64,000 nucleotides of DNA from Nemopilema nomurai (taxonomy: Eukaryota > Cnidaria > Scyphozoa > Rhizostomeae > Rhizostomatidae): NCBI GenBank assembly GCA_003864495.1, contig ML133433.1:679283-743282 (forward strand), read 5' to 3'. The position numbers and the translations under genes were made by a program. Below are positions 1 to 64,000 of the stretch, piece by piece. Under the pieces are notes generated by a model that saw only the letters and a program-made list of their open reading frames with translations, was not told the DNA's origin and ran no database searches. The stretch's first letter is position 1. Each line of letters opens with the position of its first letter.

Positions 1-2340
1 TAGGGTTTTTAGCACCAAAACAAGGCTAGCATGGAAAAGAGGCTAGGAGGAAAACGAGGCTAGGGCTTTTAGCACCAAAACGAGGCTAGCATGGAAACGA
101 GGCTAGGGTTAGGGTTAGGGTTTGGGGTTAGGGTTAGGGTTACGAATAGGGTTAGGAATAGGGTTAGGGTTAGGGTTAGCACTAAAATAAGGCTAGCATG
201 GAAACGAGGCTTGGACGAAGAGGAGGCTAGGGCTTTTAGCACCAAAACGAGCTAGCATGGAAACGAGGCTAGGACGCAGACGAGGCTAGGACTTTAGCAC
301 CAAAACGAGTCTAGCATGGAAACGAGAATAGGATGAAAACGAAGCTAGGACGGAAACAAAACGAGGCTAGCGTGAAAGCGAAGCTGGAGCGAAAAAGAGG
401 CTAGGACGAAATCCAGGCTAGCATGGAAACGAAGCTAGAAGGAAAACGAGTCTAGGACTTTTAGCTTCAAAACGTGGCTTGCATGGAAACGAAGCTAGGA
501 CGAAAACGAGGCTAGGGCTTTTAGCACCTAAATGAGGCTAGGATGGAAACGAGGCAAAGACGAAGATGAGGCTAGGACGAAAACGAGGCTAGGGTTTTTA
601 GCACCAAAACAAGGCTAGCATGGAAAAGAGGCTAGGGCAAAAACCAGGCTAGGACGAAAATGAGGCTAGCAAAGAAACGAAGCTAGGAGGAAAACGAAGC
701 TGGGAAGAAAACGAGGCTAGGAGGAAAATGAGGCTAGGACTTTTAGCACCAAAATGAGGCTTGCGCGGAAAAGAGGCTAGGACGAAAAACGAGGCTAGGG
801 CTTTTCGCACCTATATGAGGCTAGCATAAAAAGAGGTTAGGACGAAAACAAGGCTAGAACGAAAACGATGCTAGCATGGAAACCTGGCTTGAAGGAAAAG
901 GAGGCTAGGGCTTTTAGCAACAAAACGAGGCTTGCATGGAAAAAGACTAAAACGAAAACGAGGCTAGGGCTTTCAGCACCTAAATGAGGCTAGCATGGAA
1001 ACGATGCAAGGAAGAAGGTTAGCATAGAAACGGGGCTTGGAAGAAAACGAGGCTTAGAGGAAACGAGACTAGGACGAAACGAGGCTAGCATAGAGACGGG
1101 CTTGGAAAAAACGAGGCTTAGAGGAAACGAGACTAGGACGAAAACGAGGCTAGCATGGAAACGAGGCAAGGACAAAGACGACGCTAGGGCTTTTAGCACC
1201 AAAACGAGGCTAGCATGGAAACGAGAGTAGACGAAAAAGAGGCTAGGACGAAATCGAGGCTAACATGGAAACGAAGCTAGAAGGAAAACGAGTCTAGGGC
1301 TTTTAGCTCCAAAACTCGGCTTGCATGGAAACAAAGCTAGGACAAAAACGAGGCTAGGACGAAAACAAAGCCATGACGAAAACAAGGCTAGGACGAAAAA
1401 GAGGCTAGGGTTTTAAGCACCAAAACAAGGCTAGCATGGAAAAGAGGCTAGGACAAAACCAGGCTAGGACGAAAACGAGGCTAGGAAGGAAAAGAAGCTA
1501 GGAGGAAAACGAGGCTAAGAAAAAAACGAGGCTAGGAGGAAGATGAGGCTAGGGCTTTTAGCACCAAAATGAGGCTTGCGCGGAAAAGAGGCTAGGACGA
1601 AAACGAGGCTAGGGCTTTTCGAACCTATATGAGGCTAGCATGAAAAAGAGGTTAGGACGAAAACGGAAAAGAACGAAAACGAAGCTAAAATGAAAACGAA
1701 GCTAGGAGAGAAACAAGGCTAGGACGAAAACGAGGCTAGTACGAAAACGAGGCTAGGGTTTTTAGCACCAAAACAAGGCTAGCATGGAAAAGAGGCTAGG
1801 ATGAAAACGAGGCTAGGGTTCTTAGCACCAAAACAAGGCTAGCATGGAAAAGAGGCTAGGACGAAGACGAGGCTAGTACGAAAACGAGGCTATGGTTTTT
1901 AGCACCAAAACGAGGCCAGCAACGGTAAGGAGAGTAGGACGAAAATGACACTAGGACGAAAACGAGGCTAGCATGGAAACCTGGCTTGAAGGAAAACGAG
2001 GCTAAGGCTTTTAGCAACAAAACGAGGCTTCCATGGAAAAAAGGCTAGGACGAAAATGAGGCTAGGGCTTTTAGCACCTAAATGAAGCTAGCATGGAAAC
2101 GAGGCAAAGACGAAGATGAGGCTTGGGCTTCTAGCACCAAAACAAGGTTAGCATAGAAACGGGGCTTGGAAAAAAACGAGGCTTAGAGGAAAACGAGACT
2201 AGGACGAAAACGAGGCTAGCATGGAAACGAGGCAAGGACAAAGACGAGGCTAGGGCTTTTAGCACCAAAACGAGGCTAGCATGGAAACGAGAGTAGGACG
2301 AAAAAGAGGGTAGGACGAAATCGAGGCTAGCATGGAAACG
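1..2340 (+). repeat. Higher-order segment, copy 1 (paired with 4.97-7.31 kb)
   Basis: Landmarks in this segment recur downstream at a constant offset of 4968 bases: AGCTTCAAAACGTGGC at 463 and 5431, ACGGAAAAGAACG at 1663 and 6631, AACGGTAAGGAG at 1921 and 6889. The two copies part near 2340 and 7308. The constant offset over about 1.5 kb of landmarks means very few net indels separate the copies, so the duplication is recent relative to divergence of the basic unit. A third copy of the inner part lies at about 18080-19530. Confidence 0.8.
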
Positions 2341-4415
2341 AGGCTGGGACGAAGAGGAGGCTAGGGCTTTTAGCACCAAAACGAGGCTAGCATGGAAACG
2401 AGGCTAGGACGCAGATGAGGCTAGGGCTTTTAGCACCAAAACGAGTCTAGCATGGAAACGAAATTAGGACAAAAACCAGGCTAGGACGAAAATGGGGCTA
2501 GGAAGGAAACGAAGCTAGGAGGAAAACGAGGCTAGGAAGAAAACGAGGCTAGGAGGAAAATGAGGCTAGGACTTTTAGCACCAAAATGAGGCTTGCGCGG
2601 AAAAGAGGCTAGTACGAAAACGAGGCTAAGGTTTTTAGCACCAAAACAAGGCTAGCATGGAAAAGAGGCTAGGAGGAAAACGAGGCTAGGGCTTTTAGCA
2701 CCAAAACGAGGCTAGCATGGAAACGAGGCTAGGGTTAGGGTTAGGGTTTGGGGTTAGGGTTAGGGTTACGAATAGGGTTAGGAATAGGGTTAGGGTTAGG
2801 GTTAGGGTTAGCACTAAAATGAGGCTTGCGCGGAAAAGAGGCTAGTACGAAAACGAGGCTAAGGTTTTTAGCACCAAAACAAGGCTAGCATGGAAAAGAG
2901 GCTAGGAGGAAAACGAGGCTAGGGCTTTTAGCACCAAAACGAGGCTAGCATGGAAACGAGGCTAGGGTTAGGGTTAGGGTTTGGGGTTAGGGTTAGGGTT
3001 ACGAATAGGGTTAGGAATAGGGTTAGGGTTAGGGTTAGGGTTAGCACTAAAATAAGGCTAGCATGGAAACGAGGCTTGGACGAAGAGGAGGCTAGGGCTT
3101 TTAGCACCAAAACGAGGCTAGCATGGAAACGAGGCTAGGACGCAGACGAGGCTAGGACTTTTAGCACCAAACGAGTCTAGCATGGAAACGAGAATAGGAC
3201 GAAACGAAGCTAGGACGGAAACAAAACGAGGCTAGCGTGAAAGCGAAGCTGGAGCGAAAAAGAGGCTAGGACGAAATCCAGGCTAGCATGGAATCGACGC
3301 TAGAAGGAAAACGAGTCTAGGACTTTTAGCTTCAAAACGTGGCTTGCATGGAAACGAAGCTAGGACGAAAACGAGGCTAGGGCTTTTAGCACCTAAATGA
3401 GGCTAGGATGGAAACGAGGCAAGACGAAGATGAGGCTAGGACGAAACGAGGCTAGGGTTTTTAGCACCAAAACAAGGCTAGCATGGAAAAGAGGCTAGGG
3501 CAAAAACCAGGCTAGGACGAAAATGAGGCTAGGAAAGAAACGAAGCTAGGAGGAAAACGAAGCTGGGAAGAAAACGAGGCTAGGAGGAAAATGAGGCTAG
3601 AACTTTTAGCTCAAAAACGTGGCTTGCATGGAAACGAAGCTAGGACGAAAACGAGGCTAGGACGAAAACAAAGCCATGACGAAAACAAGGCTAGGACGAA
3701 AGCGAGGCTAGGGTTTTTAGCAACAAAACGAGGCTTGCATGAAAAAGGCTAGAACGAAAACGAGGCTAGGGTTTTAGCACCTAAATGAGGCTATCATGAA
3801 AACGATGCAAGGACGAAGATGAGGCTAGGGCTTCTAGCACCAAAACAGGTTAGCATAGAAACGGGGCTTGGAAGAAAACGAGGCTTAGAGGAAAACGAGA
3901 CTAGGATGAAAACGAGGCTAGCATGGAAACGAGGCAAGGACAAAGACGAGGCTAGGGCTTTTAGCACCAAAACGAGGCTAGCATGGAAACGAGAGTAGGA
4001 CGAAAAAGAGGCTAGGACGAAATCGAGGCTAACATGGAAACGAAGCTAGATGGAAAACGAGTCTAGGGCTTTTAGCTCCAAAACGTGGCTTGCATGGAAA
4101 CGAAGCTAGGACGAAAACGAGGCTAGGACGAAAACAAAGCCATGACGAAAAAAGGCTAGGACGAAAACGAGGCTAGGGTTTTTACCACAAGGAGGCTAGC
4201 ATGGAAAGAGGCTAGGACAAAAACCAGGCTAGGACGAAAACGAGGCTAGGAAGGAAACGAAGCTAGGAAAAAACGAGGCTAGGAAGAAAACGAGGCTAGG
4301 AGAGAAACGAGGCTAGGGCTTTTAGCACCAAAATGAGGCTAGCATGAAAAGAGGTTAGGAGGAAAACGAGGCTAGGGCTTTTAGCACCAAAACGAGGGCT
4401 ACCATGGAAACGAGG

Positions 4416-4610
4416 CTAGGTTAGGGTTAGGGTTTTGGTTAGGGTTAGTGTTAGGGTTGGGGTTAGGGTTAGGGTTAGGAATAGGGTTAGGAATAGGGTT
4501 AGGAATAGGGTTAGGAATAGGGTTAGGAATAGGGTTAGGAATAGGGTTAGGAATAGGGTTAGGAATAGGGTTAGGAATAGGGTTACGAATAGGGTTAGGG
4601 TTAGGGTTGG
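4416..4610 (+). repeat. Interstitial telomeric block with 12-bp variant array
   Basis: After several TTAGGG units the block becomes a tandem array of the 12-mer TTAGGAATAGGG, about ten copies from roughly 4475, the last carrying the TTACGAATAGGG variant. It then returns to TTAGGG and the satellite unit. The 12-mer is best read as a dimer of two point-mutated telomere hexamers, so it was probably amplified by unequal exchange or slippage and not added by telomerase. The same structure recurs at 16366-16560. Confidence 0.9.
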
Positions 4611-4968
4611 CACTTAAATGAGGCTAGCATGGAAACGAGGCTGGGATGAAGACGAGGCTAGGGCTTTTAGCACCAAAACGAGGCTAGCATGGAAACGAGG
4701 CTAGGACGCAGACGAGGCTAGGGCTTTTAGCACCAAAACGAGTCTAGCATGGAAACGAAATTAGGACAAAATCCAGGCTAGGACGAAAATGGGGCTAGGA
4801 AGGAAACGAAGCTAGGAGGAAAACGAGGCTAGGAAGAAAACGAGGCTAGGAGGAAAATGAGGCTAGGACTTTTAGCACCAAAATGAGGCTTGCGCGGAAA
4901 AGAGGCTAGTACGAAAACGAGGCTAGGGTTTTTAGCACCAAAACAAGGCTAGCATGGAAAAGAGGCTA

Positions 4969-7308
4969 GGAGAAAAACGAGGCTAGGGCTTTTAGCACCA
5001 AAACGAGGCTAGCATGGAAACGAGGCTAGGGTTAGGATTAGGGTTTGGGGTTAGGGTTAGGGTTACGAATAGGGTTAGGGTTAGGGTTAGCACTAAAATA
5101 AGGCTAGCATGGAAACGAGGCTGGGACGAAGAGGAGGCTAGGGCTTTTAGCATCAAAAGGAGGCTAGCATGGAAACGAGGCTAGGACGCAGATGAGGCTA
5201 GGGCTTTTAGCACCAAAACGAGGCTAGCATGGAAACGAGGCTAGGACGCAGACGAGGCTAGGATTTAGCAAAAAGAGTCTAGCATGGAAACGAGAATAGG
5301 ACGAAAACGAAGCTAGGACGGAAACAAAACGAGGCTAGCGTGAAAGCGAAGCTGGAGCGAAAAAGAGGCTAGGACGAAATCCAGGCTAGCATGGAAACGA
5401 AGCTAGAAGGAAAACGAGTCTAGGACTTTTAGCTTCAAAACGTGGCTTGCATGGAAACGAAGCTAGGACGAAAACGAGGCTAGGGCTTTTAGCACCTAAA
5501 TGAGGCTAGGATGGAAACGAGGCAAAGACGAAGATGAGGCTAGGACGAAAACGAGGCTAGGGTTTTTAGCACCAAAACAAGGCTAGCATGGAAAAGAGGC
5601 TAGGGCAAAAACCAGGCTAGGACGAAAATGAGGCTAGCAAAGAAACGAAGCTAGGAGGAAAACGAAGCTGGGAAGAAAACGAGGCTAGGAGGAAATGAGG
5701 CTAGGACTTTTAGCACCAAATGAGGCTTGCGCGGAAAAGAGGCTAGGACGAAAACGAGGCTAGGGCTTTTCGCACCTATATGAGGCTAGCATAAAAAAGA
5801 GGTTAGGACGAAACAAGGCTAGAACGAAAACGATGCTAGCATGGAAACCTGGCTTGAAGGAAAAGGAGGCTAGGGCTTTTAGCAACAAAACGAGGCTTGC
5901 ATGGAAAAAAGACTAAAACGAAACGAGGCTAGGGCTTTCAGCACCTAAATGAGGCTAGCATGGAAACGATGCAAGGAAGAAGGTTAGCATAGAAACGGGG
6001 CTTGGAAGAAAACGAGGCTTAGAGGAAAACGAGACTAGGACGAAAACGAGGCTAGCATAGAGACGGGCTTGGAAAAAAACGAGGCTTAGAGGAAAACGAG
6101 ACTAGGACGAAAACGAGGCTAGCATGGAAACGAGGCAAGGACAAAGACGACGCTAGGGCTTTTAGCACCAAAACGAGGCTAGCATGGAAACGAGAGTAGG
6201 ACGAAAAAGAGGCTAGGACGAAATCGAGGCTAACATGGAAACGAAGCTAGAAGGAAAACGAGTCTAGGGCTTTTAGCTCCAAAACTCGGCTTGCAGGAAA
6301 CAAAGCTAGGACAAAAACGAGGCTAGGACGAAAACAAAGCCATGACGAAAACAAGGCTAGGACGAAAAAGAGGCTAGGGTTTTAAGCACCAAAACAAGGC
6401 TAGCATGGAAAAGAGGCTAGGACAAAACCAGGCTAGGACGAAAACGAGGCTAGGAAGGAAAAGAAGCTAGGAGGAAAACGAGGCTAAGAAAAAACGAGGC
6501 TAGGAGGAAGATGAGGCTAGGGCTTTTAGCACCAAAATGAGGCTTGCGCGGAAAAGAGGCTAGGACGAAAACGAAGCTAGGGCTTTTCGAACCTATATGA
6601 GGCTAGCATGAAAAAGAGGTTAGGACGAAAACGGAAAAGAACGAAAACGAAGCTAAAATGAAAACGAAGCTAGGAGAGAAACAAGGCTAGGACGAAAACG
6701 AGGCTAGTACGAAAACGAGGCTAGGGTTTTTAGCACCAAAACAAGGCTAGCATGGAAAAGAGGCTAGGATGAAAACGAGGCTAGGGTTCTTAGCACCAAA
6801 ACAAGGCTAGCATGGAAAAGAGGCTAGGACGAAGACGAGGCTAGTACGAAAACGAGGCTAGGGTTTTTAGCACCAAAACGAGGCCAGCAACGGTAAGGAG
6901 AGTAGGACGAAAATGACACTAGGACGAAAACGAGGCTAGCATGGAAACCTGGCTTGAAGGAAAACGAGGCTAAGGCTTTTAGCAACAAAACGAGGCTTGC
7001 ATGGAAAAAAGGCTAGGACGAAAACGAGGCTAGGGCTTTTAGCACCTAAATGAAGCTAGCATGGAAACGAGGCAAAGACGAAGATGAGGCTTGGGCTTCT
7101 AGCACCAAAACAAGGTTAGCATAGAAACGGGGCTTGGAAAAAAACGAGGCAGAGAGGAAAACGAGACTAGGACGAAAACGAGGCTAGCATGGAAACGAGG
7201 CAAGGACAAAGACGAGGCTAGGGCTTTTAGCACCAAAACGAGGCTAGCATGGAAACGAGAGTAGGACGAAAAAGAGGGTAGGACGAAATCGAGGCTAGCA
7301 TGGAAACG
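4969..7308 (+). repeat. Higher-order segment, copy 2
   Basis: This is the partner of 1-2340 at an offset of 4968 bases, with the same order of variant units, including the CTTTTCGCACCTATATGAGG variants and the AACGGTAAGGAGAG unit. After about 7308 it runs into different satellite variants. The left edge is approximate because small indels shift the alignment there. Confidence 0.78.
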
Positions 7309-8159
7309 AAGCTAGAAGGAAAACGAGTCTAGGGCTTTTAGCTCCTAAACGTGGCTTGCATGGAAACGAAGCTAGGACGAAAACGAGGCTAGGACGAAAA
7401 CAAAGCCATGACGAAAACAAGGCTAGGACGAAAACGAGGCTAGGGTTTTTAGCACCAAAACAAGGCTAGCATGGAAAAGAGGCTAGGACAAAAACCAGGC
7501 TAGGACGAAAACGAGGCTATGAAGGAAACGGAGCTAGGAGGAAAACGAGGCTAGGGTTAGGGTTAGAGTTAGGGTTAGCACTTAAATAAGGCTAGCATGG
7601 AAACGAGGCTGGGACGGAGAGGAGGCTAGGGCTTTTAGCACCAAAACAAGGGTAGCATGGAAACGTTGCTAGGACGCAGACGAGGCTAGGACTTTTAGCA
7701 CCAAAACGAGTCTAGCATGGAAACGAGAATAGGACGAAAACGAAGCTAGGACGGAAACAAAACGAGGCTAGCGTGAAAACGAAGCTGGGGCGAAAAAGAG
7801 GCTAGGACGAAATCGAGGCTAGCATGGAAACGAAGCTAGGAGGAAAACGAGGCTAGGAAGAAAACGAGGCTAGGCGGAAAATGAGGCTAGGACTTTTAGC
7901 ACCAAAATGAGGCTTGCGCGGAAAAAAGGCTAGTACGAAAACGAGGCTAGGGTTTTTAGCACCAAAACAAGGCTAGCATGGAAAAGAGGCTAGGAGGAAG
8001 ATGAGGCTAGGGCTTTTAGCACCAAAACGAGGCTAGCATGGAAACGAGGCTAGGGTTAGGGTTAGGATTAGGGTTTGGGGTAAGGGTTAGGGTTACGAAT
8101 AGGGTTAGGAATAGGGTTAGGGTTAGGGTTAGGGTTAGCACTAAAATAAGGCTAGCATG

Positions 8160-11100
8160 GAAACGAGGCTGGGACGAAGAGGGGGCTAGGGCTTTTAGCA
8201 CCAAAACGAGGCTAGCATGGAAACGAGAGTAGGACGGTAAAGAGGCTAGGACGAAATCGAGGCTAGCATGGAAACGAAGCTAGAAGGAAAACGAGTCTTG
8301 GGCTTTTAGCTCCAAAACGTGGTTTGCATGGAAACGAAGCTAGGACGAAAACGAGGCTAGGACGAAAAAAGCCATGACGAAACAAGGCTAGGACGAAAAC
8401 GAGGCTAGGGTTTTTAGCACCAAAACAAGGCTAGCATGGAAAAGAGGCTAGGACAAAAACCAGGCTAGGATGAAAACGAGGCTATGAAGGAAACGAAGCT
8501 AGGAGGAAAACGAGGCTAGGAAGAAAACGAGGCTAGGAGAAAAAAGAGGTTAGGGCTTTTAGCACCAAAATGAGTCTTGCACGGAAAAGAGGCTAGGACG
8601 AAAACGAGGCTAAGGCTATTAGCACCTAAATGAGGCTAGCATGAAAAAGAGGTTAGGAGGAAAACGAGGCTAGAACGAAAACAAAGCTAGCAGGAAAACG
8701 AAGCTAAGAGGAAAACAAGGCTAGGACAAAAACGAGGCTAGTACGAAAACGAGGCTAGGGTTTTTAGCACAAAGACAAGGCTAGCATGGAAAAGAGGCTA
8801 GGAGGAAAACGAGGCCTAGGGCTTTTAGCACCAAAACGAGGCTAGCATGGAAACGAGGCTAGGGTTAGTGTTAGGGTTAGGGTTAGGGTTTGGGGTTAGG
8901 GTTAGTGTTACGAATAGGGTTAGGAATAGGGTTAGGGTTAGAGTTAGGGTTAGCACTTAAATAAGGCTAGCATGGAAACGAGGCTGGGACGGAGAGGAGG
9001 CTAGGGCTTTAGCACCAAAACAAGGCTAGCATGGAAACGTGGTTAGGAAGCAGACGAGGCTAGGACTTTCAGCACCAAAACGAGTCTAGCATGGAAACGA
9101 GAATAGGACGAAAACGAAGCTAGGACGGAAACAAAACGAGGCTAGCGTGAAAACGAAGCTGGGGCGAAAAAGAGGCTAGGACGAAATCGAGGCTAGCATG
9201 GAAACGAAGCTAGAAGGAAAACGAGTCTAGGGCTTTTAGCTCCAAAACGTGGCTTGCATGGAAACGAAGCAAGGACGAAAACGAGGCTAGGACGAAAACA
9301 AAGCCATGACGAAAACAAGGCTAGGACGAAAACGAGGCTAGGGTTTTTAGCACCAAAACAAGGCTAGCATGGAAAAGAGGCTAGGACAAAAACCAGGCTA
9401 GGACGAAAACGAGGCTATGAAGGAAACGAAGCTAAGAGGAAAACGAGACTAGGAAGAAAACGAGGCTAGGAGAAAAACGAGGTTAGGGCTTTTAGCACCA
9501 AAATGAGTCTTGCACGGAAAAGAGGCTAGGACGAAAACAAGGCTAAGGCTATTAGCACCTAAATGAGGCTAGCATGAAAAAGAGGTTAAGAGGAAATCGA
9601 GGCTAGGGCTTTTAGCACCAAAACGAGGCTAGCATGGAAACGAGGCTAGCGTTAGGGTTAGGGTTAGGGTTAGGGTTTGGGGTTAGGGTTAGGGTTACGA
9701 ATAGGGTTAGTAATAGCGTTAGGAATAGGGTTAGGGTTAGGGTTAGCACTTAAATGAGGCTAGCATGGAAACGAGGCTAGCATGAAGACGAGGCTAGGGC
9801 TTTTAGCACCAAAACGAGGCTAGCATGGAAACGAGGCTAGGACGCAGACGAGGCTAGGTCTTTTAGCACCAAAACGAGTCTAGCATGGAAACGAGATTAG
9901 GATGAAAACAAAGCTAGGATGGAAACAAGGCCATGACGAAAACAAGGGTAGGACGAAAACGAGGCTAGGGGTTTTAGCACCAAAACAAGGCTAGCATGGA
10001 AAAGAGGCTAGGACAAAAACCAGGCTAGGACGAAAATGGGGCTAGGAAGGAAACGAAGCTAGGAGGAAAACGAGGCTAGGAAGAAAACGAGGCTGGGAGG
10101 AAAATGAAGCTAGGGCTTTTAGCTCCAAAATGAGGCTTGCGCGGAAAAGAGGCTATTACGAAAACGAGGCTAGGGCTTTTCGCACCTATATGAGGCTAGC
10201 ATGAAAAATAGGTTAGGACAAAAACGAGGCTACCACGAAAACGAAGCTAGCATGAAAACGAAGCTAGGAGGAAAACAAGGCTAGGACGAAAACGAGGCTA
10301 GTACGAAAACGAGGCTAGGGTTTTTAGCACAAAACAAGGCTAGCATGGAAAAAAGGCTAAGAGGAAAACGAGGCTAGGGCTTTTAGCACCAAAACGAGGC
10401 TAGCATGGAAACGAGGCTAGGGTTAGGGTTAGGGTTAGGGTTAGGGTTTGGGGTTAGGGTTAGGGTTACGAATAGGGTTAGGAATAGGGTTAGGGTTAGA
10501 GTTAGGGTTAGCACTTAAATAAGGCTAGCATGGAAACGAGGCTGAGACGGAGAGGAGGCTAGGGCTTTTAGCTCCAAAACGTGGCTTGCATGGAAACGAA
10601 GCTAGGACGAAAACGAGGCTAGGACGAAAACAAAGCCATGACGAAAACAAGGCTAGGACAACAAGGCTAGGACGTAGGGTTTTTAGCACCAAAACAAGGC
10701 TAGCATGGAAACGAGGCTGGGACGAAGAGGGGCTAGGGCTTTTAGCACCAAACGAGGCTAGCATGGAAACGAGAGTAGGACGGTAAAGAGGCTAGGACGA
10801 AATCGAGGCTAGCATGGAAACGAAGCTAGAAGGAAAACGAGTCTGGGGCTTTTAGCTCCAAAACGTGGTTTGCATGGAAACGAAGCTAGGACGAAAACGA
10901 GGCTAGGACGAAAACAAAGCCATGACGAAAACAAGGCTAGGACGAAAACGAGGCTAGGGTTTTTAGCACCAAAACAAGGCTAGCATGGAAAAGAGGCTAG
11001 GACAAAAACCAGGCTAGGACGAAAACGAGGCTATGAAGGAAACGAAGCTAGGAGGAAAACGAGGCTAGGAAGAAAACGAGGCTAGGAGAAAAACGAGGTT

Positions 11101-14100
11101 AGGGCTTTTAGCACCAAAATGAGTCTTGCACGGAAAAGAGGCTAGGACGAAAACGAGGCTAAGGCTATTAGCACCTAAATGAGGCTAGCATGAAAAAGAG
11201 GTTAGGAGGAAAACGAGGCTAGAACGAAAACAAAGCTAGCAGGAAAACGAAGCTAAGAGGAAAACAAGGCTAGGACAAAAACGAGGCTAGTACGAAAACG
11301 AGGCTAGGGTTTTTAGCACAAAGACAAGGCTAGCATGGAAAAGAGGCTAGGAGGAAAACGAGGCTAGGGCTTTTAGCACCAAAACGAGGCTAGCATGGAA
11401 ACGAGGCTAGGGTTAGTGTTAGGGTTAGGGTTAGGGTTTGGGGTTAGGGTTAGTGTTACGAATAGGGTTAGGAATAGGGTTAGGGTTAGAGTTAGGGTTA
11501 GCACTTAAATAAGGCTAGCATGGAAACGAGGCTGGGACGGAGAGGAGGCTAGGGCTTTTAGCACCAAAACAAGGCTAGCATGGAAACGTGGTTAGGAAGC
11601 AGACGAGGCTAGGACTTTCAGCACCAAAACGAGTCTAGCATGGAAACGAGAATAGGACGAAAACGAAGCTAGGACGGAAACAAAACGAGGCTAGCGTGAA
11701 AACGAAGCTGGGGCGAAAAAGAGGCTAGGACGAAATCGAGGCTAGCATGGAAACGAAGCTAGAAGGAAAACGAGTCTAGGGCTTTTAGCTCCAAAACGTG
11801 GCTTGCATGGAAACGAAGCAAGGACGAAAACGAGGCTAGGACGAAAACAAAGCCATGACGAAAACAAGGCTAGGACGAAAACGAGGCTAGGGTTTTTAGC
11901 ACCAAAACAAGGCTAGCATGGAAAAGAGGCTAGGACAAAAACCAGGCTAGGACGAAAACGAGGCTATGAAGGAAACGAAGCTAAGAGGAAAACGAGACTA
12001 GGAAGAAAACGAGGCTAGGAGAAAAACGAGGTTAGGGCTTTTAGCACCAAAATGAGTCTTGCACGGAAAAGAGGCTAGGACGAAAACAAGGCTAAGGCTA
12101 TTAGCACCTAAATGAGGCTAGCATGAAAAAGAGGTTAAGAGGAAATCGAGGCTAGGGCTTTTAGCACCAAAACGAGGCTAGCATGGAAACGAGGCTAGGG
12201 TTAGGGTTAGGGTTAGGGTTAGGGTTTGGGGTTAGGGTTAGTGTTACGAATAGGGTTAGGAATAGGGTTAGGGTTAGGGTTAGGGTTAGCACTTAAATGA
12301 GGCTAGCATGGAAACGAGGCTAGGACGCAGACGAGGCTAGGTCTTTTAGCACCAAAACGAGTCTAGCATGGAAACGAGATTAGGATGAAAACAAAGCTAG
12401 GATGGAAACAAGGCCATGACGAAAACAAGGGTAGGACGAAAACGAGGCTAGGGGTTTTAGCACCAAAACAAGGCTAGCATGGAAAAGAGGCTAGGACAAA
12501 AACCAGGCTAGGACGAAAATGGGGCTAGGAAGGAAACGAAGCTAGGAGGAAAACGAGGCTAGGAAGAAAACGAGGCTGGGAGGAAAATGAAGCTAGGGCT
12601 TTTAGCTCCAAAATGAGGCTTGCGCGGAAAAGAGGCTATTACGAAAACGAGGCTAGGGCTTTTCGCACCTATATGAGGCTAGCATGAAAAATAGGTTAGG
12701 ACAAAAACGAGGCTACCACGAAAACGAAGCTAGCTTGAAAACGAAGCTAGGAGGAAAACAAGGCTAGGACGAAAACGAGGCTAGTACGAAAACGAGGCTA
12801 GGGTTTTTAGCACAAAAACAAGGCTAGCATGGAAAAGAGGCTAAGAGGAAAACGAGGCTAGGGCTTTTAGCACCAAAACGAGGCTAGCATGGAAACGAGG
12901 CTAGGGTTAGGGTTAGGGTTAGGGTTAGGGTTTGGGGTTAGGGTTAGGGTTACGAATAGGGTTAGGAATAGGGTTAGGGTTAGAGTTAGGGTTAGCACTT
13001 AAATAAGGCTAGCATGGAAACGAGGCTGAGACGGAGAGGAGGCTAGGGCTTTTAGCTCCAAAACGTGGCTTGCATGGAAACGAAGCTAGGACGAAAACGA
13101 GGCTAGGACGAAAACAAAGCCATGACGAAAACAAGGCTAGGACGAAAACAAGGCTAGGGTTTTTAGCACCAAAACAAGGCTAGCATGGAAACGAGGCTGG
13201 GACGAAGAGGGGGCTAGGGCTTTTAGCACCAAAACGAGGCTAGCATGGAAACGAGAGTAGGACGGTAAAGAGGCTAGGACGAAATCGAGGCTAGCATGGA
13301 AACGAAGCTAGAAGGAAAACGAGTCTGGGGCTTTTAGCTCCAAAACGTGGTTTGCATGGAAACGAAGCTAGGACGAAAACGAGGCTAGGACGAAAACAAA
13401 GCCATGACGAAAACAAGGCTAGGACGAAAACGAGGCTAGGGTTTTTAGCACCAAAACAAGGCTAGCATGGAAAAGAGGCTAGGACAAAAACCAGGCTAGG
13501 ACGAAAACGAGGCTATGAAGGAAACGAAGCTAGGAGGAAAACGAGGCTAGGAAGAAAACGAGGCTAGGAGAAAAACGAGGTTAGGGCTTTTAGCACCAAA
13601 GTGAGTCTTGCACGGAAAAGAGGCTAGGACGAAAACGAGGCTAAGGCTATTAGCACCTAAATGAGGCTAGCATGAAAAAGAGGTTAGGAGGAAAACGAGG
13701 CTAGAACGAAAACAAAGCTAGCAGGAAAACGAAGCTAAGAGGAAAACAAGGCTAGGACAAAAACGAGGCTAGTACGAAAACGAGGCTAGGGTTTTTAGCA
13801 CAAAGACAAGGCTAGCATGGAAAAGAGGCTAGGAGGAAAACGAGGCTAGGACTTTTAGCACCAAAACGAGGCTAGCATGGAAACGAGGCTAGGGTTAGTG
13901 TTAGGGTTAGGGTTAGGGTTTGGGTTAGGGTTAGTGTTACGAATAGGGTTAGGAATAGGGTTAGGGTTAGAGTTAGGGTTAGCACTTAAATAAGGCTAGC
14001 ATGGAAACGAGGCTGGGACGGAGAGGAGGCTAGGGCTTTTAGCACCAAAACAAGGCTAGCATGGAAACGTGGTTAGGAGGCAGACGAGGCTAGGACTTTC

Positions 14101-15340
14101 AGCACCAAAACGAGTCTAGCATGGAAACGAGAATAGGACGAAAACGAAGCTAGGACGGAAACAAAACGAGGCTAGCGTGAAAACAAAGCTGGGGCGAAAA
14201 AGAGGCTAGGACGAAATCGAGGCTAGCATGGAAACGAAGCTAGAAGGAAAACGAGTCTAGGGCTTTTAGCTCCAAAACGTGGCTTGCATGGAAACGAAGC
14301 AAGGACGAAAACGAGGCTAGGACGAAAACAAAGCCATGACGAAAACAAGGCTAGGACGAAAACGAGGCTAGGGCTTTTAGCACCAAAACAAGGCTAGCAT
14401 GGAAAAGAGGCTAGGACAAAACCAGGCTAGGACGAAAACGAGGCTTTGAAGGAAACGAAGCTAAGAGGAAAACGAGACTAGGAAGAAAACGAAGGTTAAG
14501 AGGAAAACGAGGCTAGGGCTTTTAGCACCAAAACGAGGCTAGCATGGAAACGAGGCTAGCGTTAGGGTTAGGGTTAGGGTTAGGGTTTGGGGTTAGGGTT
14601 AGGGTTACGAATAGGGTTAGTAATAGCGTTAGGAATAGGGTTAGGGTTAGCACTTAAATGAGGCTAGCATGGAAACGAGGCTAGCATGAAGACGAGGCTA
14701 GGGCTTTTAGCACCAAAACGAGGCTAGCATGGAAACGAGGCTAGGACGCAGACGAGGCTAGGTCTTTTAGCACCAAAACAAGGCTAGCATGGAAAAGAGG
14801 CTAGGACAAAAACCAGGCTAGGACGAAAATGGGGCTAGGAAGGAAACGAAGCTAGGAGGAAAACGAGGCTAGGAAGAAAACGAGGCTGGGAGGAAAATGA
14901 AGCTAGGGCTTTTAGCTCCAAAATGAGGCTTGCGCGGAAAAGAGGCTATTACGAAAACGAGGCTAGAGCTTTTCGCACCTATATGAGGCTAGCATGAAAA
15001 ATAGGTTAGGAAAAAAACGAGGCTAGAACGAAAACGAAGCTAGCATGAAAACGAAGCTAGGAGGAAAACAAGGCTAGGACGAAAACGAGGCTAGTACGAA
15101 AACGAGGCTAGGGTTTTTAGCACAAAAACAAGGCTAGCATGGAAAAGAGGCTAAGAGGAAAACGAGGCTAGGGCTTTTAGCACCAAAACGAGGCTAGCAT
15201 GGAAACGAGGCTAGGGTTAGGGTTAGGGTTAGGGTTAGGGTTTGGGGTTAGGGTTAGGGTTACGAATAGGGTTAGGAATAGGGTTAGGGTTAGAGTTAGG
15301 GTTAGCACTTAAATAAGGCTAGCATGGAAACGAGGCTAGG
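8160..15340 (+). repeat. Tandem ~2.5-kb higher-order repeat, about three units
   Basis: Rare variants recur about 2.48-2.55 kb apart. The variant GTCTTGGG or GTCTGGGG lies at about 8294, 10841 and 13323. The variant GCTGAGACGG lies at 10541 and 13025, with a related unit at about 15335. Each unit contains several TTAGGG blocks in the same order. The last unit is shortened: part of the segment after about 14480 is missing relative to the earlier units. Confidence 0.78.
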
Positions 15341-16365
15341 ACGGAGAGGAGGCTAGGGCTTTTAGCTCCAAAACGTGGCTTGCATGGAAACGAAGCTAGG
15401 ACGAAAACGAGGCTAGGGCTTTTCGCACCTATATGAGGCTAGCATGAAAAATAGGTTAGGACAAAACGAGGCTAGAACGAAAACGAAGCTAGCATGAAAA
15501 CGAGGCTAGGAGGAAAACAAGGCTAGGACGAAAACGAGGCTAGTACGAAAACGAGGCTAGGGTTTTTAGCACAAAAACGAAGCTAGCATGGAAACGAGGC
15601 TAGGGTTAGGATTAGGGTTAGGGTTAGGGTTTGGGGTTAGGGTTAGGGTTACGAATTTGGTTAGGAATAGTGTTAGGGTTAGAGTTAGGGTTAGCACTTA
15701 AATAAGGCCAGCATGGAAACGTGGCTGGGACGGAGAGGAGGCTAGGGCTTTTAGCTCCAAAACGTGGCTTGCATGGAAACGAAGCTAGGACGAAAACGAG
15801 GCTAGGACGAAAACAAAGCCATGACGAAAACAAGGATAGGACGAAAACAAGGCTAGGGTTTTTAGCACCAAAACAAGGCTAGCATGGAAAAGAGGCTAGG
15901 ACAAAAACCAGGCTAGGACGAAAACGAGGCTATGAAGGAAACGAAGCTAGGAGGAAAACGAGGCTAGAAGAAACGAGGCTAGGAGAAAAACGAGGTTAGG
16001 GCTTTTAGCACCAAAATGAGTCTTGCACGGAAAAGAGGCTAGGACGAAAACGAAGCTAAGGCTATTAGCACCTAAATGAGGCTAGCATGAAAAAGAGGTT
16101 AGGAGGAAAACGAGGCTAGGGCTTTTAGCACCAAAACGAGGCTAGCATGGAAAAGAGGCTAGGACAAAAACCAGGCTAGGACGAAAACGAGGCTATGAAG
16201 GAAACGAAGCTAAGAGGAAAACGAGACTAGGAAGAAAACGAGGCTAGGAGAGAAACGAGGCTAGGGCTTTTAGCACCAAAATGAGGCTAGCATGAAAAAG
16301 AAGTTAGGAGGAAAACGAGGCTAGGGCTTTTAGCACCAAAACGAGGCTACCATGGAAACGAGGCT

Positions 16366-16560
16366 AGTGTTAGGGTTAGGGTTTTGGGTTAGGGTTAGGG
16401 TTAGGGTTTGGGGTTAGGGTTAGGGTTAGGAATAGGGTTAGGAATAGGGTTAGGAATAGGGTTAGGAATAGGGTTAGGAATAGGGTTAGGAATAGGGTTA
16501 GGAATAGGGTTAGGAATAGGGTTAGGAATAGGGTTAGGAATAGGGTTAGGGTTAGGGTTA
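16366..16560 (+). repeat. Second 12-bp variant telomeric array
   Basis: This block mirrors the one at 4416-4610. It has a TTAGGG lead-in, about ten tandem TTAGGAATAGGG dimers, and the same exit into a GCACTTAAATGAGG junction followed by the same satellite units. The equal copy number and shared flanks point to segmental duplication of a complete block inside the array, not independent growth of two arrays. Confidence 0.9.
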
Positions 16561-18000
16561 GCACTTAAATGAGGCTAGCATGGAAACGAGGCTGGGATGA
16601 AGACGAGGCTAGGGCTTTTAGCACCAAAACGAAGCTAGCATGGAAACGAGGCTAGGACGCAGACGAGGCTAGGGCTTTTAGCACCAAAACGAGTCTAGCA
16701 TGGAAACGAAATTAGGACAAAATCCAGGCTAGGACGAAAATGGGGCTAGGAAGGAAACGAAGCTAGGAGGAAAACGAGGCTAGGAAGAAAACGAGGCTAG
16801 GAGGAAAATGAGGCTAGGACTTTTAGCACCAAAATGAGGCTTGCGCGGAAAAGAGGCTAGTACGAAAACGAGGCTAGGGTTTTTAGCACCAAAACAAGGC
16901 TAGCATGGAAAAGAGGCTAGGAGGAAAACGAGGCTAGGGCTTTTAGCACCAAAACGAGGCTAGCATGGAAACGAGGCTAGGGTTAGGATTAGGGTTTGGG
17001 GTTAGGGTTAGGGTTACGAATGGGGTTAGGGTTAGGGTTAGCACTAAAATAAGGCTAGCATGGAAACGAGGCTGGGACGAAGAGGAGGCTAGGGCTTTTA
17101 GCACCAAAACGAGGCTAGCATGGAAACGAGGCTAGGACGCAGATGAGGCTAGGGCTTTTAGCACCAAAACGAGTCTAGCATGGAAACGAAATTAGGACAA
17201 AAACCAGGCTAGGACGAAAATGGGGCTAGGAAGGAAACGAAGCTAGGAGGAAAACGAGGCTAGGAAGAAAACGAGGCTAGGAGGAAAATGAGGCTAGGAC
17301 TTTTAGCACCAAAATGAGGCTTGCGCGGAAAAGAGGCTAGTACGAAAACGAGGCTAGGGTTTTTAGCACCAAAACAAGGCTAGCATGGAAAAGAGGCTAG
17401 GAGGAAAACGAGGCTAGGGCTTTTAGCACCAAAACGAGGCTAGCATGGAAACGAGGCTAGGGTTAGGATTAGGGTTTGGGGTTAGGGTTAGGGTTACGAA
17501 TAGGGTTAGGGTTAGGGTTAGCACTAAAATAAGGCTAGCATGGAAACGAGGCTGGGACGAAGAGGAGGCTAGGGCTTTTAGCATCAAAAGGAGGCTAGCA
17601 TGGAAACGAGGCTAGGACGCAGATGAGGCTAGGGCTTTTAGCACCAAAACGAGTCTAGCATGGAAACGAAATTAGGACAAAAACCAGGCTAGGACGAAAA
17701 TGGGGCTAGGAAGGAAACGAAGCTAGGAGGAAAACGAGGCTAGGAAGAAAACGAGGCTAGGAGGAAAATGAGGCTAGGACTTTTAGCACCAAAATGAGGC
17801 TTGCGTGGAAAAGAGGCTAGTACGAAAACGAGGCTAGGGTTTTTAGCACCAAAACAAGGCTAGCATGGAAAAGAGGCTAGGAGGAAAACGAGGCTAGGGC
17901 TTTTAGCACCAAAACGAGGCTAGCATGGAAACGAGGCTAGGGTTAGGGTTAGGGTTTGGGGTTAGGGTTAGGGTTACGAATAGGGTTAGGAATAGGGTTA
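16561..18000 (+). repeat. 480-bp tandem higher-order repeat, three units
   Basis: The block starting GCACTTAAATGAGG or GCACTAAAATAAGG lies at 16561, 17041 and 17521, exactly 480 bases apart. The following TTAGGATTAGGG blocks at about 16980, 17460 and 17940 keep the same spacing. Differences between units are single substitutions. This is the most regular part of the array. Confidence 0.88.
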
Positions 18001-18079
18001 GGGTTAGGGTTAGCACTAAAATAAGGCTAGCATGGAAACGAGGCTTGGACGAAGAGGAGGCTAGGGCTTTTAGCACCAA

Positions 18080-19530
18080 ACGAGGCTAGCATGGAAACGA
18101 GGCTAGGACGCAGACGAGGCTAGGACTTTTAGCACCAAAACGAGTCTAGCATGGAAACGAGAATAGGATGAAAACGAAGCTAGGACGGAAACAAAACGAG
18201 GCTAGCGTGAAAGCGAAGCTGGAGCGAAAAAGAGGCTAGGACGAAATCCAGGCTAGCATGGAAACGAAGCTAGAAGGAAACGAGTCTAGGACTTTTAGCT
18301 TCAAAACGTGGCTTGCATGGAAACGAAGCTAGGACGAAAACGAGGCTAGGGCTTTTAGCACCTAAATGAGGCTAGGATGGAAACGAGGCAAAGACGAAGA
18401 TGAGGCTAGGACGAAAACGAGGCTAGGGTTTTTAGCACCAAAACAAGGCTAGCATGGAAAAGAGGCTAGGGCAAAAACCAGGCTAGGACGAAAATGAGGC
18501 TAGCAAAGAAACGAAGCTAGGAGGAAAACGAAGCTGGGAAGAAAACGAGGCTAGGAGGAAAATGAGGCTAGGACTTTTAGCACCAAAATGAGGCTTGCGC
18601 GGAAAAGAGGCTAGGACGAAAACGAGGCTAGGTCTTTTCGCACCTATATGAGGCTAGCATAAAAAAGAGGTTAGGACGAAAACAAGGCTAGAACGAAAAC
18701 GATGCTAGCATGGAAACCTGGCTTGAAGGAAAAGGAGGCTAGGGCTTTTAGCAACAAAACGAGGCTTGCATGGAAAAAAGACTAAAACGAAAACGAGGCT
18801 AGGGCTTTCAGCACCTAAATGAGGCTAGCATGGAATCGATGCAAGGAAGAAGGTTAGCATAGAAACGGGGCTTGGAAGAAAACGAGGCTTAGAGGAAAAC
18901 GAGACTAGGACGAAAACGAGGCTAGCATAGAGACGGGCTTGGAAAAAAACGAGGCTTAGAGGAAAACGAGACTAGGACGAAAACGAGGCTAGCATGGAAA
19001 CGAGGCAAGGACAAAGACGACGCTAGGGCTTTTAGCACCAAAACGAGGCTAGCATGGAAACGAGAGTAGGACGAAAAAGAGGCTAGGACGAAATCGAGGC
19101 TAACATGGAAACGAAGCTAGAAGGAAAACGAGTCTAGGGCTTTTAGCTCCAAAACTCGGCTTGCATGGAAACAAAGCTAGGACAAAAACGAGGCTAGGAC
19201 GAAAACAAAGCCATGACGAAAACAAGGCTAGGACGAAAAAGAGGCTAGGGTTTTAAGCACCAAAACAAGGCTAGCATGGAAAAGAGGCTAGGACAAAACC
19301 AGGCTAGGACGAAAACGAGGCTAGGAAGGAAAAGAAGCTAGGAGGAAAACGAGGCTAAGAAAAAAACGAGGCTAGGAGGAAGATGAGGCTAGGGCTTTTA
19401 GCACCAAAATGAGGCTTGCGCGGAAAAGAGGCTAGGACGAAAACGAGGCTAGGGCTTTTCGAACCTATATGAGGCTAGCATGAAAAAGAGGTTAGGACGA
19501 AAACGGAAAAGAACGAAAACGAAGCTAAAA
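18080..19530 (+). repeat. Third copy of higher-order segment, ending at array boundary
   Basis: Landmarks match 1-2340 and 4969-7308: AGCTTCAAAACGTGG at about 18297 and ACGGAAAAGAACG at 19503. The match runs to GAAGCTAAAATGA, after which the sequence changes at once to unrelated AT-rich DNA beginning CAGCACACTCTC. In the other two copies the satellite simply continues. The junction therefore marks a breakpoint or insertion edge. Confidence 0.8.
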
Positions 19531-22327
19531 TGACAGCACACTCTCACTCCACTTTTATACCATATATATAAAACGACATCTCCTCCTCTTTTATGCATAT
19601 GGCATAAATGTAGAGTGCGCAAATCAAGACCTATGAGGACAATTTCTCGCGTACACTGCGCATATATATATTTTGTTGTAATGGCGGTGGTGTCCGCGCT
19701 AGCTGTGGTATGATGCCTAGTGGTCAAGAAATTGCTACCAAGCCTACCGTTCCAGGTTATCGAGGAATCGAAACCAATTAATGTAAGATGTTTTTCATTT
19801 AAATTTTCACTTCTAGTTTAGATGAATTATTTTGTATTTTAACGAATATTGGGCAGGTAGACCTAGACCTAAATGTTGTCAGATCCACCCATTTTATGGT
19901 GGCTCTTTTTGTTTTCTTTCATGATATATGATGTGGATTTTCTTTCATGATATATGATGTGGATTTTCATTAGATACAATTCCATTTTCAGATTTTTTCA
20001 TTTTAGGTTATAAAAGTAATGTCTTGAATTTCAGTTCTGTAGAGCTGTGGTTGGTTAGGCATGTTGCCCCAAAAAACACGTCGTGGAGTGGAGATGGGTT
20101 TCCGAAAGGACACATGGACGCGGATGACGAAATTCGTGGGAATCACCCAGTTTTTAGGACACTGGACAAGCTGGACGTGCAGAAATGTTATTGCAGTTCT
20201 ATTTTTGACTGTTTCGAGACGTTGACTTTAGCATGAAAGATCCTATATAGCTATATGGGACAGTGGACTTTGACTACTGCTAATTGCTTATTATTGTTTT
20301 TGAATTTGTCCCAATGATAAATGATCGATGATTCCCCCTTTTCATTATGCTATTTAAGCAGTCTTGATGCACAGTCTTCATTTCATTTGAAGGCAGAGCT
20401 GTGTGATGTGGGTAGCTGTAAGTCTTGTTTTTTCTACTTCTATTTAGTCTGTAGATGAAGCACTATTTTTTGTTCTTGGTTCCTGTTTTGTTAACATTCA
20501 GGACTATTTTCTTTTCCATGACCATGCTCGAACTTGTATAGATTGTTGTGTTAATAATTAAGTGTTAATAATATTCAAATAGTCTATGTTAAAACTCATT
20601 GAAGTTTTTCGGAATTCTCTGCATTATTTCTCTTGTCCTTTTTTAAAATGAATGTTCACCACAAATCAATTGGTAACAGAATACAGCCAAAATATTTTCA
20701 TTGATTACATTGACATTAATTCTAAGGTTTTTTATCTTGCATAACATATATTCAACACAAGGCCCATGCACCTCACAGAAATTCAATGCTTTACACAAAA
20801 TTTACAATTGCTCTATTGTATAGAAACTTTTGTTTCCCTGGCATACTATTGGAATAACAGGTTAGCACCCCAAGGTTGTGGCTGAAGGATGATTCAAGTG
20901 GGGTCTTATTGAAAACTTTCATAGTTTGCAGACCAATACCCAATTTCTTTTGCGCTTAAATATCATTAAAGGAACTAACATTTAGGAAGCTTTGCAAGGC
21001 AAGCCAGGGCCCCTTGCTTTCCAGTTTACTGATAATCTTCATTGCTCTACAAGCAACTCATCTTTGTTGTTTTGCCATCTTTAGCAAAATCTTCCATTCA
21101 GAGTTGAGTTAGAGAATTCTCAAAATGTTTACTAAGCTTATACCAGCATTGATGTTTTGTTAGAATATATTTATTTCATGTTACTTTGGTGTCTTTAAGA
21201 CTTCTATTCACAAAACTTAGACCTAGGTGTAAGAGTTGTTTAGTATTAACAGTCATAACTAACTGGGAAGACCATGGAGCAAAACTTTTCCACTAATTTC
21301 CTAATTTTAAACCAAAATATGCAGCTTAATTTTTTTAATATTCCAAAATAAAACTTATCACATGTGCTACTCATAGATAATGTAGACTTAGTTGAATTAG
21401 TTTAAGGATTTGATGAAGCCATTTTAATAATCTTCATATTCTACAAATTTGATTTTATAACAAGGACGAGTTTCCAAACTCATCATAAATCACTTATTTT
21501 TCACAATCTTAACATCATTTATATCATAAACTTTGTCAATGGATGAATCAAATGCCATTTCTTTGTACCTGGTTATTGGGGCAGCGAATGGGATAGTGGC
21601 TGCCTGTCTGCAGTTTGGGGGTCCTACATGTGTTCTTTTTTTTCTTGAAACACTGATGTCAAGCTTCGTTTAAGAAGATAACCAGCCAATTGATTAAAGC
21701 AAATTCAAGAAGTAGAAAAATGTACATTACCTTTAGTAGGAATTATAAACTGGATTTGTAGATAGTACTACCAGGCCTGTAAACTCTCCCTGTTTTGCTG
21801 GGAGACTCCTGGACTGCTTGTTTCCCATTTCTACTTTTTTTTGTCCCTGTTTCTTGTCTTTCAGTAGAGGCTTTCTACAAAAATGATTGAAAGGACTTTC
21901 TTCCTGGCAAAGTTTTTTGCTAGTGTTTGCAAATTAATGAAAACATTGAAACCATTATGAAGTTGCTACTTGTGATGATTGTTGATATTAACTTTTTGGT
22001 CTGTTGTTTGTAAATTCCACAATTTCCAGGATCTCTCTGCTTTTTGGCCCAATCTTCCGGTTTTTCTCGATCTGAAATCACCAGATTTTGAAAATTATAG
22101 GTTGATAGGTTGTACTGTTGATACCTTACCTGGTCAAAAATAATTTCTACCAGAAGGGTTGTGTTGACCTTCTCTTGGGTTAGAACATTCAGGATATTTA
22201 GCATAAGATAAACTTATCATCTACCTGATCATTTGTTACATTTTCATATCATAACATCTGATAATAGACTTCAGTCAACCAGTTTTGTTTAAGTTCTCAC
22301 ACTTTATCTGACAGATTTTTATGAAAA
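19531..22327. other. AT-rich unique DNA between array and KDZ gene
   Basis: No convincing gene is seen. It holds a short AT-rich stretch with CATATATATA runs near 19570-19680. A 26-bp direct duplication beginning TTTTCTTTCATGATATATGA lies at about 19912-19964. An exon-like open stretch lies at 20034-20236. The first KDZ coding exon may be preceded by an untranslated exon part starting at 22315, after the acceptor TATCTGACAG. Confidence 0.6.
20034..20236 (+). other. Exon-like open stretch, unrecognised
   Basis: A good acceptor (TTGAATTTCAG) is followed by about 65 open codons containing LWLVRH and ending TLTLA before TGA. I do not recognise the family. LVRH is faintly like the catalytic motif of histidine phosphatases (RHG), but the glycine is replaced and nothing else supports it. 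There is no partner exon and no donor site linking it to the downstream KDZ gene. It could be a gene relic or chance. Confidence 0.2.
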
Positions 22328-25300
22328 ATGGATGAATCTGAAAGTGCAAGGAAGATACCATTCCTGAAATCTTATGATGAAGGTAAATTTTACTTTTTGT
22401 TAGTTATGATGGTATGAAGTGAACAAATTCTACATTCCCAGGACCGAATTGTCCACATTTTGAGAAATACTTCTTGATATTGTCTATGCACAATGCTGCT
22501 TCTTGGAGCTCTTGGTTTTTTGCCATAGCCTCAGATTTAAATATAGTTTCAGATGATTTTATATATTTACACGTCAATACAGGGAAGCACAAAAGAAGAA
22601 GGAGGGGAAACAAAGAAGATGAACTGTTGAAAGTGCAAAGAATGGCGGGTATTGCAAAGAAAAAGCCAAGCAAGAGAAAATCTACTGTGTATAATACAGC
22701 ATGGAACCCTTATATTACAAAAAGAACTGTTTCTAGAAAAGTGCCTCGAAAATCAGCCAAAAATAGACACGAAAGTATGTATTCTTTTTGCCATCAAATT
22801 TGTTCTATCAACTAGTTTTTATAACAGCTCCTGAATCAGTTAAACTTCTGAGCTAATTTTAACTTTTTCTGAACTGCAGGGCTTTCCTTGCTTTGCACCA
22901 ACAGGTCTATTACTAATCCAGTTGCTATGCATGCTCAGAGTTAATATTTCTCATTTTACTTTTCGGAATGTTTTCTAGTTCCTCAGAAAAATTGTGTGGT
23001 TCTTTTGAAATAATATGCACAAACATAAAATGTGGTTTGATGAAAACAATTGAAAAATTCTTATACCAAAGGTCTGAGGAACAAAATCAGACTAAGAATA
23101 ATTGAAAACACCTCATCTTGGTGCTTCTAATCTAAAGTTTTACTCTTGAAGGCCTTAGCCCACCAGATTCCTTTGAAGAAGAACAAGAATCATTGGAAAG
23201 TCATGATGACTATGAGAATATATTGGATGGTATTATTTTTTTTTAATTTTGTATAAATGTACTACCATTTGCTTATTCCTAAAGACAATTTTTGTCCAGT
23301 ACCTGTTATACTGGTGCCATTCTAAAATCAATGTAATATCTAGGCAAAGTTCCATCTATCAATTGTTCTATTGCTTCATTTATATATTCAGTCTATGTGA
23401 AACTGAAGAGGAGGGTGAATGCATTTTTAAGTCACTTTGTCAGGAAAATTTACTCATGTATTTTTTGGATTCCTTTTGTTGTTCACTAATCCTTTACATT
23501 CAACTAGCATTTTTTACTATAACATTATAGACTACACTTGTGGTCAAATATCACCTCAAAAGGTTGAATTGCATATTTTGGTTGCATCTTTCTGTAACTG
23601 AAACTTGCAGTGTGACCTGCAAGCTTAGTGACTTGGCAGAGTTAATTTAGCAAATATTGTTGTTGCAGATGTTGCTTTGGAAATTAGGAACTGCCTAAGC
23701 CTAATCGAGGTACAACAACCAACTGATAGAGCCAGTAGCAACTGGGATCTACGACTGAAAAACACTGCCTCTAGTTGGGAAGGTCAACGTGAAGTAATTT
23801 TCAAAGCTACTCTTAGCAGATTCGCAGAATATGTTGGTGAATGTCAAAATTGCCAATCTCGTCCTGCCACCATAAAATGCAGTGACTGCAGTTTCTATCA
23901 GAATTTATGCTTCATTTGTGATGACATAATGCACAATAGAGAGCCATTTCATGACAGAAAAAGATGGCACGATAACTGTTATAGTCCCATTGCTGCTACA
24001 GAAGGGCTGGATGCAGTCAAGCAAATAATCAAGAAAAGTAAGTTTTCATTCCAATACAGATAAGAGTGTTTTTTATTCAAGTAGTGAACTATTCACTTTT
24101 TCATTTGCAATGAATAAAATCTTTGTTTGCATTGAAACCCCCTAATCAGGTTTTCTTGCGTTGCGCAATTTGCTCTTGGGATGCTTTACCTTTACCTTAA
24201 ATTCTCACTGCCTTTTCAGAACTTTCCATCATTTGCAGACCTGAACCTTACTCTCCATTCTAGATGATAATGTGCTGTAGAAAAGAATTGTAAATAGTAC
24301 TTGTTGACAACACATGGAAATGTTTTGTTTTAATTCAGATTTCGTATGTACAATTTTCTTATTTCTATAGGATTCATATAGGACTTTATTTATCAAATAT
24401 TATCTATAGATCATATGCCAACAAAGAGGGTGTTTTTTTCCAGAGAGAATGGTCCATCTTTATTTGCATTGCTGTAAAGACTGTGGGTCAGAAAATATTG
24501 CAAGACGCCATTAGATGAAACATGCATTGTTATAAATTGCAAAGGTATTTTTTCCATTTCCATTTAGTTTGTGCAGCTAGTAATATTTGCCCTGTAACAA
24601 GTCTTTTTATCAAGATTTTGTCATGCTCTACAGGACCATCTTCTTTAATAGCTTGATACCACTTGCACTTTTAAAATCTTTAAGTGAAGAAATTTATATT
24701 GCTAATGATCTTTATTGATGTTTTGATGTTTCTCACACCAGGAAGATTTGACATGAACAAGTACATGATCACATGTGATGACTGCCTTGCAGAGTTTGAT
24801 CCATTCAATATAGAAACATTGGTTCAGTCTGGTTATTGGCCTGGAAGCATAAACACCTGCAGTTACATTTTCCACCAAAGTGTTTTTCGACTCTGGGATA
24901 CATTCAACAAGAGAATGCCTGGTTCTTCGGAGATGAGCTTTGTTAATTCATTGTGTGACCTATCGGCAGAAAATGGGAGGGTAAATAATGTTAATCTTTT
25001 TTGCATGCTATTGATGGGGGTGTTTGAAAATTTAAAGAAGTTCAAGGATGCAAAGAGAGCACTTTAAATCAGTATTAGCTTGGAATTTTTCAAGAAGCCT
25101 TCTTTTTAACCTCAATTTTGATAGAATGGTACAAAAATCCAATTGTTGAGCACTCATTTATGTCATTAGTTTTTTTTGGTTAAACAAAGAAGTATAAAAA
25201 TTGGTTCTATGGTTTCATTTTATATACTATGATGTATCTAACTGCATTACATCCTTCCCATATTAGGAAAATGTCTTAGGGATGGTTCTACATGTTACCA

Positions 25301-28300
25301 TTCTACTTCTAGATTTCAAGAATAAATTGGAAATTGTTCTCAACATCCTTCAAAGAATGGAAGTATTGTCAATATGAAATTGATGTTCTCATGGGGAAAG
25401 ACTGGATGACTTGCCCTTGCTGCGCAATCAGCCAACATTCATGCCATGTGGATGGAAATTGCAAGCTATACCGGTATAAAAGTGCTGGGAAGTAAGTAGC
25501 TACAACTTTACAATAATTGGTAATTGATGCCAAAAAACAGATAAGATGGAGAGAATGCCATAATAATCACAGTATGGCATAACATTTCTTTGTGAGTAAT
25601 GCAACATTTTTTCACAAATTTTGCATTTTGGGGGATTTTTTGTGCTCATATTATACCAGAGAAGCAGGCTACTCGCAATATTTTTACCCTTATGCAATTT
25701 TAAAATGTTGGTTTTGTTTTCAAAAATTAATTCTTGCATCCACTTCAAGGAGAAAATAACTGTAGTTTCACAAAATGACATCTTGTTCTATTGCACAGTG
25801 TCCCATTAGCTTTTGTTTTGATGTTCCCCAAAGAAAAACAACCAAGGTTGAAGTCTTGATAACAACCTAATCTAAAATTATTTCAGTTTTTATCTTCTTG
25901 AGTAAAACAGTATACAGAATGCTGTTTTACCAGGGAATGCCCTTTTCGATTGAAACATTTTGTAAAATTTGTGACCATTTTTTTTTCATTTTAGGCGCCG
26001 TTCAAATAGCTACTACTCAAATGAATTTATTGAGGAAAATCAGTCTGTTGATGTGCTTTTGCAACAGATTTATGCAAAGAATGGAAACAGCGAAAGAGCT
26101 GTAAGCATTACCTTACATTTTGTCATTAGCAAATTTTCCAAAAGATCTTTTGATTATCTTATACTTCCTTAGCAATGAAAATCTTTTATATATGACCTTT
26201 GAACCTTTTTATGCTATTAGGGTATGTCGGATAATAACTGTGGCGGCTCTTTCTGGAAAGCAGCATTAAACTTTGGCAAAAAGAGGGGTTCGCTTGATGA
26301 AACTGGGCTTGAGCTGGCAAGCTGTCGCCATAGCATTGGGCAGAAGGCAGTCAACATGTTCCAAGGAGAACTTTATGGATATGCTTTATACATTCAAAAG
26401 AATTTTATGGTTCCGTGGGGTAAAGTTCTTTTGGTGTGATGTTGTTTGCAAATATTGGCCATGGGTGAAGAGAGTGCAACCAGAGCTGACAACTTCAATG
26501 AAGCCAGCGTTATCATTAATGCATGCCAAAGGTCATGGTGTTAGCTGTCAGGTGAGTATTAATGATATTTTTTTTTAATTTCTGGAGTTATTTTAATTTT
26601 GTTACAATACAGTGCAGTGCTGCATGGGACCTTATAACTAGATTCTATATAGTGAATCTATTCTAATTATTCTAACTTCATATTTAAGTTTCTATTTCTA
26701 ATTTTGATGAGAAAATGTGAGGGGAGGTATATTTTTGCAATGTACCATTTATGATGCATGCCTTTGATTTTCAAATCGTCTCTACATAACCAGAAGTTAG
26801 TTGTGGGTCTTCCCTTCAGGTAAAATTGTCATTCCATTATGGTAGAAAGTCATTTTCTGTAATTGTTTCAGGTAACTTGGGATGGAGAGTGGCAGGAAGG
26901 GGCTGCCAGGTCAACTGGTGAAGAGGTAGAGCAAATAAACAGCTACCTATCCCGACTGGGAAGTACAACCAAACATATGCTCCCAGAAAGTAAGTTTAAG
27001 GTGCAATTATGTCTAGTTTTAAGGACATAAGATAGGAATGAGTGATTTAGGATGGAGCACTTTCAGAAAAGGATTTTCTGTGCTCAATTTGAAGTATATT
27101 TATGGTAACTTCTTTTGATTGAAATTGACAATAAGATTGTGAAAAGAATTCATTTGTTGTGGTACACTTCACTTGGAAGTTTGAAAATTAAAAAGGCTCC
27201 CTTTTTAATGAAAAGGACCCCTTTTGTATTTTTATCAAATGCAGTATATGTTGGTAGAATTTTGTATTTGGCATTAGGTAGGCTGCTGCAATGCAGCACT
27301 TGCTGGAACCAGTCCATTTTCAGGAATTTCAGAAAAAAGGCATGTTTCTCCATCAATTTAATGAATAACAAAGGACATAAGATATGTTTTTCTTTTGGTT
27401 TAATTATAACTTCTTACATTAATGTATGGTTTTATACGCAACATGTTATGGAAAGGACAAGTAGTGACTTCACTGGTATTATGCAAATTGAAAGGAATCA
27501 TGTATATATGAACTAAATAATGATTGCATTTTAACTTTAGCTCCTATTAAGTTAATCAATAATGTTGCAGATCGAGAGGACTATCTGTCTGAGCATATGA
27601 TGGGCTGGAACAGGCGCAAAATTGATAAAATGCCAGTTGATTTATACAAACGCTACAAAAGGGTATGACTCTATAATTTTGTTTTTACAGATTGATATCT
27701 TAAATGAATGTGATATATTTTACTTGCTGATTGTTTAATTTTTTCCTCTTGAATGCAATTATATATGTAATTACGTTTGCTTTATTTGCTTTCTTTGCAG
27801 GCTAAGCGTTTGCATGAAGAAACTGTATCAGACCTTGCCAAAGAACTCAGTGATATAAACATAAATGAAACAGATCTGGGAGAAAAATCTTGGCAAGAGG
27901 ATATCAAACTGCTAGCACTGGGTAAGTAGTGATGACTTTTTGTTACATTTATGTTGATTTTCATTTTGGTTATGTTTTTATAGCTTTGATTATATAACAA
28001 TAAATGACTTTATTCCCATTTAGGTGCCAATGAGAAAATTTCTTTCAAACTCACCAAATGTGAGGAACTTGTTTTGCTGTTGAATCTTTTACGCTCTACA
28101 AACAACATCCCAGATAATGCTGACATCCCTGTAGACTTGAATAATGCTGTCATTCCAGTCCTGGACGGTTCATCACTGACTCAAATTCCTAAGTCAGAGG
28201 AACGTAAACAACAAAGGTTCATGGAACTGCTTGGGTTTATGCAGGCAACACCAAGTAACAACTTCGAGGCAGCAAAATGTAATGTTTTGCAGCTATTGAA

Positions 28301-30136
28301 GAGTAAATACGAACAACGCATAGAATCATGCACTTTTTCAGTCATTCATCATGCCTTTATGGTGAAGAAAGTGGGAGGTGAGTTCACTTTGAAAAGAATT
28401 CTCATCTGCATGTTGGTTACGAATTATAGGTCAGATATATACGCTGATATATAAAATATGTTTCTGTTATTGTTTTATGATAATTGCAGTTTTATGAAAG
28501 TCTGGTGTTACATTTAAAAAAATTTAGAAAATAATACTAACTGGATCCCGATTAATTTCCTATTAATTTTTTATAATCTCTTGTAGATAACAGTAAGCGA
28601 AGACATCTTTTGCGACGGAGGGTTTCATTGGAAAAAGAGAAGTTGAAAAGACTTGTTGAGTCTTACAATGCCATCGTGTTAGCAATAGGACCTATAAATG
28701 GAAATGCTGTTAAACTTTTTGATATCGAAGAAAGTTGTGGATCGTTTCCTTGGAGAAATGTAGAAGATGATGATGAAAGTATGCATCATTAAACCCTCTT
28801 TCTCTGTGAATTATATTTTCTAACACAGTTAGATGATACTGGAGTTCTATTTTAATTGCAAGTGCCGTACTTTTACAGATATATTATCTTTGATTAACTT
28901 CATCAATCAAATTTTGTTCCTTGATGTGAATAAACAGTTTATGTACTTTCTATGTAAAACTTACTTAAGGCGTCTTTACCTTCTGTTTATAGTACCAATG
29001 GCCACTAAACGACTTATTGTGCAGTTTCAAGTGAAATCAAAGCGTCTTTCCGAAGAATCAACGCTGCTTGTCGAGGAGATGCGCAATTTCCTTCGTTTTT
29101 ATGAGATAACTGTTCAGCGCTTACAAGATGAATACAATGCACTAGTTGAACTGGAAAGGAGAAAAGGTAAACTTTTTAAACCTACTACATCAGAGATTTA
29201 TTTTAATGGTCTTGTATGTAGTTGTATACACGCTGCACAAGGTGTCTGGTGCATTGTATTTCGTTCTTCACATGTAAAGAAGAGGATGATTCCATTTTAT
29301 TAAGTATCTTAATTTGTATGGTTTTCTTATTTCCTATATACAGAAAGATATTAGCCTTGATAATCAAATTTCATAAAAGGCAATCATGCAACGAGGCTTC
29401 ATTATTCAAAACCCGAATGCTGCAGATTTTCAAACGTTTGGTTGATGAAATGATCACTTGTATTTTAGAAATATGCCCTTAGTAGTTATCATAATTATAG
29501 TGTTTTGCACTTTCAGATGATAATCGGATGCCAAGCAGTGAACTTCCAGGCTCGTCAACGGAAAACTGGAATGGGAATAACTTGCAAGTATGTTGCTTTT
29601 TCAACCTTCGGTGATGAAAACTTGCTTATAAATGTTTTCAAATGTTTACATTGAACTTAATGAGTGGGGATTTACCCATTTTTTTGCTCTAAAATTCTCG
29701 GAAATGGTTTCCAATGTTGCTATATTGTTGTTGCAAGAAAATTGACAAATTTTTTACCATATTGTAACATAAATATCGAAAAAGTTTTAAGCATTACATG
29801 ATGTCTCCTTTTCGTTAGAAGCGCTACCAGACGCAATGTGAAAATCCAAGAGTTATTCGAGGCAAAAAAGCTTGCAAGCAACAGGGAATAAAATACTGCA
29901 ACAAACAAATTGAGCGTGCAATCATTTGTTTCAAAGAGGCGTTGGAGCAAGAGATCGAAGTTGAGTTGCCTTTTTCCAGAGAGCGCATATCTGAGGAGCT
30001 GACTTCTGAAAATGAAGGTATTGGAGATATGGAAGGCAATCGTGAAACAGAAATGCGAGATCCTGACAGTGAAGAAGAAAGTGAAAGCGAAAATGAAAAC
30101 ACTAGTAGAAGTGAGGAGGAAGGAGATAATCTTTAA
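22328..30136 (+). pseudogene. KDZ-family transposase gene, 16 exons, one frameshift
   Basis: Exons: 22328-22382, 22583-22774, 23152-23229, 23669-24037, 24742-24980, 25313-25491, 25995-26100, 26221-26551, 26872-26989, 27571-27662, 27801-27921, 28024-28377, 28587-28778, 28993-29166, 29517-29587, 29819-30136. All phases agree except for one extra base in exon 8, giving 995 codons once it is discounted. Order: basic N-terminus (KHKRRRRGN); a B-box-like zinc cluster C167-C170-C179-C182-C189-C192-H197-H203; a second Cys pair ITCDDC; CPCC and HVDGN (D358); DETGL (D432) with ACRH-like SCRHS; CDVVCKYWPW (D479); HAKGH; GEEVEQINS (E533/E534/E536) and WNRRKID; then a predicted helical region and an acidic tail. 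These motifs are those of the RNase H-fold KDZ transposases (Kyakuja, Dileera, Zisupton). Marked pseudogene only because of the frameshift; it may be an assembly error. No terminal inverted repeats were found by eye. A domesticated gene is possible. Confidence 0.85.
26417..26420 (+). other. Frameshift site in KDZ exon 8
   Basis: The frame with CGGSFWKAA and DETGL meets a stop at 26439, while the frame with FFWCDVVCKYWPW is one base further on. Exon 8 is 331 bases, one more than a multiple of three, and its flanking exons are in matching phase. The extra base therefore lies in or near the four-G run in GTGGGGTAA. It is either a true one-base insertion or a homopolymer error. Confidence 0.75.
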
Positions 30137-31323
30137 CTGTGATGATCTGGGACCAAACTTCAACAACTACCTTTGACTTACTAAAAAGCTCTTTTAAAAT
30201 GCTGCTTAAATAATTGATTGCTTGTAATCTTCTATATATTACGATCATTGATTACTCTACACAGAGTTTATTCATCTAGTTTATTCAACATAAAGTATAA
30301 ATGTATTTATGTTTAATCAAGGTCAAATTCGATCAAGTAAACTCATGCAAAAGTACATTTCTGTTCTCCAGCGGAGTCATTTTTTATTCATTATTAGTTC
30401 AAAGTATGTTTTTGTAGCCATTTCTTAAACAGAAACAATTCAAGAAGCTTCCCGATTCATATATGTACAAGTACCGTGTTTTAACTAGAACTTCATTCCA
30501 GGGTCACAGAAGAAACTAGCCGATGAAACTTGACATATTGTTAAACATATAGGAAACTATTTGACCATTCGTCTTTCACCGTAGCCCTATCGATAATAAA
30601 AATCGCTCCGTCTTGATAACTGCGAGAGGATTCTTTGCTTTTGAAAGGGATATAAACTGTAGGATGATAGTACAGTGATGCGAGCATATTTATTGAATAA
30701 GTGTTATATTTTGTATTAGTTACTGCGCTTTAAAATACAGCAGACTGATTTTGTTAACAGCTTGTCCATAACTTTTTGCCTTTATTCTCCTATTTCCATT
30801 ATACTACGGACTGAACCATTTATAAATGAATGATGCTAGTTCTACTGGTAATATTTCATTTTACTCATCTACTGTACTGAGTTCTTTGCAGATACAACTA
30901 GCGTAAACTTCTAGTACTAGTTAGTTGCGTATTACATATGATTATTTACTAGATTACATATACGAGTTAATTACTACTGTACTACTACTACTTGGTGCAC
31001 CAAAACATGAACACATTTAGTAATTGATCAAGAAAGTGCTCCTTACCACCCATAGGCTCAACAGTGCTGAATTTTGTTCAGAAAAGTTTTGAATATCAAA
31101 TCATGAATATACTTATCATTTTAAAGATAATTCGATATAAGTTCTACCTTCAAAGTCATTAAGGGAGTCGCCAAATTAAGTAGGTGAGGAAAACTTGATC
31201 ATGAAATGAAATTCTCCATTTTATTAAACTTGAATTTTTTCCTGCTGACCAATTTTCATTTAAAATTTCTGTTGGAAATTCAATGAAGAAAAGTTGGATA
31301 AATCCTAAATTGTGATTAGGAAA
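30137..31323. other. AT-rich spacer after KDZ gene
   Basis: No gene is seen. It probably contains the 3' untranslated region of the KDZ gene; an AATAAA lies at about 30594-30599, but AT-rich context makes this weak. Nothing resembling a terminal inverted repeat matching the upstream side was found by eye. Confidence 0.5.
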
Positions 31324-32739
31324 CCTGTCTAAACATGCAGATTTCCGATTTTACGAAGCGAAACATGGGTGTACCTTGTATGGTGAACTTCAAAAAATGG
31401 TTCGGGTGACAAAATCATCTCAGAAAGTGAATTGACGAAAAAATCCTGTCTAAACATGCAGATTTCCGATTTTACGAAGCGAAACATGGGTGTACCCTGT
31501 ATGGTGAACTTCAAAAAATGGTTCGGGTGACAAAATCATCTCAGAAAGTGAATTGACGAAAAAATCCTGTCTAAACATGCAGATTTCCGATTTTACGAAG
31601 CGAAACATGGGTGTACCCTGTATGGTGAACTTCAAAAAATGGTTCGGGTGACAAAATCATCTCAGAAAGTGAATTGACGAAAAAATCCTGTCTAAACATG
31701 CAGATTTCCGATTTTACGAAGCGAAACATGGGTGTACCCTGTATGGTGAACTTCAAAAAATGGTTCGGGTGACAAAATCATCTCAGAAAGTGAATTGACG
31801 AAAAAATCCTGTCTAAACATGCAGATTTCCGATTTTACGAAGCGAAACATGGGTGTACCCTGTATGGTGAACTTCAAAAAATGGTTCGGGTGACAAAATC
31901 ATCTCAGAAAGTGAATTGACGAAAAAATCCTGTCTAAACATGCAGATTTCCGATTTTACGAAGCGAAACATGGGTGTACCCTGTATGGTGAACTTCAAAA
32001 AATGGTTCGGGTGACAAAATCATCTCAGAAAGTGAATTGACGAAAAAATCCTGTCTAAACATGCAGATTTCCGATTTTACGAAGCGAAACATGGGTGTAC
32101 CCTGTATGGTGAACTTCAAAAAATGGTTCGGGTGACAAAATCATCTCAGAAAGTGAATTGACGAAAAAATCCTGTCTAAACATGCAGATTTCCGATTTTA
32201 CGAAGCGAAACATGGGTGTACCCTGTATGGTGAACTTCAAAAAATGGTTCGGGTGACAAAATCATCTCAGAAAGTGAATTGACGAAAAAATCCTGTCTAA
32301 ACATGCAGATTTCCGATTTTACGAAGCGAAACATGGGTGTACCCTGTATGGTGAACTTCAAAAAATGGTTCGGGTAACAAAATCATCTCAGAAAGTGAAT
32401 TGACGAAAAAATCCTGTCTAAACATGCAGATTTCCGATTTTACGAAGCGAAACATGGGTGTACCCTGTATGGTGAACTTCAAAAAATGGTTCGGGTAACA
32501 AAATCATCTCAGAAAGTGAATTGACGAAAAAATCCTGTCTAAACATGCAGATTTCCGATTTTACGAAGCGATACATGGGTGTACCCTGTATGGTGAACTT
32601 CAAAAAATGGTTCGGGTGACAAAATCATCTCAGAAAGTGAATTGACGAAAAAATCCTGTCTAAACATGCAGATTTCCGATTTTACGAAGCGATACATGGG
32701 TGTACCCTGTATGGTGAACTTCAAAAAATGGTTCGGGTG
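31324..32739. repeat. 121-bp tandem satellite, 11 full copies plus a partial
   Basis: The unit begins CCTGTCTAAACATGCAG and contains CGAAACATGGGTGTACC and GGTTCGGGTGACAAAATC. Starts fall every 121 bases from 31324 to 32655; the last copy stops after about 84 bases. Copies are nearly identical. Variants sit at the ends: a C-to-T in the first copy, GTAACA in the copies near 32375 and 32496, and GATACATGGG in the last two. This pattern fits homogenisation of the interior. 121 is not a multiple of three, so the 61-residue open frames on the minus strand are by-products. Confidence 0.97.
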
Positions 32740-35320
32740 ATGATTACGATGATTATATGGACGCCGAAGGGGTTGAGATTTATATCGAGAGATACCGTTC
32801 TATTTGAAAATAAGGGTTATTGATCAATCCGGATTTTAAGCAATCCTGTTTGGCCACATTTTTGCTTTGTTTTGTTATACACTGGGTTAGCAATGTGAAA
32901 ATTACAGAATGAGTTGCTTGCAGAATGAGGCAGTTAAGGGCAATTTGAGGATTTGCTGTAAAAAAATTTCTGATGAGATTTAGCGCAAACTTATAAAAGG
33001 TGCGCAATGAGAGGGATATACATGTATTTTGCAATTGAAAGAGACACTTCGGTAGCTAAATGTTTTTAAGTATAGTGATAAGTAAGAAGTTCGTCAGTTC
33101 ATTCGCTAGGACGGACCAGATTATTCCCCGTAAATTATTGAAAATGTTGAAGAGCCTTTACATAAAGTGGATTGGATGCAGCGGATCAAAAAGAAGACCT
33201 AGCGTTGGGTGGATGTGCAAGGTAAAACATGATTATAACACAAGATCCAGAACATCCTATATAACCTAAAAGTCAAATCAAATCCAGTTTGATGAGATGG
33301 AAGAATCCAGCAACTTGGACACAAATTCCTACATTACATTTTAGTATAATTGGGTGTTTCAGACTTTGGTTTCCCATTGACTACTGGATTCGAATACCTT
33401 CAGTTCCATATGCAGTATAACTCGGTTAAAGCGCACTTTAAGGACCAGTGGCGTCAGTATGTTGTTTCCAAAGTATGTTTTAACCAGGGTATGTAGAATC
33501 AACTTGTAAACAAATGCAATTATATATATGTAACGCTTTCAAATAAATTCTAAAAAGCTCAATAGTTGAACGAAGTCTGTAAAGCGTTTCTGAGTATCAA
33601 AGTGTTGTTCACTGTTGCATCAGCTTTGTTCAGCTTTTTCATTGTTTCGTTGGTATTAAACAAATCCAAAAGCGCTGAAAATCATTGTAGAACTTGACAG
33701 GCATTTTAATAGATCAAAGAAAGAATAAAATCACAAGATGGTTGAGGTGTCATTTATTCCTATGACAGATGGCACCTTAAGAAATTCCTGAAATTGTGAC
33801 TTAACACATTGGATTTTTAACAAAGAAGACAGCTATATCCTGTTGTATTTGTTTAGAAGGGTCGCTAGAGAACTCCTACCAAAGGTCATGTTCTCATCGA
33901 CTACACACTAAAGGGCCCGAGGATGTGTAGAGGGATGGGTGTGACGGAAAGATATCCGGGTTTGCTATAGGCAATATAATAACCTAAAATCATAATTTTA
34001 AAAGAATCTAGCCGGAAATTTTTAACATTTGTAGTGTTACGAATTTAAAAGTATGAATTAAGAGAATAGATGGAAAACACAAAATATTTCTATAAAGTAT
34101 CATAGATCAAATGCTAAACTTTTGCTATAGAAGAAGAACGTAGTTGATATTTACACAAAAAACTGGAATCTAAACAGGAATCCAATTGTTTAGAGTGGAA
34201 GATAAGGTCACGTATGTTCAATCCAAAACAGCATTCATTCAATTCATTTTTCAAATACATCGTTATCAAGTTACTAGGCGATAAACTCTGCTCTCAACAT
34301 TTTGCTCACTCTGAGAATCAGGTTGAGGATGGAGATAAAAACACTGCAAATCATGATGCTGTTTTGAAATGTTCCATAATTGGAATATTCGAGTAGTTTC
34401 CATTCATATGTCTCAAATGCAGCGCAAATACTTAATAAATGAGTGGAGATTTGATAATAATTGCGAAAGCATTAGGAGAACAAAAAGAAAGCATTTACAA
34501 AATACAATTTTCAATGCGTCCGGTTCTATATAATGAAGACACTAAAACAGTTATATTAACCATAAGTATCTAATTTATAAACACCAGACACCAGAAACAA
34601 TCGTGTTTCGTTTTGAGGCAACGTTAATAAATTACACAGAAATGCTTATTAGAGATCAGAATTGCCCAGCATAGCAAATTTTACAAAAAGGTGTTACGAA
34701 AAAGATTGAAAAGGGCTTTGAAGAAAGCAGACTTTTGAGTGTACTGAAGCTTTTTCGTCTGATACTCTTCAGAGAATAAAATGACAGAACATAGACCCCA
34801 AAGGCTACGCTGGGAAGTATATATACCCAGCTGTGGATGGAAATAGGCCAAACAGAAACGCAAGCACATGACTGTTTGAAGTTGCCCAGTTAGTTCCGCT
34901 CATTTATTGAAGATGTTACCAGTGGAGTCCTTAGGTGATAACAAACTCCTTCTGTCAACACGAAGCGGTGTTTCTGCATAAAGATTCCAAAACCGTTAGA
35001 TGGAACGAAATAAGGCTTTGCCAATAATCCGAAACTTATCGCCATTACATTTTTTGCAAAATCTGGGTTTTCGAGAAAATGCTGATCGATAGCGGAATGG
35101 CATGTTTTGATAATTGTTTTTGATCCGCAAGACCGAGTAGGCTGTTCTCTTTGGGGAAAAGATTTAACTTAATCCTGGAAGGAACATGTTGTTTTTTAGA
35201 CTATTAGAAAAATAATATTTGGAAGTAAAGAAATTCAAAGCCTTTTCAACACAAGTTGTGTACCCTCATACGTGTTCCTTCTTAGACTGTCTCGCGGAAA
35301 CGAATAAAAACAGCCGACAG
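32740..35320. other. Intergenic spacer between satellite and PCMTD-like gene
   Basis: No supported gene; the short open frames here have no recognisable content or splice context. It lies between the convergent 3' ends of the KDZ gene (plus) and the PCMTD-like gene (minus). A TTTATT at 34912-34917, which is AATAAA on the minus strand, could be the polyadenylation signal of the PCMTD-like gene, about 400 bases beyond its stop. Confidence 0.5.
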
Positions 35321-35497
35321 TCAAAGTTTCGTTTTCTTCAACTCCAGGAAAAAAGGTCGGGGCCTCAACTGTTCCGGATACTGCGAGAATTTGCACGCAG
35401 ATATGGTCATGACGTATGTCATGACCATGCAGAACACGCCGATCATAATGAGGCACTCCAACTGCCACACAAATGCCATCTTTAACATACGAAACAC
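35321..35497 (-). CDS. Terminal exon with membrane span
   Basis: After the acceptor TTCCATTGCAG, phase 0 gives 58 residues and a TGA. Residues 13-35 (LECLIMIGVFCMVMTYVMT and on) form a hydrophobic segment long enough to cross a membrane. It is preceded by VFRMLKMAF and followed by a basic, proline-containing tail ending KKTKL. Coming after a coiled coil, this looks like a tail anchor. In phase 2 the same exon gives only RCFVC and a stop; phase 1 is open for longer but has no hydrophobic span. Phase 0 requires the GCA/GTGAGT donor of exon 10. Confidence 0.6.
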   Translation of the reverse strand: MFRMLKMAFVWQLECLIMIGVFCMVMTYVMTISACKFSQYPEQLRPRPFFLELKKTKL

Positions 35498-38400
35498 CTG
35501 CAATGGAAAAATGCACAGTTATACCAAGGGTCAATCTTAAGATAGGGCAAAAACAACGCACATTTCATTGATACACAACAAAAGTTGAAATCCACGTCAA
35601 ACTTAAGTCAGTGCTAGCCTTCTCGAACAACCCGCGACGTTGACTCCTCTGCAACAGAAAAAGAAGCATATGTTAGTTCTAAGATCACTTCAAAAGAAAG
35701 CAGACTTCATAGATACACAACAAAAGTTGAAATCCATGTTAAACTTAAGTTAGTGCTTACCTCCACCAGCAACCAGCGACGTTGACTCCTCTGTAACAGA
35801 ACAAGAAGTGTGTGTTACTCTTAAGAACTTTCAAAACAACGGAGATTGGTTCTAGATACAACCAATGGTAGAAATATACTCCACATCTACTTAGGGTTAC
35901 CTCTCCTCGCTACTTTCGGTTTCTTCTTTTCTGTAACGGAACAAGAAGCATGTGTTAGTTCTAAGATCACTTCAAAAGAAAGCAGACTTCATAGATACAC
36001 AACAAAAGTTGAAATCCATGTTAAACTTAAGTTAGTGCTAACCTCCACCAGCAACCAGCGACGTTGACTCCTCTGTAACAGAACAAGAAGTGTGTGTTAC
36101 TCTTAAGAACTTTTAAAACAACGAAGATTGGTTCTAGATACAACCAATGGTAGAAATATACTCCACATCTACTTAGGGTTACCTCTCCTCGCTACTTTCG
36201 GTTTCTTCTTTTCTGTAACGGAACAAGCATGTATTAGTTCTAAGATCACTTCAAAAGAAAGCAGACTTCATAGATACACAACAAAAGTTGAAATCCATGT
36301 TAAACTTAAGTTAGTGCTAACCTCCACCAGCAACCAGCGACGTTGACTCCTCTGTAACAGAACAAGTGTGTGTTACTCTTAAGAACTTTTAAAACAACGA
36401 AGATTGGTTCTAGATACAACCAATGGTAGAAATATACTCCACATCTACTTAGGGTTACCTCTCCTCGCTACTTTCGGTTTCTTCTTTTCTGTAACGGAAC
36501 AAGAAGTGTGTGTTAGCTTTAAGACCACTTCAAAAGAAAGCAGACTTCATAGATACACAACAAAAGTTGAAATCCATGTTAAACATAAGTCAGTGCTTAC
36601 CTTCTCCAACAACCCGCGACGTTGACTCCTCTGTAACGGAACAAGAAGCATGTGTTAGTTCTAAGATCACTTCAAAAGAAAGCAGACTTCATAGATACAC
36701 AAAAGTTGAAATCCATGTTAAACTTAAGTTAGTGCTTACCTCCACCAGCAACCAGCGACGTTGACTCCTCTGTAACAGAACAAGAAGTGTGTGTTACTCT
36801 TAAGAACTTTCAAAACAACGAAGATTGGTTCTAGATACAACTAATGGTAGAAATATACTCCACATCTACTTAGGGCTACCTCTCCTCGCTACTTTCGGTT
36901 TCTTCTTTTCTGTAACGGAACAAGAAGTGTGTGTTAGCTTTAAGACCACTTCAAAAGAAAGCAGACTTCATAGATACACAACAAAAGTTGAAATCCATGT
37001 TAAACATAAGTCAGTGCTTACCTTCTCCAACAACCCGCGACGTTGACTCCTCTGTAACGGAACAAGAAGCATGTGTTAGTTCTAAGATCACTTCAAAAGA
37101 AAGCAGACTTCATAGATACACAACAAAAGTTGAAATCCATGTTAAACTTAAGTTAGTGCTAACCTCCACCAGCAACCAGCGACGTTAGAGTAACAGAAAC
37201 TAGTCACTGCTCCACAAATATTAAACCAAATACAGTTCAGAAATATCGTTTGGAGCAAATTATTGGTAACGTTGCCTGCCTAAAACCTCTTGTCTACGCC
37301 ATACAAGTAGATAGTCAATAAAATCTACATACAATGGCTTCAAAAAATGTAAGAAGTCTTCAATATAATTCGCCTGAAAAATACATTTAGGACAAAAACT
37401 GGTCCAATATGAAAGCTAAAAACATCAAAACTGGTATTCTGAAGCATCCTGTTTTCGCGCAGAAACAAAAAAGGATATGACGTCATAAAAAATACCTGTA
37501 CTTCCTGGAACTACTCGTTGTCTTCCCAGAATCACTCACTGCCTCGCTGAGATTCTCAGAAGACGTCATACTTGCTAACTGATCAGCGCAACCTTCGTTC
37601 AAAGCCGTGAGCTGGTTCACGATATCATTCGACTGTTTCACGCATTTGGCGAATTGGTTCAGTTTTCCATTTGCATTCTCAAGGTAACGAACACCCATTT
37701 TTAGAGACGAATTGCGCTCTTCGACTAGGCCATTCTCTAGCCCTGTCAGCTGCCGGTATATCTCTAGGAGGGACTCGTGTTCCGCAAGCTTCTCTTCTCG
37801 CTGCTTTTTTATTGCTTCCAATTGTTCTGATAACTGCTTCTTGTGGATCTTTCGCTCCTGAATCATTTTCTCCGTCTGCAATAGCGTCTGACTCCATTCT
37901 GCTTCTGCCCCTTTCACGCGCAGTCTCGTTTGCAATAGCTGATGTTGCTCCTCCACAAGGCCAACCTTAAACAGAGCCATCGCAATTAGTTATAATGTTA
38001 GTTAGCGGTCAAGCAATTGTATCTGAACAATTTTTATTTGAAACGCTCTTGCTTTAAACGGTAGCAATAAGTTTTCTTCAGTCCGGAAGCGCATTATTGC
38101 CCTTAGCGGTCAAAGTAAGAACAAGCTTGATCCCTTAGTAAAGGAACATTATCTTATGAGATTCAACATCAGAAATAACTAAATCTCCGGTCGACTTCGG
38201 GAGCCAGACACAAAACAACTTTCAGGAGATGGCCTAACACAAGAATCTACTTTCATGTGCGCAAGCACATGACGTCATAAAATAATAATGAAATATTACT
38301 ACAACTATCTCACCTCAAAACTACAGAAAACTGTCTTAAGGGGAGCATTATCAAAGCCAAATCCCCCCTCCATCAATGTAGTAGGATTGTATGTAATAAC

Positions 38401-41400
38401 ATACAATCCTGAATCTACATTTAATAATAATTGGATTGTAATAAAATTTGGAATCTATATATAATATAATAAATAGGATTGTCGAATCTACATTTAACAC
38501 GTAGCCTAAATTAACTCAACACGAGTCGCTCACTTTTTGTGTCCTCTCTTGAGCCAAGTTAATATCTACTCAAAGTGACAAGGCATTCTAAGGAACCCCC
38601 GTTACATCTAGTTACATAAGCGTAGTCCAATGGGATTTCAACATGGGACATCCGACTTCCAGTCTTGCGTCGGCTTACCATTATCATTACCATTATCATT
38701 ATCATTACCTGTTCTTTGATGAGCCTCAGCTGCTCGTTATACTCCGCATTCAGGTTGTCGTACAGGTTCAGCTTGTCGTACAGGTTCAGCTTCTGCTTCC
38801 TTATGTTCTCCAGCTCCTGGGACATCATGTTCGTCATCGTCTCCACTAGATCTTGAATAACACATAAGACATATAAGACATAGAAGCTTTCATTTCAACC
38901 AACAAGAATTACAATTTAAGTTATGATTAATAAAAAATAAAGAAACGAGTACATGAATTGGACTAGGTTTACCATAATCTATGATACCAAAACATTAAAT
39001 AGATGAAATTGAAAATTTTAAAAAAGACCAAATGGTTGGGAAGGGATCTTGAATGATTACCATTACACAATCAACAATCAATCAATCAACTTCAACGCAT
39101 AATCAATGCCACATCAATACACGATCAATCAATCAACTTTGATGCATATCAGTAGCAGATCAGTACACGATCAATCAATCAACTTCAACGCATAATCAAA
39201 GGCATATCAACACACATACAAAATCAACTTAATGCACATACAATGCTGCATCAATACAATTGCTATGCATAATCAATGGAACAACAATACATCATCAACA
39301 ATCGATCAATAAATCAATCAATGGAATATCAATGTACAATCAAGAATCAATCAAAATTTAGATACAACATCTCATTTAGATGAGAATCTCAACAACTCCC
39401 ATTAATCGGACGATCAAACAAACAAAAATTTCCTCATGATTGCATCATTGGGTTTAAACGTGTAATTTTATGACGTCAAGCGGTTAATTATGGACGGAGT
39501 TGCATTATTGATATTTAGCTTGTTCTGACAAGCACTATTGACAGGTAATAATAATATATAAGATAAAATATAAAAAAAAAGTTAGTTAGAACCTAATTTA
39601 GGTAAACTGTATATCATGTCTTTCTTTTAAATCTCATGACAGTCATCAAGTAAAAATAGATAGAGACAAGAACATTGGATAGATAGGGACCTCAGGTCTG
39701 TTACAATAAAGAAGGGACAAGAACGTTGTTGACTACTGCATACCTTTGCCATCATTCTGCGCCTTGTCGCTGTTAATCACATTCTCATTGTCACGTGACT
39801 TGCTACCCGGGTCAGCCTTTTCTTCGCCGTACTTAAAATCGAATGGAATTCCAGTTGACTCAAACGAGGCCTCGCTAAGGGATTTGAGCGGGTATTCTTC
39901 GTTGTTCGGGGTTTTGAACTGGTCTCGTAGCAACGAAGGCCCCACTAGGACGTTCATAACAGAGTCAAGAACCTCTGCGAGGCGTCGGAGAACAATGCCA
40001 CGTCTTGCTAGCACGTCTGCTGGGTAGGAGCAAATTCGTTTGTATTGGATGAGGTCGGTGCTTGAGAAGCACTTCGGGTTGATGACAGTCGCGCACAATT
40101 GCTCTGAAATGAAAAGTCGTGTTAAACCACAACAATGAGATTGCACTTCTTTTACAAGTACTAGTAAAGGGTATCAAAGATGCGTTAATCATGTTGAAAA
40201 CCTAAAGCGGCTATGACAGGTTGGCGGTGTAAATTGACAAGAGAATTTCATTGATGCTTGACCATTAATGTTAATAAAGTGACACCTGTATCAGACAAGA
40301 GGTATCCAAAATGGGAAAACACACTCTCTGTGTCTATTTTCCTTCAATTGTCATCGTGCCCCTGGAGTTTTCGGTCTAAAGTGAGAACTATTCTAGTGGT
40401 TCTCTAGTTTCTTCTAGAAATATGTCTGGCTTAAGATTTACATCACCTATTTACTTGCCTCCATCATTTGTCAGTCATGTTCATTAAACCCATAAATAAC
40501 ATTCATCAGAATAAAAGCCATTGCTCCAGATGCATCAAAAATGCTTGCTAATACTTACAAAGGCTACATGACTTGATGTCTTGTCTTTCCGTGACAAATA
40601 GAGGACCAACTCTTTATCATGCTGCAATCCCCATTCTTTTCCAGGGGGGCTGCGCAGCGACTTGCTCGACGACACGTCCATTCTGACGCCTGAAAAGGAA
40701 CTCCGCGGCCTCCTCTTCTTTTTGAAAGACGGTGTATATGACGTCTTAAAAAACGAATCTAACCCCCGTCCCTTCGTTGGCGCGGTCTCTGCATCTCCTT
40801 TTGGATTAACTCCGATCGAGTCTCTTGACCCTGAATCCGTATCATTGCCATTGGCTCCCGATTCCAAAGGATTGATGCCTTGAAGATCAGTTGGCGCCAG
40901 CGCAGCCTCTGTATGAACACGCTCAGCCCCTGTGGAGCACCTCCTGTGCAGCGGCGTGCTGGCAAAAAGTGAACAGTTTGTATCTAGCTCCGAAGCAGTT
41001 GCACGAGAAAGATCCTTGGTCACTGCGCTTCTATCTAAACTGGGGAGATTGAGCGTGACGTCATCACACGTACTCTGATTCGTACAGTCTAAGCTGGCAG
41101 CCTGCTGGCACGCCTCCGCAGAGTTTGAATCTGTCCCTCCATGAAGCATCAAAGTAGAGGAAGCGCCACGGACTTCATTTGCGAAAGCGGTCGAAAATGT
41201 CCCGTCTAAGTGAGTATCGCTTTTGGGCGAGAAGTCATTTAGGGAGTTGCAGTGACCTTCGGGCGTTTGATCAGCGTTGGAGCGCCTCCTTTTCCCTTGG
41301 GAAACATCCGCCTCAGAATTGAACGAGGCTGAAACTGAATCCGAGGCATCCAATACATCGCTACTACAATGCTCGCTGTCTAAAACAAAGCCGCTAAAAA

Positions 41401-44400
41401 GCATATGTCGCTTCTCCGGGCTACTATCTAAAGAAATTCCAGTACTATGGTGGCTACAATGCCTTTGGCCACAACAAGAAGCGCAGTCGGATAGAGGGAT
41501 GCTATCAGCGGAATCTTCGCTAAATCTCAGATTGCAGGTCGACAAATGCCTGAAATCGGCTTGGTACTTATTGGGAGTACTTTCGGTTGATTTTTCTAGA
41601 CAGAAGTTCAGTTTGAATTTCGAGCAACAGCAAGAGGAAGCATCGCTGGAAGAAAACTCGCCATCACTTTGGCAAAGGAATTTCTCTCGAAACGGGTTCT
41701 CGTGGACTCCAGATGACCGTGACATCACATCACAACATGCGGCTGTCCTAATTCCCTCTCCGTTTGGCAACGCGACTTCGGGGGGTTTCGAAAACTCATT
41801 TAAAGATTCTTGAGGGACTTTTGATTTTATCCGTGCACTTTTTTGTTCTAGAAGTGAAAGGCGGTCAGAGTTCGGTTTGGCTTTTTGTTCGTCCACAACG
41901 AAAGAAGACAGAAGGCTCTTTTGGTCACTAGAAGTGAATCTTTCGAAACTTGAGACGTCTCTGGAATCGAAGTAGCCTGAGCCCTCCTTTTTCACATACA
42001 CTGTGTTGCAGCCTAGATTCATGAAACTCGCATCTTCCCCATTCCGAGACACGTGCGAGGAATTCGTGAGAGTGCCAAAACTGCCTGCCGTGGGTTCCGG
42101 ACCGAATCATCGCATAAATAGGTCGGTCTGGTTCCATTGCTAGCGTCGCTAGCGATCTGCGAGGAATCTTTTTGTGTACTTGCCGTGTTCCGACTAGTAA
42201 GGCCTGTACCACTCTGGTCCGGATCAACAAAAGAAGTCGGTCCGGAACGATCTCCACCAATAGCATCTATGCCTTTTTCTTCGGTTCCAGAGTTGTTCAG
42301 TTTTTCTCCTCTGTTAAAGGCGGTATTTCATCGGTTTCTAGGCGGCTTGCAATGTCACAGTCATGAACGATATCGTGTAAAATCTGCTTATCGATATCCG
42401 CGATCACGCTGTTGACAAACGTGTGCACGTTCCGCAAGCACGCGTCGCGTGGAGTCGTGTCGTTACCATTGGCGTTCTCTGTCCCGTTCTGCGGTCGCTC
42501 AACCTGCTCTTGTTCATCGTCTTCCGTTGCATTGAAATTACGTATCAACCCTTGCAACGTCTGTGAAAGCCCACCAGACTCTTCAGCAAAGGCTCGCAAA
42601 CGAGGCAAATTATCGAGAATTATCGCCCTCGCAACAGAGCTCCTCCGCCTTACATCCCCATTCGCATAGGGTCCGGTACCAGTAACTGCGGCCAAGAAAT
42701 CCTCCGCAAGGTCGTTATCATCAACTTGACATATGACTTCCTCAAGGAGATTCTCGACAATATCATTGGCTACTTCTTCGAACACAGGGGCGTCCCCCTT
42801 CGAATCACCAACGCTCACCCTCTTACGACTTCGAGATGGAATTAGGCCCATTTGCTTCGCGTATTTTTTGAATGTCAGCTGCTCCTCCATTCGTTCCATT
42901 TTTACATTTGTGCATTCCTTCCTTCTCGCTTCCGTTGTAGCACAAAGCGAATAATAATGCTCAAGCACTTCGAACCAAGTTTTGTCTGTTGATAATTTCT
43001 CAAAGTCGAACTCGGGCCTCTGTCGACAGCTAGAGGCACAAACGTTAGAACGCCTGGAAGATTCCTCCTAAAAAACAACAACAGCAACAAATCAGATATC
43101 GCCTTCCAAATAGCGCTTTTTCAGGCCTAAGACTTTAGTAATTGTTGCACTTGCCAGGGCATGAAAACCCACGTGACCGTTCGGCCGCACGAAATATTTC
43201 AGGCATAAAATGCTTTGCAAGAAAATTCTTTGCAGGAAAAAGGTTTGTTCTTTTCTGTTCTTCAAGCAAACAAACATTAAGTTGAAAAAATCACGTAGTA
43301 TCTTCATAAAATTTATGCACATTTTTTGTCCGGTCACAAGGAAAATTTTGTCATGCACTTACATAGGAAGATGCATTACAATCTGGGATTCAACTTCACA
43401 TCTGCTGTTATACTTGTCTGCAATTTTACACTCTCCTACTTTTGATGAATAAAAACATACCTGTGGTCCCCCAAGAGACATGTCCATCCCAAGTGACCCT
43501 GCCACAACTTGATCTTTTGCGAAGAAATCGATCTGTGTGTCAACAGCATGATGTTCTTGTTCTGCTGTTGTTGTCGCCGCGGGAAATGAGCCATGACCCT
43601 TTAACCGCTTTCCCTTGACCTTTGACCTTACAAGGTCATCAAAACAAGGTACATAACAGTATGGCATTGGTAATGGCTTTCCAGCTTGAAGACATGCTGC
43701 AAATAATAGATAGAGAAATACGTCACTAAACAGTTCTTAACTATAAACTGAAGCTATGCATGTTATCATATCTTTGTAGGCTGTTAAATCTTTGTATCAA
43801 TTTGTCAAAACAAGCGTTTTAAGCAAGCCCAAAACAACTTAATAGCAACAATTTCTGCCATACAGATTTCAGAACCATGGAAAGCAGATCGAGGCTGCGA
43901 AATAATACCCTATACATAGAAGTGACCTGTCTACTGGGCTACCTTCAAAGAGTGCTGTTAAAAAGTGGCCTAAATTCCTTAATGAAAATCTACAGTTCCT
44001 CAAGCAAAAACCTAGGCTTCTGATCTTTTTATCAACAAGCATAACTTAAACACAACATGATGACGACAAAGAGCGGTCATCTCTACATTGGCATGCACGT
44101 ATGGGCTAGCAGATTTGATCAAAACGGTGAACAATCACTAAACAGAGATTACTTAATGATTAGCTCATATCTGTTGCAATGATCAATTGATTGGCCGATT
44201 CACATGCTGCTGCTTAATCAAAACGAAATCCACACACCCATGGCATCCTGGAACGCCCTTAGCTTCGCCAGCAACTTTCTCCCTGGAGACCTACTCACAG
44301 GGAAAGTGACGCCACAAACAACAGAGCTCTGAAAACAAAACAAAAAGGTGTAAGCAGTTAATAGCCAAAAATTCTTCATAGGGGGAGGTCGTTATTAGAC

Positions 44401-47400
44401 TGACCTTCGATGCCACGTAATGATGTCATTTACTTATAAACAAAGTTACAATGGACAATACGACAAAAGTGGTTTACGTGTCCGCATTCAAATGGTCTTA
44501 AAATGCTTCTAGAAAAATTTCACTGGGATTGCGGTGTACCTTGTTTCCGCAATTTGGGTTCTCCTTTGACAAAATTTCAAAATATATACCGCGTTAGTCA
44601 AATTGCACTTTCTCAATGCGGATGAATATTGTAGCCTATGAAAGATGAATTTGATCGCTTTTCCCGCGATAACACATCACGTTGTACAAATAGAGTGAAA
44701 ACCCGCAAAATGATGCTCTCAATGGGGATAAGAAAACGCTTCGACTTCAGTAATGGCTGACTCATTCGGATTGAAACTTTAAAACCCTTTTGACTCAAGA
44801 ATCTAGAAAGAGACAGATATTGGACCGATGTGGCATTCTTTCCGCTATCTTTTAAATCACACCATTTAAGTTTAACATTTCGGCTCCTACTTTCCTTTGC
44901 CTGCTGAATAGATAGTCATATCATTCAAAATTCACTTTGCACTGAGTTATAAACCGTCAGACAGAAACTTGTAAAGTGAAGTAATAGCATTCATTTAAAT
45001 ATCAGCGCTACTCTCCTACGCAGCTTGGCCTCTGAGAGGAAGTCCTTGTAACTGCCTTACAACAATGACATTTAATTAATTCATGACGCACCCTATTCAC
45101 TTCATTCGGAATCCTAAACAAGAGCCGTAGTCAACCCAATAAGCGCCTCGGGCGTTTATCCTTTTAGCCGAAGATTTACTAGGATATCTATTTATGCAAA
45201 CAGAGCACATGTTTTGGCAGACATCTCCTTGAAACGTGACTACCACCTTATGGTCAGAACACCTTTAACATTAAATGCATCCTCTCTAGGCAACTACTCC
45301 ACTTATACTGAACATACTTCTACATATATCATAAAAGACTTAAAACACTGTCATACCTTCCTTATTTTCTTTTCACTTGTGTCCGGGAATCGCAGCCTTG
45401 GCAGTCTCAGCTCCTCCGAAGTGGCGAGAACGAGTGGCGCAAAGGAGACGTCATTGATCACCGACTGTCGCCCTTCCTTTAGCGATACTCGCTTGAGCTT
45501 CAACAACTGGAGGGAGAAAAGATGACGTAACAACACACGTAATTAATGGCACTATGAGCAAAAGTAGGCTGCATAAATATAACAACTACATTAAGGCGAA
45601 TAACTCCATGCTGAAACATGCGGAAAACATAAGGACGAGTTTCTTATTTACAAGAGACTTTTAAAACAGTCAATGCGAGAACCAATGGTCGAATCTGGCA
45701 TTGACATGTTTTATGTTGGTAACAGTGATTATAACCTTAAAACCAACTTCAATGTAATCACTTCCTACTCTGAATACCAAATATCACTGACATATACTTA
45801 ACACTCACAAGCTAAATTTTCAAAAATCTGTTCATCATAATGGCATCTCAAAGAGTATTATCACCAAAAAGATCTGCATAGTGTGATACATTTTCATTAA
45901 AACATTCTGCTTTGAATAACATGCTACCCAGTCTCGCAGATTTAAAACAGATTTTAACAGCTTTAGAGATGCAGCTTGCAATTCACTTATCTAGCGATTA
46001 AATAGGAGACCTCCAAGTCCTGTTACTCACTGAACATTCATTAACAAAAAAACTCACCCTAAATCCAACAGGTGCAATCAAGAATCCCCCAATTTTGACC
46101 ATTTTAAGAAAGAACTTGACAATTGACTGAGTACAAGCAGCTCCACAGTAAAGCCTTAGAGTGATAAAGTATATGCATAATAAATATAACTTGCTACCAA
46201 TAATAATTTCTGAATGTTCCAAACATAAATTAATGAGGCCTTCATAGATCATTGTATTAATAAAACTGATTGAAAACAGAAGAAACATTTTTGCTTAAGG
46301 AATCTGAGAAAATTTCTTTACAAATAACCAAAAACATGTCTTTAGAGTTATAAAATAATTTCCAATAAAGAGAATTGGGGTTGAAAATGAATATTATCAG
46401 AATCTAAGATTGTGAATTCCAAGTAACTTAATTTCCTATATTACAATTAAAAGCCATAATGTGAAAATCCATTTATAAAATGAAAGCTTTTCAACCGTCT
46501 ACTGCTCTAACTTTAGAAGAGTATAAAGGAAATCAACTATAAAAGAGGTTACATTATAGCTCTGATTTTCAAAAATTGTGCTCAAGTTGGCAAGGTTGAA
46601 AAAGCCATGTCATTATAATCTAAATTGCCATTGTTTATGCCTTTCTTGAAGAAGAAGAAATTTGCCAAGGTTATACATTAAACATTGATTAAATATTGAT
46701 ATCATTCATAAACTCTTCAATACATCAAACATTAAACACTTTGGGAAAATCCTACAAGCATGTGCTTAAATAAATTATAACATTAAGAAACTGGAAAAAT
46801 ATTTACCTGTCATATTTCATTTGTTCAGGATCAAGTCTGCAGGCATTTCCACAAATGAACACAGGAGGGCAAATGTCTTCAACATCAACAGGACCATTTT
46901 GAAGAAAATTTGCTACTCTGTCATTAGCAAAGTTTACAAGGTCTTCATGCATTTCAATACCATGATTGATACCATCCTTCTTAATTATGTACCCAGCCAG
47001 AGTTGAGAAATACCCTGTTCCACTGCCAACATTCAGGAATGACATACCTATAAAAACATGGATTTGTAAGCAAACAAGAATGAGTACAAATGCAAATGGT
47101 TGAATGAATTTCAAGATTCAAAAAGCCAGAAAATCACTGTTAACAATTTCTTGCATTTAACTATCATTGGAACCAATTGCCTTTTAATTGACATGGTAGC
47201 TCAACTCTAAATTGGCAAAGTTTTAAAGACTTCAAGACCTGTATGTATTATAGTTATATTTAATTTCAATCAAACCGGGTGGGTCTATAGAAATGAACAC
47301 CAACCAAAGTTTAAACCTGCTTTTAGTCTTAAAGCTACAAAAAAGTATAAAATTACTATTGTGTTGTGTTGAACTTTTCCAACAGAACTCTGTATCTACA

Positions 47401-47717
47401 TTACATAAATGAGGCAAAAAATATTGCTGTTCAAGGTGACATTAATATCATACATACTTCAAAAAATGAAACTTACCAACATCTAGATCAAGCTCTTCAA
47501 AAATAGCTGCATACATGTGAGGAGCTGAAAGATGCACATGATGGCTACCTCTGAGTGGTGTGTCCTTGAAAGCATCTTCAATAAGATCATCAGGGACAAA
47601 TGCAGCTCTGGAGACACATCTAAATGCTTTCTCGACCTCGCTTGACTCTATTATTCCGAGACGAGTGAATTTATCAACCATTTCCTGATTGTTTCTTGAG
47701 TAGGAAAGCCACTCCAT
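35321..47717 (-). CDS. PCMTD: PCMTD-like methyltransferase with long C-terminal extension
   Basis: Exons in order: 47477-47717, 46807-47047, 46058-46154, 45357-45506, 44238-44292, 43461-43696, 40559-43067, 39744-40101, 38709-38845, 37540-37965, the mini-exon array, then 35321-35497. All phases chain (the seventh exon only if two missing bases are assumed), giving about 1540 codons plus 10 per mini-exon. Residues 1-243 match isoaspartyl methyltransferase-domain proteins: HLSAPHMY at 62-69, SAM motif LNVGSGTGY at 85-93, GINHGIE, YCGA and VSFAPLV. PCMTD proteins are usually about 350 residues and are thought to act as ubiquitin-ligase adaptors more than as repair enzymes. Here a further ~1240 residues follow: disordered Ser-rich sequence, a conserved-looking helical block, a coiled coil and a C-terminal membrane span. 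A merge of two adjacent genes cannot be excluded; the phase continuity across exons 4-6 argues for one transcript. Start chosen at the ATG matching the family N-terminus; an acceptor CCCACAG lies at 47740. Confidence 0.7.
35619..37051 (-). repeat. Tandem array of eleven 30-nt mini-exons
   Basis: Units of about 137-142 bp each contain a 30-base exon flanked by a C/TTGTTACAG, CCGTTACAG or GTTGCAG acceptor and a 5' splice site. On the minus strand, 5' to 3': A' 37022-37051, B 36880-36909, A 36740-36769, A' 36601-36630, B 36459-36488, A 36322-36351, B 36183-36212, A 36043-36072, B 35901-35930, A 35761-35790, A' 35619-35648. Types A and A' start AGGAGTCAACGTCGC; type B starts AAAAGAAGAAACCG. Introns of about 110 bp are also copies of one another. 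Being 30 nt long, any number can be included without changing frame. In phase 0, A reads RSQRRWLLVE, A' reads RSQRRGLLEK, and B reads KRRNRK then stop. In phase 2, B reads KEETESSEE. A twelfth copy at about 37164 has lost its acceptor. Confidence 0.8.
37164..37200 (-). pseudogene. Degenerate first mini-exon
   Basis: This is the 5'-most copy in transcription order. It keeps the type A body ACGTCGCTGGTTGCTGG and a GTTAGC donor, but the acceptor and first exon bases are replaced: TTCTGTTAC runs straight into TCTAACGTCGC. Without an AG it cannot be spliced in as the others can. It marks the upstream edge of the array. Confidence 0.7.
37540..40101 (-). CDS. Exons 8-10: helical block and coiled coil
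   Basis: Exon 8 (39744-40101) encodes a Cys-containing helical block with DVLARRGIVLRRLAEVLDS. Its acceptor is the second of two overlapping AGs in TTTCAGAG, chosen because it keeps phase 0. Exon 9 (38709-38845) and exon 10 (37540-37965) form a heptad-rich coiled coil, with repeated Leu/Gln/Glu spacing as in EKMIQERKIHKKQLSEQLEA. Exon 9 has an exact 18-bp internal duplication encoding KLNLYD twice. Exon 10 has two plausible donors: GCA followed by GTGAGT (phase 0, strong) and TACAG followed by GTATTT at 37496 (phase 2). The choice fixes the reading frame of all downstream mini-exons. Confidence 0.65.
38383..38410. repeat. Perfect hairpin, 12-bp stem with 4-base loop
   Basis: AGGATTGTATGT and ACATACAATCCT flank the loop AATA. 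Related GGATTGT and GAATCTACATTTAA pieces recur within the next 110 bases. It lies in the intron between exons 9 and 10 of the PCMTD-like gene and may be a remnant of a small inverted-repeat element. Confidence 0.8.
39061..39350. repeat. Degenerate ~46-bp tandem repeat (ATCAATCAATCAAC)
   Basis: Units contain AATCAATCAATCAAC followed by TTCAACGCATAATCAA or TTTGATGCATATCA, repeated at about 39091, 39138 and 39183 and then decaying into CAATCAA-rich sequence. It lies in the intron between exons 8 and 9 of the PCMTD-like gene. Confidence 0.75.
40559..43067 (-). CDS. Large exon 7 of PCMTD-like gene, two apparent frameshifts
   Basis: A 2509-base exon enters after acceptor TTTTTTAG and ends at donor GTAAGT. 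The first part contains KLSTDKTWFEVLEHYYSLC, a compact helical-looking segment, then KRVSVGDSKGD and DDNDLAEDFLAAV. The rest is Ser/Asp-rich and probably disordered, ending with an LYLSRKDKTSSH segment. The frame breaks twice: a stop at 42297-42299 just after a five-base homopolymer (42301-42305), and another switch near 42080-42105. Between them the third frame is open and reads as similar Ser/Asn-rich protein. With two bases restored in number, the exon is exactly 837 codons and keeps phase with both neighbours. I do not recognise the function of this region. Confidence 0.65.
45357..47717 (-). CDS. PCMTD methyltransferase domain exons (1-4)
   Basis: Four exons encode the Rossmann-like SAM-binding fold. 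Exon 1 carries the helical N-terminus and the family signature SAPHMY. Exon 2 carries LNVGSGTGY and GINHGIEMH, the ligand-binding loop and the acidic residue after strand 2. Exon 3 carries YCGAACTQS and KIGGFLIAPVG. Exon 4 carries NDVSFAPLV. These align in order with vertebrate PCMTD1/2 from memory of the family. GINHGIE is typical of the PCMTD branch, so the call is PCMTD-like and not the classical repair enzyme PCMT1. Donors and acceptors are canonical GT-AG throughout. Confidence 0.85.
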
Positions 47718-47739
47718 TGCTGATGAGTTGAACTTTTCT

Positions 47740-50700
47740 CTGTGGGCAAGTGATGTACATGAAGAAATTAATCCATGTTATTTAAAACTTTTGAAGATAA
47801 TGTGATCTATACTTATTAAATTTCTAACTACATCATCTAAATACATCTACAATTTTTCTCTCATTTTAACCCCATTTTGCACTTTGCATGATTCTTTATT
47901 CTAAATCTAGTCAGTTCTACTTTAATATATTTCTTTGAATTCAGTTTTACTTGAACTCTACTCAACCAGGCAAATGCTGACATAAGGAAAATTCTTTCCA
48001 TAAGGGTGCTACCCAAGTTCATCTTCTAATGTTCTTCTAACGTTATGTTCATCTTCTTATTCACATTTCATTAGACTTCCCAGTATGCTGTTTTTATTCT
48101 TACAAAGTCCAGACTATCTACTGGCTGTCCACAAAAATACCCAATATCATTAACATTCTAAAAGCTGCAACTAATGAAGCTACAAGAATTGACTAATAAA
48201 AAATCAAATCAAAAATTAAAAAACATCTTATTGTTAGCAACTGGAACACAAATGTTTGATTATATAATGATCCAGAGCAGTTGATTACAACTCCACAAGC
48301 TGTCAAATTACAAAGATGTCATTAATCTGGTATAGGCATGATAAAAGCACAAGCTGGATACATGAAACTGTCACAGGTTGTTAATAGATTATTTAGGATA
48401 TGTGTTTGAAAATAAAAGTAATTAAAAGAAGGCATACAGCTAAAATGCGGTTGGGTATGAGTTTCAAAACAAACAGACTTTATGAGGATAAAACCAAAAT
48501 CTTTTATTCAAACTGACTGGCTTAGAAAATTATCTTGCAACATTCAGTGAGTTCAAGTGAGTGCAAGATTGCTACATAGAGCCAGGAGTCTGAATTCTGT
48601 AAGTGCAACCTTTGAATTACAATTCTAAAAAATTCATCAATTAGCAATTCAACCATTATATAAAACTAGAATTCCATCACACAAATTTTTCAGCTTCTTT
48701 CCTTGTCTGGCCTTTACAACAGTTTAAGAGGACTTTACTAAAATGACTTAGAAAATCGTGCAGCTTTGCATTATAAACCCATGATTGATTTACAATAATT
48801 TCAATCGGTAATCTTAATCATATTAACGTTGTGCAGTCTTGACTTTATTGAAAGATTGAAAAAAACTTCCTAACTAGGAAAATATCTTAAGCTGTCTCTG
48901 CAAAACTCATTTTTCTTCAGTACTATAAAATTTTCCTCCAACAAATGATTGCAAGTTGATGCAATCAAATCACAATCTGGTTCTTCAAATATGTTTTTGA
49001 CGTGCGAATGGCACCGTTGCTATAGATGTATCCAAGACTGGAAAACTCTCGCAGCATGTTGGAAAAAACAGTTAGACGGCTATATAAGACTCAGGTGTCT
49101 TCAAAGTCTATTTCTTGTAAGCATTAACAGATTTGCCTAAATAATTTTTCTAGAACCAAATGGGAACAACACAATGTTCCTACCAAAACAAATGTGGTAA
49201 TATCGGCCTTTACTAAAGGGATTGGACCGCGAACGCCATTCAACCCATGCAATATTGAGTAAGCAGAATCGGGACACTCTTACCAATCAAACTTGATATC
49301 CTTTTTAATGTATTATGTTTGTCCTGCTATCCATTTTTTCCTGTTTCCGTCCAGAATTTGCAGACCAATCCATCTCTCATCATTTTCAACCATTACACGT
49401 CTATCGGCAAATTCATGATTGCAACTTGAGTTTGCGCAGGACCCTACCTCGTACTGAAAATGCTAGTATAACCTCGTTTCAGTTGACAATCATGTTTGGT
49501 ATTTTCGTTTCAAACAGTTTTTCATTTCCTTTTGCACCGAGAACGCAGAACCTAAGCTTGCCCTTACCATAAAAAATTATCCAATTAAATATCACTTAGG
49601 CTTATTCAAAAACATGAATTTGAAGCTAAACTTCTACAAGTTTTGCTATAAGACCATGATATTAAAAAATTTTAAATCACATCATCAACAACCAAGATGC
49701 CAAAGAAAATCATCCAAGAAAAATTTTATTTTTTTAGCAAAACTTTCTTCTTTACAGTGGCACACACAAGCAAATGGGGGGGGGGGATGCTTTCTTCCTT
49801 CATTTTTGTAAAAAATTTGCTATTAGCCTTTAATTAATTTTAATAAATTTCAAGTTTTCGATTATGCTTTCAACGTGGTAATTTTAGCTTCTGATTATCC
49901 CCTTCGCTTTGAATTTCTCTTTCTCCTAAGCATGCAGAGCAAAAAATATTTCGAACTTGTTGGCAGGCTCAATCATTGTGTCGGAGACTTTTTCAGGCAA
50001 ATTGAAATTAATTGCATTCCAGATAGAAAATGAAGACCACGTTGTTCAAAGCAGGTGACTGCATTTACCATAGAGTCGTTTAAGAAGAGGCCATTTGCCA
50101 TGCTTTAAAACTGGTATCATTGTCCATAATGACTTCACTTGGATGACGACTTGCACCAAATAAAATGGGCCCAGCTATTGACTTACTCGCATACAGACCA
50201 CCAAACAGGCTAATTGGTTGCTAGCCTTATATTTGAATTGAAGCTGAATTGAAATCAAAAACGTCTATGCAACTACCTTCATAGCTATTCGTGGTACTAA
50301 TTAATTCCCGTACAATGAGATTAGTCATTTTCTTTGCTAATTTTCTGTAAACGCTATAGCCAATTAAATGACTTCTGCTATAATATATTTTCACCTTTAC
50401 TCGATTCTCCTGTTAAATATTTTCTAAGACAATCAAAGGAATGTTCGAAAGTTGAAAAGTTAATTGTGTTCTAAATTTTTTGAACACCTCAGTGATCAGA
50501 AAGTGCGCACTAACATATATTTGTAGATTGTAGATTTAAAGCTTGTAAGATCTCTCTTATGGGAAATCTTTTTCAAATGGGGGTTTTTAGAAGAAACAAA
50601 TAGAGAAAAACTGTTTTCTAACAATTCTCGAAGTAAATTTGAAGCAGACTTTGCCATTCTCAGAGAAAATTTATCGATCAAAAACCTTTTGACGGATACA

Positions 50701-50960
50701 ACATATAAGGCTACATATAATATTGTACAATTTTGAGTTTTAAAAAACATCTGGTAGTACGGTAGCCTAAGCATACAATTAGGTAAGCTCTTTCTAACCA
50801 GCTTCGTCAGAGTCATCTTTATGCCTGATTGCTTCAGTTTAACCTGAATATAGATATACTGGCTTTAGCTCCGATAAAAGCTCTATTTGATCTCCATGAC
50901 AGACGCACACCTTTCAAAGCCGGAACTTCATCATAAATGATCGACCCACGAGTCACTGCC
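47740..50960. other. Intergenic region upstream of PCMTD-like gene
   Basis: No supported coding region. It should contain the promoter and any untranslated first exon of the PCMTD-like gene and the 3' flank of the vWA gene, both on the minus strand. The only distinctive item is an 11-base G run at 49776-49786. Short open frames here show no recognisable protein content. Confidence 0.5.
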
Positions 50961-52381
50961 TTACTGACTCTGAATCTTTGACCTCTTTTTGGAATCTTCG
51001 ACGACGGAAGACTGCTCCGTGTCACCCGACTTTTCTTTTTCGCCACCGATTGCCATTAGGTCATCAATGGTCGTTCTTTTCAATGAGCGTGTTTCCGAGC
51101 TTGATTCCACTGTCTTTTCCAGTTTGTTTCGCCTTTCTGCGTGCGCCTTTTTCTTCTTCTTGCTCGATTTCTTTGCTTGCTTTGTCATTTTCTTTAAAGC
51201 ATTTGACATTGAGGGCCTTTTAATCATCGCATTATGAACTGCTGCTTGTACGAGCAGTTTGGCGACATTTTTAAGCCCTGATGATTTAGCGAAATCTTTC
51301 ATAACATTCTTGGCTGCTTTGTGGAAAATCGACTTCACCAAAACGTGCACTGGCTGTTCCAAGACATCGATCTCTTGTTTGGTCATGTGCTTCTTTACAG
51401 CAGCTGCCTCCTTCACCTTCGAAGGGACATTACTCTTCGTTTCCTCATTATACTCGAACCCAGTGTTGATGACGTCATTGTGCACGTCACTCGTCCCAGT
51501 CTTAGGGTCTTTGATCTGGGTCTTCTTCTCCTGTGCATCGTGACTCGATTTGCTTTCACTGCCAGAGTCTTTAGCTACGTTCATTTTTAAGTTCGAGGCT
51601 GATTCGTCTGAAGAAACATCGCTTCCGATACTCGAGTATGGATCAATTTTCCCTCTTGTTGTTGTTTTGTTGCTCTTTTCCTTTCCGCTTGTAACTGTCG
51701 CATTTTCTGCAGCATTGGCATCAACATTGCTGTTGCCAGTAGCTACATCGGTTGTGTTGGCAACCTCTTTATCAGCTACAGCCTCTTTTGCACTCGCAGT
51801 GGCGTTATCGGCAGACGATGACTCGTTTTTAGTTTCAATATTATCTCTACTTGCAACAACTTTCTTATGAGACTTTAGCTTTGAAAGAGACACTTTCTTT
51901 GCTCGCTTCCCAGCAACTGTTCTCTTTCTTTGCTTTGAGTCCTTCTTCGCCTTTTTGCTGGCAATGAGGGAATCATCATGCGACGCATCAAAAGTCGGGA
52001 CCGACAATGATTCATTCTCAATGGTTGCCCGGTCTACTCCGCTTGCTTCGTTGATTGATTCTTCGATGTCGTCCTGATCCAAGCCCGACAAATCCGATCC
52101 AGCTGCATGATGGTAGGTCAATTCTGGCTCTTTAGGGCTGAGCGATGAGGTGAATCCGTCCTGGTCGGCGTTACTTGTCGATACTTCTTTCAAGATCCTG
52201 GCTGCGTCGTCTTGCATGGTTTGTATGCTCGGATAGTCGGACTGGGGCTCGACGTCGGATCGGAGATAAGAGCCGCCCCAACCACCGTACTCACCGATGC
52301 CACCAATGCCACCCAGTGTGTTCAACCAGCCTTGGCCGCCTATAGCACCTCCACCAGATCCTCCCATACCTTTGACGTCAG
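50961..52381 (-). CDS. Gly-rich hinge and Lys/Ser-rich tail exon
   Basis: This last exon of 474 codons starts with a glycine-rich stretch (KGMGGSGGGAIGGQG, then GGIGGIGEYGGWGGS). It then becomes Ser/Asp/Glu-rich, and ends in repeated Lys clusters such as KKSSKKKKKAHAERR. Several N-glycosylation sequons (NESS, NATA, NATV, NKTT) fall in the middle third. There are no cysteines in the part I read. The lysine clusters look like nuclear signals, but the signal peptide upstream makes an extracellular polycationic tail more likely. Confidence 0.8.
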
Positions 52382-55300
52382 CTAAAAAAGCCATAGGTAG
52401 GCGTTTAAATATCATTTTAACAAAGTACAAGGAACATGATGCTGAAGTACTTTTCTGTTACGCAACATGCATTGCTTTACAATAAGACAGTGAGACATTA
52501 TAAAGATACATAAAAAAGGAGCAATGCTATGTTTAACGAAATGGCATCAAAGATACTGGAAGGCTTATAAGAACATAACAACGCAGAAAGACCATCTATC
52601 TTCTCAAAATTAAGTACGATAAAGGGGGCTTTAGGTATCAATTAACAGAGAAAAATGTTTTTCATAAAATTATCTAGTCTACGAATTGTACAACAAGATA
52701 ATTGTGGAATACCAAAAGGGCTGAAATAAAAGAATAAAAAGCGTGATTCTGAAACAGGTGCAATTATTTTAATCGCCAATAAATCTTCTATCGTAAATAA
52801 CATAAATAATCTTAAGAACTTGAAAATTATAATTCAGTTGTGAGACTCGAAGCAGATGCAATGACTTTGATTCTATCGTGAATAATATTATCTACCACTT
52901 TGTGCTAAATACAGGTCCTTGATTTGCAACAGCTGTTTTAGCTGGGCAAACAGACCTATATGAACATTAATATATTGCTATTATCACGATTTCTATTATA
53001 ATTTTCTATCAGTTCCCTAGGAATACGTTCTCCTGTTTTCTCTTTTATAGACAGGTCTCTCTTGAACTTCTTCGAAACTAACAATTTTTGTTGCGGTAAA
53101 GTTTCAAAAACCGAAAGTAAAAGTATCATCAACAGACGCGGATAGTAATTCAGCAAAAATTCATAATTAGGAAAATCGGTGTAGCCATTGAAAATATGCG
53201 ATGCGTAATATCTCCAAGTAAATGAATCCTTTAATTGCTAATGTTTGTAATATATCGGGCACTTGAAAGATGGACTTGTCTATAGGTGATTTATATGCAA
53301 AATAGTTGTATTACGTCAGAGAATAGCGCCAATGAGCGTTCATACAAGCATTGCGGGTGTGCCGATTCATATCATTAGACATTAGAAACTGAATCACTGT
53401 TATAGATCGAAACAACAATGACTCTTACGGAAGCCCTGACAATCTCTATCAATAATGTATCGTTGAGTCATTGCAACGTAATTGCAAATAGACTATTAAC
53501 CTTGGATATTGTCTGTCTTGTCAATCGTTCGGCATGGGAACAATGAATCAGTGTCTATGAGATCTGCACTCTACATGCCCTTGTATAGTTTGGTCAAATT
53601 GGTCAAACCATTGGTCAAAATACACGGCCATGGAAACAAAGACGAGAACAATAGAAGTAGACAGTGTCTCATTTTAAATCGCATGTTTGCGTTCCCAGGG
53701 GTAAATATCCTCTCTGCCTTGATCCTCTGAGAAGTGTTAATGGCCTTAATTAAAAAGATATTTTGTTATACCATTTCTCCAGTCAACACGGCTACTCATA
53801 TTCTTCTTGATTAACAATGAAATCTAGGTTGGGTCTTGGAGACAGTATTTTCTTCTGCTTGATAGGCCTATATAGTTGTTCCAGGCCAATTGATATTCTA
53901 AAGGCCCCACAGATGAAGAGTAAAGTCGTTTGAAAAGTGTTAATTCAAGAACAAAGTAAATTGCATGCAAATTGGGGTATCAAGTAGGTTTAAGAACTGT
54001 CGAGTTTTATAAAAACAGAATGATAGCCAGGTGTGGATTGAAAATCACCAGAGGGCTGTGAAAATAACCTGCTTCCTGCTATTTCGCATTTGTCACATTT
54101 TTCACAAAAGTTTACTTTTATTGCAGACCAGGAAAGCAAGAGAAGAGAAAGATGTAGAACTGGAGTGAAAAAAGAAGCTTTAAGAAACCATATAAAAAGA
54201 TAACATTTTACACACGACTATGTTCACTGGATCGAAAGCTGACCCTACTCTTTTCAACTTCCATTTCTCTTCTTTACCTAAAATTATTTACCCATTTTCT
54301 TCTTTATTGCCCTCCCGTTTATCTTTAGAAAATAATATTTTGGTTTCGAAGATTTTCACTTTTGAAGAAAATGCCAAAGAATACCATTTTGCTGAGTAGC
54401 TCGATTAATATTGAAGAAAGCATACCAATATGTCTGCGCAAAATAGGCCCAACCATCGCCTCAAGTTTGGCCTCATCTTCTTTAACGTGGACGAAGTAAT
54501 CACTCGGCAGAGAAGCAACCTTCTTCAAATCGTCTTCATTGACCTGGGGTTAAAGAGAATAATCCACTTAAAATGCGATGCTATGATTCCTGCTTTATCT
54601 AATTTAAAGACTTGTCTAGAAGACTTTTCATATCCAGCAATTATAGTATTTATATATTTCAGTAAGCAACGTATAAACCAGGCATAATTTTATAATAAAC
54701 AAGTCTCTCAGAAGAGTGAAAGAGATTAATTGGCGTAAAAGGCTTTATAAGGAGATAGAACATTTTCATTTTGCAAACGAATTTAGCTAAACATTATCCA
54801 CTTATTTCGCTAAAATTATTATCACTTGTGCCGTCAAATAGATGACTTTCATCAAAAGCTAGGATACATCAAGACCAAATGCCTAACGGCTGCTAATGAG
54901 GAAAATTACGTCATCTGCGGCACATTTCACAACACATGACATTATTAATTGATCATGTACTGTTAATGACCATTTGGACACTAGACTAGGAGGGTGCTGT
55001 ATGAGAAGGAAGATTTTCAGTTCTAGAAATCGTTGCTTTATCGTGTTTAGCTCACATAGTTATTTTTTTGTCTTGGCCCAATCTTGGCCCATCCACTTTA
55101 AAGCTGGATCCTAGGATCAATTTGAACGGTTCTGTATGTTCCGCGTAGGTACGGATATGTTTCCCGTTCACGCGATGTCTCTGGAACCGCACTGTGCAGA
55201 ACCGTTTTATTTTACCCATTTTAATAATTTCCCCCTGCCACATTTTTAAGCGTACGAATTTTCCCTTGTCTTATTTCTATGCGTACCTGGTGAGAACCGT

Positions 55301-58300
55301 TCTGGATGTTCACACGAAAACTTTTCAATACTGTTCAATATGGTACCTCCTTTCTAGGTAGACCCGTTTGGGTACGGCTAGCGGTTCTGTCGGAAACAGT
55401 TTCATCAGTTCCCGTGTAAACGCAATGTCAGTCCGTGCCTATTTCGGCACGTTTCCATTTGGGAACTGTCCCATGTAAACGCAGCCTAAATACAATCTGG
55501 CTAAAACACTTGTTTGTAGAGCTGATCATTTAAGAGACAGCGGCTATTACTAAGGGTACGTGAAGCCGCAACGAAACGAAACATAACGGACTAACGTCTT
55601 TGCCATATCCAATTGCATATAGCCTGACGCCCATGTTCCTTAAAGTCCTTGCTGGCTCAGCTACGTTGCTGGCTGTCTTGCTTCCAGAAATGTAAACAGT
55701 CATGTTTATGGATCCTTGGTGGCCAGACTTGATGAAGACATCTGTAAAAGAAAGAGCAAATAATTACTCATGTATAAGTACTCTTGTCTTAAGTGCTCCT
55801 GTATTTAAGTGCAAGTCCATATGAAGTACCACATTAAAGAAGAAATAATCGATAAAAGGCTTGCCAGAAGCACCTGAAAACCTTAAGCATGTTTGAGTAA
55901 ATTTTCCATATTCTATTATACACCTACAGACATAATGGTCAACCCTCAAAGTTTTGACAAATATCGGATAAATCCAAATGCCAAATCTGGGTTAATTATT
56001 CATCCAGCATTGTCTGCAGGGCATTCGGTCTATGGCTGTTTAGTTAAAAGAGGTGATATAGTGTTATAATTTCCCTGTCTATGATTACCCTCCCTACTAG
56101 CTTGATAAAAACAAGGGATTTCAAGAGACGAATGTTTCAGTGCATTTGTGGAAACTTTGTACACTTTTGCAGCTTTGTAATAAACCAACGAAAATAACAT
56201 TTCATTGAAGACTTATTGACAGATGACTTTTATTTTTCACGAGTTTTTAGTACCATTTTTAACCGTGAAATATTTTCAACATGAAAACACCTTTTGAAGT
56301 CAATAGTCTGCTAATGGCTGCAAAGAAGTTGATTGAAATAGTCTTCTTGGAGGGTTCACGTTCATTTAAAGAATTCCTTGAAAAACTTTCTCTCTGCTTA
56401 CCTCTTACCTGCGCCAGTGCAGGGGCACCATCCGCAGCTCCGCCTTTTCCACACTCCAACTCTTGAAGTGCAGCTTGGACTTTGCCGGGGTGAGATTTTC
56501 TTTATCAAAAAAGTATAGGTTAAAGGTACGAAAGAATACAAGAAAGAGGCATAAACTGTAGTCGAAGCAACTATTTTATTGACATTTCCATCTAAAATTA
56601 TAATGTCTTGTCATGTACTTCTCTATTGTCCTGTCAAGTAGCAAAGTATAAATGCCATGGAATTCTTAATACGTATCAGTGTTCTCTTTTAGTTTTATAA
56701 TTAGCCGTATCAGTGTTCTCTTCTACCCTACAACTTCAATCAAGTTTAAAATTTTGTATAGTAATAATACAGCTCCATGTTATTACAGAAAAAACCTATG
56801 ATTAGAAAAATGTCTGTTAAAGATGCTTCACTAATATTCATTAATGACTCTCGACAGACATTCAGAAGTGCTACTGATAGATTTTCTTTCGTGTTTGGTT
56901 TAAATGCCCAAACAAAAGCGAAAAAGAGAGCCAAACCGAGAGACCGAGACTCATCTTGTAAGTGAGAATCTTTTACTGTTACTGGTAAATACTGTTAAAA
57001 ACTATAATGAATAATGAACGTCTTGTACTAGAATGTCTTGTACTGGTGTAAGACCTTTTATATCTACGATCCACTCACTTGTTTAGATTAAACTTCACTT
57101 CGCTCTTGCCACCGTAGGTAACAACAGCAACGTGATCACCCCTCGTTCCGATGCTGAGGCCACTAATAGATTGGCGGATGAAGGACCTGATTGTGTCCAG
57201 CTTTGTCTTCTCTCCTTGGGTGCAGTCGACAACAAAGACAACATCAACTGAAACGATAAATCAGCTATGCGATTACCAAAAGCAGGCTAGATGCATTGCT
57301 CCACCGCAATACCATTTAAGCATATGAAATGTGAAAACCTCTTCTCTTGTTTGAAGATAAAATAATCTAATGTAGGCCTTTCTTTATTCCACTCCTGGCA
57401 AAAACTGGACCTGAATTTATTTACGACGGAAAGCTCTCAAAAGAAGATCTTTCTGATTTCCTGTCAATTTGCTAATGTGTTTTTAGGCTCTATCTTGCCT
57501 ACAATGTAAGGAAGATTTTAACCATCAAGTTTTGCAATAAACACAATAACCCTATAAGAAACAAAACAGAAACCCAATTTAAGATATACTATACTAAATC
57601 CAATGAAAGCTGTCGGAAAAAATAATGACAAAGAGACTGATTAGTATTTTATAAACTGTTAAAAAGATCCTCCATCATGCGCTTTCTGGAATCAGAGAAT
57701 TCAGTCAATCGATCAACTGAATCACATATAGAACACTTGAATCAGCTGATAATCAGCTAATGAAATAACATACCGGTGCATTTGATTGGTGGGAACACTG
57801 GAGCAACCTCTTTGATCATCTTCTCGTAATCGTCTGTCACATAAGAGAACCATTCGTCTTTATCAGAAACAATTCCCTTTATTTGATCAATTTTCAGATT
57901 TGCCTTTGGACCTATCAAAATAAATCAGCAGTTAGTTGTAAAGAAAGAAGATGAAATTTCCTATGTGTATGGAAAAACTGTAATACCTAGTTATTACTCC
58001 ATGGATTCTAGCAACTACCAAAGCCCACAATAGTTACGGCCCCATGATTGCTCAACCCCAAGACAATTCAGTCCGAAAGAGAATTCAACTCTCAAGCCAA
58101 TTCAAGCCCGCCCAATTAGAAGCAAAGAGTAAAGTGGTAATCATTCTAACAGTTTCAAGAAGCATTCACCAAGCTAATGTAGAGAGACACATAATGCGAG
58201 GATGGCTCAGTGGTTAGAGGCGTTGACTACGGACTTAAGAGTCGGTGTTTCGAGTCCCTGGCTAGACCAAACTTTCACCCAGTGTGAGGAGAGTTGCCAG

Positions 58301-61300
58301 CTCTCTGTAATTCCAGGCATAAGGAATCACGAGGTGTGGTCACATCGAAAGGAATGACCAGGACACTGCTCAATAAGCTTAAGCTTCTCAGTGTCCTAAA
58401 ACTACTTTCGGATGCAATGTAGAAACAAATACCAAAGCTAATAGACATTGAGGCAAGACAAAACCAATATTTTGTGAAAACCAACCGACAAGGTATATTG
58501 AGACCGCTGCATCCCTAAGCGCCTGTGCATATTCATTAAAGGAATCCCCCGCAGCACCATCTGTAAGCACAACCAAAATCTTGTGCTTCTCATCTCTACC
58601 AGATACATCGAACAGATCCGTTTTAGCAATCTTTAGGCCATCGCCAAGTTTCCTGCCATCTTTATTCTTAAAATTATCCTTCAAATCTTTGAGTGCACGA
58701 GTGGCGGCTGCATTACTCAGATACCTGCACAAGACAAAGTCAAATTAGAAAATACTTTTAGAAAATACTTAAAGCAATTTTAGACTTAACGACATCCAGG
58801 GAAAGAACAAGATGTAAAGAATAATCACAATACGAGCTACACGTCGCAAGCAAATTTAGATGATGAAATGTGAGGTCAAAAGACAGATTTAAGGGCATGG
58901 TGATACTACAAGAAAAGGGAACGATTAGCGTAGAAAGATAATGCGATTCAAAAGTATAAATTCATAAAACGTAGCATAATGTAAAGTAACAAAAAATAAC
59001 AGAACATATAATCAAACAATCTAGCTAACCATGGCATAGAATAATGATATATATCATACTTTTATGATATATAATACATTGATATAAATGATACATAATA
59101 TAATATAATACAACATAATATAATATAACATAGTATAATACAATATAATATAGTACAGTATAAAATAATACAAAATATCATACAATAATATAGAATGTTG
59201 TTTAGTAAAGGATAATATATTATAAGGATATCATTATACGACATTTACTTACTTATCAAATCCAAATACAAGCTCTCCTTTGTCAGCAAATTTCAAAAGT
59301 GCTACCCTGCTTCCAGACTCGGATACTGGCAATTTTAGCAGAACGGCATTGATAAAATCAATAAACTTTCCAAAATTATTCTTATCGGTAGATCCATCAA
59401 CCAAAAACGCAATGTCAATGGCTTGGCGGCAAACACCTGAAATTAACAAAGGTATTCCTAAAACAAGTATAAACGACACGACCTTTACAATATCACTTGA
59501 AAGATGATTATCTATATGTATTTTACAGGTCTTTTGAAAAATGCATCTTCAATTATTTCTCTATTGCTTTGCAAATTCTTTGATGGCCACTTTGGTTACA
59601 GAGTCAAAGCTGTAAAGCTATCACGTTAAAGTCTCCATGAAAACTCGCTAACTGTTGTAAGCTCCTATCAAGAAGCAACAGAAACATTCTATTGGATCAC
59701 GATCACTCGCGAATCTGGCTTACTCTTAGAGATAAATCTGCCTGTTTGGCGGTGTAAGGTATTTTATCTAATGGCTAAACAACCCTAGGAAAGTGAACAT
59801 TTGCTATCAAAGCCAAATTCCCGGATCTTTTACCATACCTAAATTCTTTCGTTCTACTTCAAGAAATTTTCAAGCCAGTGCTCAAGTAGCAAGTACTCTC
59901 TTAGAGGTGATATTTACATCACGCTTTTGCCTGAAATCAGCAAAAAATATTTGACGTAAGCCCACTTCACTCTCCATCCCCTCCCTTTCCCCAAAAAATA
60001 AATATCCCATGTGATACCAATTATATAACCAATCATTCTTCCGTTGACCACGTGTTTTGTGTGTATTGATAATCTTTGTAACTAATAGGGAGTGTTGTCA
60101 TGATATCAAAATTTGACGAGTGCGTTTCACTCGCCTCTCGCTGATATGATGTAGAACGCCTCTTACACAAACTCCCCTGTCAGTCAATAGCAATGCAACA
60201 TTGACCTGTCGTACTCACCTCCAAGTCCACCTTGCCCACCGCGGCCACCAGTGCCGACATGCTTGCCCGCCCAGCCACTAGAATGACGCCAGTGCTTTCC
60301 ATCGTACCCAAGCTTCTTCAGGTATGACGTATCGAACCCCAGTCGCAGGGCTTCGGCGTTCGTCAAGACGTTTCCGACGTAATGCGGAAACCCGTCCAGG
60401 TTGAGGTGAGAGTCGGTGCCTACCCACGGTTCCCGGATGTGGTACGAGTGTTGAGAGTGCTCGCCGTGTGCTAGTCCGAAGTTATGCCCGATGTGCTCGC
60501 CAAGGTCTTCGTACTCGTGGAAGCCGTTGTACGGCGAATAGCAATAGTTCTCGTAGCCCTGGTTGCACATTTCTTCATACTGCTCATGACCAAGAGACCC
60601 ATGACCTGAAAAGGAGGCAACTCGGATTGGGCGAGGACCATATCGAGGCAGAGCTTCTAATTGAAACTACGTATGGTCTGTGTAGGTGCCCTGCCCCACT
60701 GATATGACAAGTCAGCCATAGTTATCGATTCTAAGATTGTCTTGAAATGCTTGTTACATATAAGTGACCATGGTTATAGCCATGAATGACATAGGGGAGC
60801 AAAGCAATGCATAATTGCTTGGCATCAATCGATTGGCCAAATTTCCCAGGCTCTTATCGCATACTTCGGAAGCATGACACAATGAGGTGGTATTATGCTC
60901 TAACAGTCAATGGCTTTTTATAACCTACACAATGAAATATGTCATCAGTGATACCGACTATAAGAGAACATTTACCATCTTCACTAGCAATCCAATTGGA
61001 CAAGCAGTTAATCACTCACCATGGAACGGGATCGGATGAGCGGAGAGGTGAATAGGATGTGAGTCCAGTGACAGGTGATGCGAATGCTTCACCACGTGGT
61101 GATACGGCCCCTCTTCTGGAATATCGTATCGACCATTTAGGTCTGACTCAATATCAGCCGGGATGACGTCATCTTCTGACACTCCCGCTTGCATTGGAGC
61201 ACCTTAAAGAAGAATCGTCGTGCTCCTATTTAAACTTTGCACTAAAGAAACCCAGTAGACACGGCTTCTAAATGGATGTTTGAGTACCATAGGTTCGAAT

Positions 61301-64000
61301 AAACCATTGACACGCTTTGAGTGTATGTTTCAAGGGATCCACACTCACAAATGGCCAATCAAGGCCCAGGGAAATACAACTTCGAGGCCTCTGCGTAGCA
61401 TTTAATCGCGTTTAGTGGTCACATGCTTAAGTGGCACGTGGGTTCTGCAATGCAAGTTGACTGGTCTTCTACCTTAACTATCATGGCAGTAGCATTTGGC
61501 CTAGGCCACTTGCAAATAGTGTAGAGTCCCTTCAAGAATCGGAGGCTGTGGCCCTAAAAGCCATTGCTACCAGCATAAGTATATTGCGTCAATGCAATAA
61601 GAATAATGCTTAATATTCAATGAAGCAAGGCGTTTATTTGAATAAGAATATCCGCAGACCCAATATGAATTTATTAAGTCAGCACTTGACACTTGAGGCA
61701 TGTCAACGAGAATTTAAAGGAGCGATTGTGCATGATTTCTTTTCAAACCAGAGGGCTTTTTGGATTGTTTCACAAAAGCTGGTATCAAAGCCGAACCGAA
61801 ATGTCTTTTAAACAAATAAACACCTTGATGAATCGTGATTGCTCATGATAATAATAAAAGTTGCTGTAAATGATGTAAATAATGATAAATTGTACTGCAA
61901 AATATTAAAACATGAAGAATATTCAACAGCAATGTGCAATGGAGTAGAATGGATAGAAGGAAGATGAAAAGAGAAGTTTGATAGGAAGCAAGCTGATCAG
62001 ATAGGGGGTTGGTGATGGTTTGAGTCGAAAGCAAGAAATGAATTAAAATAATCAGAGGAAGGAAAGACATTTGTTGTATTAATCTGACCATTAACTGTTA
62101 GATGCCATATAAAAAGATGTTAGTCGAATCTAGCGTGTAATGACAGCAAAGAAAGCAGATGTTGAAGCTGCTTAGAGATTAATGCAATGAAGCAGAGATG
62201 ATATGAACGCTATGAGAAATGCAAAAAGAACTATAAATAATCTTTATTCTCAAAATCAGTAATATAACGAATATAGGTTAACAATAAAGTGATCAAAACA
62301 TTAATTGATAAAATAATTTGATACACTTTGATATGCAAATTATATCGAGTAATTAAAGGATGACAAAAATAATTTGTGTCAAAAAGAAACAAAGATACCT
62401 GAAACAGGTGGAAGAATTGCACCTATCGACCCGTATGGATCGCCAAACGATGCACTAGTGATAAAGCCTTTCTTCATGTCTAGAACAACAGAAGCATGCT
62501 ACAAAAACTGCAGAATGATTGGCCCCATAAAAATCATCTTGCATCTTGGCTAAGGTACAAAATGTTGCTAGGCAAAAGCATGGCAAAAATATTATTGGAC
62601 CAAGTATCAAGTTTTGTCAGATTTAGAAACAATGAAATGTTTATTTATTCCACGGTAATTACTCTAAGCAGAGCATAAATCTTCTTCAGAGAATAACAGT
62701 GCTTCGGCCAAGTCAATAAGGCCAAATTGTCCTAAATGTCAGTTGTTCTAAAAAGACACGCAATAAATTAAATAATGCTTTGGTCGAATGGATGAAAAGA
62801 AGGATGACGTCACAACACAGATGCTGCCTTTGCACTTGTTGAGTTCTTATCAACCACTCGTAAGAAATCTTCTGATTGGGGCTCCAGATTATCAAAGAAA
62901 ACTTGACTACGACAGAGCATCACAAAAAAACAAATGGTTTAAATCTCTGTTGGGTTGTTTTCACTTTTTTACTGTTCCTATTTAAGACCTCGTACACATT
63001 TCTGATAAGAACTTTGTTTTACAACAAGATTAAAAGCCATTTAACTTACTGTTAACGGTAGCGATTCACATGCACCAGAAAAAAGACTAGTTTAATTAAT
63101 ATCTCATTGGAAACCTGTTAAAAAGGTTTGGTAAGCAAATTTCTGTAAACTGAACTTCACAAAAGAAGTTTCCCGAATCCTATTCAAATGACTCAACATT
63201 CAAATTTCGCTCTATGCAACCCCCTGGATTAAGATTGAAATTTTCAAATTCATATATACGTCACAAGTTCGAAAATAGAATAAATTTCTGGTGAAACAAG
63301 AAAGGTTTCATTTAAAGTTACTCTCCAGCAATTAATGATATCATCCCCCTGGTTCCTAGATCCTGTTTTTGTAGATCCCCCGGCACTAATTTTGGGAATT
63401 CATGTAAATTATTTTGTTCAACAATGACTAGTCGAAAGAGAAAACTGTTGCTACTTAAAAAAAGTAAACGTTGTTACTCTCAATGGAGCACGCATTGCTT
63501 CTTTATGCTTGGAAATTTGCCATTCTAGACCCCCTTCTTCTCCCACCCCTATAGTTGAGTCTATAAATCTGTTCCCGTGTAGTCCAATATCGCCTGGTTA
63601 TTCAGTACCTGAGAGTTTCAAGAAACATTTCATTCGAAAAGTTTACAAGAAACTCAATAACTCCCGTACGAGAAATCTCTCAAGCAAAAAGCTATAATAT
63701 TCCAAAGTCCAAATTCTTCTATATTTATCATCTCAACAAGAAATTTAAGATTTTTGTTGTTGATTGTAGGATCCATTTTAACAGCACTGATGGCGCTAAA
63801 TCCATCGTTGCTTGAGATCTTTCATAACTTAAACAATTTACAAAGTCATTCTGTCTCTTAATTTCTCTTAAAAAGCCTACACACACCCAGCAAAATTGGT
63901 TCATTAAAAACTTGAAAATTTGGATCTTGATAACCAGGGGGTCATTTTCTCACCTTTGTGATGCTTCGCTGCAGCAAAGAAAAGTGTGGTTAGGAGGAGA
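50961..64000 (-). CDS. Secreted two-vWA-domain protein, His/Gly-rich, partial 5' end
   Basis: Exons in order: 63954-64000 (continues beyond window), 62399-62479, 61020-61202, 60219-60605, 59253-59436, 58486-58724, 57774-57911, 57079-57247, 56402-56499, 55596-55741, 54426-54543, 50961-52381. All phases chain, giving about 1069 visible residues. The first exon reads LLLTTLFFAAA then KHHK, the hydrophobic core and cleavage region of a signal peptide; its start is outside the window. Next come a His-rich stretch (HHVVKHSHHLSLDSHPIH), a Gly/Tyr/His-rich region, vWA domain 1 (AIDIAFLVDGS to YLVG), vWA domain 2 (VDVVFVVDC to RLYAIGYG), a Gly-rich hinge, and a Lys/Ser-rich C-terminus. vWA domains bind proteins such as collagens through a metal site. 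The composition suits an extracellular matrix or mineral-matrix protein, but that role is inferred only. I do not recognise a named orthologue. Confidence 0.85.
52382..54425 (-). other. 2.0-kb last intron of vWA gene
   Basis: The intron between the last two exons has a GTATGC donor and a TTTTTTTAG acceptor. No internal gene, repeat or RNA is recognised; the open frames inside are short and uninformative. Confidence 0.7.
54426..57247 (-). CDS. vWA domain 2 exons, degenerate metal site
   Basis: Four exons with phases 1-2, 2-1, 1-0 and 0-1. VDVVFVVDCTQG replaces DGSxS, so the serines of the metal site are missing, and the strand-4 motif is MTVYISGS where TDG is expected. The fold is otherwise complete: GDHVAVVTYGG, KVQAALQELECG, RLYAIGYGKD, and VNEDDLKKVASLPSD. 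Binding, if any, is probably metal-independent. Exon 56402-56499 ends at the second of two nearby donors (GTAAGAG then GTAAGC), which keeps phase 1. Confidence 0.82.
55040..55500. repeat. Possible transposon remnant in vWA-gene intron
   Basis: This stretch is visibly richer in G and C than the surrounding intron. It repeats variants of GGAACCGTTCTG and CCCGTGTAAACGCA or CCCATGTAAACGCAGCC in both orientations. The right edge near CGCAGCCTAAATAC is sharp. I could not find the matching left terminus, so an element is suspected but not shown. Confidence 0.35.
57774..59436 (-). CDS. vWA domain 1 exons of secreted protein
   Basis: Three exons with phases 1-2, 2-1 and 1-1. DIAFLVDGSTD supplies the first metal-site motif; the canonical DxSxS is only partly kept because the third polar position is Asp. 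The middle exon has KLGDGLKIA and ILVVLTDGAAGD, which keeps the TDG aspartate. The third has the family's C-terminal DKDEWFSYVTDDYEKMIKEV. The domain is likely folded and possibly metal-binding. The intron at 57912-58485 contains a tRNA-derived SINE. Confidence 0.85.
58196..58437 (+). mobile_element. tRNA-derived SINE in intron of vWA gene
   Basis: A polymerase III A-box-like sequence (GGCTCAGTGGTTAGAGGCG) at about 58204 is followed about 40 bases later by a B box (GTTTCGAGTCC), then a tRNA-unrelated body. The tRNA head does not fold cleanly at the anticodon arm, so it is not a tRNA gene. The tail holds an inverted repeat, AGGACACTG at 58360-58368 and CAGTGTCCT at 58389-58397, around AAGCTTAAGCTT. 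The 3' limit is approximate; no A tail or target duplication is clear. Confidence 0.65.
59045..59225. repeat. AT-rich low-complexity microsatellite
   Basis: Imperfect TATAATA-type repeats with occasional C and G (ATAATACAACATAATATAA and similar) fill about 180 bases inside the intron after the first vWA exon (59253-59436). No further function is visible. Confidence 0.85.
62480..63953 (-). other. 1.5-kb first visible intron of vWA gene
   Basis: The intron follows the signal-peptide exon, with a GTGAGA donor and a TTGTTCTAG acceptor. It is AT-rich with nothing recognisable inside. Its phase (1) agrees with both flanking exons. Confidence 0.65.

Follow-up and report, generated by a model that had tools for sequence, protein, structure and literature searches.

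An array of 30-nt exon-like cassettes in the scyphozoan Nemopilema nomurai is probably the 3′ part of one member of a multi-copy gene family, which has been cut and joined to an unrelated chromosome segment and is likely to be a broken copy. The array lies on the minus strand of a 64,000-nt stretch of DNA (the window in what follows), which corresponds to 679-743 kb of contig C67 in a 213-Mb assembly. Among the evidence for this reading, the cassettes share a single reading frame with the exon that follows them, related arrays of very different length occur at other places in the same assembly, and the sequence changes its affiliation at the 5′ end of the array. Below, contigs are named only by the handles used in the analysis, and position numbers are those of the window unless a contig is given.

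The cassette array and its reading frame

Read along the minus strand from 37051 to 35619, all 11 cassettes are exactly 30 nt long, and each stands behind an AG acceptor (Table 1). The introns separating them measure 107-112 nt and the last intron 121 nt. The cassettes fall into two sequence classes, A/A′ (n = 7) and B (n = 4), with 10 of the 11 matching their class sequence exactly and the last one carrying one mismatch. The preliminary description of this DNA had reported eleven 30-nt mini-exons, one per repeat of about 140 bp, and this is what we find, the units being 137-142 bp long. It had also given every unit an acceptor and a donor, which holds for the AG acceptor in 11 of 11 units and for a GT donor in 10, the last donor being GC. 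The strict alternation of A/A′ and B that it described has to be given up, since the order along the array is A B a A B a B a B a A (a stands for A′), with the classes interspersed. Because the cassettes look like in-frame mini-exons, with lengths that are multiples of three in 11 of 11 cases in the window and in 56 of the 60 units compared across loci, any subset of them would keep the frame, as had been proposed.

Table 1. Features of the window. Features on the minus strand are read from the higher to the lower position, so that each cassette starts at the higher of its two coordinates.
Feature	Position	Strand	Remarks
PCMT-type methyltransferase exons	46803..47777	-	in the C116-type segment
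Coiled-coil-like ORF	37483..37989	-	in the C116-type segment; outside the array gene of related loci
Junction	37186..37188	.	boundary between C116-type sequence and the duplicated array block
Broken twelfth unit, class A′	37164..37193	-	acceptor gone at the junction
Array of 11 intact 30-nt cassettes	35619..37051	-	137-142 bp period
Cassette 1, class A	37022..37051	-	EESTSRVVGE; donor GTAAGC
Cassette 2, class B	36880..36909	-	EKKKPKVARR; donor GTAGCC
Cassette 3, class A′	36740..36769	-	EESTSLVAGG; donor GTAAGC
Cassette 4, class A	36601..36630	-	donor GTAAGC
Cassette 5, class B	36459..36488	-	donor GTAACC
Cassette 6, class A′	36322..36351	-	donor GTTAGC
Cassette 7, class B	36183..36212	-	donor GTAACC
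Cassette 8, class A′	36043..36072	-	donor GTTAGC
Cassette 9, class B	35901..35930	-	donor GTAACC
Cassette 10, class A′	35761..35790	-	donor GTAAGC
Cassette 11, class A variant	35619..35648	-	EESTSRVVRE; GC donor (GCTAGC)
Terminal coding exon	35235..35497	-	(G)VSYVKDG...LVLKRL*, phase 1 like the cassettes, 86 residues
Duplicated block common to C70 and C2	22000..37186	-	compared at 22000-26500 and ~29.3-37.2 kb

Splice sites were scored with generic consensus weights untrained on this species, and they were ranked against the 2683 AG and 2408 GT sites on the minus strand of the window from 64000 to 20001. By these generic weights the acceptors of the cassettes fall at percentiles 97.0-99.9 of the AG sites, and the donors at 99.6-99.8 for GTAAGC (n = 4), 97.3 for GTAACC (n = 3), 96.3 for GTTAGC (n = 2) and 88.9 for GTAGCC (n = 1); the GC donor of cassette 11, ranked among the GT sites, reaches 60.7. 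When one A unit was shuffled 2000 times by mononucleotides, no shuffle gave a 30-nt cassette with a weaker site as good. The donors of B and of some A′ cassettes score below those of A, so that, to go by these scores, B and some A′ cassettes may be skipped more often than A.

Only phase 1 is open across A, A′ and B and on into the terminal exon. In phase 0 there is a stop inside class B, and in phase 2 all cassettes are open, but the terminal exon is closed by a stop at its fifth full codon. The phase-1 product of the window would consist of 11 × 10 residues followed by GVSYVKDG...LVLKRL* (an asterisk marks a stop), in which A and A′ give acidic peptides (charge -2 each) and B a basic one (charge +5). 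Three query proteins, two of them composites and the third the terminal exon, gave 0 families in a Pfam search at E 10, and a PDB sequence search with the terminal exon gave three chance-level matches, the best with an E of 0.93. Single-sequence fold prediction of the 86-residue terminal exon had a mean pLDDT of 36.4, too low to be of use. At the gathering scores, no Rfam match was found in the window.

Other repeats are present in the window as well. Among the repeats listed, a degenerate 17-bp repeat (AAAACGAGGCTAGGACG), which includes TAGGGT/TTAGGG-like blocks, occupies about 18-19 kb of positions 1-19000, an extent judged from base composition; this stretch looks subtelomeric, yet it lies inside a 2.25-Mb contig. 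An element of about 50 bp at 47968-48019 occurs on many contigs among the matches listed.

Related loci and the state of the family

Arrays of the same kind occur elsewhere in the assembly, with 21 units on C70 and with 11 and 10 units at two places on C2. On C143 whole gene copies stand in tandem: eight repeats of about 4.87 kb hold four cassettes each, repeats of about 2.9 kb hold a single cassette each, and a further place on this contig holds two. The loci form a multigene family in which the repeat number varies from 1 to 21 units. What is repeated head to tail is a putative exon, so judged by its splice sites and frame, together with its flanking intron, in 11 intact units in the window and in 21 on C70. 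The C70 array contains two copies, 984 bp apart, of a seven-unit block with the order a A B A B A B.

Sixty units were compared: 11 from the window, 21 from C70, 11 and 10 from C2 and 7 from C143, the last being 4 of 32, 2 of 6 and 1 of 4 cassettes in three stretches. Their length is 30 nt in 55 units, 27 nt in one, 28 nt in one and 29 nt in three, one of the 29-nt units being additionally without the G of its acceptor. Four of the 60 would shift the frame, and assembly indels could be behind some of the units that are not 30 nt long.

On the 5′ side of their arrays, C70, C2 and C143 have sequence in common among themselves, none of which, in the stretches compared, is shared with the window at 46000-37150. 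Exons in this region were called by eye. Open stretches on C70 that have plausible splice sites read KCLSCFKENAIRC...SKR and INALHQWQ...DFKG (the latter ends at GTATGT), and before the array on C70 and C2 there is a 57-nt acidic exon, GEENELDVDEDIGESAENE(G), which is entered and left in phase 1 as the cassettes are. The second 5′ exon is shortened in both C2 copies and in the C143b copies read, and its frame is intact in one of the three C143a copies read; the third 5′ exon runs to a stop without a donor in the C143a copies read, and its GT is gone in the two C143b copies read. A resemblance of these 5′ exons to zinc fingers of the THAP or SWIM type was considered and dropped, Pfam giving no match.

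C67 and C70 have the same terminal exon, with no difference between them; at the protein level, identity is 94% at each of the C2 places and 71% in the two most complete copies on C143. Among the nine C143 terminal exons translated, seven are shortened (3/3, 1/3 and 3/3), including those of the three translated 4.87-kb copies, which are reduced to 49 codons. With one copy taken per locus set, the dN/dS of this exon is 0.42 for C67 or C70 against C2 (87 codons; dS only 0.049, hence few changes) and 0.43 against C143b (87 codons; dS 0.344). It is 0.46-0.53 for the other pairs of C67, C70 or C2 with C143a and C143b, and it rises to 0.86-0.96 when C143 copies are paired with each other or when the C143c copy, of 35 codons, is involved. 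Judged from these exons, damage is widespread in the family and, among the members read, slightest on C70.

As the units of an array are not independent, tests of constraint on the cassettes are rough. Between loci outside C143, class B differs by 0.3% in the exon, 4.5% in the intron before it and 0.8% in the intron after it, and class A by 10.3%, 22.4% (two intron types mixed) and 7.2%, respectively. Between C143 and the other loci the exons differ by 13.5-13.8%, as much as much of the intron does. In 17 class B units outside C143 (one with indels was dropped), 1 of 30 exon columns is variable versus 15 of 145 columns in the flanks (Fisher p 0.31); for class A, again leaving out C143, the corresponding numbers are 8 of 30 in the exon versus 17 of 47 in the intron after it. 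Eight variant 30-nt class A alleles show 14 distinct single-base differences from A, 11 of them residue-changing, 3 silent and 0 giving a stop, which is about the same as the chance expectation from all 90 single changes of A (58 residue-changing, 25 silent and 7 stop). Purifying selection was thus looked for on the cassettes and was not significant, and in these comparisons the cassettes do not clearly appear more conserved than the introns.

This last result, together with the damage in many copies of the family and the four of 60 units that would shift the frame, would be expected if the 140-bp repeat were satellite-like and its cassettes relics, no member being spliced or translated now. 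We consider this rather unlikely, since most units have strong splice sites (by the generic weights), all of A, A′, B and the terminal exon can be read in a single frame, and the dN/dS of that exon is about 0.42 in the fullest comparisons. For the window copy itself, such a reading overlaps with the one we prefer.

The junction at 37187

The two sides of position 37187 have different relatives. On one side, window 52500-46500 corresponds to C116:33231-39227 at 99% and window 40700-37188 to C116:44948-48465 at 99.1%. The window tracks C116 as far as TTACTC, and from AACGTCGC, an A′ cassette, onwards it is array. On the other side, the window matches C70 and C2 at 99% over 22000-26500 and at 96.5-99.2% over ~29.3-36 kb. 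Within this side, a tandem repeat of about 121 bp at 31321-32740 is visible as offset matches to C70 and C2. At the matching place C116 has no array. When the 5535 bases of C116 past the join were searched against the assembly, only four short weak matches were found elsewhere; the ORFs of this part (C116:48466-54000) resemble a HECT-type ubiquitin ligase, which they may encode. C116 may be the alternative haplotype, or else a distinct copy.

Since C116 matches one side and C70 and C2 match the other, the coiled-coil ORF and the PCMT exons belong to one segment, and the array and the terminal exon to another. To judge from these matches, the window array appears to have been joined to an unrelated chromosome segment and to belong to a different gene family than the coiled-coil ORF and the methyltransferase. 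The preliminary description had tied the array to the methyltransferase gene; the PCMT exons, however, lie across the junction on the C116 segment (99%), which is without an array, and a single gene comprising methyltransferase and array was rejected on this comparison. A tie to the coiled-coil ORF is likewise unsupported, as the ORF stands on the same array-less segment and the related loci differ 5′ of the array. The window thus holds a caution: adjacency on the same strand suggested one gene, but the rest of the assembly shows two unrelated pieces.

We take the junction to be real. It is unlikely, in our estimate, that it is a mis-assembly and that the array is in truth still attached to 5′ exons of its own, as on C70, a possibility compatible with the other readings. 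Beside the join there is a 9-base word, TTCTGTTAC, common to both parents, which we judge too short to mislead an overlap assembler, although a chimeric read still could. Suspicion is raised by the presence of both halves elsewhere in the assembly at about 99%, and by one- and two-base indels in near-identical units, which suggest an imperfect consensus in the repeats.

Less probable still is a functional fusion: the rearrangement would have allowed the coiled-coil gene to splice from 37495 into the cassettes and so to gain a protein tail of variable length. The coiled-coil ORF, which sits between the PCMT exons and the array, has a candidate donor, CAG/GTATTT, at 37495 that ranks at percentile 97.5 by the generic weights, and entry in phase 2 would leave 11 of 11 cassettes open as RGVNVAGCWR / RKEETESSEE repeats ending in CFVC*. 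That phase, however, differs from the one running on into the terminal exon. Moreover, the ORF is nearly unchanged on C116, where no array follows, and it has its own stop (RKYRYFL*) just past the candidate donor, so that no splice is needed. A still bolder version, in which a recent rearrangement captured the array and thereby gave rise to a newborn coiled-coil fusion with its tail in the previously unused phase 2 and its length set by cassette number, seems to us highly improbable, even if the C116 form without the fusion means that such a fusion could be caught at birth.

The reading that we favour, that of a family member cut within its array and joined to an unrelated segment, can be outlined as follows. 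In a small multi-copy gene family, a short exon and its intron would have been amplified as a tandem repeat of about 140 bp, with two exon classes, acidic A/A′ and basic B, interspersed. The array would grow, shrink and be homogenised via unequal exchange or conversion, which would account for the range of 1 to 21 cassettes among related loci. An intact member would splice in its phase-1 cassettes, either all or a subset, and so encode a repeat domain of variable length, placed between the acidic 19-residue exon and the 86-residue C-terminal exon. In the window copy, a rearrangement would have cut the array within its 5′-most unit and joined it to the unrelated segment; this copy would thus be without its own 5′ exons, and it is probably non-functional as a gene.

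Comparison with known exon arrays

The preliminary description knew of no described equivalent of such an array next to a methyltransferase domain. Tandem genomic repeats with a short exon in each are known from Schistosoma mansoni: in its SmPoMuc genes, a 27-bp exon with its flanking introns forms tandem genomic repeats of about 1 kb, in up to 20 copies (PMC2576457). These genes form a multigene family, with 1 to 20 repeats in each gene, the exon classes r1 and r2, and clusters at several places; they evolve in concert, and some are probable pseudogenes. Transcripts, which contain 1 to 100 repeats, and proteins have both been shown (PMC2576457). The two systems are alike in having a short exon in a tandem genomic repeat, a differing repeat number and distinct exon classes. 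They differ in that the SmPoMuc unit is about 1 kb with microsatellites whereas the unit of the window array is 137-142 bp; that the SmPoMuc array is near the 5′ end whereas the window array stands directly before the last exon; and that the SmPoMuc exon classes are for the most part confined to different gene clusters whereas A/A′ and B are interspersed in one array. Further, SmPoMuc is known from transcripts and proteins, and the window array from DNA sequence.

The micro-exon genes of Schistosoma are alternatively spliced and contain numerous very short exons, most of them divisible by three in length, and introns of 100 to almost 5000 bp (PMC10526429, PMC4015677). Secreted products are reported for them. 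The window array is like the micro-exon genes in its very short exons with lengths mostly multiples of three, and differs in its introns, which span only 107-112 nt. To our knowledge, the exons of micro-exon genes are not generally one repeated unit. Tandemly repeated 81-base exons encoding repeats were reportedly found in S. mansoni by Davis et al. in 1988, going by the title of that work. In tropoelastin, one kind of domain is lysine-rich and the exons are of one common phase; these exons are diverged and are not known to be near-identical short tandem copies. Two kinds of domain alternate in this protein and are mostly encoded by specific exons (PMC8875079). The window array is like tropoelastin in its two exon kinds, and unlike it in that near-identical copies stand in a short tandem repeat. 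The architecture of these putative exons is one already known, SmPoMuc-like, and the 140-bp unit and the two interspersed classes of opposite charge set the present array apart from SmPoMuc.

If the fuller relatives of the window copy are transcribed, they would provide a further case of a protein-length repeat that arises from whole exon-intron units and not from a repeat within one exon. As places with 1, 2, 4, 10, 11 and 21 units are found in one assembly, the growth of an exon array could be followed directly in this family.
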